Source of the DNA: Chiridota heheva
Lineage: Eukaryota; Echinodermata; Holothuroidea; Apodida; Chiridotidae
Assembly: GCA_020152595.1 (NCBI GenBank)
Contig: JAIGNY010000137.1
Span: 162,501 to 226,500, forward strand
Direction of reading: 5' to 3'
DNA: 64,000 nucleotides
Part shown: positions 1 to 64,000 of the stretch, one piece after another
Numbering within the stretch: the first letter of the stretch is position 1
Layout of the letters: the number at the start of each line of letters is the position of its first letter
Notes under the pieces: generated by a model
Told to the model about the DNA's origin: nothing
Database searches by the model: none
The model's input: the letters and a program-made list of their open reading frames with translations, nothing else
Translations under genes and position numbers: made by a program

Positions 1-263
1 GTTTTGCAATGTTCTTTTTGTCTGTAAATATTTCATCCTTTTTTCAATTAATAACAAGTTTAAAAACCTAATGAATATTACTATTCAACCTTTAACTAAA
101 CATTTTGCAAAGGTGATGTTCATGTATACATTCTTTGACAATGAAATCATCATTGGCAAATGGCACGTTTAAACTAAATTATATATATTCATAAATCTGA
201 GTAGGAGTTAGATAAATCTCATAAATCTGAGAGTTTGGGGATTGACTGCTTGTTAAATGTATT
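1..263. other. AT-rich flank, no feature seen
   Basis: No coding signal, RNA gene or repeat recognised. The 66-bp tandem array begins directly after it. Confidence 0.5.
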
Positions 264-3200
264 ACAAACTCCACCAGGGTCAGATATAACACCAACATCA
301 TTTATAATGCATATTGAGTCAGTAGAGGATCAAACTCCACCAGGGTCAGATATAACAACAAGATCATCTACGATGCATATTGAGTCAGTAGAGGATCAAA
401 CTCCACCAGGGTCAGATATAACAACACCATCATTTATAATGCTTATTGAATCAGTAGAGGATCAAACTCCACCAGGGTCAGATATAACACCAACATCATT
501 TATAATGCTTATTGAATCAGTAGAGGATCAAACTCCACCAGGGTCAGATATAACACCAACATCATTTATAATGCTTATTGAATCAGTAGAGGATCAAACT
601 CCACCAGGGTCAGATATAACAACACCATCATTTATAATGCTTATTGAATCAGTAGAGGATCAAACTCCACCAGGGTCAGATATAACAACACCATCATTTA
701 TAATGCATATTGAGTCAGTAGAGGATCAAACTCCACCAGGGTCAGATATAACAACACCATCATTTATAATGCTTATTAAGTCAGTAGAGGATCAAACTCC
801 ACCAGGGTCAGATATAACAACACCACCATTTATAATGCATATTGAGTCAGTAGAGGATCAAACTCCACCAGGGTCAGATATAACAACACCACCATTTATA
901 ATGCTTATTGAGTCAGTAGAGGATCAAACTCCACCAGGGTCAGATATAACAACACCATCATTTATAATGCATATTGAGTCAGTGGAGGATCAAACTCCAC
1001 CAGGGTCAGATATAACAACACCACCATTTATAATGCATATTGAGTCAGTAGAGGATCAAACTCCACCAGGGTCAGATATAACAACAGAATCATTTATAAT
1101 GCTTATTGAATCAGTAGAGGATCAAACTCCACCAGGGTCAGATATAACAACACCACCATTTGCAATGCATATTGAGTCAGTGGAGGATCAAACTCCACCA
1201 GGGTCAGATATAACAACAACATCATTTATAATGCTTATTGAATCAGTAGAGGATCAAACTCCACCAGGGTCAGATATAACAACACCACCATTTATAATGC
1301 ATATTGAGTCAGTAGAGGATCAAACTCCACCAGGGTCAGATATAACAACACCATCATTTATAATGCTTATTGAATCAGTAGAGGATCAAACTCCACCAGG
1401 GTCAGAGATAACAACAAGATCATCTACGCTGCATATTGAGTCAGTAGAGGATCAAACTCCACCAGGGTCAGAGATAACAACAAGATCATCTACGCTGCAT
1501 ATTGAGTCAGTAGAGGATCAAACTCCACCAGGGTCAGATATAACAACACCACCATTTATAATGCATATTGAGTCAGTGGAGGATCAAACTCCACCAGGGT
1601 CAGATATAACAACACCACCATTTATAATGCTTATTGAGTCAGTAGAGGATCAAACTCCACCAGGGTCAGATATAACAACACCATCATTTATAATGCATAT
1701 TGAGTCAGTGGAGGATCAAACTCCACCAGGGTCAGATATAACAACACCACCATTTATAATGCATATTGAGTCAGTAGAGGATCAAACTCCACCAGGGTCA
1801 GATATAACAACACCATCATTTATAATGCATATTGAGTCAGTAGAGGATCAAACTCCACCAGGGTCAGATATAACAACACCATCATTTATAATGCTTATTA
1901 AGTCAGTAGAGGATCAAACTCCACCAGGGTCAGATATAACAACACCACCATTTATAATGCATATTGAGTCAGTGGAGGATCAAACTCCACCAGGGTCAGA
2001 TATAACAACACCACCATTTATAATGCTTATTGAGTCAGTAGAGGATCAAACTCCACCAGGGTCAGATATAACAACACCATCATTTATAATGCATATTGAG
2101 TCAGTGGAGGATCAAACTCCACCAGGGTCAGATATAACAACACCACCATTTATAATGCATATTGAGTCAGTAGAGGATCAAACTCCACCAGGGCCAGATA
2201 TAACAACAGAATCATTTATAATGCTTATTGAATCAGTAGAGGATCAAACTCCACCAGGGTCAGATATAACAACACCACCATTTGCAATGCATATTGAGTC
2301 AGTGGAGGATCAAACTCCACCAGGGTCAGATATAACAACACCATCATTTATAATGCTTATTGAATCAGTAGAGGATCAAACTCCACCAGGGTCAGATATA
2401 ACAACACCACCATTTATAATGCATATTGAGTCAGTAGAGGATCAAACTCCACCAGGGTCAGATATAACAACACCATCATTTATAATGCTTATTGAATCAG
2501 TAGAGGATCAAACTCCACCAGGGTCAGAGATAACAACAAGATCATCTACGCTGCATATTGAGTCAGTAGAGGATCAAACTCCACCAGGGTCAGAGATAAC
2601 AACAAGATCATCTACGCTGCATATTGAGTCAGTAGAGGATCAAACTCCACCAGGGTCAGATATAACAACACCATCATTTATAATGCTTATTGAATCAGTA
2701 GAGGATCAAACTCCACCAGGGTCAGATATAACAACACCACCATTTATAATGCTTATTGAATCAGTAAGAGGATCTAACCCCACCAGGGTCAGATATAACA
2801 ACAAGATCATCTACGATGCATATTGAGTCAGTAGAGGATCAAACTCCACCAGGGTCAGATATAAGAACACCACCATTTATAATGCTTATTGAATCAGTAG
2901 AGGATCAAACTCCACCAGGGTCAGATATAACAACACCATCATTTATAATGCATATTGAGTCAGTAGAGGATCAAACTCCACCAGGGTCAGATATAACAAC
3001 ACCATCATTTATAATGCTTATTGAGTCAGTAGAGGATCAAACTCCACCAGGGTCAGATATAACAACACCACCATTTATAATGCTTATTAAGTCAGTAGAG
3101 GATCAAACTCCACCAGGGTCAGATATAACAAAACCACCATTTGCAATGCTTATTGAATCAGTAGAGGATCAAACTCCACCAGGGTCAGATATAACACGAT

Positions 3201-3432
3201 CATTTATAATGCTTATTGAGTCAGTAGAGGATCAAACTCCACCAGGGTCAGATATAACAACACCACCATTTGCAATGCTTATTGAATCAGTAGAGGATCA
3301 AACTCCACCAGGGTCAGATATAACAACACGATCATCTACGATGCATATTGAGTCAGTAGAGGATCAAACTCCACCAGGGTCAGATATAAGAACACCACCA
3401 TTTGCAATGCTTATTGAGTCAGTAGAGGATCA
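264..3432. repeat. 66-bp minisatellite, about 48 units, with a 17-unit higher-order duplication
   Basis: Tandem array with a 66-bp unit (22 codons) open in one plus-strand frame, giving long frames of 863 and 244 aa whose repeat core reads ESVEDQTPPGSDITTPSFIM. A small indel near 2770 separates the two frames. Variant units mark a larger repeat: the unit with AAG instead of GAG/GAA at 772-780 recurs at 1894-1902, 1122 bp (17 units) away. The variants around it recur in the same order, including the paired TCTACGCTG units near 1430/1495 and 2550/2615. Many unit differences change the amino acid (S/P, H/L, D/E, I/A), so purifying selection on the frame is not evident. No promoter, splice structure or known domain supports a gene. 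It lies downstream of the last recognised FERM exon, on the opposite strand sense. Confidence 0.9.
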
Positions 3433-3597
3433 GGTGGTTCCATGGATGAGACCACGCCACATTTCTATAATATTATTCTCACATTTGAAAAGGTTTTGGA
3501 CTAACACTTATTTTGTTATTTTTTTTGACGAGCATAAACCAGACGTATGAAATATTTAATTAATACCGAATACCTTGGTTACATGGGCCCAGTGTGC

Positions 3598-3912
3598 ATA
3601 AATTTACCCCACTAAGCGTATGGGAGTTATTTACAAGAGTTATACTTACCTTCTATGCTATAAATATACAATCTGGTCCAATAACCGAATTCTTACACAC
3701 TTCTAACCGAACTAAAAACGTAGTTACCAACCCAGCCCTGACCTCCATTATACCTCTAGCATCCCTTACTTAACATTCAATCAAGGCCCTAATGTGAGAG
3801 GAGACGGGCTGGGACGCATGGAAGGTAAGTATAACTCTCGTAAATATCCTCACTATGCTTAGCTGGGTAAATTTACTTCGAGTTATATCTTACCTTCTAT
3901 GCTATAAATAGG
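3598..3912. repeat. Foldback (inverted-repeat) element
   Basis: A stretch at about 3598-3682 is repeated in reverse complement at about 3811-3880. The shared core reads AAGGTAAGTATAACTC in one arm and GAGTTATACTTACCTT in the other. A third, direct copy of the core with the following TCTATGCTATAAATA stands at about 3876-3911. The arms diverge by several bases. The layout fits a MITE or decayed foldback transposon, but no clear target duplication was found. Confidence 0.5.
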
Positions 3913-4489
3913 CAAACAGATAGCAACAGATGATCAGAAGGCAGGGAATTCAGGTCGAAGCCCATACAAAAGGGCTGGTTCTAATACTCGCACTAGTTGT
4001 TCTACTTGAAGAAAAAAATTCCTTATCCTCTTAAGGACGAAAAACCTCTAAATAGAAATTACTAAACAATAATAAATTACTCCTTGTTATAACGAAGGAA
4101 CAGGGAAGCACCTGTTAGTAATAACCGAGGTAAAACAACGCATGAACATGGGTTAGTTGCCCAAAAGAACATGTTAACGGCAAAGTGTTAGTAAACAGAA
4201 ACAAACTGTAAACAACGCCCAATATGTCATGGCGAAAACTTACAAGGTTCACCAGCAAACCAAGCCAGTTTTGTTAAACACAGGGGAAACAAACTATTAG
4301 TAAAATTACACAAATGAAGACATGCCCTGACAACGGCAAAAATTTGTTAATAAATGATCAATAGGTTAAAAAATGAAATGAATCGTAACGTTCTTATTCA
4401 TTCGTTACTCTAATGAGTGAAGAACTTAAGGAATTAAAACATTAGTTTCCTGGGTATCCGCCTCAAGTCTAGTCTGATTTAGTGAGAAA
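3913..4489. other. Unannotated AT-rich sequence
   Basis: No ORF with family resemblance, no tandem repeat and no RNA gene seen. It lies downstream of the last recognised exon of the FERM gene. Confidence 0.4.
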
Positions 4490-4672
4490 AATATTTTATA
4501 TTTTATTTTTTCATTAATTCTTTTATGCTTTTATATTGTCCTGCAAATGTTTTAAATTTGTTTTGATATTGTATATTAAGAGTTTGTCTATGTATTATCA
4601 ATTTTATTGTAAAGCGCTTCGATCCACGGGAGAGGCGCTATATAAATAACTTAATAATAATAATAATAATAA
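4490..4672 (+). mobile_element. 3' tail of a LINE or SINE with (TAA)n end
   Basis: A T-rich stretch leads into AAAGCGCTTCGATCC...GGCGCTATATAA and then a (TAA)n run. The same architecture (AAAGCGC stem-like motif plus (TAA)n) ends the minus-strand LINE near 48700-48800. It is probably a 5'-truncated CR1/L2-type insertion or a SINE sharing that tail. It sits about 30 bp downstream, on the gene strand, of the 4703-4815 exon. Confidence 0.45.
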
Positions 4673-4702
4673 TAAAAGCAAAATAATCCGAGTATAAATT
4701 AC

Positions 4703-4815
4703 CTTTCTTATGTGCATATGATGGTCTTCTTGAAAATCTCTGACTTGGCTTTCTTTCTATTTGCATCATTCTTCTTGAGCGATTCTGTTTTGCTGATTGG
4801 AATTCGGTTTTTCCA
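4703..4815 (-). CDS. EPB41L5: Yurt/EPB41L5-like FERM protein, exon F (start of FERM-adjacent region)
   Basis: This 113-nt exon is too short for simple ORF detection. The acceptor is a T-rich run ending TTAAAG and the donor is G|GTAATT. It enters in phase 2: its first T completes an AG|T serine codon with the previous exon. It leaves in phase 1. The frame begins GKTEFQSAKQNRSRR and later shows ERKPSQRFSRRPS. From memory of the family, EPB41L5 proteins have a closely similar GKTEYQ stretch and an ERRPSKR..RR motif straight after FERM, in the basic FERM-adjacent segment that carries phosphorylation sites. RxxS-type sites are visible here (RKPS, RRPS). No further downstream exon was recognised in the last 4.7 kb of the window. 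Confidence 0.85.
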
Positions 4816-5307
4816 CTTTAACAGAGAAAACAAATGAAACAGAAAATAATCCAGCTGGTTGGTGGGTGAAAGATCTTAAAACAGGAAGTGAAATTACATC
4901 TTCAAAAAAACTTTGAATCTGTGGTAAGTATACCAATGATTTTCTTCCAAATTTTGAATAGGATTCATCTATTTAGTTAATAACCACAAATCAAAAAGCA
5001 AATTGTTTAAAAAATCTTATTTGATAGTAATTGCTTTCAAACTTATTCCTTTTAGAACATGCTTTTTACTGCTGTACTTCTATTTTCAACTAAAAGATGA
5101 CCTGAAACAAAAGCTGAAGTTTATATATGATTCATTAAAAAAGCATTCAATGGCTAGGAAATCAAAACTTATGTTTTAGGAAATCCTGAATGCATTACTT
5201 GATAATCAAAATAACAAATGAATCAATTGCATCACCTGCCTCCCAAAGCAGCTGACTTGTTTTAAACAATCAAACTATCAACAAACCAACCCTCTTTCAC
5301 ATCTTGT
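4816..5307. other. Intron sequence (3' end of the intron between exons E and F)
   Basis: AT-rich, no repeat or ORF of note. The run just upstream of exon F in the transcript is T-rich, as expected of a polypyrimidine tract. Confidence 0.5.
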
Positions 5308-6258
5308 CATTGATTATACCAACGGCCTAATTTGGTTATATACCATCTGCCTTATCTGATGATATACCAACTGCCTAATCTGGGGATATATCACCTGCCT
5401 TATATGGTGATTATACTACCTGCCTTATCTGGTGATTATACCACCTGCCTAATCTAGTGATTGTACCACCTTCCTAATCTAGTGATTATACAACCTGCCT
5501 AATCTAGTGATCATACCATACCTCTGCCTTATCTGGTAATAATACCACCTGCCTTATCTGGTGATAATACCACCTGCCTTCTCTGGTGATTATGTCACCT
5601 GCCCTATCTGGTAATTATGTCACCTGCCTTATCTAGTGATTATATCAGCTCCTGATCTCGTGATTATGTCGCCTACCTTACTGGGTGACTATGTAACCTC
5701 CTGATCTGGTGATTATGCCACCTGCCTAATCTGGTTTCTGTTCATCAACACCAAGTTACCTACCTAATAATCTGATGAGTATGTCACCTTATTTGATGAT
5801 TATACCACCTGCCATATCTGGGGACATACCATCTGTTTGATCTGGTAATGATCCACCTCCTAATTGGGTGATTAAACCACCTCCTAAACTGGTAATTATA
5901 CCACCTTTAAAACCTGGTAATTATACCACCTGCCTAATCTGGTGATTATCACACCTGCCAAACCAGGTGACTGACTATGTAACCAGGTGACTGACTATGT
6001 AACCTCCTGATCTGGTGACTATACCACCTGTCTAATTTGGTGATTATGCCACCTGCCTTACTGGGTGACTATGTAACCTCCTGATCTGGTGATAAGGCTA
6101 CCTGACTCGTATTGTTTCTGTCCATCAACACAATGTTACCTGCCTAATAATATGGTGATTATGTAACCTGCATTATTCCGTGATTATACCACCTGCCTAA
6201 TCTGGTTATTTTACCACCTATCTAATCTGGTGATTTTCAATCTGCCTCATCTGGTGGT
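5308..6258. repeat. Degenerate 25-bp minisatellite
   Basis: About 38 imperfect units of roughly 25 bp with core ACCACCTGCCTAATCTGGTG. Units vary in length and divergence is high, so this is an older array than most in the window. It is intronic to the FERM gene (intron E-F). Confidence 0.85.
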
Positions 6259-6852
6259 TGATATTTTTAATATCATCCACAAAAACAATAGGACACCATA
6301 TCATGTACATATACTTAAAATCATGCAAATATCCCACTTTAGTCCTTGCTATGAGAACACATTTTATATGCCAGCTACACTACAATTTATCCACTCAATA
6401 TTTATATTAACTGTGTATGAATGACATCAAAAGTACACTTATTGTTCAGAGATTAATTAGTGCTGTAAACAATTTATTCACTCAATATTTTTTGAAGGTA
6501 CACTTATTGTAGTTAGATTAATTGGTTTTGTAAAGAATATATCCACTCAATATTTATATGAACTGTGCATGAGTGACATAATGGTCAATAGTGGTAAAGT
6601 GTTTTTTTTTTTACTGACCCAACGAAAATAGCCAAAATTGGCAGTTGGGGAATAAAGGAGATGTACACAACATGACATCTACAGAACTCTATAGTTCTTG
6701 AGATTTCATGTTTAATACATGTTTACATTACAAATAATCACTCTAGGGCTGTCCGATGAATAAAAGCGATGAGGTCAACTTCACATGACCCCCATACTTT
6801 CCTATTCCAGTAACCAAGATTGAATAAAATGAAGTCTATGGTTTGGGATGAA
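6259..6852. other. Intron sequence with a local near-duplication
   Basis: No gene seen. A segment with CACTCAATATTTATAT and AACTGTG(T/C)ATGA appears twice, around 6391-6420 and 6544-6573. A short open frame here (6230-6424) has no recognisable family. Confidence 0.4.
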
Positions 6853-7707
6853 ATTGTGCCTAAAACCCTCAAACTCATTAATATACATATCACCACTAAA
6901 CCAATAGTGCTTAAAACCCCTCGTACTCATTAATATACATATCACCACTAAACCAATAGTGCTTAAAACCCCTAATACTCATTAATATACATATCACCAC
7001 CAAACCAATAGTGTTTAAAACCCCCTGTACTCATTAATATACATATCACCACCAAACCAATAGGGTGCTTAAAACCCCTAATACTCATTAATATACATAT
7101 CACTACCAAACCAATAGGGTGCTTAAAACCCCCTGTACTCATTAATAAAACCCACCAAACCAATAGGGCACTTAAAACATTAATATACATATCACTACTA
7201 AACCAATAGTACATATCTACTAAACCCAATAGTGCTTCGTACTCATTAATATACATATCACCACCAAACCAATAGGGTGCTTACAACCCCTCGTACTCAT
7301 TAATATACATATCACCACCAAACCAATAGGGTGCTTAAACCCTCGTACTCATTAATATACATATCACCACCAAACCAATAGGGTGCTTAAAACCCCTCGT
7401 ACTCATTAATATACATATCACCACTAAACCAATAGGGTGCCCAAGACCCCTCGTACTCATTAATATACATATCACCACCAAACCAATAGGGTGCCCAAGA
7501 CCCCTCGTACTCATTAATATACATATCACCACCAAACCAATAGGGTGCTTACAACCCCTCGTACTCATTAATATACATATCACCACCAAACCAATAAGGT
7601 GCTTAAAACCCCTCGTACTCATTAATATACATATCACCACCAAACCAGTAGGGTGCTCAAAACCCCTCGTACTCATTAATATACATATCACCACCAAACC
7701 AATAGGG
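6853..7707. repeat. 54-bp minisatellite
   Basis: About 16 units. The intact unit is 54 bp (18 codons), and shortened units occur between about 6960 and 7260. The minus-strand frame is open through the homogeneous part and reads MSTRGFKHPIGLVVICIL repeatedly, but only because the unit is a multiple of three without a stop. It lies in intron E-F, about 230 bp after the donor of exon E. Confidence 0.9.
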
Positions 7708-7935
7708 CATATTTACCAAACATATGCTATCTGTGTGCTATGCCACATATGAAATAAAGTTATGTTTCAAAGCTTGCTGTAACAGACACACACCCATACC
7801 CACGTGGGTTTCCGAGTCTTTTTAGCGTAGGACAGACTGAAGCCTGTCAAAAGTGTTACCACACATTTATAAGCACTAATGAGTAGAATAATGTTTATCA
7901 ACCTGCCGATAAGCATACTCCATACCGCCATTTAC

Positions 7936-8105
7936 CTGTATCTAAACTTCGATCCCCTCCTTACAAAACCTTGCTTCTCTTCTCTTTGTTTCACAGGGCC
8001 TTTAAGTCTAAAGAATGCATGGTGTTCCACCGCACATTTCCACAAGTGCTTGCAAGCCTTGGCATTGTCTAATGCGAATACGAAATTATGCTCCTGCTCA
8101 GTTCC
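7936..8105 (-). CDS. EPB41L5: Yurt/EPB41L5-like FERM protein, exon E (second half of FERM F3 lobe)
   Basis: This 170-nt exon has acceptor TTTTTATTAAG|GGA and donor AGATACAG|GTAAAT. It enters in phase 0 and leaves in phase 2. The frame starts [10 protein letters not shown] and contains [18 protein letters not shown], the hallmark of the last strands and C-terminal helix of the FERM-C (PH-like) lobe in EPB41L5/EPB41L4B/Yurt. It ends GSKFRY. The lobe binds membrane proteins such as Crumbs-type tails in this family (established knowledge, not visible here). The junction with exon D restores the family motif VVEDDx..EQEH without a gap. The intron on its 5' side holds the 39-bp donor array and two nested LINEs. 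Confidence 0.95.
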
Positions 8106-8340
8106 CTTAATAAAAAGAAAAAAGTACAAGGTAACAGCCAACCTAGAACACTTTTAAATTTACATTCAAGAAATGTCCTGTGTTATATCTCATTCATTCT
8201 TAAATCAAAACAGCTTTGCAGTCATTTAAAAAAATGCCACCTTATAGTGTACTTGTAAATTATTTGTTTTCCTTCTTTCCATTATGTGTTTGTGACATGT
8301 TAGTCCATAACCACCACAAACAATACCAACCAATATCACC
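8106..8340. other. Intron D-E, acceptor-proximal part
   Basis: T-rich in transcript sense next to the acceptor. Nothing else recognised before the 34-bp array. Confidence 0.4.
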
Positions 8341-9611
8341 CACGTGGTCACTATAGCAGCTTCAACCAATAAACTGTAACCTCAATAGCAGATTCGTCCC
8401 ATAAACTGTAACCTCTATGGCAGCTTCATCCCATAAACTGTGACCTCTATAGCAGCTTCAACCAATAAACTGTGACCTCCATTGCAGATTCATCCCATGA
8501 ACTGTGACCTTATAGCAGCTTTAAGCACATGAAATCTGTGATTACATTGCAGCTTCATCCCATAAACTCTGTGACCTCTATAGTAGCTTAATGCACAGAG
8601 ACACTGTGACCGCTATAGCAACTTCATCCACAAGAACCCTGTGAACTCTATACCAGATTCGACCCATAAACACTCAGACCTCTATAGTAGATTCATCCAC
8701 ATGTACCCTGTAGCCTCTATAGCAGTTTCACTTATATGAACCCTGTAACCTCAATGGCAGATTCATCCCATAATCTCTGTGACCTCTATAGTAGCTACAT
8801 CCCATAAAATGTGACCTCTATATCAGCTGCAACCAATAAACTGTCACCTCAATAGCAGATTCATTCTATAAACTGTGACCTTTATAGCAGCTTCATCCCA
8901 TAAACTCTGTGACCTCTATAGCAGCTTCATCCCTAAACTCTGTGACCTCTATAGCAGCTTCATCCCCAAACTCTGTGACCTCTATAGCTGCTTCATCCCC
9001 TAAACTATGAGACCTCTATAGCAGCTTCAAGCACATGAACCCTGTGACCTCTATGGCAGATTCATCCCATAAACTGTAACCTCCATTGCAGATTCATCCC
9101 ATAAACTCTGTGACCTCTATAGCTGCTTCATCCCTTAAACTATGTGACCTCTATAGCAGCTTCAAGCACATGAACCCTGTGACCTCTATGGCAGATTCGT
9201 CCCATAAACTGTGACCTCTATAGTAGCTTCATCCCATAAAATGTGACCTCTATATCAGCTGCAACCAATAAACTGTCACCTCAATAGCAGATTCATCCCA
9301 TAAACTGTGACCTTTATAGCAGCTTCATCCCATAAACTCTGTGACCTCTATAGAAGATTCATCCCTTAAACTATGTGACCTCTATAGCAGCTTCAAACAC
9401 ATTAACCCTGTGACCTCTACGGCAGATTCATCCCATAAACTGTGACCTCTATAGCAGATTCATCCCATCAACTCTGTGAACTCTAGAGCAGCTTAATCTA
9501 CATGAAACCTGTGACCTCTATAGCAGCTTCAAGCTCATGAACCCTGTGACCTCTATAGCAGATTCATCCCATAAACACCTATCACCTCTATAGCAGATTC
9601 ATCCCATCAAA
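8341..9611. repeat. 34-bp minisatellite, first segment
   Basis: Units of about 33-34 bp with core TGACCTCTATAGCAGCTTCA followed by a variable spacer (CCCATAAACTC, AGCACATGAACCC and others). Divergence between units is considerable. The array continues at 10531 and 13967 after two LINE insertions, so it was originally one block of roughly 2.8 kb. Confidence 0.9.
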
Positions 9612-10530
9612 TGTGATCTCAGTCATAGCTGAAATTGAAGGCTGTTTGAAAATAGTAAAAGATTGGATGATTTACAACAAACTAAAAATGAAAGAGTTAA
9701 AAAGTGAAGTCTTTATTTTTGGATCCAATTACCAACTAACAAAATTAAATATTGGCAGTATTGCTATTGGTAACGACAGTGTGAAATTATCTTCCACTGT
9801 CAAATATTTGAGCGCTTGGTTAGATCAAGGTATGACAATGGCTGACCATGTCAATCACAAATGCAAAACTGCATTTTACCATTTTTTTAACATTAGAAGG
9901 TGCATGAAGTTTCTGGACAGCTCTGCAATATCACTTGTAAATGTACTTGTGCATAGCTGCATAGATTATTGCAATGTCCTCCTTGCAGGGTGCCAGGTAT
10001 TACAGTAAAAAAGTTGCAGCGAGTTCAGAATTATGCTGCAAGGCTCGTCACAAAAAGCAACTGTTTCACTCCATCACTTTATCTACTGCAAAATCTTCTT
10101 TGGCTACCGGTCTCATATAGAATTAAATTTTAAATTTTAAAAACTCATTTTTAAATCCCATCATAACTTGGCCCCGTTATATCTGACCGAAATGTTTCAT
10201 TATAAACAAACTAGTTACCGCCTTCGCTCTCAAAACCACCTCATCCTTTATGTTCCAAAAAGTAAACTTACATATGGCTATTGCTCTCTGCAAATATTTG
10301 GCCCAAAACTTTGGAATGACTTACCTCTTTTAATCAAATCTGCTCAATCCCTTAAACAATTCCACACCTTGCTTAAGACTCACTTACTTAATTGTGCTTT
10401 CAAGTGCTCTTCATGATTTTTTTGTTCTTTCTTTTCTTTATATTTCATACTTATCTTATTTACACATTTGTATTTATTTTCTTTATATGCATATTTTGTA
10501 AGGCGCATTAGAATAAGTTATTTAGATAAG
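9612..10530 (+). mobile_element. CR1/L2-like LINE, 5'-truncated, 3' end of ORF2
   Basis: Plus-strand remnant of a non-LTR retrotransposon inserted in the 34-bp array. It keeps the post-catalytic reverse transcriptase region: thumb-like and conserved C-terminal motifs such as LVHSCIDYCNVLLAG, then after a frame break APLYLTEM and FGPKLWNDLP. The catalytic YADD box is absent. A stop at 10005-10007 and a frame change near 10130 break the frame, so it is a dead copy. The 3' UTR is T-rich and ends about 10530 with GGCGCATTAGAATAAG. It has the opposite orientation to the I-type LINE that interrupts the same array. Confidence 0.85.
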
Positions 10531-11015
10531 CACATGACCCCTGTGACCTATATTGCAGCTTCATTTACATGAACCCTTTGACCTCTTTAGCAATTCATCT
10601 CATAAACTGTGACTTCTATAGCAAATTCATCCCATTAACTGTGACCTCTATAGCAGATTCATCCCATAAACTCTGTGACCTCTAAAACAGCTTCATGCAC
10701 AGGAAAACTGTGACCTCTATAGTAGCTTCATCTACATGAAGCCTGCGACCTCTATAGCAGATTCATCCCATAAACGCTGTGACCTCTACAGCAGCGTCAT
10801 GCACAGGCACACTGTGACCTCTATAGCAGATTCATCCACATGTATCCTGTGACCTCTATAGTAGCTTCATCTACATGAAGCCTGCGACCTCTATAGCAGA
10901 TTCATTGCACAAACTCTGCAACCTCTATAGCAGCTTCATGCACAGGAGCTCTGTGACCTCTATAGCAGATTCATCCACATGTACCCTGTGACCTCTATAG
11001 CAGCTTCATGCACAT
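10531..11015. repeat. 34-bp minisatellite, second segment
   Basis: Continuation of the array from 8341-9611, lying between two LINE insertions. It ends in TGCACAT at 11009-11015, which recurs at 13967-13973. Confidence 0.85.
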
Positions 11016-13966
11016 GATTGATTGATGATTAATTAGGGATTAACAGCACCACGACAACGAGGGTCAAATTGTGCCTGAAAGGTCAGATCATTCTAGAGGT
11101 AGGAAGAAAAGGAAACAGGGAGAGAGCGAGAGAAATATAAGAACAAAAAGTCAGAAAGCTGGGATCGAGAGAGGAGGTGCATGGGTAAAGAAAAAAAAAA
11201 AAAAAAAAAAAAAAGTAAAGAGAGGGGGTGGAAGAGGGGAACTAAATATGGTTGCAGAGGGAGGCATGATGAAGGAAAGGAGATAATTTTATCCGGAGAG
11301 TATTTCTGGAAGAAATCAGCAATTGAGTTGTGAGGAGCAAGGGAAGCTCTGAGAAGGTTGTACAGGGGGCAAGCACGGAGAACGTGATAGGCTGTGAGGG
11401 TGCAATGGTAATTGTTGCTGAGGGGTCGGGGGAGCCAATAAGGAGGTGGGAGTGAGTGAGGTGGGTGTGACCTATTCTAAGATGGGTAAGATGAACGTTG
11501 TTAATACTAGAGAGGTTGTTGATGGTGGGCTGGATGACGAGGAGTTTGTTATCAATATGGGACTTCCATGAGGTTTGCCAGTGGTCACGAACAAGGGAAG
11601 CGATAAGCGGTTTGATTTCAGAAAGGGTTTTGGGAAAAGGGGTAGGGGGAGGTTGAGGGCAAGCTTAGCGGCTGCATCAGCCCTGTCATTGCCAGGGATG
11701 CCAACATGGCTGGGTATCCAAAAGAAATGAATACTTTTCCCGCAGAGGGTGGGCAAAAGGAGTTTCAGTAGGAGGAGGTGGGATGTGAAGTTATCCCATT
11801 TAAGATTGAGTAAAGAAGTAAGAAGAGCGTTGGAGTCGAAGAATATGGCAAAGTGGCTGAGCAGAGAGTACTTTTTGTTCTCGCGGGTCGGGAAGTCTGC
11901 TACTGAGGGTGATGTCTTAGATGACAACAGCAGCTGTCTTGTTGCCTTCCTTTAGAACTATCAGTATGGATGGAGGTGTAGTTTGAGAGTTGGTATTTGA
12001 TTTGCTTGTGGAGATTGATGAAGAGGTTAGGATGGGTTTGGGTTTTGTGATGAGTGGAGAGGCCCAGGTGGATAGAAGGGAGGGAGTGGCCCAAGGAGGA
12101 AAAGTGGGCCAGGAGAAGGTGCCGAGAGTGGCGAGGTTGATGTTATTATGCAGGAGGTCTGATATAATGCGTAAGCTTAAGGGAGAAGATAGGGTTTTAG
12201 TCTTATCAAAGAAGGTGAAGAAAATGGGTACCTAATGAGGTGGTAAACAAGGTTGTGGATGTTGGTGAGGACTATAAAAGCATAGGAGAAGCTAGGTTTT
12301 CTACATCTAAGTAGAAAGGAGGATTCGTTGGCCTCAACATGAAGGCTGGTGATTGGGGAGGTCCTGTAAGCACCTAGACAAAGCCTGAGGGCTTCATTTT
12401 GGATGGTGTTGATGTGGTTGAGGTATGAGTTGTGAGCGACACAGTAGACAATATTGCCGTAGTCAAGCTTGGCATGAATGGTGAGCCTGAAGATTTTGAG
12501 GAGAGTATGGTGGTTCGCACCCCAAATGGTGTTGGAGAGAAGGTGGAGAATGTTGAGGGAGCTGTTGCATTTTAGTTTCAGATTGATGATGTGTTGCTTG
12601 TAGGAGAGCTTAGGGTCTAGAGTTAAACCCAGGAAATTCATGTGTTCAACTTTAGGAATGTGATTGCCATTGAGCACGAGGTTCGGGTTGGGGTGTAGGT
12701 TGTTGAAATGACAGAAGTTCATGCAGACTGTCTTGTCTTTGGAGAATTTAAAACCATTATTGTTGTACCAGACTTGCAGCTGGATGAGGCTGAATTGGAG
12801 TCTATTTTTGACAAGAGGAAAGCTAGGGGAGAAGTAGAAGATGGTGAAGTCGTCCACGTAGAGGGCACGTTTGATGTTGGTGCCAAGGTTGTCGGGGGGA
12901 CGCCTTCTTCTTGGGGGTACAGGTTAGAGAGGGTGTGGCCAATACAAACTTGGAACTGCCTGGGCGAGAGGAAGTTTTGAATAAAGATGGGGAGATGGCC
13001 TTTGAGGCCGATGGCGTGAAGTTTGCGGATAATGCCGATTTCCAAGTTTTGTCGAAAGCTTTCTCGAGGTTGAAAAAGATGGCAATGCGGTGTTCCTTTT
13101 TTGCAAAGGTTTCCCGGATAGCGGTGTAGAGCGTAATCAACTGGTCCAGGTTATTGCTACGTTTCCGGAAGCCGGTTTGGTGAGGGGAGAGGATTCTGTT
13201 GGTCTCAAGAAACCAGTTTAGTCTCTGATTAATGATCCTTTCCATAATTTTACAGAGACAGCAGGTGAGGGCAATGGGGCGGTAGCTGGAGGTGTCGGTA
13301 CTGTCCTGTCGGTACTGTTTGGAGGTTTTGAAAATTGAGCAGGTGGCAATGTTGTTAAGGATATTACTGAAGTTTGACATGGGATCCTCACCCTTGAGGA
13401 GATGGAGGGGAGAGGTGTGAGTCACAGAGGGTTTCGAAAAGGAGCCAGTCAGCCTTCTCCAGGTTCCAATTTGGTGTGTGGTCAGTGGGGGTTTGAAGAC
13501 TGGAGTGTATAAGAAGAGGGTGATGGTCAGTACCACAGAGATCAGCAGTGACTCTCCAGCTAAAACCAAGAAGGAGGTTGGGGGAACAGATAGACAGGTC
13601 TATACAGGTAAGGAAGCCTGTGGGAGGGTGAAGGTAGGTCGGAGAGTTAGTGTTGAGCAAGGAGAGGCTGTGCTGCTGAAGAGTGTTCCTGATGAGCTTG
13701 CCTCTGGGGGTGGTGGTAATAGAGCCTCACAGAGGGTTGTGGGCATTGAAGTCACTAAGAAGGATGAAGGAGGAGGAGAGCTGAGAGATAAGGTTGTTAA
13801 GACTGGCTGGCTGAACGTTGGCGTTGGAAGAGGGGAGCTGAGAGATAAGGTTGTTAAGACTGGCTGGCTGAACGTTGGCATTGGAGGAGGGGGGGAGAGA
13901 GAGATATTGCAAAGAGTGAAGGTTTTGTGGAGGGAGATAGACATACAGATGGCCTGAAGGTCGGTG
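11016..13966 (-). mobile_element. I-superfamily LINE copy A (endonuclease, reverse transcriptase, RNase H; internally deleted)
   Basis: Minus-strand element inserted in the 34-bp array, with a candidate 7-bp target duplication TGCACAT (11009-11015 and 13967-13973). In element order: apurinic-type endonuclease with LLSDFNAHNPLWGS (near 13750) and DLCGTDHHPL (near 13550); reverse transcriptase with YVDD (near 12855); RNase H with HVGIPGNDRADAA (near 11700); then the family 3' end. Compared with copy C it lacks roughly 0.7 kb between the end of the endonuclease and SSYRPIALT. The first RT aspartate (DLEKAFD in C) reads NLEKAFD here. A 57-bp stretch is tandemly duplicated at about 13777-13890. 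Several frameshifts occur and an A24 run stands near 11190. Not functional. Confidence 0.9.
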
Positions 13967-14998
13967 TGCACATATGCTTCATCCCTATGAAGCCTGTGAC
14001 CTCTATAACAGCTTCATCTATATCAACCATGTGACCTCTATAGCAGATTCATCCATATGAACCCGGTGACCTCTATAGCAGCTTCATCCATACAAACACT
14101 GTGACCTCTATAACAGCTTCATCATGTGAACACTGTGACCTCTATAGCAGCTTCATCCACAGGAACCATATAACCTTTATACCAGCTTCATCCATATGAA
14201 CCCTATTACCTCTATAGCAGCTTTATCCATATGAAGCCTGTGGCCTATATAGCAGCTTCATCCATATGAACCCTGTGACCTCTATGGCAGCTATGCACAG
14301 GAACACTGTGACCTCTACAGTAGCTTCCTCTACAGTAGCTTCATCCATATAAACCCTGTGATCTCTATAGTAGCTTTAACTATATGAATTCGTGACCTCC
14401 ATAGCAGAATCATCCCCTAAACCCTGTGATCTCTATAGTAGCTTTAACTATATGAATTCGTGACCTCCATAGCAGAATCATCCCCTAAACCCTGTGATCT
14501 CTATAGTAGCTTTAACTATATGCGTGACCTCCATAGCAGAATCATCCCCTAAACCCTGTGATCTCTATAGTAGCTTTAACTATATGAATTCGTGACCTCC
14601 ATAGCAGAATCATCCTCTAAACCCTGTGATCTCTATAGTAGCTTTAACTGTATGAATTCATGACCTCCATAGCAGAATCATCCCCTAAACCCTGTGATCT
14701 CTATAGTAGCTTTAACTATATGAATTCGTGACCTCCATAGCAGAATCATCCTCTAAACCCTGTGATCTCTATAGTAGCTTTAACTATATGAATTCGTGAC
14801 CTCCATAGCAGAATCATCCCCTAAACCCTGTGATCTCTATAGTAGCTTTAACTATATGAATTCGTGACCTCCATAGCAGAATCATCCTCTAAACCCTGTG
14901 ATCTCTATAGTAGCTTTAACTGTATGAATTCATGACCTCCATAGCAGAATCATCCTCTAAACCCTGTGATCTCTATAGCAGCTTCATCCATATGAACT
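13967..14998. repeat. 34-bp minisatellite, third segment, with a 68-bp higher-order unit
   Basis: Resumes the array from 10531-11015. From about 14357 to 14960 the unit becomes a regular 68-bp dimer alternating GTGATCTCTATAGTAGC and GTGACCTCCATAGCAGAATC halves. About nine dimers are much more alike than the flanking monomers, indicating recent re-amplification. Confidence 0.9.
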
Positions 14999-15330
14999 AT
15001 AGATGATATCATAGGCTGCAGAAGTTATGTCCAGATACTCTATTAGGTTGGTAAGCTTTTGTTCGCTGCTGGCTAAACCATCAATGTCATCAGCAAAACG
15101 TACTGCCACTTAAGCTGATTGTAACAGTATGGTTTTCCAATGCATCAGTCATTATTCTTTCGAGAAAGATATTGAAGAGGCCGGAAGAGAGAAGAAATCC
15201 TTGCCTAACTCCAACAGTTGTGCAGAACCACTCGCCAGTGCTGATGTTGATGAGACTATGCTGATAGCTTTTGTCATAGAGATGTTCTATGACATATCCC
15301 TGATGTACAATCAAACTTTCTGGTACTGTG
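14999..15330 (-). mobile_element. RTE-like LINE reverse transcriptase fragment
   Basis: Minus-strand fragment encoding RT catalytic boxes: GVRQGFLLSSGLFNIFLER (about 15220-15165) and, after a frame break, RFADDIDGLA (near 15090-15060). Both match the GVRQGCLLSP and FADD pattern of RTE-type elements. Only about 330 bp survive, between the 34-bp and the 39-bp arrays. Its sequence differs from the long RTE-like element at 56745-62095. Confidence 0.75.
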
Positions 15331-15344
15331 GTGGACCTCTTGTT

Positions 15345-17026
15345 TGACCTATACTTACATGTTCATCATCTTCTACTACAGCTTGACTTATACTTACATG
15401 TTCATCATCTTCTACTACAGCTTGACTTATACTTACATGTTCATCATCTCCTACTACAGCTTGACTTATACTTACATGTTCATCATCTTCTACTACAGTT
15501 TGACTTATACTTACATGTTCATCATCTTCTACTACAGCTTGACTTATACTTACATGTTCATCATCTCCTACTACAGCTTGACTTATACTTACATGTTCAT
15601 CATCTTCTACTACAGCTTGACTTATACTTACATGTTCATCATCTTCTACTACAGCTTGACTTATACTTACATGTTCATCATCTTCTACTACAGTTTGACT
15701 TATACTTACATGTTCATCATCTTCTACTACAGTTTGACTTATACTTACATGTTCATCATCTTCTACTACAGTTTGACTTATACTTACATGTTCATCATCT
15801 TCTACTACAGTTTGACTTATACTTACATGTTCATCATCTTCTACTACAGCTTGACTTATACTTACATGTTCATCATCTTCTACTACAGTTTGACTTATAC
15901 TTACATGTTCATCATCTTCTACTACAGTTTGACTTATACTTACATGTTCATCATCTTCTACTACAGTTTGACTTATACTTACATGTTCATCATCTCTACT
16001 ACAGCTTGACTTATACTTACATGTTCATCATCTTCTACTACAGTTTGACTTATACTTACATGTTCATCATCTCTACTACAGCTTGACTTATACTTACTTA
16101 TACTTACATGTTCATCATCTTCTACTACAGTTTGACTTATACTTACATGTTCATCATCATGTTCATCATCTTCTACTACAGTTTGACTTATACTTACATG
16201 TTCATCATCTTCTACTACAGTTTGACTTATACTTACATGTTCATCATCTTCTACTACAGTGTGACTTATACTTACATGTTCATCATCTTCTACTACAGCT
16301 TGACTTATACTTACATGTTCATCATCTTCTACTACAGTTTGACTTATACTTACATGTTCATCATCTTCTACTACAGCTTGACTTATACTTACATGTTCAT
16401 CATCATCTTCTTATACTACAGTTCATCATCTTCTACTACAGTTTGACTTATACTTACATGTTCATCATCTTCTACTACAGTTTGACTTATACTTACATGT
16501 TCATCATCTTCTACTACAGCTTGACTTATACTTACATGTTCATCATCTCCTACTACAGCTTGACTTATACTTACATGTTCATCATCTTCTACTACAGTTT
16601 GACTTATACTTACATGTTCATCATCTTCTTATACTTACATGTTCATCATCTTCTACTACACTTACTTATACTTACATGTTCATCATCTTCTACTACAGCT
16701 TGACTTATACTTACATGTTCATCATCTTCTACTACAGTTTGACTTATACTTACATGTTCATCATCTTCTACTACAGTTGACTTATACTTACATTGACTTA
16801 TACTTACATGTTCATCATCTTCTACTACAGTTTGACTTATACTTACATGTTCATCATCTTCTACTACAGTTTGACTTATACTTACATGTTCATCATCTTC
16901 TACTACAGCTTGACTTATACTTACATGTTCATCATCTTCTACTACAGCTTGACTTATACTTACATGTTCATCATCTTCTACTACAGCTTGACTTATACTT
17001 ACATGTTCATCATCTTCTACTACAGC
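15345..17026 (-). repeat. 39-bp array: amplified exon end plus 5' splice site
   Basis: About 40 tandem 39-bp units. On the minus (gene) strand each unit is 24 nt identical to the end of FERM exon D (codons AVVEDDEH) plus 15 nt of the start of the following intron, GTAAGTATAAGTCAA. The first unit, 17026-16988, is the real exon/intron border. Each further unit copies the donor CAT|GTAAGTAT. The unit is 13 codons with no stop, so reading through gives [13 protein letters not shown] repeats; a minus-strand frame stays open from 17185 to 16646. Variation is mainly C/T at one site (A or T in the peptide). A few partial units occur near 16083-16160, 16390-16440 and 16625-16800. Confidence 0.95.
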
Positions 17027-17161
17027 CAAATGAAGTTTCCTATGCTTGAAGTTCAGTTTTGTCACCTTGGGCCAGAAGAATAAACCAATTTTATGCAAGC
17101 CTTCAAATACAAGAATACCTGTTGGAGTAAGCCCCAGAGTGTATTGGCCATCGTCTTTACC
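17003..17161 (-). CDS. EPB41L5: Yurt/EPB41L5-like FERM protein, exon D (first half of FERM F3 lobe)
   Basis: This 159-nt exon is exactly 53 codons. The acceptor is TTATTCTTACCAG|GGT and the donor CAT|GTAAGTAT, phase 0 on both sides. It encodes [13 protein letters not shown] followed by [15 protein letters not shown] and ends VVEDDEH, the first strands of the PH-like FERM-C lobe; the GLFFWPKI/VTKLDF motif is diagnostic for 4.1-family proteins. It is separated from exon C by only 275 bp. The last eight codons and the donor have been amplified into the 39-bp array that follows directly. If the first donor is used the mature message is normal. If a later one is used, 13-residue blocks are added in frame. 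Confidence 0.95.
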
Positions 17162-17436
17162 CTGGTAAGAATAAAAAGATAACAATTAGGATAAGACTTC
17201 ACAACTCCCAGTCTACATTTTGTCATATGAATATTAGGCTAATGAATATTTAAGGTGAAAAGGATTAAAAGGCCAAGGCTATGTTTTGTTTTTTGTCAAA
17301 GTGAAATGGAAAGACTACCATAGCTGAAAATGAAACTAAACTGAAAGATTGACAAAACTGAAAGAAATTGGGCACTGTAATTCCTCCTTCAATATATCTG
17401 TTTGACTCTGATAATGCTTGAACATACTATACTCAC
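17162..17436 (-). other. Short intron C-D (275 bp)
   Basis: The only short intron in the window. Donor AAA|GTGAGT, acceptor CTTACCAG, phase 0. No repeat inside. Confidence 0.85.
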
Positions 17437-17524
17437 TTTGACATCATGGAGATCAACACCATACATTTCCAACCATTTGGCTCTGTTTAAAAAAGTCATC
17501 TCAGCATCTGCAGGTGTCAGACCC
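17437..17524 (-). CDS. EPB41L5: Yurt/EPB41L5-like FERM protein, exon C (end of F2 lobe, link to F3)
   Basis: This 88-nt exon has acceptor TTTTCAG|GGG and donor GTCAAA|GTGAGT. It enters in phase 2 and leaves in phase 0. The frame reads [20 protein letters not shown] then YGVDLHDVK. The TPAxAE..FLN.AK.LEMYGVD pattern is the standard last helix of the FERM-M lobe in the EPB41L5/Yurt group. The reading frame joins exon B (ending ..KFGALG) without a stop. Confidence 0.95.
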
Positions 17525-18791
17525 CTGAAAATACAAACATGTACTTATCTTACAACACATTTTTAAAACCACAATTGATCAAGCGAAAGATATTTATTAT
17601 TCTTCCCTAAATTGCATATACCTTTCACTTTACAAAGATGATGTCTTTCATTGAATTGGAGGGCATATATTCTGCTATAAACAAAAGAGATATACAAAGT
17701 TCTTCCAAAAGGTTTATCTTAAGTAAAACCTGTTGCTTGACAGAATCATCATTTATGGAACAGTGGTTTCTACAGGACATTTTCTTGGTTAGGTTTGTAT
17801 GTGTTTGACAGCTCCATAGTGTCAATCACCTTTACCTTAGTTACACCATGGAGCTATTAACTTAGCTCCATGGTTACACTATCTCTTAAAAGTCTTTGTT
17901 TACCAATCCAACCCCAAAAAGATTTGTTTACCAATCTAACCCCAAAAAGATTGGTTTACCAATCTAACCCCAAAAAGATTGGTTTACCAGAACATGCACC
18001 TAGGTTCCATTACCCAAAATGTGGATTAAAGTACAAGTAGAAAATCAATGATGTAGTAGCTCAACATATTTTCAAGGTGGATGAATGGTTATTTTTTTTG
18101 GTTTTTTTGGTGGGTTGTTAATTTGAGTGGGCCGGGGTTGTTAAAAAAGAAATACATATTTGATCTTTATTTTGAAGAAAATGCAAGTGGGAGCTTAATA
18201 TCATTGTGATGCTAGAAAATAAGTGACGTAGTCGTTCAATATATGTTTAGGGGCTGGGTATAAGACTTGTTTTTGTTGGTGGGGAGTTACATCAGGTAGG
18301 CTTGGGTTGATAGGAAAGGAATAAAAGTTTGATTAGCAGTGGTGCAACAAAAAAAATTGGAATGGGTAAACCTTACATATCCTGGGCTAAATCAATTTGG
18401 GATAGTACCATAGGCTCTAACAATGACACAGCAATATCTTTCTAATAGGACCCAAAGCGCCAGAGGAGTCGGAAGGAACTCGGGGAAACGGAGAGTGCAG
18501 AAATCAAGTTCATATGTGTTTTTTGACAGTAATTGAGGGGCACTTTTTATTTTTAAAAGGGGCACTCTTGTCACTTGACAGTTTTTGCTTGTCACTTTTG
18601 TTTTTCCCACACTTTCGGTGGGCAAATTCCGCCTATGGGTTCAAAGATTGGGGAGCCAGGACCAATGTTGAGAATTACCCATCGGGCGAAAGGCTTCTAT
18701 TGTTGCTAAGGTTTAGGTTTACCAAGGTTTATAACATCCCAACAGAATTTCATTGGAGACTGTCTTATTACCCAGTCATGGAGTACTGGTT
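17525..18791. other. Intron B-C, with a short 29-bp tandem repeat
   Basis: No gene seen. About three units of 29 bp (CCAATCTAACCCCAAAAAGA core) stand at about 17908-17990. Nearby, CATGGAGCTA and TAGCTCCATGG form a small inverted repeat near 17847-17872. The part from about 18600 may be the body of the SINE whose tRNA head follows. Confidence 0.4.
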
Positions 18792-18864
18792 GGAGACCCA
18801 CTAGGAATCGAATGTGGGACACCACTATATTGGAAAGCTGAAGCTTTACCGCACTGCCATGGTC
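18792..18864 (-). mobile_element. tRNA-derived SINE head
   Basis: On the minus strand this 73-nt stretch shows RNA polymerase III internal promoter boxes in tRNA spacing: an A-box-like TGGCAGTGCGG (18859-18849) and a B-box-like ATTCGATTCC (about 18812-18803). It is bounded by GACCATGGCAG and GTGGGTCTCC ends. The cloverleaf is imperfect and no plausible functional tRNA is formed, so a SINE head is preferred over a tRNA gene. The body would extend toward lower coordinates. Confidence 0.5.
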
Positions 18865-21819
18865 TGCTTAGAAAATTATTGGGGGCATACCTCCTCCCAT
18901 CACAGCCCTTGGTGTCGGTGCCCCTGGTAAAATGTTATGCTTCAATTATGTCAAATAAATACTAAAATGTATGTGACCACCTCTATGTATTTTGTAGTAT
19001 TTGTGAGTGAGTGGATGAGTGGATGAGTGAGTGAGTTTTCAAGCATGAAGAATGACTAGAATAACTTTAAATAACTTTCAAAAGGGTGCCTCCAGGTTCC
19101 AGACCAGTCTGCCCACAGAATCGAGACCAGTGCACCCACAACTTTCAAAAGGGCAACTCCTGCCCCCGTCGCACAATTTCAAGTGGCACATTCTGCCCCT
19201 TACTCTAGAGCCAGGGCCCCCTTCTTGCCGCCGTGGTTCTTACATTGTTGCAGAGGCCAAAATCCCCTATGTGCCCACAGGACTCTAGTTGCCCCACTGT
19301 GTATGGGAGCTTTAATATCGTTTTAATAAGTGAAAACTGTTTTTCAAGTAAGCCTAAAAAAACTTAATATGATGCAAATTTTATCAACAATGTTTGCTTT
19401 TAAGTGAAATAGAAATCATAGACAGACAACAGCAAAATACTTTTGTATAAAATCAAAAAGGATTTTATTAATTATTGTTAATGCAATTAAGGAATCACAA
19501 TTAATCAATAATAGCATCTAGGCCTATTAGCATCCCACAAATACACTTCCAAGTAGCAATGATTATAACAAAATATAACCAAAACGATCTTTAAAAAAAC
19601 TTTCTTTTGAAGTCCTCTTTAATAAAAGCTGATAAGATGAATCTACTTGACCCCTGAATCCTTTAAGATACCCACAGTGATTTTCCCAACAAAGGAAAAG
19701 AATGTTCCTATAATCGAAAGAATTTGTCCGGAAAGGAAAGAAATTACCCCAGAATTGGCTTAAAATTCCCGAAAGTGAAAAAGCCTGTGTCCGGAACTGA
19801 AAGAAATTACCTCTAAATTGGCCAAAACGTTCCAGAAAATAAGCAAAATTTTCCAAAAATGAGCAAAATTTTCCAAAAATTGAAGAAAACTACCCAAAAA
19901 TAAAAGAAAATTTCACAAAGATGTTCTGAAAATCGAAGAAAATTGTCCGGATATGAAGAAAAATTTCCGAAAAGAAAGCAAAAGTTACCCGGGGGAAGGG
20001 GGGAGGGAAGGGGGAGGGAGGGGGCATATAGCAAGTCAAATATCTATCGAAAAGGTCTGTTTTTTATATTGGCAACCCTATTCCCACTCCGCCACTATTA
20101 ATTTCTTTAAAAAGGCATTGTATTTTTGCATAAGTTACAGTAATACAGTCTGTAGCCTTGCAAACAAACAAGTTACTGTTTACAGGGATCTGTTGATTAG
20201 GAATAACAAATCCCTGCTGTGTAAAAGATTACTGCAAGCCAGATCATGTGTCTAATGTGATCTACAGGGGACTAAAGCTCGGAGTTTTTGTTTTGTTTTG
20301 TTTTTATCAGTGAGTTATTAACACTTTTTGGTGATTTTACAGAAAAAGATTTAATCGCATTATATGGTTGAAATAACCTATTTGAGCTATTTAGCCATTC
20401 TTGGCTTTTAATAGGTTTTTTAAACCAATTTATAACCCAAAACAGCTATCAACTACAATAGTTATACGCCAATTAGACTACTCATTGGAAGAAATCCCAA
20501 ACAGGATATCATGCTTGATTAGCATATGTGTAATACAGTATTTTAACATTCAAGCCAATGAAAACATAAGTTTTCTTTCAATCGGAGATGATCAGTGGTA
20601 TTTCCTGAGCCTATGTTAATATATATGCTAAATTCATTTGGACTGCGCCAAGTGAAATCCGAGTATTTGAAAGATTTTAAGTAAATTTTGGAATGCCGAA
20701 TTCGTTAAAACTACACAACAATATAAATTGTTATTGTATCAACATATCGTTCTATTTAAGCTAAACATAGCAACACAGCAAAATATCCAAAAGACGCATA
20801 GGATATGATAAACGCTGCAAAAACCCTAATGTATCCGGGAGAGAACCTGGCTCTTAAGTTAGTCATTGCATTAGCTTAAATCCCTTAAAGGGATATTGAG
20901 CTAAAAATGGATGTACGATCCAGCATATCTTAAATAACTCCTTTGAAAAGACCATTGGAAAAAAAAACTACTCCATGAAACCTGTAACACATACGTTTCC
21001 TTAAGTGAACATAGACAGTAGAGTGTCTGCAGGAAGTGGGACACTTAATCAGTATGTTGACTGTCACACTGATACCAAATATAACACAGTATCTATCTAC
21101 GGTTCATGAGATATTAAAATCACAAGCATTTTGAAATTAAATCCTGCGGACCATGAACATTAGTGCTATAGAACCTATTGACAACATAACTGTGTATGCA
21201 ATTAATCATTATCAAAGCAAGTATGATGCAAAACAGATACAGCTGCTCATCTATAATTTCAAGAATTTGACATTATAAGCCTGCCACTCAGGCTGCTGCC
21301 ACTCATCATAGGATATATAAAAACACCACAAGGAATCTATGTATAAAGTAAGCTGTGTGACAAAATCATAAATATGTTTGTGTAGATATCAACATTTAGT
21401 CATACCTTCTCATTAACAATCAAACCATTTACCTGTAAGTGTGTGTATGGGGGTGGGGGGGGGTACCCCTATCTGTCCAGAGAAATGAATACCTTCCTCA
21501 CTATTCTTTTACTTAATAATATTACAAAGACATAATTAGCAGTGAAACATATATGAAACCTTGTATGCTTAAAGAATGATGTATACACAAACAAAATTGT
21601 CATGACAAAGCCATAACTGAATAAGTTTACCAGCTATTGTTTATGTGGCATGGAAGCTTGTCAAAAACCCTCAGGTTTGAGTGAATGAATCAAAGACATC
21701 GATCATTAAGCATGCAATGTTTCCTCTATGTTTTCCAGTTATGAAGTAAAAGAATGGTGAAGAAAGCATTCATTTCTCTGGACAAAGTACAAAAGGAAAG
21801 TAACAAATACTGCATCTTG
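18865..21819. other. Intron B-C, mostly unique sequence
   Basis: About 3 kb without a supportable gene. It contains (GTGA/GGAT)n near 19010-19040 and degenerate short repeats of an AAAATTTTCC(A/G)AAAATG type at about 19680-19980. A G-rich run of at least five GGG tracts stands at 19989-20025. A second G run is at about 21447-21465. Confidence 0.4.
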
Positions 21820-22353
21820 CATTGATATTTAACTAAGACTTGCATTGATATTTAACTAAGACTTGCATTGATATTTAACTAAGACGTGCATTGATATTTA
21901 ACTAAGACTTGCATTGATATTTAACTAAGACTTGCATTGATATTTAACTAAGACTTGCATTGATATTTAACTAAGACTTGCATTTATATTTAACTAAAAC
22001 TTGCATTGATATTTAACTAAGACTTGCAATGATATTTAACTGAGATTTGCATTGATATTTAAGTAAGACTTGTGATGATATTAACTAAGACTTGCATTGA
22101 TATTTAACTAAGACTTGCAATGATATTTAACTGAGACTTGCATTGATATTTAACTAAGACTTGCAATGATATTAACTAAGACTTGCATTGACATTTAACT
22201 AAGACTTGGATTGATATTTAAATAAGACATTCATTTATTTAAGACTTGCATTAATATTTAATTAAGATTTGCATTGATATTTAACTAAGACTTGCATTGA
22301 TATTTAAGTGAGACATTCATTCATTTAACAAGACTTACATTGATATTTAAGTA
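21820..22353. repeat. 23-bp minisatellite, first segment
   Basis: Units of about 23 bp with core ACTTGCATTGATATTTAACT. Near-perfect at the left, degenerate at the right. It is interrupted by a LINE at 22354 and continues at 23876. Confidence 0.9.
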
Positions 22354-23875
22354 ATAATAATAATAATAATAATACATTTATATAGCCGTCCTTTCTATAC
22401 AAGCATATTCAAAAACGCTTTACAAAAAATAACATGAATACATTACATACTTACTTACTAAAATAAACCATAAACAAATGTGTTTTGATTGATTTCAGAG
22501 ACACTTGAAGACAATTGATTTTTCTTATTTGAAGTGGGAGATCATTCCACCAAAGTGGGCAGAGTCTGCAGAGTGCTCTACCCCCCAGAGTAATACATGA
22601 AATATTGGGTACATTAAGCCAGACTGCGGATCTGTTTCTTAGATCATAAGTGGTGTTTGATGAAATTATTAAGTTTTGAAGATATTTTGGGGCCATTTTA
22701 TAGATACATTTAAAAACAAGAACAAGTATTTTATATCTTATACGCATTTCAACCGGTAACCAATGTAGTGAATATAACAAGGGAGTAATATGGCAATATT
22801 TGTTTGATTTAGTTACAACACGTGCCGCAAAATTCTGTATTTTTTGGACGTTTTGAATTAAGCAATGTGGCATACCAGCCAAGAGAGAGTTGCAGTAGTC
22901 AATGTGTGAATGAACAAATGAATGAATTAGGGTCTCTGTTGCACTGTTTGTCAATATATTTCTTATTTTATTGATGATGTACAAATTTACAAATGCAGAC
23001 CTGCATTTTTTCATAACGTGCTGCTTTAAGTTTAAGTTGCTATCCAGCCACACTTCTAAATCACGAACACAATGGACAGCATTAACTAAACCACCACCCA
23101 CTTTGACAGATTTTTGGGTCAATTTATTGAGTTGAGGAGTAGTGCCAAACAAAATAACCTCCGTTTTGGCATCATTCATTTTAAGCTTGTTTTAAAGCAT
23201 CCACCTTCTAACATCCTCTAGGCAGCTTTCCATTTTAGTAATAGCTTCTGATTCAGAAGAAGCACTTGTGATTTTAAAACTAAGCCACAACCTATGGTCA
23301 TCAGCATACCCAGAGACATTAGGTGAATGCTTCTTAATCACACTGAAAATGGTTGAGGCATACAATGTAAAAAGTATGGGGCCACAACATGAACCCTGGG
23401 GTACTGAAAAATGTATACATTTTTCAGACGAGCATTCTCCATTTACAATAACTTTTTGCCTACGATTTGACAGATAGGATTCAAACCACAGAAGTGCAGT
23501 ATTGTGTACACCGAAATGAGATTTAAGCACCCTAAGCAATATCTCATGATCTATTGTGTCAAAGGCAGCACTAAGATCTAACATGACCACCAATGACACC
23601 ATTTGCTTATCCATACCCATTAAGAGATCAGACTTGAACCGTAACAAATCGGTTTCTGTACTGTGGAACACACGATAAGCTGATTGGTACACAGGTAAGA
23701 GATTTTGGTCATTCAGGTGCTGATTCAACTGTGTTACAATTGCCTTTTCTGTGATCTTGGAAAGGAATGGAAGGTTGTTAACAGGCCTATAGTTCTTGAA
23801 GACCAATGGTAGTCCTTTCTTTTTTAGGAGTGGTGTGATGACTGATGTCTTCCATTCTTCTGGAAACATTCCCTC
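22354..23875 (-). mobile_element. CR1/L2-like LINE, 5'-truncated, with 8-bp target site duplication
   Basis: Minus-strand element with a (TAA)n 3' tail at 22354-22372. ORF2 reads from about 23869 down to 22451: RT boxes NYRPVNNLP, LDLSAAFDTIDHEIL, VPQGSCCGPILF and YADDH, then the C-terminal HSHIDYCNSLLAGMP and WWNDLPL motifs. The frame is whole except for one stop, TAA, at about 23188-23190 between WML and NKLKMNDAKTEV, probably a C-to-T change in CAA. The flanks carry TTTAAGTA at 22346-22353 and 23876-23883, an 8-bp target duplication. Upstream RT, endonuclease and ORF1 are missing by 5' truncation. Confidence 0.92.
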
Positions 23876-24390
23876 TTTAAGTACTAAGACATTGATTTAT
23901 TTAACTAAGACTTGCATTGATATTTAATTAAGACTTGCATTGATAACTAAGACTTCCATTAATATTTAAGTAAGACTTGCATTGATATTTAATTAAGACT
24001 TGCATTGATATTTAATTAAGACTTGCATTGATATTTAAGTAAGACTGGCATTGATATCTAACTACGACTTGCAATGATATTTAAGTAAGACTTGCAATGA
24101 TATTTAAGTAAGACTCCCATTGTTATTTATCTCAGACTTGCATTGGTATTTAAGTAAGACTTTCAATGAAATTTAAGTACTAAGACATTGATTTATTTAA
24201 CTAAGACTTGCATTGGTATTTAACTAAGACTTGCAATGATATTTAACTAAGACTTTCATTGATATTCAACTAGGACATTAATTTATTGAACTAAGACTTG
24301 CATTGATATTTAACTAAGAATTGCATTGTTATTTAACTAATACCTGCATTGGTATTTAAGTAAGACTTGCATTGATATTTAACAAAGACT
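23876..24390. repeat. 23-bp minisatellite, second segment
   Basis: Continuation of the array at 21820. It contains at about 24171-24202 an uninterrupted TTTAAGTACTAAGACATTGA stretch that matches the sequence the LINE split at 22353/23876. Confidence 0.9.
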
Positions 24391-24559
24391 GGAAATGATG
24401 GATAAAGTTCCAGGGATAAAAGGCATGTGAGTGAGAAAAGGCATGTGAGTGAGAAAATGGTAAGTTAACCAAAAGATAAATTCGGTGTTTAGAATTTGCA
24501 CCAGCAAATAATGAAAATACAGATTATTAAAGTTGTCATATGTCGATTATCCAATATCT

Positions 24560-25385
24560 CTTCTCCCAGCTCTTGGTGTTGTCGGAGGGAAAGGTAATAC
24601 TCTGGGTTTCATCGCGAGCTTTTTTGGCTTAAAAAGCACTGGGGTTAGTTGGCTAAGGACCAGATGTTGCTGAAAGAGGCGGGAGGCAGTTAGCAATATC
24701 CTTTTTCCCGGTGAGAAGATTACCATTCCACGAGAGATGGGAGATGGCAGACTTGCCCATCTTGCCGTGAAAGCTGTTAACCATACTCCAAAACTTCTTA
24801 GTGAGGGGTTTTGGTGGTGAGAAAAGAGAGGTAGTCATTCCAATTGTTCGTTTTACTGTCTTTGATAGTGCGCCTGGCTTTGGCACAACTGATGCAAAAG
24901 AGGTTGAGGTTGTGGGTGGTCGGGTTTGTTTTGAAGTTTCTGATGGCTTTTTTTCGGTTCTTGATGGCAGTTTTGCAGTCATTGTTGTACCAGGGGTTGA
25001 AGGGGAGGAGGGGGTGGGAGGGGTTAGCGGGTTTGTATGTTTTGAGAATGGAGCAGGTGGCGATGTTGATTAGGGTGTTTCTGTAGTTTGACATGGGATC
25101 CTCACCCTCGAGAAGATGGGGGAAAGGTGAGAGTTGCAGAGGGTTTCGAAAAAGGGCCAGTTGTCTTTCTTAAGGTTCCAGTTGGGGGTGTGGTCTGTGG
25201 GGATTTGAAGGTTTTAGTAAATTAGAAGAGGGTAATAATCACTACCACAGAGGTCAGTAGTGACACAGATAAAATCAAAGAGGAGGTTGGGGGAACAGAT
25301 AGATAGGTCAATACAGGTAAGGAAGCTTGTGGCAGGGTCAAGGTAGGTCAGGGAGTTAGTATAAAGCAAGGAGAGGCTTGCCTCT
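24560..25385 (-). mobile_element. I-superfamily LINE copy B, ORF2 middle part (endonuclease end and linker), 3'-truncated
   Basis: Minus-strand sequence colinear with copy C from its endonuclease C-terminus (LTCIDLSICS-like, DLCGSDYYPL) to the linker (NPWYNNDCKTAIKNRKKAI, KPLTKKFWSMVNSFHGKMGK). It stops at about 24560, before the reverse transcriptase boxes. RT, RNase H and the family 3' end are all absent, which is unusual since target-primed insertion normally loses the 5' end. A later deletion or recombination is likely. Confidence 0.8.
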
Positions 25386-25580
25386 GGTTACTGAGGGAAT
25401 AATGGTCAGTGGTTTTCAAGATGGTTTCTTGTATGCAGAAGACAGCCTGGTTGAAGGTGGTGGCCAGAAGGTCAATTTCTTCTCAATTCTTAAGACTCCT
25501 GATGTTCCACTGTATAATGTTGTGAGTGGTATTATTATTGTTTCTGTTGTACTCCATAAGGGGACGGGGCTATCTGGAGG
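25386..25580 (-). mobile_element. I-superfamily LINE copy B, start of ORF2 endonuclease
   Basis: The minus strand encodes IIQWNIRSLKN then, after a TGA, EEIDLLATTFNQAVFCIQET, the N-terminal box of an apurinic-type endonuclease (QWN...QET). It then jumps to the C-terminal part at 25385, so the endonuclease core is deleted. ORF1 ends just upstream in the element. Confidence 0.75.
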
Positions 25581-28321
25581 AAGATCTGTTGTGTCTATGT
25601 TGGCTTGTTTTTTCGTTGGATCTGTCCCTGTTTCTTTGGGAGTGGTTGTTTTTGAAAATTGGACAAGAAGTATGTTTGTTGGGTTCGGTAATCGAACAAT
25701 CCATGTTCTCTTCAGTGTCATACATGTGGGTTTGGATAGTGAGCTGTTTGTTTGTTGGCCAGATGGCTTGAGTTTGATGGCAATTGAGGTGTTAGAATGG
25801 GGCGAGGGGGTCTTAGAAAAGGAAGAAAGGTTGGGGAGAGAGGTGGGGGTGGAGGTAGTTTGTGTTATGAGTGTGGTTGGGTTGTTGACAAAGCCAATGG
25901 GCTTAGGACTCAGTAAGAAGTGCCAGGTGAGGTCGGTGTGGGCATATGAGTCAGTTATAGTTGTGTTAAGGTGGGGGGGGGGAATCTTTGTGTTTGAGGA
26001 GACTGTGCTCGAGTAGGAAGGTTTGGTGTGGAGGGAAGCGAGGAATTGCTTTCTGGCCTCCAGATAAGTGGTGCTCGGATTAAGGGTTTTCAGTTTAGTT
26101 ATCTGTTTTTTCTGAGGCCAAGTGAGGCAGTCTTTTCAGAAGAAGGGATGGTTGGCTGGGTGAGTACCGTCGTAATTGGTGCAGTGTGGGGCGTTGGTGC
26201 AAGAGGCACTGTCATAGTCCGAGGCTCCACAGTTGCCACAGTGCGCTTGGCTGCGGCAGGAGTTTTTTCCATGGTCGTATCTCTGGCACTTATGACAGCG
26301 GAGAGGGTTGGGAATGTAGGTGGCGACTGAGATTCTCAGATAGCCGGCAGTGACATGGGAGGGAAGAGCTAGGGTGGCAAAAGTCAGGAAGATGGTATTG
26401 GTGGGTGTTTGGGTATTGGTGGGTTTTCCGGTATTGGTGGGTGTTTAGGTATTGGTGGGTGTTTCGGTATTGGTGGGTGTTTCTGTATTGGTGGGTGTTT
26501 GGGTATTGGTGGGTGTTTGGGTATTGGTGGGTGTTTGGGTATTGGTGGGTGTTTGGGTATTGGTGGGTGTTTGGGTATTGGTGGGTGTTTCGATATTGGT
26601 GGGTGTTTCGGTATTGGTGGGTGTTCGGTATTGGTGGGTGTTTGGGTATTGGTGGGTGTTTGGGTATTGGTGGGTGTTTGGGTATTGGTGGGTGTTTGGG
26701 TATTGGTGGGTGTTTGGGTATTGGTGGGTGTTTGGGTATTGGTGGGTGTTTGGGTACTGGTGGGTGTTTGGGTATTGGTGGGTGTTTGGGTATTGGTGGG
26801 TGTTTGGGTATTGGTGGTGTTTCGGTAATGGTGGGTGTTTGGGTATTGGTGGGTGTTTGGGTATTGGTGGGTGTTTGGGTATTGGTGGGTGTTTGGGTAT
26901 TGGTGGGTGTTTGGGTATTGGTGGGTGTTTGGGTATTGGTGGGTGTTTGGATATTGGTGGGTGTTTGGGTATTGGTGGGTGTTTGGGTATTGGTGGGTGT
27001 TTCGATATTGGTGGGTGTTTCGATATTGGTGGGTGTTTGGGTATTGGTGGGTGTTTGGGTATTGGTGGGTGTTTGGGTATTGGTGGGTGTTTGGGTATTG
27101 GTGGGTGTTTGGGTATTGGTGGGTGTTTGGGTATTGGTGGGTGTTTGGGTATTGGTGGGTGTTTGGGTATTGGTGGTGTTTCGGTATTGGTGGGTGTTTT
27201 GGTATTGGTGGGTGTTTGGGTATTGGTGGGTGTTTGGGTATTGGTGGGTGTTTGGGTATTGGTGGGTGTTTGGGTATTGGTGGGTGTTTGGGTATTGGTG
27301 GGTGTTTGGATATTGGTGGGTGTTTGGGTATTGGTGGGTGTTTGGGTATTGGTGGGTGTTTGGGTATTGGTGGGTGTTTGGGTATTGGTGGGTGTTTGGG
27401 TATTGGTGGGTGTTTGGGTATTGGTGGGTGTTTGGGTATTGGTGGGTGTTTGGGTATTGGTGGGTGTTTGGGTATTGGTGGGTGTTTGGGTATTGGTGGG
27501 TGTTTGGGTATTGGTGGGTGTTTGGGTATTGGTGGGTGTTTGGGTATTGGTGGGTGTTTGGGTATTGGTGGGTGTTTGGGTATTGGTGGGTGTTTGGGTA
27601 TTGGTGGGTGTTTGGGTATTGGTGGGTGTTTGGGTATTGGGTGGTGGTGGGTGTTTGGGTATTGGTGGGTGTTTGGGTATTGGTGGGTGTTTGGGTATTG
27701 GTGGGTGTTTGGGTATTTGGTGGGTGTTTGGGTATTGGTGGGTGTTTGGGTATTGGTGGGTGTTTGGGTATTGGTGGGTGTTTGGGTATTGGTGGGTGTT
27801 TGGGTATTGGTGGGTGTTTGGGTATTGGTGGGTTTTTCGGTAATGGTGGGTGTTTCGGTAATGGTGGGTGTTTTGGCACTGTCTCTCTTGAGGATGAGAC
27901 AATGGGCTTCAGTGACGTGTTGGCTGGCAAGTTCCTCAACGAGGTCTTCATTGGTCAAGTGGGCAACATCCCTGGTTCTGATGATGCCTTTGCGGGAATT
28001 CAGGAAACAGTGGGGAGTGACTGATATGTCGATACCAGTATTAGATAGGTTTTTGGTGGTGGAGAGAGGGTGGTGGATTGAGTGTCCCTTTTGTAATGCA
28101 CCAGAATAATGCCAGATCTGAGAGTAGAAACTTTGGAGAGGGTAACGACAAGGCCATGTAGCGCCTTGTGGATGAGGAAGGGAGGAAACTCTTTTGAAAC
28201 TGTGAATGATTACACTTTTGGGGACTAGGGCTAAAGAATGGTCAATGGGGGTAGCAGGTAGGTCACAGGGAGGAAAGAGAGAGTCAAAGTCAAGGCAGAA
28301 GTGTTTGTTCATGTTGGACAA
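25581..28321 (-). mobile_element. I-superfamily LINE copy B, ORF1 with zinc knuckles and an inserted hexapeptide array
   Basis: The minus-strand ORF1 starts at ATG 28321-28319. N-terminal part (to about 27890): LDFDSLFP, then RKGIIRTRDVAHLTNEDLVE and LASQHVTEAHCL. It then enters the 18-bp array (27872-26394) and resumes with IFLTFATLALPSHVTAGYLR and YIPNPLRCHKCQRYDHGKNS, a CCHC knuckle, followed by CGNCGASDYDSASC, a second knuckle with D in place of H. This is the usual layout of I/jockey-group nucleic-acid-binding ORF1. A TGA at 26138-26136 interrupts the frame after the knuckles; the frame then continues with KDCLTWPQ and a Pro/Ser/Thr-rich tail. The array should break the frame where unit indels occur (for example near 27646 and 27716). 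Confidence 0.85.
26394..27872. repeat. 18-bp minisatellite (about 80 units) inside LINE ORF1
   Basis: Highly homogeneous array, plus-strand unit GGGTATTGGTGGGTGTTT (18 bp, six codons). Neither strand has a stop in any frame of the unit, so all six frames are open for hundreds of codons; these long frames are not genes. In the ORF1 frame the unit reads TPTNTQ. Variant units (CGATATTGG, CGGTATTGG, one-base indels near 26628, 26816, 27173, 27640 and 27716) shift frames. It lies in intron B-C of the FERM gene. Confidence 0.95.
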
Positions 28322-28619
28322 AAAATACTAAGGGCCGGGAGACCCAAAGCATCTAGAAAAAGAAAGAAAAAAGTCACAGAACTACTATATGAGAACCACT
28401 GTACAAGTACCGAAAAGATGTGTAGGCTTGGTCACACTGGAAGGGGAAAAAAAAAAGGAAAGATCTTACCGAAAACAGTCACCCATCCACAAAGAAAAGG
28501 TTAGGTGGAAAAGTGTAGAGTATAATCAGAATGGGAAGTTTAAAAGAACAGATAGGAAATCATGTTCATTACAACATGTTCAAGTTGCAGTATCTTAACC
28601 TGCTAAACATTTGGAAGCA
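28322..28619. other. Probable 5' region of LINE copy B
   Basis: A-rich stretch upstream (in element sense) of the ORF1 ATG. It is probably the 5' UTR of the element, but the 5' boundary is not visible. No gene. Confidence 0.35.
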
Positions 28620-31600
28620 TCACCAACAGGATGCAGCTCCCGTTTCATTTGCAAGCATCACATACAGGGTACAGCTCCCATTTCATTTGCAAGCATTACA
28701 TACTTGGTACAGCTCCCATTTCATTTGCAATCATCACATACAGGGGTGCAGCTCCTGTTTCATTTTCAAGCATCACATACAAGGTACAGCTCCCATTTCA
28801 TTCGCAAGCATCACATACAGGGTGCAGTTCCTGTTTCATTTGCAAGCATCACATACAGGGTACAGCTCCCATTTCATTTGAAAGCATCACATACAGGGTA
28901 CAGCTCCCATTTTATTTGAAAGCATCACATACTGGGTGCAGCTCCCATTTCATTTGCAAGTATCACATACAGGGTGCAGCTTTCATTTCATTTGCAAGCA
29001 TCACATACAGGATACAGCTGCCATTTCATTTGCAAGCATCACATACAGGGTGCAGCTGCCATTCCATTTGAAAGCATCACATACTGGGTGCAGCTCCCAT
29101 TTTATTTGCAAGTATCACATACAGGGTGCAGCTTTCATTTCATTTGCAAGCATCACATGCAGTATATGCAGCTCCTGTTTGATTTGAAAGCATCACATAC
29201 AGGGTGCAGCTGCCATTTCATTTGAAAGCATCACATACAGGGTACAGCTCCCATTTTATTTGAAAGCATCACATACTGGGTGCAGCTCCCATTTCATTTG
29301 CAAGTATCACATACAGGGTGCAGCTTTCATTTCATTTGCAAGCATCACATACAGGGTACAGCTGCCATTTCATTTGCAAGCATCACATACAGGGTGCAGC
29401 TGCCATTTCATTTGAAAGCATCACATACTGGTGCAGCTCCCATTTCATTTGCAAGTATCACATACAGGGTGCAGCTTTCATTTCATTTGCAAGCATCACA
29501 TGCAGTATATGCAGCTCCTGTTTGATTTGAAAGCATCACATACAGGGTGCAGCTCCCATTTCATTTTCAAGTATCACATACAGGGTGCAGCTTTCATTCA
29601 CTTGCAAGCATCACATACTGGGTACAGCTGCCAATCCATTTGCAAGCATCACATACAGAGTACAGCTCCCATTTCATTTGCAAGCATCACATATAGGGTA
29701 CAGCTCTCATTTCATTTGCAACCATAACATACAGGGTACAGCTGCCATTTCATTTGCAAGCATCACATACAGGGTGCAGCTGCCATTTCATTTGCAAGCA
29801 TCACATACAGGGCATAGCTGCCATTTCATTTGCAACCATAACATACAGGGTATAGCTGCCATTTCATTTGCAACCATAACATACAGGGTATAGCTGCCAT
29901 TTCATTTGCAACCATAACATACAGGGTACAGCTGCCATTTCATTTGCAACCATAACATACAGGGTACAGCTCCCATTTCATTTGCAAGCATCACATACAG
30001 GGTGCAGCTACCATTTCATTTGCAAGCATCACATACAGGGTACAGCAGCCATTTCATTTGCAACCATAACATACAGGGTACAGCAGCCATTTCATTTGCA
30101 AGCATCACATACAGGGTGCAGCTGCCATTTCATTTGCAAGCATCACATACATAGCTGGCAACCATAACATAGCTGCCATTTCATTTGCAACCATAACATA
30201 CAGGGTATAGCTGCCATTTCATTTGCAACCATAACATACAGGGTATAGCTGCCATTTCATTTGCAACCATAATATACACAGCTCCCATTTCATTTGCAAC
30301 CATAACATACAGGGTATAGCTGCCATTTCATTTGCAACCATAACATACAGGGTATAGCTGCCATTTCATTTGCAACCATAACATACAGGGTACAGCTGCC
30401 ATTTCATTTGCAACCATAACATACAGGGTACAGCTGCCATTTCATTTGCAACCATAACATACAGGATACAGCTGCCATTTCATTTGCAACCATAACATAC
30501 AGGGTATAGCTGCCATTTCATTTGCAACCATAACATACACAGCTCCCATTTCATTTGCAAGCATCACATACAGGGTACAGCTGCCATTTCATTTGCAAGC
30601 ATCACATACAGGGTATAGCTGCCATTTCATTTGCAACCATAACATACACAGCTCCCATTTCATTTGCAAGCATCACATACAAGGTACAGCTGCCATTTCA
30701 TTTGCAACCATAACATACAGGGTATAGCTGCCATTTCATTTGCAACCATAACATACACAGCTGCCATTTCATTTGCAACCATAACATACAGGGTATAGCT
30801 GCCATTTCATTTGCAACCATAACATACACAGCTCCCATTTCATTTGCAGGCATCACATACAGGGTACAGCTGCCATTTCATTTGCAACCATAACATACAG
30901 GGTACAGCTGCCATTTCATTTGCAACCATAACATACAGGGTGCAGCTCCCATTTCATTTGCAACCATAACATACAGGGTATAGCTGCCATTTCATTTGCA
31001 ACCATAACATACACAGCTCCCATTTCATTTGCAAGCATCACATACAGGGTACAGCTGCCATTTCATTTGCAACCATAACATACAGGGTATAGCTGCCATT
31101 TCATTTGCAACCATAATATACAGGGTACAGCTGCCATTTCATTTGCAACCATAACATACAGGGTACAGCTGCCATTTCATTTGCAACCATAACATACAGG
31201 GTACAGCTGCCATTTCATTTGCAACCATAACATACAGGGTACAGCTGCCATTTCATTTGCAACCATAATATACAGGGTACAGCTGCCATTTCATTTGCAA
31301 CCATAACATACAGGGTGCAGCTGCCATTTCATTTGCAACCATAACATACACAGCTGCCATTTCATTTGCAAGCATTACATACAGGGTACAGCTGCCATTT
31401 CATTTGCAAGCATCACATACAGGGTATAGCTGCCATTTCATTTGCAACCATAACATACACAGCTGCCATTTCATTTGCAAGCATCACATACAGGGTATAG
31501 CTGCCATTTCATTTGCAACCATAACATACACAGCTGCCATTTCATTTGCAAGCATCACATACAGGGTACAGCTCATTTCAAAGTATCACATACATAATAG
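28620..31600. repeat. 38-bp minisatellite with two unit classes
   Basis: About 78 units of 38 bp. The core is ACAGCTGCCATTTCATTTGC (or CTCCC for CTGCC) followed by AAGCATCACATACAGGGT (class 1) or AACCATAACATACAGGGT (class 2). Class 1 dominates from 28620 to 29700; class 2 dominates from about 29715, mixed with shortened units lacking AGGGT (ACATACACAGC). Short open frames in it are by-products. It lies in intron B-C. Confidence 0.95.
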
Positions 31601-32062
31601 GCTCCTGTTTCACTATGCCATATGAATTCATGTGTTAAAAATGTCTCAAACTCATGTATGAAAAAAAAAGCAATGACTAGATATTTTCTTTTTCATAAAA
31701 TCAATTCAGAATTATTTTCAGATAATACCAGAACTTTCCTTAACCTGTGGCCCCAGAGTCATGATGCTTGACCATGACCTTTGGTAACCCATTTGAGATC
31801 TCTTTCAAGGATAACCTACCATGCAAAAGCTATGTTCTAAAGATAATTCCTGATTTGATCCCATAACCTTTACAACTGGCTCAAAGTGATCCATTAGTAT
31901 ACTCACTCAAGACATTCAGGACATAACCCTACCATGAAAACTGGTGTAGCATCATAGTTTTTGTGATTTATTCAAACAATTTGGCCATATGACCCTCAAA
32001 ACTGAATCAGGATTATCTTATAAATCTTAGGGACTTACACTCGCATAATGGTGGTTACTCAC
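31601..32062. other. Intron B-C, donor-proximal unique sequence
   Basis: No gene or repeat recognised between the 38-bp array and exon B. Confidence 0.45.
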
Positions 32063-32183
32063 CCTAATGCTCCAAATTTGTTTACTATGTCCACTTCCAT
32101 CTCTTCAGTTTGATCAGGTGTAAATCGGAATTCTGAGACCAGCTCTGGAGTGTGCTCCTCCGGGTCATAATCACCAAGTTCAG
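32063..32183 (-). CDS. EPB41L5: Yurt/EPB41L5-like FERM protein, exon B (F2 lobe)
   Basis: This 121-nt exon has acceptor CCTTTTTTCAG|CTG and donor TTAGG|GTGAGT. It enters in phase 1 and leaves in phase 2. Joined to exon A it reads ..[14 protein letters not shown], then [20 protein letters not shown] and KFGALG. LQ(S/A)ELGDYD and the ELVSEFRF..(N/D)QTEEME stretch are specific to FERM-M lobes of the Yurt/EPB41L5 type. Its 5' intron contains LINE copy C and the 34-bp GATGTAGCC array. Its 3' intron is 14.5 kb. Confidence 0.95.
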
Positions 32184-32329
32184 CTGAAAAAAGGATGAGC
32201 TCAATAAGCAAATACCAAGCTATGACAGGTAATAAGTATGTAGCTTTGTAAGGTTGGATGAGGTTCAACACACCATGGCAGGGATGGGTAAGTTGTGCTT
32301 CAGAGATTAAATTATATTAGAGGGAAAAA

Positions 32330-32605
32330 AGGTAGAGGGGAGAAAGTGAGCTGAGGAGGGAGGGTACAGAAGGTTAGATTTTATTAGTAGTTGGTGTTAT
32401 AAAGGAAGGGGAGGACTTTTTGGGAGGGTTAATGCAAAAGAGCTTGGAGGTGGCATTGAAATAGTCAAGAGAAGCTCTCGGAGGACAAAGAGGGAGCAGT
32501 CTATGAGGATATGTTGTTGTTCAGAATGAAGCTCATCAACAATTGGCTTTGAGAAGTACAAGTCCTTGTAGTAACAACAGATGTATGATAATTTCAAATA
32601 ATAAA
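32330..32605 (-). mobile_element. Possible I-superfamily LINE 3' fragment
   Basis: The minus strand encodes ELHSEQQHILIDCSLF followed by LRELLLTISMPPPSSF, reminiscent of the cysteine/histidine motif (CxxC...H....C) that ends ORF2 in the RNase H LINEs of this window. Short and uncertain. Confidence 0.35.
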
Positions 32606-32639
32606 TGAAATAATCTGCAGGAGCTAATTAGCCTTACAA

Positions 32640-33350
32640 ATGATTTCAGCTCCTTGCCTCCTGTACCCACTCCAGCATGGATTCAGAGACAATGTGAACT
32701 CCAACTACTCAAGTGGCCTTTTCAGAAATCTGGAGGCAAACAAACAGACTGGCGTTACTATTACCAATTTCACCAAAACTTTCAAAAAGGTTAACGGCTT
32801 CTCCATAAACTTTAGTAATATGGCATCAGAGGACGCAATAACAGGTGGTTCTCCCATTTCCTAAACAACAGGTCACAGGTCCTTGAAGGCTCAAACTCAT
32901 CATCTCCAGCATCCCTCAAAGATCAGTCCTAGGACTCTGTCTCTTTCTTTTCTACATTAACAACCTTATAGTCTTATAGTCTCGCTTCTTCAGTCTGCTT
33001 GTTTTAGATGATAATATAATGTATCTGACAAAACATGATTTGAATCAACTCAAGCTAAGTAAAAGGTGTTCAAAGTGACAAATGGAGCTGAATGCAAAAA
33101 AGTGTCCAGTGTTGACAGTTCTGGAACAGAGAATCAACTTATCCATAAGTTCACACTCAACAACAAAGTCTTAGACTCTGCTTCTTTGACCAAGAACTTA
33201 TAGGTCTCACCACCATCTTTGACGGCACGTTGATCCGTCACATCTCTAACATATACCAGAAGGCCAACAACACCCCAGCTTTCATAAGACAAAACTTGCA
33301 ACTCTCCTAACTTCAAAAACATGGCCAACAAGGCCTCCCTCTGCTAGAGT
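32640..33350 (+). mobile_element. Jockey-like LINE reverse transcriptase fragment, degenerate
   Basis: The plus strand encodes LLYPLQHGFRDNVN, then TITNFTKTFKKVNGFSINF, a decayed form of the RT box with a TDFTKAFDKV pattern. Frame-broken remnants follow of QRSVLGLCLFLFYINNL (near 32925), VLDDNIMYL (near 33005) and NAKKCPVL (near 33093). Many stops and frameshifts and no ends are seen. It lies just 5' (in gene sense) of exon B. Confidence 0.65.
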
Positions 33351-34250
33351 ACTGATGCATACACCCAAGCACTGACTTGTTTTTTACTTGTGACTTGACT
33401 TGCAACAAATGACTTGTAACTTGACTTAAAAACAAATGACTTGTGACTTGACTTTTACCACTTTCACAACAAGAACAACAAAGAATAAAAAAATTATGGC
33501 ATCGAAGAAATTGAAATTTTCTTATTTAATAGCAGCATACTAGAAACTGGACCAGTATACCGTTCATTAAAAGATGTATGCAATACAATTTTTACACTAA
33601 ACACACAAGGGCTTACTGCATTTAAAGGTATCAAAAGAACCAAAGGGAACTTAATGAATGATATAAAAATGACTGCATGGAAGATGAGAGAATTGATACT
33701 TTAGTGAGCGTGCAAGCTCTAACTACATTAGAGGTAACAATTCAGAAGTATTTAGTGAGTGTCATGTCTCTGATTAATCCCTTAATTAATTTATAACTTC
33801 TCACAGCCCCCCCCTTTTCATTTTTTTTTTTTTAAGTATACTTTTGAAAACCCCAAACATTAACAAAGGTCAATCTTGAATGGTAATAATAAGGTAGGGT
33901 AGTAGAAACTAGGGGTGTCAAAGAAATAATTCCTCATAGATAAAACATCATACATCCTTAGTACATGTCCAGGGGGCAAGCCCCCAGAAGCTTTGTGGTT
34001 TTAGCAAATGGGGTTAAAAAATAGGCCTGACTTTAACTGAATTTTGCATGTTGCAACTATTACAAATTCAATCATAAGATGAAAATGACAACCCATCAGG
34101 GCCATAACTCCCTGATGAGGATGTAAAATTAAGAAATTATCAACATCATATTGAAAAAAATTAAAGAGAAATTTGACAAAATTATTGGAAATCCCAAAAG
34201 TTAAAAGAATATGGCCAATTTTCCCGGAAATAAAAAAAGCTGCCTGAGAA
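33351..34250. other. Intron A-B, unique sequence
   Basis: No gene recognised. A short (ACTTGTGACTTGACTT)-type repeat occurs at about 33378-33450, and TTTTCCCGGAAAT-type A-rich sequence near 34200 resembles that at 19800-19980. Confidence 0.35.
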
Positions 34251-37200
34251 TTGTTTGTTTGTTTGATGATGGCTTAACGGCACCACAACAACTAAGGTCA
34301 AATTGTGCCTGAGAGGTCAGATCATTCTAGAGGTAGGAAGTAAAGGAAACAGGGGGAGAATGAGAGAAATTTAAGAACAAAAGGTCAGAAAGCTGTGATT
34401 GTGAGGGGAGGTGCATGGTTGGAACAAAAACAAAGTAGAGAGGGGGTGGAAGAGGAGAATTAAGTATGGTCGTAGAGGGATGGAGATAATTTTATCCAGA
34501 GGATTTTTCTGGAAGAACTCAGCAATTGAGTTGTAGGGAGCGAGGGAAGCTCTGGCAAGGTTGTACAGGGGGCAAGCACGGAGGACGTGATGGATTGTGA
34601 GGGTGCAATGGCAATTGTTGCAGAGGGGTTGGGGGGAGCCAATAAGGAGGTGGGAGTGGGTGAGATGAGTGTGACCAATTCTAAGACGGGTAATATGAAC
34701 ATTGTCAATACGAGAGAGGTTGTTGATGGTGGCTTTGATCGGAATTGTGGGCTGGATGACATGGAGTTTGTTATCAATTTGGGACTTCCATGAGGTTTGC
34801 CAGCGGTCCCGAACAAGGGAAGCGATAAGCGGTTTGATGTCAGAGAGGGTTTTGGAAAAAGGGGCAGGGAGGAGGGTAAGGGCAAGCTTAGCGGCTGCAT
34901 CAGCCCTGTCATTACCCTGGATGCCAAGATGGCTGAGTATCCAGAAGAAAAGAATACTTTTCCTGCAGAGGGTGGGAGAAAGGAGTTTGCGGAGGAGGAG
35001 GTGGCATGTGAGGTTATCCCATTTAAGGTTGAGTAAAGAAGTAAGAACAGCCTTTCAGTCTGAGAAAATAACCAAGTGGCTGAGCGGGGAGTACTCTATC
35101 AAGTTGGGGGCAAGGAGAATGGCCTTAGCCTCGGCTGAAAAGATGGATGAGTAGTCAGGAAGTCTGCTACTGAGGGTGATGTCTTGGATGACCGCAGCAG
35201 CAGTTGTCTTGTTGCCCTCCTTGGACCCATCAGTATAGATGGAGGTGTAATTTGAGAGTTGGTCTTCAACTTGGATGTGGAGATTGATGAAGAGGTTAGG
35301 ATGGGTTTGAGCTTTGTGATGAGTGGAGAGGCCCAGGTGGACAGAGGGGAGGGGGGTGGCCCAAGGAGGAAAAGTGGGCCAGGAGAAGGTGCCGAGAGTG
35401 GTGGGGTTGATGCCGAGATGGAAGAGGTCTGATTTAATGCATAAACTGAAGAGAGGGGATACGGTTTTAGTCCTATCAAAGAGGGTGGAGAAATTGGGGT
35501 ACCTAATGAGGTTGTAAACAGGGTTCTGGGTGTTGGTGAGAACCCTAAAAGCATACGATAGGCTAAGCTTTCTACATATTAGTAGAAAGGGGGGTTCGTT
35601 GGCTTCAACATGAAGGCTGGTGATTGGGGAGGTCCTGTAAGCACTAGACAAAGCCTTAGGGCTTTATTTTGGATGGTGTTGATGTGGTTGAGGTATGAGT
35701 TGTAAGCAACACAGTAGACAATATTGCTGTAGTCAAGCTTGGCACGAATGGTGAGCCTGAAAATTTTGAGTAGAGCAAAGCGGTTCGCACCCCAAGTAGT
35801 GTTGGAGAGGAGTCTGAGGATGTTGAGGAAGCTGTTGCATTTCAGTTTCAGGTTGGTGATGTGTTGCTTGTAGGTAAACTTAGGGTCTAAAGTTAGACCA
35901 AGAAACTTTGTGTGTTCAACTTTTGGAATGCGATTACCATTTAGCACAAAGTTCGGGTTGGGGTGGAGGTTGTTGAAATGACAAAAGTGCATGCAGACTG
36001 TCTTGTCTTTGGAGAATTTAAAACCTTTTTTTGTTGCTCCAGTCTTGCAGCAGGTCAAGGCTGGTTTGGAGCCTACTTTCTACAATAGGAAAGCTAGGGG
36101 AGGAGTGGAAGATGGTGAAGTCATCCACATATAAGGTACGTTTGATGTTGGGGCCAAGGTTATCCGCGATGTCATTGATGCTCAGGTTAAAGAGAGTGGG
36201 GGAGAGGATGCTGCCTTGGGGGATGCCCTCTTCTGGGAAAAAGGGGTGGAGAGGGTGTGGCCAATACGAACTTGAAAGTGCCTGGATGATAGGAAGTTTT
36301 GAATAAAGATGGGGAGATGGCCTCTGAGGCCGATGGTGTGAAGTTTGCTGGTAATGCCGTATTTCCAAGTAGTGTCGAAAGCTTTCTCAAGGTCAAAAAA
36401 TATGGCAATGAGGTGTTCCTTTTTTGCAACGGATTCCCGGATAGCTGTGTCGAGCGTAATTAACTGGTCTAGGGTATTGCGACGTTTTCGGAAGCCGCTT
36501 TGGTCAGGGAAGAGGATTCTGTTGGTCTCAAGAAACCAGTTTAGTCTCTGATTAATGATCCTTTCCATAATTTTACAGAGACAGCAAGTAAGGGCGATGG
36601 GGCGGTAGCTGGAGGGGTCGGTACCGTCTTTCCCCGGTTTAAGGACGGGGATGACAATAGCTGTCCTCCATATAGGGGGAAGAAGTGTTGCGGTCCAAAT
36701 GTTGTTGAAAATTGTGAGTAGGGTAGTGGTGGCCTTGATGGGGAGGTGTTTCAGGAACTGGTAGGGGATCTTATCTGGGCCCTTGGAGGTACAGCCAGCG
36801 TCCTGGATGGCTAAGTTTAATTCAGAAAGGGTGAGAGGGGTGTTGTAGCTTTCAGAGTTGTCGGAAGGAAAAGTGATTTTCCGGGCTTCATCGCAAGCTT
36901 TTTTGGTTTTGAAGGCATTGGAGTAGTTGGTAGAGGATGAGATGTTGCTGAAAGAGGCGGCGAGGTGGTTAACGATGTCCTTTTTTGCGGTGAGAAGGTC
37001 ACCATTCTGAGAGAGATGGGAGATGGGAGATTTGCCCACTCTGCCGTGGAAGCTGTTAACCATTCTCCAAATCTTCTTAGTGGGGGTGTTGGTGGTAAGA
37101 GAAGATATGAAGTTGTTCCAAGTGTTGGTTTTACTGTCCTTGATAGTGCATCTGGCCTTGGCATGGCTGATGCGAAAGAGCTTGAGGTTATGGGTGGTCG

Positions 37201-37640
37201 GGTTAGTTTTGAAGTTCCTGATGGCTCTTTTCCTGTTCTTGATGGCGGTTTTGCAGTCATCAGAGAACCAGGGGTTGCGGGGATGATTTGGGGGTTTGGG
37301 AATTGAGCAGGTGGCGATGTTGATAAGGATATTACTGAAGTTTGACATGGGATCCTCATCCTCGAGGAGATGGGGGGAGGTGGGGGAGGTGTGAGTCACA
37401 GAGGGTTTCGAAAAGGGGCCAGTCAGCCTTCTCGAGGTTCCAATTTAGGGTGTGGTCAGTGGGGGTTTGAAGGTTGGAGTGTATACGGAGAGGGTAATGA
37501 TCACTACCACAGCGGTCAGCAGTGACTCTCCAGCTAAAATCAGGAAGGAGGTTGGGGAAACAAATAGACAGGTCAATACAGGTAAGGAAACCTGTGGCAG
37601 GGTGAAGGTAGGTTGGGGAGTTAGTGTTGAAAAAATCCAA
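34251..37640 (-). mobile_element. I-superfamily LINE copy C (most complete ORF2: endonuclease end, RT, RNase H, 3' end)
   Basis: Minus strand. Element order: endonuclease C-terminus with DRCGSDHYPLRI (near 37500); a linker rich in basic residues (NPWFSDDCKTAIKNRKRAI); RT with SSYRPIALTCCLCKIMERI (near 36600), FFDLEKAFDTTW (near 36385), GSILSPTLFNLSINDIADN and YVDD (near 36130); then FLGLTLDPK and AKLDYSNIVYCV; RNase H with YTDGSKEG (near 35240), SAEAKAIL (near 35130) and GNDRADAA (near 34895); 3' end CCTCTCAGGCACAATTTGACC before a (CAAA)n tail at 34251-34264. RT plus endonuclease plus RNase H places it in the I group. A 405-aa frame (37399-36182) is whole up to a frameshift near 36230; more shifts follow. 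The first RT aspartate and YVDD are intact. It is 5'-truncated at about 37635. Confidence 0.92.
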
Positions 37641-37774
37641 AAATGATGATATAAAACAAAATTTGTGCAGAGTAAAGTGAAAAACTGAGCGAAATATTAA
37701 GAAACAAAAGAATCAGATAGAAGTCACGTCGCTCTAGTTGCACACGCTGCAGTTGATTAGTTCAGTTGTTTTTG
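37641..37774. other. Junction between LINE copy C and the GATGTAGCC array
   Basis: About 130 bp of A-rich sequence with nothing recognised. Confidence 0.4.
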
Positions 37775-39975
37775 ATGATGATGATGATGGATGTAGCCCC
37801 TACAGGTGATTATGCCGGATGACAATGGATGTAGTCCCTACAGTTGATAATAATGATGACGGATGTAGCCCCTACAGGTGATAATGATGGTGATGGATGT
37901 AGTTCCAACAGGTGATAATGATAGTGGTGGATGTAGCCCCTACAGGTAATAATGATGGTGATGACTGTAGCCCCTACAGATGATAATGATGGTGATGAAT
38001 GTAGCCCCTACAGGTGATGATGATGAGTGTAGCCTCTACAGGTGATGATGAGGATGATGGATATAGCCCCAACAGATTATATAATGATGATGATGGATGT
38101 AGCCCTTACAGGTGATAATGATGATGATGATGATGAATGTAGCCCCTACAGTTGATAATGATAATGATGGATGTAGCCTCTACAGGAAAAAATGATGATG
38201 ATGATGATGATGATGATGGATGTAGTCCCTACAGGTGATAATGATGATGATGATGGATGCAGCCCCTACAGGTTATAATGATGATGACGGATGTAGCTGC
38301 TACAGGTGGTAATGATGGTGATGAATGTAGCTCTAACAGGTGATAATGATAGTGATGGATGTAGAGCCTACAGGTGATAATGATGGTGATGCATGTAGCC
38401 CCAACAGGTGATAATGATGGTGATGAAATGTAATCCCTACAGGTGATAATGATGGTGATGGATGTAGCCCCAACAGGTGGTAATGATGGTGATGGATATA
38501 GTCCCAACAGATGATAATGATGGTGATGGATGCAGCCCCTACAGGTGAAAGGATGATGGATATAGCTCCAACAGTTGATAATGATAATGATGGATGTAGC
38601 CCCTACAGATGATAATTATGGTGATGGATGTAGCCCCAACAGGTGATAATGATGGTGATGAAATGTAATCCCTACAGGTGATAATGATGGTGATGGATGT
38701 AGCCCCAACAGGTGGTAATGATGGTAATGGATATAGTCCCAACAGATGATAATGATGGTGATAGATGCAGCCCCTACAGATGAAAATGATGATGGATGGA
38801 TGGATGTAGCTCCAACAGGTGATAATGATGATGATGATGGATGTAGCCCCTACAGGTGATAATGATGGTGACGAATGTAGCCCCTACAGGTGATAATGAT
38901 GGGATGAATGTAGCCCCTACTGGTGATGATGGATGCAGCCCCTACAGGTGAAAATGATGATGGATGGATGTAGCTCCAACAGGTGATAATGATGGTGATG
39001 ATGGATGTAGCCCCTACAGGTGATAATGATGGTGATAAATGTAGCCCCTACAGGTGATAATCATGGTGATGAATGTAGCCCCTACAGGTGATGATAATGG
39101 ATGTTGCCTCTACAGGTGATGATGAGAATAATGGATATAGCCCCAACAGATGATAATAATGGTGATGGATGCAGCCCCTACAGGTGAAAGGATGATGGAT
39201 ATAGCTCCAACAGTTGATAATGATAATGTTGGATGTAGCCCCTACAGATGATAATGATGGTGATGGATGTAGCCCCTACAGGTGATGATGATGGATGTAG
39301 CTCCTGCAGGTGATAATAACAATGATGTATGTAGCCCCTACAGGTGATAATGATAGTAATGAATGTAGCCCCAACAGATGATAATAATGGTGATGAATGT
39401 AGCCCCTACAGGTGATGATAATGGATGTAGCCACTACAGGTGATGATGAGGATGATGGATATAGCCCCAATAGATGATAATGAGGATGATGGATGCAGCC
39501 CCTACAGGTGAAAGGATGATAGATATAGCTCCAACAGTTGATAATAATAATGATGGATGTAGCCCCTAGAGATGATAATGATGGTGATGGATGTAGCCCC
39601 TACCAGTGATAAATATGGTGATGAATGTAGCCCCTACAGGTGATTATGACGGATGTAGCCTCTACAGGTAATAATAAGGATGATAGAAAGCCCTACAGAT
39701 GATAATTATGGTGATGGATGTAGCCCCTACCAGTGATAATTATGGTGATGAATGTAGCCCCTACAGGTGATTATGACGATGTAGCCTCTACAGGTGATAA
39801 TGAGGATGATGGATGCAGCCCTACAGGTGAAAATGATGGTGATGGATGTAGCCCCTACAGGTGATGATGATGGATGTAGCTCCTGCAGGTGATAATAACA
39901 ATGATGTATGTAGCCCCTACAGGCGATAATGATGGTAATGGATGTAGCTCCTACAGGTGATAATGATGATGATGG
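37775..39975. repeat. Degenerate 33-36 bp minisatellite
   Basis: About 65 units. Plus-strand core GGATGTAGCCCCTACAGGTG followed by a variable (ATAATGATGGTGAT)-like run, so part of each unit is itself a GAT/GAN microsatellite. Unit length varies. The array ends about 70 bp from the donor of exon A, in intron A-B. Confidence 0.92.
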
Positions 39976-40043
39976 CAGTGATTTTCTAGTATAATGGTCA
40001 TGATTATTTATTATCATTTCCTATGAACATGTGATACACTTAC

Positions 40044-40122
40044 ATTGCAGGGCGAGTGCTGCCAGTTCAACTGCAGTATCATATGGTGGCTCTAACCTTC
40101 CCAGGAGAATATCTTGCTTCAG
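40044..40122 (-). CDS. EPB41L5: Yurt/EPB41L5-like FERM protein, exon A (start of F2 lobe)
   Basis: This 79-nt exon has acceptor TTTTTTCTGCAG|CTG and donor CAAT|GTAAGT. It enters in phase 0 and leaves in phase 1. It encodes [20 protein letters not shown] then [14 protein letters not shown](K/R)L..P(F/Y)(D/E)TAV(Q/E)LAA is the first helix pair of the FERM-M lobe in this family. The expected preceding exon, ending in a TRYLFxLQ motif, was not found between 40123 and 64000, so the gene start lies beyond the window or in sequence I could not recognise. Confidence 0.93.
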
Positions 40123-40489
40123 CTGCAGAAAAAATAGGTACCTACAAAAACAAAAAAGGATGTAAGTCAGTTATTAAAACCAATGATTTAGTTCTGTGTT
40201 TATTTACCACAGTTAACAACAATTTACAGAATTAACTACAAGTTACAGAATTGACGTTTTATCATCTATGAACTCATTTGCATCAACGATGAGATTTTGT
40301 GAGGAAGAAAACTTCCTCTTGACAGATGGCATGATAGAGTTTAAAAAGGCTTGACGATAACTGTTGCTATAAAAGTACACAATGACAAATTATTCTGCAG
40401 TGTATTCACATTCACATTGTATTTTGTAAAAAACACTTTCAACATGGAATGCCTGTGATAAACTTGAGTTGAAGTTGTACTATAGCACA
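40123..40489. other. Intron upstream of exon A
   Basis: No gene or clear repeat. Confidence 0.4.
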
Positions 40490-40950
40490 GGCATTATATG
40501 GATTAACCCACCACAAATTGCAATAGTTTTGATTTTACCACCTAGCTGCTCAGAAAGGTCCACAGAATGACATAATTTTTTTTTAACAAAATCAATGGAG
40601 TAGAACATGTCTTATTTGCATACTTTTGTCCTGAATATACAAAAACTCAATTGAGAAAAACTTCAAAATGACAGAAAAGATCTCTGAAAGATAAACAACC
40701 AATGGAACACTGCATAATCTGCATAAATCCAAAATGGTCGCCTCATATAAGCAAATTAAGCAGTTTTCCCATATAATCATTTCCTAGTGATATATTTCAT
40801 TGTATTGTAAAGTGATATTATATACTGATTTGACTCCAACTTAGTCCAGAAAGGCCCCTCCCCAACTGACAGAAAAAATTCTTCTAAAAATCATCATGGG
40901 GAACAGTGACTATTTTGTATTAATTCAAAATGGCTGCCATTCTATGATAC
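40490..40950 (-). repeat. Dispersed repeat of about 180 bp, up to three diverged copies
   Basis: The minus strand of this segment matches the plus-strand tandem dimer at 53920-54280. Shared motifs are CAGAAAGGTCCACAGAATGACA (its reverse complement is at about 54222-54243) and the run GAACA(C/T)TGC..AAT.TGCATAAAT..AAAATGG at about 40704-40737. A third, weaker copy around 40855-40940 has CAGAAAGGCCCC and CAAAATGGCTGCC. Confidence 0.6.
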
Positions 40951-41369
40951 TGCAATTTTGCTTTAAAATCAATTCTGATATGAAACAAATAACACAGTAG
41001 AATTTCTTTTGCAATGAAATCTATACAATCATTTGTTTTGATGAGCAAGAGGAGCTCATGGAACTTAGGAGAACATTCAGATAACTCAAAATAAGGTTTT
41101 TTACTTGTTATTAGACAAAACGAAATGATATCTGAAACAAGTGATAGATTTAATTCTTGTAATAACAAAAGGTTTTAACACATTTTTTTGTTCGTATCAT
41201 GTCACAAAAAAAGTCATAAAATTACCTAAATAATTTAACAGCATATACATATACATGCCTGTTCACTTGTGATTGGAAGTTATGATAGGAGCTGCTCCAT
41301 ACCACCAGCATTAAAAATTGCCACACTGTGCTGAAATACACTTTTATTATAAAATAGTATCTGAAATCC
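40951..41369. other. Intron sequence, nothing recognised
   Basis: AT-rich. No coding signal. Confidence 0.4.
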
Positions 41370-41424
41370 TAGATATTTTCTCTTGTCCCTTCAGATTTAT
41401 ACAGCCATTCTTTAGACAGAAACT
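41370..41424 (-). other. Coding-like flank of the 50-bp array (3' side in minus sense)
   Basis: Continues the array unit frame on the minus strand. After AENVEATDDEF it reads LSKEWLYKSEGTRENI and then a TAG stop. The product is unknown. It may be an exon end or a fossil ORF. Confidence 0.3.
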
Positions 41425-44400
41425 CGTCATCTGTAGCTTCAACATTTTCTGCACCTGAGAAATTGATATAAACTCGTCATCTGTAGCTTCATCATTCTCT
41501 GCACCTGAGGAATTGATATAAACTCGTCATCTGTAGCTTCATCATTCTCTGCACCTGAGGAATTGATATAAACTCGTCATCTGTAGCTTCATCATTCTCT
41601 GCACCTGAGTAATTGATATAAACTCGTCATCTGTAGCTTCATCATTCTCTGCACCTGAGTAATTGATATAAACTCGTCATCTGTAGCTTCATCATTCTCT
41701 GCACCTGAGTAATTGATATAAACTCGTCATCTGTAGCTTCATCATTCTCTGCACCTGAGTAATTGATATAAACTCGTCATCTGTAGCTTCATCATTCTCT
41801 GCACCTGAGTAATTGATATAAACTCGTCATCTGTAGCTTCATCATTCTCTGCACCTGAGTAATTGATATAAACTCGTCATCTGTAGCTTCATCATTCTCT
41901 GCACCTGAGTAATTGATATAAACTCGTCATCTGTAGCTTCATCATTCTCTGCACCTGAGTAATTGATATAAACTCGTCATCTGTAGCTTCATCATTCTCT
42001 GCACCTGAGTAATTGATATAAACTCGTCATCTGTAGCTTCATCATTCTCTGCACCTGAGTAATTGATATAAACTCGTCATCTGTAGCTTCATCATTCTCT
42101 GCACCTGAGTAATTGATATAAACTCGTCATCTGTAGCTTCATCATTCTCTGCACCTGAGTAATTGATATAAACTCGTCAAGCTTCGTCATCTGAGTAATT
42201 GATATAAACTCGTCATCTGCTTCATCATTCTCTGCACCTGATATAAAGTCAATTGATATATTGAATAAACTCGTCATCTGTAGCTTCATCATTCTCTGCA
42301 CCTGAGTAATTGATATAAACTCGTCATCTGTAGCTTCATCATTCTCTGCACCTGAGTAATTGATATAAACTCGTCATCTGTAGCTTCATCATTCTCTGCA
42401 CCTGAGTAATTGATATAAACTCGTCATCTGTAGCTTCATCATTCTCTGCACCTGAGTAATTGATATAAATCATAATTCTCTGCACCTGAGTAATTGATAT
42501 AAACTCGTCATCTGTAGCTTCATCATTCTCTGCACCTGAGTAATTGATATAAACTCGTCATCTGTAGCTTCATCATTCTCTGCACCTGAGTAATTGATAT
42601 AAACTCGTCATCTGTAGCTTCATCATTCTCTGCACCTGAGTAATTGATATAAACTCGTCATCTGTAGCTTCATCATTCTCTGCACCTGAGTAATTGATAT
42701 AAACTCGTCATCTGTAGCTTCATCATTCTCTGCACCTGAGTAATTGATATAAACTCGTCATCTGTAGCTTCATCATTCTCTGCACCTGAGTAATTGATAT
42801 AAACTCGTCATCTGTAGCTTCATCATTCTCTGCACCTGAGTAATTGATATAAACTCGTCATAAACTGTCATCTGTAGCTTCATCATTCTCTGCACCTGAG
42901 TAATTGATATAAACTCGTCATCTGTAGCTTCATCATTCTCTGCACCTGAGTAATTGATATAAACTCGTCATCTGTAGCTTCATCATTCTCTGCACCTGAG
43001 TAATTGATATAAACTCGTCATCTGTAGCTTCATCATTCTCTGCACCTGAGTAATTGATATAAACTCGTCATCTGTAGCTTCATCATTCTCTGCACCTGAG
43101 TAATTGATATAAACTCGTCATCTGTAGCTTCATCATTCTGCACCTGCACCTGAGTAATTGATATAAACTCGTCATCTGTAGCTTCATCATTCTCTGCACC
43201 TGAGTAATTGATATAAACTCGTCATCTGTAGCTTCATCATTCTCTGCACCTGAGTAATTGATATAAATTCATATAAGCTTCTCATTCTCTCATCTGTAAT
43301 TGATATAAACTCGTCATCATTCATTCTGCTGCACCTGAGTAATTGATATAAACTCGTCATCTGTAGCTTCATCATTCTCTGCACCTGAGTAATTGATATA
43401 AACTCGTCATCTGTAGCTTCATCATTCTCTGCACCTGAGTAATTGATATAAACTCGTCATCTGTAGCTTCATCATTCTCTGCACCTGAGTAATTGATATA
43501 AACTCGTCATCTGTAGCTTCATCATTCTCTGCACATGAGTAATTGATATAAACTCATCTGTAGCTTCATCATTCTCTGCACATGAGTAATTGATATAAAC
43601 TCGTCATCTGTAGCTTCATCATTCTCTGCACCTGAGTAATTGATATAAACTCGTCATCTGTAGCTTCATCATTCTCTGCACCTGAGTAATTGATATAAAC
43701 TCGTCATCTGTAGCTTCATCATTCTCTGCACCTGAGTAATTGATATAAACTCGTCATCTGTAGCTTCATCATTCTCTGCACCTGAGTAATTGATATAAAC
43801 TCGTCATCTGTAGCTTCATCATTCTCTGCACCTGAGTAATTGATATAAACTCGTCATCTGTAGCTTCATCTCTGCACCTGAGAATTGATATAAACTCGTC
43901 ATCATTCTCTGCACCTGAGTAATTGATATAAACTCGTCATCTGTAGCTTCATCATTCTCTGCACCTGAGTAATTGATATAAACTCGTCATCTGTAGCTTC
44001 ATCATTCTCTGCACCTGAGTCAATTGATATAAATTGATATCAACGTCATCTGTAGCTTCATCATTCTCTGCACCTGAGTAATTGATATAAACTCGTCATC
44101 TGTAGCTTCATCATTCTCTGCACCTGAGTAATTGATATAAACTCGTCATCTGTAGCTTCATCATTCTCTGCACCTGAGTAATTGATATAAACTCGTCATC
44201 TGTAGCTTCATCATTCTCTGCACCTGAGTAATTGATATAAACTCGTCATCTGTAGCTTCATCATTCTCTGCACCTGAGTAATTGATATAAACTCGTCATC
44301 TGTAGCTTCATCATTCTCTGCACCTGAGTAATTGATATAAACTCGTCATCTGTAGCTTCATCATTCTCTGCACCTGAGTAATTGATATAAACTCGAGTCA

Positions 44401-46360
44401 TTCTCTGCACCTGAGTAATTGATATAAACTCGTCATCTGTAGCTTCATCTGTAATTGATATAAACTTCATCATTCATCTCTGCACCTGAGTAATTGATAT
44501 AAACTCGTCATCTGTAGCTTCATCATTCTCTGCACCTGAGTAATTGATATAAACTCGTCATCTGTAGCTTCATCATTCTCTGCACCTGAGTAATTGATAT
44601 AAACTCGTCATCTGTAGCTTCATCATTCTCTGCACCTGAGTAATTGATATAAACTCGTCATCTGTAGCTTCATCATTCTCTGCACCTGAGTAATTGATAT
44701 AAACTCGTCATCTGTAGCTTCATCATTCTCTGCACCTGAGTAATTGATATAAACTCGTCATCTGTAGCTTCATCATTCTCTGCACCTGAGTAATTGATAT
44801 AAACTCGTCATCTGTAGCTTCATCATTCTCTGCACCTGAGTAATTGATATAAACTCGTCATCTGTAGCTTCATCATTCTCTGCACCTGAGTAATTGATAT
44901 AAACTCGTCATCTGTAGCTTCATCATTCTCTGCACCTGAGTAATTGATATAAACTCGTCATCTGTAGCTTCATCATTCTCTGCACCTGAGTAATTGATAT
45001 AAACTCGTCATCTGTAGCTTCATCATTCTCTGCACCTGAGTAATTGATATAAAACTCGTCATCTGTAGCTTCATCATTCTCTGCACCTGAGTAATTGATA
45101 TAAACTCGTCATCTGTAGCTTCATCATTCTCTGCACCTGAGTAATTGATATAAACTCGTCATCTGTAGCTCATCATCATTCTCTGCACCTGAGTAATTGA
45201 TATAAACTCGTCATCATCTGTAGCTTCATCATTCTCTGCACCTGAGTAATTGATATAAACTCGTCATCTGTAGCTTCATCATTCTCTGCACCTGAGTAAT
45301 TGATATAAACTCGTCATCTGTAGCTTCATCATTCTCTGCACCTGAGTAATTGATATAAACTCGTCATCTGTAGCTTCATCATTCTCTGCACCTGAGTAAT
45401 TGATATAAACTCGTCATCTGTAGCTTCATCATTCTCTGCACCTGAGTAATTGATATAAACTCGTCATCTGTAGCTTCATCATTCTCTGCACCTGAGTAAT
45501 TGATATAAACTCGTCATCTGTAGCTTCATCATTCTCTGCACCTGAGTAATTGATATAAACTCGTCATCTGTAGCTTCATCATTCTCTGCACCTGAGTAAT
45601 TGATATAAACTCATCTGTAGCTTCATCATTCTCTGCACCTGAGTAATTGATATAAACTCGTCATCTGTAGCTTCATCATTCTCTGCACCTGAGTAATTGA
45701 TATAAACTCGTGATAGCTTCATCATTCTCTGCACCTGAGTCATTCTGTAGCTTCATCATTCTCTGCACCTGAGTAATTGATATAAACTCGTCATCTGTAG
45801 CTTCATCATTCTCTGCACCTGAGTAATTGATATAAACTCGTCATCTGTAGCTTCATCATTCTCTGCACCTGAGTAATTGATATAAACTCGTCATCTGTAG
45901 CTTGATATAAACTCGTCATCTGTAGCTTTCATTCTCTCTGCACCTGAGTAATTGATATAAACTCGTCATCTGTAGCTTCATCATTCTCTGCACCTCTCTG
46001 CACCTGAATTGATATAAACTCGTCATCTGTAGCTTCATCATTCTCTGCACCTGAGTAATTGATATAAACTCGTCATCTGTAGCTTCATCATTCTCTGCAC
46101 CTGAGTAATTGATATAAACTCGTCATCTGTAGCTTCATCATTCTCTGCACCTGAGTAATTGATATAAACTCGTCATCTGTAGCTTCATCATTCTCTGCAC
46201 CTGAGTAATTGATATAAACTCGTCATCTGTAGCTTCATCATTCTCTGCACCTGAGTAATTGATATAAACTCGTCATCTGTAGCTTCATCATTCTCTGCAC
46301 CTGAGTAATTGATATAAACTCGTCATCTGTAGCTTCATCATTATCTGCACTTGATGCATA
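41425..46360. repeat. 50-bp minisatellite, about 98 units, the largest array
   Basis: Nearly 5 kb of 50-bp units, mostly identical. On the minus strand each unit is GTGCAGAGAATGATGAAGCT plus ACAGATGACGAGTTT plus ATATCAATTACTCAG. The period is not a multiple of three, so frames close within three units. Scrambled or truncated units occur near 42175-42265, 42470, 43135, 43268-43330, 43870-43910, 44020-44045, 44395-44475, 45170-45215, 45700-45750 and 45900-46010. Homogeneity between them implies recent amplification or gene conversion. Confidence 0.97.
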
Positions 46361-46680
46361 TATTCCCCTGCAGCATTCACAACCAGTGGAACTTTCAAGT
46401 CCACGGATGTTTCCTTCATAAACATTGTCTTGTTTCACATCCCATCTTACAGTTGCACCTCCACCACCTCCAACAGTTCAGCTGAGGCTGGCTCTTTGTC
46501 GGTGAGCAATGAGGGCAGCTTTCCATCATGTGGATACCACCCTCAGTCCAAAGGCTTAAATGAGCAAAGAGCCCCTTCGGCAGCCACCTGGCGACAATGC
46601 ACATGCCACACCATAGCTCATGGTGTTCCTGTGGCTGAGAGAAGAGAGTGCAACAAGTTTGACCAGGAACAGTGAATTTT
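46361..46680 (-). other. Coding-like flank of the 50-bp array (5' side in minus sense)
   Basis: One minus-strand frame reads GGATVRWDVKQDNVYEGNI, then RGLESSTGCECCRGIYASSA and continues into the array as DNDEATDDEF. A neighbouring frame (46604-46416) is also open. No family is recognised. It could be an exon of an unknown gene, a fossil, or chance. Confidence 0.3.
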
Positions 46681-48689
46681 CAAATATCACTGGTCCGTGA
46701 AAGTGTTTTTCTTCTTAAACATATAACATCAAGATCCTGTAATATATTGTTTTCAGCTGATAAACGTGTTTTAAAAGTAAAATCTCTCGTAACAAATACT
46801 TTTTTCAAGTATGAAAAACCTTTTCCCGCAATTACTGGCGCAATTTACACATGGACCACTGTAACTAACAATAACATAACGCTAATGTTAGGTTTTGATC
46901 TCACTCTGTGGAGACTTGTTAAAAGCTGTAAAATTGACCACAAAATACCCAGTGAAAATTCTTTAATGGTGGCAATCAGTAAATTTACATTACCTGATGA
47001 GTCAAAAATAATTTGCAAAAAAAAAAAAAAATATTGCAGAATAAACTAACAAAAAAAGGTTTCAGCGGAGCTGAAATTCTGCAGCTTCTCAAAGATTGCA
47101 GCCATTTTATAAGAGGACTGATAAATGGTATTTCCGAGTTGATGGCGTAGTTTCGAAATTGATTATGGCATGGCGCCAAGGTAACACAGTATTTAGGGTT
47201 TTCGCTAAAAGCCCTAGCGAGTATAGCAAAAAAGTTAGGTGATGTTAAGATTAGATGACATTGAAGGGAACTATTCTGTTCTATCTTAACCAAATTTCCA
47301 TGCACATTTTCCATAAAAATAATGATTTATTATGTAGAAATGCACTTTTCACGATTTGGAAAGCCAAATTCCAGCGTCTATTTGGGCAATGGGATTTATA
47401 CTTTTGCCTTACTGGTTGCGCGATATTTTTACTTAGCATCGTAAATTGAAGCAATTTTGGTGTACTTCCGAAAATCACGGAACTAAATGCGTGTATACGA
47501 TACACGCTCGCTTTTTTGGCGAGTACACGGATTACTAAAATCCCTAAATGTTCACAGCTCTAAAAGTATGTCAGTACATGTTCCACATGGAGAGCATTTC
47601 AGTACGTACTACCTGGGGAACTGTTTACCTGGGCAGTTTACTTCTCATGGCTTACCACAGAGCTGTCAAAATAACAGCTCCCAGGACCCTGGGCTAAGCT
47701 TAATTAGGGATTTATTTACTACCAGGGGATATATCTTTCTGGGGATATTAATGCTGCTTGAAAAGTGCTCCATATGTAGAATAAATAACTAAAAACAATG
47801 ATGTGCATGCATGATAATTCTGAGAAATTAATGTAGGATGCAAGACCTCATTAAGATTAAATTTGTGTGTTACCACACATTTTTTTTGGACAAAATATAA
47901 AGTTCCCACCAAGTGGTGTGGTCAAATTGACCGTGTCACTCGCATAACTTCCATAATCGGCCGGAAGAGGTTAGAATTACCCATTGACCCACACATTATA
48001 ATTTATACAAAACAGCTCATAACTTTTGTTAGAAGCATATTTTTATGTTTAAACATCCCCATGAATTCATTTGTCTCCCTAATGCCTTTTAATTTTTATT
48101 TTTTGGGAAAAATGTATTTTCTAGCACATGGTATGATCAAATAGATCCCCTTCACCTACCCCTCCACACCGTTTGCGGAAGTCATAATAATTTGTGTTAC
48201 ATATTCATATTCTTCACTGAATTTGTCGGTTTTTAATGTCTCACTCACATCCCTGAAACTGTGTTTGCATGTGCTAACACAACTACCATTAGTTTCGTTA
48301 TGTATTTATCCTGTACATACGATATGTGTTACAGCTTTACTTTTTTTTCAGCATTTTTTTCGAATTTCGACAAATGCGCAGCAGCCTTATCATTAATATT
48401 TATTTCTTGTTTCTCTTACAGGTACATTATGACAAAAAAAGGTGTATATCAAGTCCAATTTAAAGCAAGGAATTTGCTGTTTTATTGACGAAAATGTTGG
48501 AACAGTGAAATTTCATCCAAAAGAGTGGTTTATTTTTAAAAGCACTAGCTGTTCCAAGGAACAGTGGAGTCAAATCTAATATTTGACCCATGCGTAAAAA
48601 ATCACGTCTGACAATCTAATCTGAGGCAAATTTAATATTTGACCCATGTGTAAAAAAATCAAGTCTGACAATCTAATCTGAGAGGGTTA
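46681..48689. other. Unannotated 2-kb stretch with one 64-bp direct duplication
   Basis: Several short open frames without family resemblance. Two direct copies of about 64 bp, each with AATATTTGACCCATG and TCTGACAATCTAATCTGAG, stand at about 48577-48627 and 48631-48682, next to the LINE tail. Confidence 0.4.
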
Positions 48690-48708
48690 ATAATAATAAT
48701 AAATAATG

Positions 48709-48751
<43 letters not shown>

Positions 48752-50012
48752 TAATAATAATGTATACTTGATAAAGCGCCGGTATCCGTCAAAAGGCGCT
48801 AATGGCGCTTTGCAAAAAACAAGCCAGTTAAACACTTCAAACTCATCCCAGGCTGAAATAAACATACAACAGTACAACATTAACAAGAAAGTTTTTCAAA
48901 AAGGAATGTTTTTAAACCAGTTTTGAAACTGTCCAGGTAACTAGCGGATCTTACAGTTTGTGGGAGACCATTCCACACTTTGGCCGCTGCATGCGACATA
49001 AAATGATCTTGATCCCCACTGGTTTCTCGCGACTCTTTCCTAAAGCAGAACCTGAGACGATGAACGCAAGTTCTCACGTGCTGGAACATACAGGTCAACG
49101 AGCTCACACAGGTAAGATGGTGCAGAGCCATGTAAAATTTTGTAATAAACAAGGCTACTTTAAATACAATACGCTGTTCAACTGGTAACCAGTGAAGTTT
49201 ACACAAAACTGGTGTAATATGAGCAGAGGGCTTAGTAAAGGTTATTAGACTTGCTGCAATATTCTGAATTCTTTGAAGCCAGTTTAGCTGTGTTTTTGTG
49301 ATGCCATACAACAGGGAATTTCCGATATCTATCTTTGAAGTAATAAAGGTATGTACTAATATTTCAGCAGTCTCTTGGTTTAAACAACTGCAAATGTGAC
49401 CTTTATTCCGAATGGAAATGTAGGCAGCTTTGCAAATCGAGGTAATGTGATTTCTCATAGAAAGGGATGAATCTAGAGTAATTCCAAGGTTGCTGACTTC
49501 CGTAGATGAGGTTATGTAAGCATCAGCAATTCTTATGTGTGGGATTTGCACTTTTGCTGTTTGGTATTTTGTCCCGATAACCATGAACTCTGTTTTGTCG
49601 TCGTTTAGTTTTAGGTAGTTCTGTGCCATCCAGGATTTGATTTCATCAACGCACCTTTCTAGTTGCTTAATGGCGGAATCCACGTGATCCTGTACCGGAT
49701 CGACAGACACGTATATCTGAGTGTCATCAGCATATCGTTGATAATCTAAGTTGTGTTTGTGAATTAAATCGCCCAATGGAATTGTGTAAATAGAAAAGGT
49801 GCTTGGTCCAATAACAGAGCCCTGGGGAACTCCATATTCTAGAGGAACTCTTTCTGAGGTAGCGTCATTGATACAAACAAGATGGTGTCTATCAGACAAG
49901 TATGATTTAAACCATTCTAAAACAACACCATCAATGCCAATTCGATCTTTGAGTCGATTTATCAGCTTTCTGTGGTCCACAGTGTCGAAAGCTGCCGACA
50001 AGTCTTTATCGG
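48690..50012 (-). mobile_element. CR1/L2-like LINE, 5'-truncated, with an open 385-aa RT frame
   Basis: Minus-strand element ending in a (TAA/TCATTA)n tail at 48690-48762 and a 3' UTR with GGCGCTTTATC. The frame from 50037 down to 48880 is uninterrupted: DLSAAFDTVDHRKL (RT box A), VPQGSVIGPSTFSIY, YADDTQIYVS (catalytic box), LGITLDSSLSMRNHI, SKIDIGNSLLYG and WNGLPQTVR. Sequence upstream of box A is missing, so it cannot be active although no stop has accumulated. The first codons before DLSAAF are probably not native. Confidence 0.9.
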
Positions 50013-50054
50013 CAGGTAAACTTATTGTGGAGTTCACCTACCCCGTCCAGTAAT

Positions 50055-50525
50055 GGAGTCCTCCAAGACCATAATTACACGAGCCCTCATATTTGGCCTA
50101 TCTATGACTTCCCACTTTTTCACGAGGGTGTTTGCTGATGAAAAACTGCATCATGATCTTTATGTCCTTGATGACAGACTGGCTAATAGTGGGTGGCAGA
50201 CGATCTGGGTAAGGCAGCCTCCTTTATCCGCCGTTTAGGCTGGTTGGTAATCGGCAAAAGTCAGACCTAGCACAGTACTCCGACCTCCACTTACTTGAGG
50301 CGGTTTTATATATTTGCCAGGCCGATCATGGCATGGCATTCAACCGTCCAGGCCGAGCAGGCATGATTTTGGGAAGCCCAGTGTCACACACAGAGAATGG
50401 CTGGTGTTCCTTGGGTGCCTTGTAGATATGGTACCGGCTTCGCATTAGTAAGCTACAGTTTCATCCCATTGATGAGGAATCTCTCTACCTGTCCCACTAT
50501 TAGTCACCCATCCCGCATGTTATTG
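50055..50525 (+). mobile_element. DIRS-type retrotransposon fragment, reverse transcriptase
   Basis: The plus strand encodes ALIFGLSMTSHFFTRVFAD, then HHDLYVLDDRLA (DIRS-type Y-x-DD catalytic box, usually YLDDWL). After frame breaks come LGWLVIGKSQT, VDMVPA and LQFHPIDEE, which match the order of the DIRS RT/RNase H segment (GLS..RVFT..., YLDD, RLGFLVNW.KS, LGHL..MV..G, LQFHL). Degenerate, with several stops. It is interrupted at 50526 by an I-type LINE and continues at 51439. Confidence 0.7.
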
Positions 50526-51438
50526 TAACTATAGTTTGTTGTTTGATAAGGTCTTAACGGCACCACGACAACGAGGGTCAAATTGTGCCTGAGAGGTCAG
50601 ATCATTCAAGAGGTAGGAAGAAAAAGAAGCAGGGGGAGAAAGAGAGAAATTCAAAAACAAAAGTCAGAAAGCTGTGATCGAGAGAGGTGTTGCATGAGTG
50701 CAATAAAAACAAAGTAGAGAGGGGGTGGAAGAGGAGAATTAAATATGGTTGTAGAGGAAAGCATGATAAAGGAAAGAGATAATTTTATCCAGAGGATTTT
50801 TCTGGAAGAGCTCAGCAATTGAGTTGTGGGAAGCGAGGGAAGCTCTGGCAAGGTTGTACAGGGGGCAAGCAAGGAGAACGTGATGGATTGTGAGGGTGCA
50901 ATGGCAATTGTTACAGAGAGGTTGGGGGAAACCAATAAGGAGGTGGGAGTGAGTGAGGTGGGTGTGACCAATTCTAAGACGGGTAATATGAACATTGTCG
51001 ATATGAGAGAGGTTGATGGTGGATTTGATCGGAATTGTGGGCTGAATGACATGGAGTTTGTTATCAATTTGGGACTTCCATGAGGATTGCCAGCGGTCAC
51101 GAACAAGGGAAGCGATAACGGTTTGATATCAGAGAGGGTTTTGGGAAAAGGGGTAGGGAGGAGGTTGAGGGCAAGCTAGCGGCTGCATCAGCCCTGTCAT
51201 TGCCAGGGATACCCACATGGCTGGGTATCCAGAAGAAAAGAATAATTTTCCTGCAGAGGGTGGGAGAAAGCAGTTTCCGGAGGAGGAGGTGGCATGTGAG
51301 GTTATCCCATTTGAGATTAAGTAAAGAAGTAAGAACAGCCTTTGAGTCAGAGAAAACAGCAAAGTGGCTGAGAGGAAAGTATTCAATAAAGTTGAGGGCA
51401 AGGAGAATGGCCTTAGCCTCGGCTGAAAAGATGGATGA
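50526..51438 (-). mobile_element. I-superfamily LINE copy D (RNase H to 3' end), nested in the DIRS element
   Basis: Minus-strand 5'-truncated copy. RNase H motifs SAEAKAILLALNFIEYF and FSDSKAVLTSL, then FFWIPSHVGIPGNDRADAA; then the family 3' end with a (CAAA)n-type tail at 50534-50548. Colinear with copy C 34255-35158. The DIRS reading order resumes on its other side. Confidence 0.9.
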
Positions 51439-52440
51439 GTAGTCCACCTCCTATCTCCTCCGTCACTTTGGTGATGGACGCCAGCTGAGGAGTACATTTA
51501 GACCAAGGTCAAATAGAGCCAGCGACACATCATTAAATATGTTGGAATTAGAGGCGGTGTGCAGACCTCTGCAGCACTTTCCCCAATTAGTGACAAATAA
51601 GTCAAGTGTTGATTCTGGCAGACAACAAAACAGTAGTCACCTACATCAATAACCAGAGGAACCCATGTCCAAAGATCTGTGGTTCCTAACTTAACTGTTG
51701 TAGTGTTGCATGGCCCATAAGGTGACGCTACAAGCCTGTCAAATGTGCAGGAATCTCAATACAATAGCGAACCTGCTGTAGTACCTTAAAGGCAGTTCTG
51801 GGGTCATCCTCCCAGCGACAGAGACACAAAGCTCACACACTATTGCACCCTGACCAGGGCAACAGGGTCAGGAAGGTGAATGTGTTCACGATACAGTGGA
51901 CCTCCTTTGTGGCTTATGCGCTCCCTCCATTCAATGTGAGGTTATCTTAGTCGCTCCCGATGGGACAGGACAAGCATGGTTTCCAAACCTAATGCGGTTG
52001 GTACAAGGTTTTTTGTACTAGTTACCTCTATGGAACCACCTGCTAGCAATCCCAGAGATAGGGCCATTACACCCCAGCCGCAATAGCTACTTTTAACTGT
52101 GTGGATTCTCTCCAGGCATCTTTCGTTTAGAGGGCCTGTCGCATAAGGCTTCCATAATGGTGGCCCACGGCAGGTGCAAGTCTATGCTTAGGATGTATTC
52201 TGCATACTCATTCATTCAAAGACCTACGACCCAAGGATGGCTCCACAACCACCTTTTCAACCGTTTGCTACCTGCACTATCAGTGAGCTCTCTATCTCTC
52301 CACCAAGTTCTTGTTGGCTGCAGCTTCCGGGAGATGTCAGAGTGCTATCCATGCCCTATCCTGCAGGGAGGGCCACGTGACATAAGGTTTGAATCTGGAC
52401 CTTCCCTTTTGCGACTAAATTTTAGAAAAGAAAGGTTATT
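51439..52440 (+). mobile_element. DIRS-type retrotransposon fragment, RNase H to tyrosine recombinase N-terminus
   Basis: The plus strand, after the nested LINE, encodes NMLELEAV (near 51537) and VLILADNKTVVTYINNQRNP (near 51612), the DIRS RNase H box with the SDNTTVVAYINKQGG pattern. Then come VILVAPDGTGQAWFPNLMRL (near 51943) and GLSHKASIMVAHGRCKS plus MYSAYSFIQ (near 52135), the start of the DIRS tyrosine recombinase. Stops and frameshifts throughout. The recombinase core is not seen. Confidence 0.72.
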
Positions 52441-52644
52441 ATTTTTATTTTTATTTTTAAATCATATTATCTGACCGTGATAAGCCAATATCAATCTTAC
52501 CAACTAGCAAGTAATAAATTAGTATGCTTAAAATGTACACACTGAGCGACTATGTTATTCTAATTTCAGCAATGACCATACATGTTCTAAATCCATGAAA
52601 TATTGTATGTAGTGGTAAAATAAAAGCAATTACTATCTTGGTTT

Positions 52645-53915
52645 AGTTTGTTGATGCTTAACAGCACCGCGACAGACAGAGTCAAATGTGCCAAGAGGAT
52701 GTTAAAAAATTAAGGTGTAAGAGTTGTGGCAGAGAAGAGATGAAGGATTGAGAAGAAGAAAAGGGGGGAAATAGGGTGAATTTGGGAGAAAAGATTAAGG
52801 TGAAAAGAAAGAGGTGTGTAAGGTAAGGTGTAGAAGGGAAGAGAAAGGAAGATTACATGTAAATATGGTGGGAAAGGTTGTTGTTGCAGAGGAAGTTGAT
52901 AATGTTGGAGGAAGAATGGTTTTTGAAGAGATCTGAGATTAAGGTGGGTGAGGAGAGAAGAGACCTGAAGTTCAGGTGTAGGGGACAGGTTAAGAGGATA
53001 TGCTTGATGGAGAGGTCGGTGTTGCAGGTGGGGCAGGGGAAAGGAGATGGGAGTGGGTAAGATAGGAGTGACAGAGGCGAATGCGGGTGACAACAATGTC
53101 TTCCTTGTGATTGCGACTGTGCAAGGGGGTGTTGGTCCTGACTGGGTTTGATGATGGTGTGAAGTTTGTTGCTGGTTTCATGATTGCTGGAGTCTTGCCA
53201 GGTTTTACTGATGTAATTTGGAGATGGAGACAAGGAGGTCTGAGTGCAGAATTGGAAAAGGAGAAATGTTATTTGACAGAGCTTTGTTGGCGGCTTTGTT
53301 GGTGGCTTTGTTGGCTCTCTCGTTGCTAGGGATGCCGACGTATGTGGGGTCCAGAAAAAGATCATTTTCTTTCCTTGAGGATGCCAGTGAGTATGGATTT
53401 AGAGTTGGAGAAAATGACGAAACAAGGGTGGAAGGAGAGTTTAAGGCCAGGAGGATGGCCTCAGCCTTGAGGAGAGGATGAGGGCAGAATAGGCGGCGGC
53501 GGCTGCAGAGGAGCCTTTCCGTGGGAGCCATCGTTGATGGGGAAGTAGTAGCCGTGGAAATGTCTACCAAGTTGGCAGTATTTGGAGCGGAAGAAGGCTG
53601 GGTTGTGGAGAGTTTTCGTAAAGGAGGAAAGACCAAGGTATGCCTTGGATGAGGGAGGGAGGGGGTGAATAGTTTAGGTGGGTATGGGTGGGATGGTGTG
53701 TCTGGCAATCAAGAAAATGTTGATGTTGGCTTTGGGGAAGTGGGAGTGCATCCGGATCCCGAAAGGTGGGGAATGCGTTTGTTGAGAGTAAAGAGGTTGG
53801 TGAAGGAGGGGGAGAGGATGGAATGGAAGCAAGGGCAAGAGCAAGGGAAAGACCCATATCGTACATCTGAGGTTAGAGTGGAGTTCGTTGGCCTGGCGTG
53901 GATTATGCAATTACT
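52645..53915 (-). mobile_element. I-superfamily LINE copy G, divergent subfamily, RNase H to 3' end
   Basis: The minus strand shows YVGIPSNERANKATNKAANK (RNase H end) and CPTCNTDLSIKHILLTCPLH, a CxxC...H....C motif at the ORF2 end. The 3' terminus GTTAAGCATCAACAAAC resembles but does not equal that of copies A, C, D, E and F. Frameshifted. The 5' part includes QANELHSNLRC. It is a related family, older or distinct. Confidence 0.8.
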
Positions 53916-53919
53916 CTCT

Positions 53920-54280
53920 GTTGTGGATTACAAGAACTGCTGATATGGGATAAACAACAAGTTGGCTTATAAAATGGTGGCCAATTTGAATTGATGCAAA
54001 TTAGGCAATATTCCACTCGAAAGATTTTGGCAGATTTTTCTGTCATTCTGTGGACCTTCCTAAGCAGTTTGGAGGTCAAATAAAAGCAATTGCTATTTGC
54101 TGTGGATTACCAGAGCTGCTACAAGGGAGAAAACAACAAGTTTGCTTATAAATTGGGGGCCATTTTAAATTTATGCAAATTAGGCAATGTTCCACTCTTA
54201 GGATTTTGGTAAACTTTTTATCTGTCATTCTGTGGACCTTTCTGAGCAATTTGGCGGTAAAATCAAAACTATTGCAATTT
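53920..54280 (+). repeat. Tandem dimer of a 179-bp dispersed repeat
   Basis: Two copies start at 53922 and 54101 (both TGTGGATTAC). Related copies in opposite orientation occur at 40490-40950. Confidence 0.7.
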
Positions 54281-54429
54281 GTAGTGGGTTGGGCCTTATT
54301 TCGGGTTATGCCTGTGTTACTAGGAATCAACTTCATGTTGCCAATTCTTACAGTTTTATGCAATGAGAGGAAGCAGTTACAGATGAATCTGTATGTACCA
54401 TAGCAAGTCATGAAATACTGTCAGGGGTG
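54281..54429. other. Unannotated spacer
   Basis: Nothing recognised. Confidence 0.4.
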
Positions 54430-55020
54430 TAGCTAGCTAAGGGAGAGGGAGAGGTAGCTAAGGGGGAGCTAGCTAAGGGGGGAGCTAGCTAAGGGAGAGG
54501 GAGAGCTAACTAAGGGGGAGAGCTAACCAAGGGGGAGAGCTAACTAAGGGGGAGAGCTAACTAAGGGGAGAGCTAGCTAAGGGAAGGGGAGAGCTAGCTA
54601 GAGGATGGGAGAGCTAGCTAAGGGATGGGAGAGCTAGCTAAGGGAGGAGAGAGCTAGCTAAGGAGGGGAGAGCTAGCTAAGGGGGGGGAGAACTAACTAA
54701 GGGAGGTAGAGAGCTAGCTGAGGGGAAAGCTAGCTGAGGGAGGAGAGAGCTAGCTAAGGGAGGGGAAAGCTAGCTAAGGGATGGGAGAGAGCTAGCTAAG
54801 GGAGGGGAGAGCAAGCTAAGGGATGGGAGAGCTAGCTAAGGGAAGGGAGAGCTAGCTAAGGAAGGGGGAGAGCTAGCTAAGGGAGGGGAGAGCTAGCTAA
54901 GGAAGGGAGAGCTAGGTAAGGGAGGGAAGAGCTAGCTAAGGGAGGGGAGAGCTAGCTAAGAGAGGGGAGAGCTAGCTAAGGGAGGAGGGAGCTAGCCAAG
55001 GGAGGAGGGAGCGAGCTAGC
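54430..55020. repeat. 19-20 bp minisatellite with GCTAGC in each unit
   Basis: About 30 units of GAGAGCTAGCTAAGGGA(G)G type. Each unit holds the palindrome AGCTAGCT and a G run. Confidence 0.9.
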
Positions 55021-55424
55021 AATTAACGTTGCATTGGTATGCACTTTTAACAGAATAAATAGATACCAAAAATATGTAACTCGGTATGGAAAAATATACA
55101 TATCAAGGTTTGTTAGAATCAGTTAAATCTTAGTTGTCATATATGCAAAAAAATAATTACACTACTTCAAGTAATAACACTTCTTGAAAATGGAACAAAT
55201 CAGCTGACTCCTCAAGGTACACCTAATTTACTATCTGAGAGCAAGATTTTGAAATTATCTAAACATCAGCTTCATTAACTAGAGGTCAATACCTTTGAAT
55301 AGCCTATCAGGAAATCTAAACGAATTCATAAGAATTTTACTTTCCGGAAGGCAATTTTCCAACTTCTCTCAATAGAAAATGCTGTTTCCTTCAGGGATGA
55401 ATCAATAAATTTTGTAATGGAACC
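55021..55424. other. Unannotated AT-rich sequence
   Basis: No gene or repeat recognised. Confidence 0.4.
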
Positions 55425-55760
55425 ACCAGAGCTTCACCCTTGACCCCAACAAGGACACCTTGGAGCCACCAGGGCTTTACCCTCGACCCAACCAAGGGCA
55501 CCTTGGACTCATCGGCTTTACCCTAGACCCAACCAAGGGTACCTTGGACTCACCAGGGATTTACCCTCGACCAAACTAAGGGCACCTTGGACTCAGCGGC
55601 TTTACCCTAGACCCAACCAAGGGTACCTTGGACACACCAGGGCTTTACCATCAACCCAACCAAGGGCACCTTGGACCCAGCAGGGCTTTACCCTCGACCC
55701 AACCAAGGGCACCTTGGACCCACCAGGGCTTTACCCTCGACCCCACCTAGGACATTAGAC
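55425..55760. repeat. 43-bp minisatellite, about 8 units
   Basis: Core GGGCTTTACCCTCGACCCAA then CCAAGGGCACCTTGGAC. Contains the palindrome CCAAGGGCACCTTGG. Moderately degenerate. Confidence 0.9.
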
Positions 55761-56270
55761 CAATTTCTGGGGAATTTATGCTGACCCCTATCACCTGCAG
55801 AAATTCTACCAAATGAGTTACAACCTTAAAGGATATATATGGCAAACAGCAGTGATTTTATTTCTATGTTGTAATTATAACAACAATAAAATTCTTCTCC
55901 TAATCTTTCCTTTGAAACATACACAGTAGCTCATTCAAATCAAATATACTTCCTACCAAAGAGCATGACATTTTTCATATTTTTGTGTTCAGAAGTATTA
56001 GAATTACCTTTAGAAAAGGGTAAATCTATAGACCTCTGGTTCCCCACTAGACAGACAGTGATTGCTAAGACCTGTGGCAACACTCAGTCATCAAAATGCA
56101 TATCTGCACCTATCCTCACATTCCTAACAACTCTTCACTTATTATTCAGTAATACATGAAGCAATTTTGAAGAACAAAATTTATCTGGGCATTGCTTTAC
56201 ACTTATTAGGCAATTTTAGGTGTTTGACTCTTACCAAGACTAATTTTATCTCCAAGTTTTTAAAGAACTT
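55761..56270. other. Unannotated sequence
   Basis: No gene recognised. The short open frame at 55965-56159 has no family resemblance. Confidence 0.4.
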
Positions 56271-56521
56271 AAAGGAGTATTCCCATAGATTTTCATTTTT
56301 TCATATATGATAGAGAAAAAGTTTAGAAACAAAGTGGTGACATCACAAAGCTGAAGGACATATACTGTACCAGGTGTTTTTAAGAACATTTTTCAACACC
56401 TTCAATTGTTATAACTTCTAAATGAAATAAGATATTGCCATAATTTTTTCACCCTTTAGTTTCTACAAATTTTATCTATCATATATGAAAAAATGAAAAT
56501 TCATAGGAATATTCCTTTAAG
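56271..56521. mobile_element. MITE with about 58-bp terminal inverted repeats
   Basis: The left arm (about 56271-56328) and right arm (about 56463-56521) are inverted copies, roughly 85-90% alike by eye. They share AAAGGAxTATTCC at the outer end and TTTTCATTTTTTCATATATG inside. TTAA overlaps both outer ends, so it may be a target duplication. No internal ORF, so non-autonomous. Confidence 0.7.
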
Positions 56522-56744
56522 ATGCATTTTCCATCTATATTTAATTATTCACAACCCTTGGAAAATTCCTTACTTTTGGTTGGCCCAAAGTGGCACATAT
56601 CATTACCTCTAAAAGCTAATCTAAGGCAGTGCCCTACTTTATCCCAAAAGCAAAACATAAATTCAAAACATAGAGATACCCATTCCCTGACTCTCTCTTA
56701 AGGTGCTGAGTCTGGAACAGACATTGACGATCATGGCCCTCCAG
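56522..56744. other. Spacer between MITE and RTE-like LINE
   Basis: Nothing recognised. It may include the 3' UTR of the LINE. Confidence 0.35.
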
Positions 56745-56929
56745 TCACTTCTGTTTAGAGCTAAACATAAAGTTATTGTTACGTAGGCTGTTGTTGGTTG
56801 CCCAGTTGTTTAAGCTTTGGACATATTTAACTCGCTGCCTTCCTCTGCTTCTTATGCACTTAATTTTCCCACATACTGCAAGCTGTTCCAACCCACCCTC
56901 CCGATAAACATGCCCGAAGAACTCCATCT
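56745..56929 (-). mobile_element. RTE-like LINE, C-terminal end of ORF2
   Basis: The minus strand encodes RQMEFFGHVYREGGLEQL then GKIKCIRSRGRQRVKYVQSL, the typical end of RTE-group ORF2 (FFGHV.R..GLE.L...GKI...R.RGRQR..Y..SL). It is separated from the rest of the ORF by the 77-bp array. Confidence 0.85.
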
Positions 56930-58965
56930 GTCTTCCTCTGATGGCATTAAGTAGGGACCTGTCAATGCCTGAAGCTATCAGGACATCATCATTTGTTTTC
57001 CTTTCTGTCTCCTTCTGATGGCATTGAGTAGGAACCTGTCCATGCCTGAAGCTATCAGGACATCATCATTTGTTTTCCTTTCTGTCTCCTTCTGATGGCA
57101 TTGAGTAGGAACCTGTCCATGCCTGGAGCTATCAGGACATCATCATTTGTTTTCCTTTCTGTCTCCTTCTGATGGCATTGAGTAGGAACCTGTCCATGCC
57201 TAAAGCTATCAGGACATCATCATTTGTTTTCCTTTCTGTCTCCTTCTGATGGCATTGAGTAGGAACCTGTCCATGCCTGAAGCTATCTGGACATCATCAT
57301 TTGTTTTCTTTTGTGTCTCCTTCTGATGGCATTGAGTAGGAACCTGTCTATGCCTAAAGCTATCTGGACATCATCATTTGTTTTCCTTTCTGTCTCCTTC
57401 TGATGGCATTGAGTAGGAACCTGTCCATGCCTGGAGCTATCTGGACATCATCATTTGTTTTCCTTTCTGTCTCCTTCTGATGGCATTGAGTAGGAACCTG
57501 TCTATGCCTGAAGCTATCAGGACATCATCATTTGTTTTCCTTTCTGTCTCCTTCTGATGGCATTGAGTAGGAACCTGTCCATGCCTGAAGCTATCTGGAC
57601 ATCATCATTTGTTTTCTTTTGTGTCTCCTTCTGATGGCATTGAGTAGGAACCTGTCCATGCCTGGAGCTATCAGGACATCATCATTTGTTTTCCTTTCTG
57701 TCTCCTTTTGATGGCATTGAGTAGGAACCTGTCCATGCCTGGAGCTATCAGGACATCATCATTTGTTTTCCTTTCTGTCTCCTTCTGATGGCATTGAGTA
57801 GGAACCTGTCCATGCCTGGAGCTATCTGGACATCATCATTTGTTTTCCTTTCTGTCTCCTTCTGATGGCATTGAGTAGGAACCTGTCTATGCCTGAAGCT
57901 ATCAGGACATCATCATTTGTTTTCCTTTCTGTCTCCTTCTGATGGCATTGAGTAGGAACCTGTCTATGCCTGAAGCTATCAGGACATCATCATTTGTTTT
58001 CCTTTCTGTCTCCTTCTGATGGCATTGAATAGGAACCTGTTCATGCCTGAAGCTATCAGGACATCATCATTTGTTTTCCTTTCTGTCTCCTTTTGATGGC
58101 ATTGAGTAGGAACCTGTCCATGCCTGGAGCTATCATGACATCATCATTTGTTTTCCTTTCTGTCTCCTTTTGATGGCATTGAGTAGGAACCTGTCCATGC
58201 CTGAAGCTATCTGGACATCATCATTTATTTTCTTTTGTGTCTCCTTCTGATGGCATTGAGTAGGAACCTGTTTATGCCTGGAGCTATCATGACATCATCA
58301 TTTGTTTTCCTTTCTGTCTCCTTTTGATGGCATTAAGTAGGGACCTGTCCATGCCTGAAGCTATTTGGACATCATCATTTGTTTTCCTTTTGTGTCTCCT
58401 TCTGATGGCATTGAGTAGGAACCTGTCCATGCCTAAAGCTATCAGGACATCATCATTTGTTTTCCTTTCTGTCTCCTTCTGATGGCATTGAGTAGGGACC
58501 TGTCCATGCCTGAAGCTATCTGGACATCATCATTTGTTTTCTTTTGTGTCTCCTTCTGATGGCATTGAGTAGGGACCTGTCCATGCCTGAAGCTATCTGG
58601 ACATCATCATTTGTTTTCCTAGGGACCTGTCCATGCCTGAAGCTATCAAGACATCATCATTTGTTTTCCTTTCTGTCTCCTTCTGATGGCATTGAGTAGG
58701 GACCTGTCCATGCCTGAAGCTATCTGGACATCATAATTTGTTTTCTTTTGTGTCTCCTTCTGATGGCATTGAGTAGGAACCTGTCCATGCCTGAAGCTAT
58801 CAGGACATCATCATTTGTTTTTCTAGGGACCTGTCCATGCCTGGAGCTATCATGACATCATCATTTGTTTTCCTTTCTGTCTCCTTTTGATGGCATTGAG
58901 TAGGAACCTGTCCATGCCTGAAGCTTTCTGGACATCATCATTTGTTTTCCTTTCTGTCCAAGATA
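56925..58965. repeat. 77-bp minisatellite grown inside the LINE ORF
   Basis: About 26 units of 77 bp. On the minus strand the unit reads TERKTNDDVxIASGMDRFLL then NAIRRRQ in the LINE frame, i.e. the ORF2 segment between WTERKTNDDV and RRQMEFFGHV. 77 is not a multiple of three, so the array destroys the frame. Shortened units occur near 58615 and 58825. Units differ by scattered single bases (TCAGG/TCTGG/TCATG and others). Confidence 0.95.
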
Positions 58966-60516
58966 ATTTCAATATTCTCCTTATGAACCACATTTCCATA
59001 GCTTCTAATCTTTTTTTGATGTCACTGGTTATTGTCCAGCATTCACAGCCATAGAAAAAAGTAGACCATAAATATGCCTTCAAGACACAGACTTTCGTGT
59101 CCATTCCAATATTTCTATTTTTCAGAATTGGATTCATTTATGTAAACATGTCTTTGGCAATTGCAATGTTTTTCTAACTTCGTTAATGCACCGACTATCT
59201 GATGTTAGTGTGTAGCCCAAGTACTTAAACTGTTGTATTTGTTTAATTATTTCTCCTTGGCTTCGTATACTACATAATGGGTTAATTACTTTTTTTGAAA
59301 CCGCCATACATTGTTTTCTTTACATTTAGAGACAGCCCTCTCTGTTCACTTTCCTCTACAACTTTATGCAGAAGAGACTACAATTTTTCTTCTGACTCTG
59401 TGCTATAGGTACCATGTCATCTGCATAGTGTAGGTTATTCATCTGACTCTGCTATAAGTACCATATCATCTGTATAGCGTAGGTTATTCATATCATAGCC
59501 TCCAACTTTCAGCCCCTTAAGACTGTCGATGTTATGAAGTATTGTTTCACTGTTAATGTTGAAAAGATCTGGTGACAAAACACACCCCTGCCTGACTCCT
59601 TTTCGGATTGCCATAAAATTCACTGTAATCTCTTTTAAGTCTTATTGCTGCTTCCCAGACCCAGTATAGGTTTTTCATAACTCTTAGGTGTCTTCCGTCA
59701 ATGTTCAAATTACTGAGTATTTTAAGGAGATCTTCATGTTTGACTTTGTCAAGAGCTTTGGAGTAATTAATGAATTATAAATAAAAATCTTTCTGTACTT
59801 CTATGCACTGTTCCATGACCATTGGTAGTGTAAATATTGCATTCCTACTGCCTTTGTCTACAACAAAACCAAATTGTGATTCTGAAATTTCTGGCCGGAT
59901 ATTATTTTTCATCCTGGACATTAGAACACAAAGAAAGACCTTGGTAATATGGCTCATCAAGCTAAAGGTCCTGTATAGTTCATATTCAGTTGCACCTGGT
60001 TTCTTGGGAGAGGTTATGAAGATAGATTTGCTCATTTCTGGTGATATCTCTCCTGTATCATATATCATATTTAAAAGCCTAGTTATAGTTTCAATGCCTA
60101 CATCATCAAGAGTCACAAAAACTTTAATTGGCATTTTGTCAGGTCCTAATGCTTTGCCATGTTTCATGTTACTGATAGCTCTTTGCACTTTCTCCTTTAG
60201 TATTGGTGGGCCCTCCATGTTCTTTTTACTGGTGGGTTTTCTCCTCTTTATCATCAAAGAGTTCTTTGATGTATTCTGACCATCGGTGGAGGATGTCCTC
60301 TTTGTCCATGAGGATGGTACCACCTTTTGATTTAATGCAACCTGTCTGTGTACAGGTACGTTTTCCTGTTAGTTATCTGACTTTTTCATGCATGTATTTA
60401 CTGTTTATGTTACGTGTATTCTCAATTTCTTTGCACTGTTGATTGATCCAGGTTTCTTTGGCTTCACTGCATATTTCTTTACTACACTGTTTATTTCATA
60501 TCTTTCATCGTCATCC
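58966..60516 (-). mobile_element. RTE-like LINE, reverse transcriptase region of ORF2
   Basis: Minus strand: KAISNMKHGKALGPDKMP-like linker (AISNMKHGKALGPDKMPIKV near 60180-60120), ITSPKKPGATEYELYR and SQFGFVVDKGSRNAIF; then RKGVRQGCVLSPDLFNI (near 59600) and the catalytic box LRYTDDMVLIAES (near 59445; YADD in most elements). After a break: NIGMDTKVCVLKAYLWSTFF, YGCECWTI and RRILKLSWTERKTNDDVQKA. A segment of about 47 bp covering the catalytic box is tandemly duplicated at about 59392-59490. Stops and shifts are present, so inactive. Confidence 0.88.
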
Positions 60517-60655
60517 TTTGTTTGTTTGTTTGTTTGATGAGGTCTTAACGGCACCACGACAACGAAGGTCAAATTGTGCCTGAGAGGTCAGATCATTTTA
60601 GAGGTAGTAAGGAAAGAGACCAGGGGAAGAATGAGAGAAATTCAAGAACAAAAGC
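60517..60655 (-). mobile_element. I-superfamily LINE copy E, 139-bp 3' end nested in the RTE-like LINE
   Basis: Contains only the family 3' UTR and (CAAA)n tail. By eye identical to the corresponding part of copy F (62272-62410), while copies C and D differ at several positions. The RTE-like ORF resumes on both sides. Confidence 0.9.
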
Positions 60656-62095
60656 CATCTTGTTTCCATTAAGTCCAGGATTTCTTGGGTCATCCACTTT
60701 TTGTGATCCTTCTTTGCCTGTTTTGGAATCTGTTCACTCATTGCTTTTGTAACTGAATCTTTTAATTTTTGCCACATTTCATCAGCCTAGGCTTTCCAGA
60801 ACTTGGAATTTGTTCTTCACTGAAACTGAGAATCGCTCTTTTATGTCTGGATCAATTTTTAACAGGTTGATCTGTAATTTAGGTTCCTTTTTAGGTTTCT
60901 TAAGTGATCCAAGTTTTACTTGGATTTTACATTTGACAGGATTATGATCACTGTCACAATCAGCACCAGGCATTAACTAATAGCTGTTTTGACCTAATTT
61001 CAAAACCGTTTTTGAAACAGTATGAAATGATTTCTGACTCTTGTCTCCTGGGCTCTTCCATTTCCAACGTCTTCTTGGGTGGTTTTCGAACCAAGTGTTG
61101 GCAATTATGAAGTCATGTTCTCTGCACCATTCAACCAGTCTTTCTCCACGGTCATTTATTTCTTCTAGTCCAAATGTTCCGACAATATCTTCCACTTTGC
61201 AGTTTTCAACTTTGACATTGAAATCGCCCATCACAATCTTTATATTCTGTGATTTGGGTTGTTGTTTGGCTTTTTCTATTTCCTCATAGAATTTTTCTAT
61301 TTCTGTTGTTTTATATTCAGCTGTTGGCACATATACCTGAATAATGCCAATGTTAAATGGTGTACCTTGTATTTTCACCACTATGACACGATCAGATATT
61401 GGCCAGAACCCTTTGATACATCTCACAGTTGCAGAATCGAACAAGACACCGACTCCTTTTTGGTGATGGTCTCCTCCAGAATACACCAGAGTGTAACCAT
61501 CTGCTGTTAAAGACCCAGCACCCTTCCATCTAAGTTCTGAGAGACCTAGTATATTGATATCCATTCTTTTCATTTCCTGCTTTATGTTGTCTGCTTTACC
61601 TGTCTGCATCACTGTTCTCACGTTCCATGTTGCTATACTTTTTGGCAAACTGCTACGGCTAGTCGTTGGACAACAATCAGGTGCCACCTGATGCACATGG
61701 CTGTCCTTACCGAGCTAGGTGTTCCATTTTGGAACCCAATTCACATGTTACTCTTATTCTGTGTTTAGAGTGTCATGACTATACTTGGAAAAATACAGCA
61801 GTGGATTCCCCTTGCCTTCTGCCAGTTTGCACTCAGTTTACTCTCATAGCCTTTGACGAACCAACATCTTCCTGCAAGGCAGCAGGTATTCGTGGATGGG
61901 CCGTTGACTCATAAGGAGTTCGTTCGCCCTTTGACAGGTTTTTTTTTGGTCCTGCTGGGGATCCACTACCCTCCTCATCCAGCAAGCTGAATGGGGGAGC
62001 CGGTTTAGTCGCCGACCACTCGAAACATGGACAGGTAGTACTGGATACATGGTTACCAGTAGCAGTTTAGGACTGACCTGACCTGGGTCCATAAC
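60656..62095 (-). mobile_element. RTE-like LINE, 5' region and apurinic-type endonuclease
   Basis: Minus strand. The 5' leader (62095-61700) contains HSACWMRRVVDPQQDQKKTC. The endonuclease (61696-60950) has IATWNVRTVMQTGK, LGLSELRWKGAGSL, VMGDFNVKV, FIIANTWFENHPRRRWKWKSP and (frame-shifted, near 60955) CDSDHNPV. These are the ordered catalytic boxes (N, E, D, N, SDH) of the endonuclease found in RTE-type elements often annotated as craniofacial development protein 2-like. A 239-aa frame is intact; a frameshift near 60980 separates the SDH box. With the RT and C-terminal parts this is a nearly full-length copy of about 5.3 kb including its two insertions. Confidence 0.88.
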
Positions 62096-62271
62096 ATAAG
62101 GTAAAGATATACTTGTTCTTTGCCTTTTTAATCACAGAAAAATTATGAAGACATATAACAGTAGTGGGGCTGCCAGAGAAATAATCACCATCCCCCCTTC
62201 CCCACCTCATCTTTCACTTCAAATAGTTAGTTTGCACCTTTTTAGAATGATGCAAATATTTCTTACCCTAT
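62096..62271. other. Spacer
   Basis: Nothing recognised between two LINEs. Confidence 0.35.
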
Positions 62272-63262
62272 AGGGTTTGTTTGTTTGTTTGATGAGGTCT
62301 TAACGGCACCACGACAACGAAGGTCAAATTGTGCCTGAGAGGTCAGATCATTTTAGAGGTAGTAAGGAAAGAGACCAGGGGAAGAATGAGAGAAATTCAA
62401 GAACAAAAGCCAGAAAGCTGTGATCGAGAGAGGAGGTGCATGGGTAAAACTAAAAACAAAGTAGAGAGGGGTGGAAGAGGAGGATTAAATATGGTTGTAG
62501 AGGGATGCATGCTGAAGGAAGGAGACTATTTTATCTGGAGGATTTTTTTGGAAGAACTCAGCAATTGAGTTGTGGGGATGAGAGAAGCTCTGGGAAGGTT
62601 GTACAGGGGCAAGCAAGGAGAACGTGTTGGATTGTAAGGATGCAGTGGCAATTGTTACAGAGGGGTTGGGGGAACCAATAAGGAGGTGGGAGTGAGTGAG
62701 GTGGGTGTGACCAATTCTAAGACGGGTAATATGAACGTTGTCGTCACGAGAAGGTTGTTGATGGTGGATTTGATCGGGATTGTGGGCTGGATAACATGGG
62801 AGTTTGTTATTAATTTGGAAGTTCCATAAGGTTTGCCAGCGGTCACGAACAAGAGAAGCGATAAGCGGTTTGATGTCAGAGAGGGTTTTGGGAAAAGGGG
62901 AAGGGAGGAGGTTAAGGGCAAGCTTAGCGGCTGTATCAGCCCTGTCATTGCCAGGGATGCCAACATGGCTGGGTATCCAGAAGAAAGAACACTTTTCCTG
63001 CAGAGGGTGGGAGAAAAGAGTTTCCGGAGGAGGAGGTGGCAGGTGAGGTTATCCCATTTAAGATTGAGTAATGAAGTAAGAACAGCCTTCGAGTCAGAGA
63101 AAATGGCAAAGTGACTAAGAGGAGAGTACTCAATAAAGTTGAGGGCGAGGAGAATGGCCTTAGCCTCGGCTGAAAAGATGGATGAGTGGTCAGGAAGTCT
63201 GCTACTGAGGGTGATGTCTTGGATGATGGCAGCAGCAGTTGTCTTGTTGCCTTCCTTGGGGA
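62272..63262 (-). mobile_element. I-superfamily LINE copy F (RNase H to 3' end)
   Basis: 5'-truncated minus-strand copy colinear with C and D. RNase H segment: a broken AEAKAILLALNFIEY near 63165-63120 and a GNDRADTA-like end near 62940. The 3' end at 62300 is followed by (CAAA)n at 62276-62292. Frameshifts present. Confidence 0.9.
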
Positions 63263-64000
63263 GTGCTTTTAATTAAATTCTGCAGTACAGTTTCAACATT
63301 GGATGGGGGTAATGACTCACTTAATTTTAAAATTCATTTTTTCAGATCATCTGACATTCACTGTAAAAAGCATGGAAAGAACTGTGATCTTTTTATGTAA
63401 TACAGTACAAAGGTACAACCAGTCTAGTCTGGCTTTGACTCTATTCTTGCTACCATCGGATCAATCCTTGCAGTGACAAGATCAACCTTCTTCCATTGGG
63501 GCAAAGACATTTTGAGTTTAAGAATGATAATCTTTAATTCTGATTTTCCTACATCATACTCCTCAACAATTATTGTTTTTTCTATATAATGATCCTACAT
63601 TTTAGATCCTGATCTACTATTTTCAAATTTTGTTCTACTGTGAAACAGTTACAAAATGGTGCGTCACCCATTTTTCAGTTGCCCCCTTCAACCCTTAAGC
63701 TATGTAGTTGAATTCTTGACGATTCTGGGATGCCATAGGCACCGCCCAAAGAAAATATAATTTTTATACAGATGAATATTTTTTAGAACATAAGTAATGG
63801 CAACCACGGACCTCCATTAATTCATCAGCCCCAATCGGCGCTGCTTACTTAGAGGATCGTGGGGCCCGGAAAAACCAGGCCCCCATGTCGAAAAATTCTG
63901 AAGAGCAAAAAAATAAACTCACTTTTTTATTTTGATATATTACCTTGTTTTAATATAAAGGAATATTTTCAGAGCTTCAGCATGGCAACCCCGGACCAAC
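63263..64000. other. Right end, with a partial 184-bp direct repeat
   Basis: No gene recognised. GAATATTTT...ATGGCAACC(A/C)CGGACC occurs at about 63774-63813 and again at about 63961-63998, suggesting the start of another dispersed or tandem repeat. Confidence 0.4.

Follow-up and report, generated by a model that had tools for sequence, protein, structure and literature searches.

Donor-spanning arrays in human genes

Minisatellites that span a 5' splice site are known from human genes, in which the repeated donors are used in different ways. In intron 7 (IVS7) of F7, which carries 37-bp repeats, splicing is reported to use the most upstream donor of the series and no other (PMC6627357). In ABCA7, intron 18 holds a VNTR whose 25-bp unit recurs about 12 to 427 times; it starts with the exon 18 donor, the GT forming the first two nucleotides of the unit (PMC5954066). 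Retention of a single unit is described as rare, is the sole form of retention reported in the available text, and gives a product with a premature stop that is subject to decay (PMC5954066). The frameshifting ABCA7 isoforms are quoted at 14 +/- 6 and 2 +/- 1%, 'respectively', values that by the paper's order are taken to be those of a cryptic acceptor and of one-unit retention (PMC5954066). Longer ABCA7 arrays are associated with increased skipping of exon 19 and reduced expression (PMC5954066). The CBS VNTR c.1444_1467+7(16_21) has a 31-bp unit in 16-21 copies, which, judged by its name, comprises 24 exon nt and 7 intron nt (PMC2630376). Not every duplicated junction favours the first site, to judge from another CBS variant: in 844_845ins68, a duplicated intron 7/exon 8 junction, the more distal of two sites, called donors in the available text, is strongly favoured (PMC2630376). 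Several U1 particles may initially bind one pre-mRNA, with the surplus removed later (PMC8283771).

The host gene

The window analysed here is a 64,000-nt stretch of DNA from Chiridota heheva. A FERM gene runs across it on the minus strand, and six exons were matched by tblastn at 58-73% identity to an approximate human EPB41L5 probe sequence (matches at 40143-40039, 32184-32074, 17529-17437, 17164-17006, 8108-7938 and 4817-4725). Upstream lie exons A (40044-40141; ...LALQ), B (32063-32183; ...KFGALG) and C (17437-17524; GLTPADAEM...HDVK). Exon D (17003-17161), placed by tblastn, Pfam and the sequence itself, encodes FERM F3 residues in 159 nt and is in phase 0 at both ends. Exon E (7936-8105; ...FRY) is 170 nt long, with its acceptor at 8105 and donor GTAAATGG from 7935, and exon F (4703-4815; SGKTEFQSAKQNRSRR...) is a downstream, post-FERM stretch that also matches the probe. 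The ends of exons A, B, C and F were judged by eye, as was the agreement of reading phases at all five joints of the six exons. The first-pass annotation of this DNA had paired exon D with acceptor 8105, and the pairing holds: joining the first donor to that acceptor (TTTTTTCTTTTTATTAAG|GGAACT) yields the FERM_C (F3) domain, PF09380, at 87.5 bits (cut-off 23). The intervening intron is 8.9 kb long.

By its similarity, the host gene is an EPB41L5/yurt-like FERM gene, as first annotated. A placement nearer EPB41L5 than other FERM subfamilies is tentative: all six exon matches, post-FERM stretch included, are to the approximate EPB41L5 probe; the PDB chains matched include 4.1B, FARP1/2, 4.1R and others, none of which bears the EPB41L5 name. 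In zebrafish and mouse, loss of this gene is reported to lead to defects in the embryo (PMC2266719).

Anatomy of the array

The head of the intron downstream of exon D is occupied by a head-to-tail minisatellite with a 39-nt unit (15344-17026, minus strand), delimited by TRF and by reading the sequence. At period 39, TRF gives 36.4 copies at 15344-16793 and 6.0 copies at 16793-17026. Read on the minus strand, the unit consists of the final 24 nt of exon D, GCTGTAGTAGAAGATGATGAACAT, followed by the initial 15 nt of the intron, GTAAGTATAAGTCAA. The first unit is the exon D/intron border itself, with the first donor and its 15 intron nt at 16988-17002, in agreement with the initial description of the unit. 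That this border is live is suggested by the conserved FERM_C product obtained from it. Later copies retain an intact donor: 44 GTAAGTAT donors are present in the array, and one copy has lost its donor within a 65-nt spacing (16457-16393; our own reading of the sequence). After the cut, GTAAGTAT is presumably a match to the complement of U1. Each copy had been said to carry CAT| directly before the cut, which is true of 42 of the 44 donors and fails for 2. Elsewhere in the window, GTAAGTAT occurs only twice on the gene strand and twice on the opposite strand.

The copies are highly uniform. Thirty of the 44 donor-started stretches fall into two sequences (17 and 13 copies) that are a single A/G position apart, and there are 13 distinct sequences, including that of the 44th stretch, which extends into unique intron. 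Outside the donor 8-mer, the 39-nt units show only three types of substitution; the last, partial unit adds a fourth. Donors 1-6 have identical 24 upstream nucleotides except for A/G at the first position, and all 44 share the same 8-mer. Selection on that 8-mer was considered and set aside, the test being without power, since the 8-mer defined the units and the units show few substitution types.

In anatomy, the array is a further case of what is known from human F7, ABCA7 and CBS, and the initial remark that no such case had been described is refuted by these precedents (PMC6627357; PMC5954066; PMC2630376). It resembles the ABCA7 array in having a live first unit with the donor GT inside the unit; the ABCA7 unit, as described, is intronic from the GT onwards, 25 nt long and frame-shifting, whereas the unit here includes 24 exon nucleotides and is in frame. 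The CBS unit, again going by its name, likewise includes 24 exon nucleotides, but at 31 nt it is not a multiple of three. Neither is the 37-bp repeat of F7, which occurs in 5-8 copies, fewer than here. Compared with human units of 37, 25 and 31 nt, the present array differs in its 39-nt open unit, which allows one-unit leakage without a frame shift. No other in-frame donor-spanning array was found in the literature searched, which does not prove absence from print.

Reading frame from each donor

As first annotated, the 39-nt unit amounts to 13 codons of open frame. Spacings between donors are divisible by three in 35 of 43 cases; the other eight, of 16, 38, 37, 25, 65, 10, 38 and 38 nt, shift the frame. 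When products with exon E were predicted for all 44 donors, the frame was kept by nine (donors 1-6 and 8-10, at 16675-17002, the exception in this stretch being donor 7 at 16791) and a premature stop followed from the other 35. The stop falls at codon 126 for donor 7 and at codon 172 in every exon extended to one of donors 11-44 (15358-16638), both numbered from the start of exon D. Predicted exon D lengths are 159 to 354 nt with donors 1-6 and 408 to 486 nt with donors 8-10. The first-pass statement of about 40 copies in frame does not hold, and the proposed ladder of n x 13 residues over about 40 steps does not survive, the frame being lost after donor 10. The protein could gain length from eight donors beyond the first, as opposed to some 40.

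The spacings show no sign of selection for frame. On the exon side, the run of frame-clean spacings is 5 long (P = 0.34; 20,000 spacing shuffles), and the longest such run, 16 spacings, lies at the intron end (P = 0.015; same shuffles). If the array served a coding function, the exon side is where the frame would be expected to be preserved, and the shuffling test shows no excess of clean spacings there; selection for frame was rejected as unsupported. Weak selection is still compatible with the data because the first six donors at the exon side are clean.

Donor use and its consequences

The array is most simply read as passive, a reading to which a probability of about 0.78 is assigned. A 39-nt segment that happened to span the exon D/intron border would have been duplicated in tandem, giving rise to a young, homogeneous minisatellite and to a pre-mRNA with 44 near-identical 5' splice sites. 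Nearly all splicing would then start from the first donor, which makes the ordinary 159-nt exon, in the manner of human factor VII, with the units after it discarded as intron. Donors 2 to 6, if used on rare occasions, may add 13 residues per unit to the F3 loop, donors 8 to 10 would likewise keep the frame, and any remaining donor would produce an mRNA with a premature stop. Both the dominance of the first donor and this low-level leakage are suggested by precedent. By the same analogy, donor 2 may account for perhaps a few percent of the mRNA. One option offered in the first-pass annotation, that the first donor always wins, appears to be the one that the F7 and ABCA7 precedents fit best.

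Predicted exposure in the RNA does not single out the first donor. Its mean unpaired probability is 0.40, while the other 43 donors average 0.42 (pairing limited to 150 nt), and structural exposure favouring it was rejected in the absence of a difference. The lack of a predicted structural advantage counts against first-donor dominance. Duplicated consensus donors reportedly favoured the intron-proximal copy in work by Eperon and others. Splicing that strongly preferred the last donor would be difficult to reconcile with a functional gene, because 35 of the 44 donors, including the most intron-proximal, destroy the frame; it would place a stop in the mRNA of a gene with an embryonic loss phenotype, which argues against such a preference without proof. 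New internal exons would not easily be formed by the array because its unit has no acceptor-like tract: the longest pyrimidine run is 2 and pyrimidines reach at most 7 of 15 positions. New exons or recursive splicing within the array were rejected on this ground. Across the window, Rfam returned 0 matches at gathering score.

Looser choice among the first in-frame donors would instead produce a ladder of FERM proteins, with F3-loop steps of 13 residues from donors 2-6. Several features accord with this. The near-identical contexts of the early donors and the frame kept by donors 1-6 and 8-10 would permit it, and retained units would add residues between EDDEH and GTEQEH, a point that lies at or beside a two-residue gap of 4.1B and 4.1R in the PDB-chain alignments, where these proteins are shorter; insertion into a variable F3 loop is plausible from these alignments. 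With one unit inserted, Pfam FERM_C is still matched at 84.7 bits, versus 87.5 bits without it, a score that shows no more than the profile's tolerance of an insertion at this point. The second donor of the ABCA7 array is also usable, although the available text reports low-level retention of one unit alone (PMC5954066), and F7 is described as using its first donor exclusively (PMC6627357). Together with the absence of a frame-keeping excess near the exon and the location of the longest clean run at the far end, this makes such a ladder unlikely. Its heritable, length-variable form, with extensions of 13 to 65 residues (repeats of VSISQ[A/T]VVEDDEH) from donors 2-6 and of 83 to 109 from donors 8-10, is considered equally doubtful.

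An effect in cis is improbable: here, the 44 U1 sites or the length of the array would alter intron removal, exon E skipping or premature polyadenylation. By analogy with ABCA7, in which longer arrays accompany more next-exon skipping and reduced expression (PMC5954066), a donor array of great length is not necessarily innocuous, and the initial binding of multiple U1 to one pre-mRNA (PMC8283771) is in keeping with such an effect. The sequence here nevertheless has no feature that sets the array apart from a passive repeat, and skipping of the 170-nt exon E would break the frame. An assembly error or a peculiarity of one individual is highly improbable, for although the array is known from one assembly, the substitutions and indels scattered among its copies, with 13 distinct sequences in 44 stretches, are unlike mechanical duplication and many comparable arrays lie nearby.

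A minisatellite-rich setting

Tandem arrays cover 25,892 of the 64,000 bases of the window (40.5%). The count of 28 arrays was obtained by merging 85 TRF rows by hand, with overlapping or adjoining rows joined and rows 19993-20024, 48688-48761 and 53281-53315 left out. As a repeat, the donor-spanning array is far beyond chance; its coincidence with an exon border is not. The expected number of arrays seeded across any of 12 exon borders is 0.19, with a probability of 0.18 for at least one, and the same estimate is 0.12 when restricted to the 17 arrays longer than 300 bp; the model is rough, taking a single unit as the seed and treating all places alike. The 12 borders are those of the known exons of this gene, with ends in the calculation that differ by at most 3 nt from those given above, and the remaining 27 merged arrays overlap none of them. 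An array at an exon border is unsurprising because arrays fill about 40% of the window, which was itself chosen for oddity. A whole genome of such density should hold many border arrays unless selection removes them.

Of the other arrays in the window, the nearest to an exon border is a 2.2-kb array (37773-39975) that starts 68 nt past the exon A donor. A 66-bp array of 48 copies (265-3432), antisense to the FERM gene, has 22 codons per unit; two plus-strand frames stay open, one of QTPPGSDITTPSFIMHIESVED repeats over 873 aa (205-2826) and a second over 260 aa (2768-3550), and the open unit of the array, a multiple of three, may be due to chance. An 18-bp array of about 82 copies (26394-27873) has several open frames on both strands, the longest being 647 aa on the minus strand (26384-28327). 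At 41420-46354, a 50-bp array of about 99 copies extends for nearly 5 kb, its minus-strand unit containing ACTCAGGTGCAG; no exon was recognised in the stretch read beside it. Within one intron, the arrays at 8351-9620, 10531-11017 and 13976-14996 have units that by eye seem related (CTATAGAGGTCACAG...), and the sequence separating them looks, again by eye, like a retroelement. One 23-bp minisatellite is present at both 21816-22354 and 23883-24390, flanking two open frames (22451-23191 and 23192-23896) that we take to resemble reverse transcriptase, as if an element had inserted into a single array.

Implications

With this array, a donor-spanning minisatellite is added to those of the human genes for which the literature searched describes them, in a gene whose protein is only 58-73% identical to the human probe. 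The locus would offer a natural setting in which to test how a 5' splice site is chosen from 44 near-equal candidates. In cDNA, use of the first of these would be visible as 39-nt steps without a premature stop, unlike the one-unit product described for ABCA7 (PMC5954066). A stepwise ladder without frame shift is impossible for the human units of 37, 25 and 31 nt. If such a ladder does exist here, the levels of its FERM proteins would be set by the choice of the spliceosome among near-identical donors and would differ between alleles with the length of the array.
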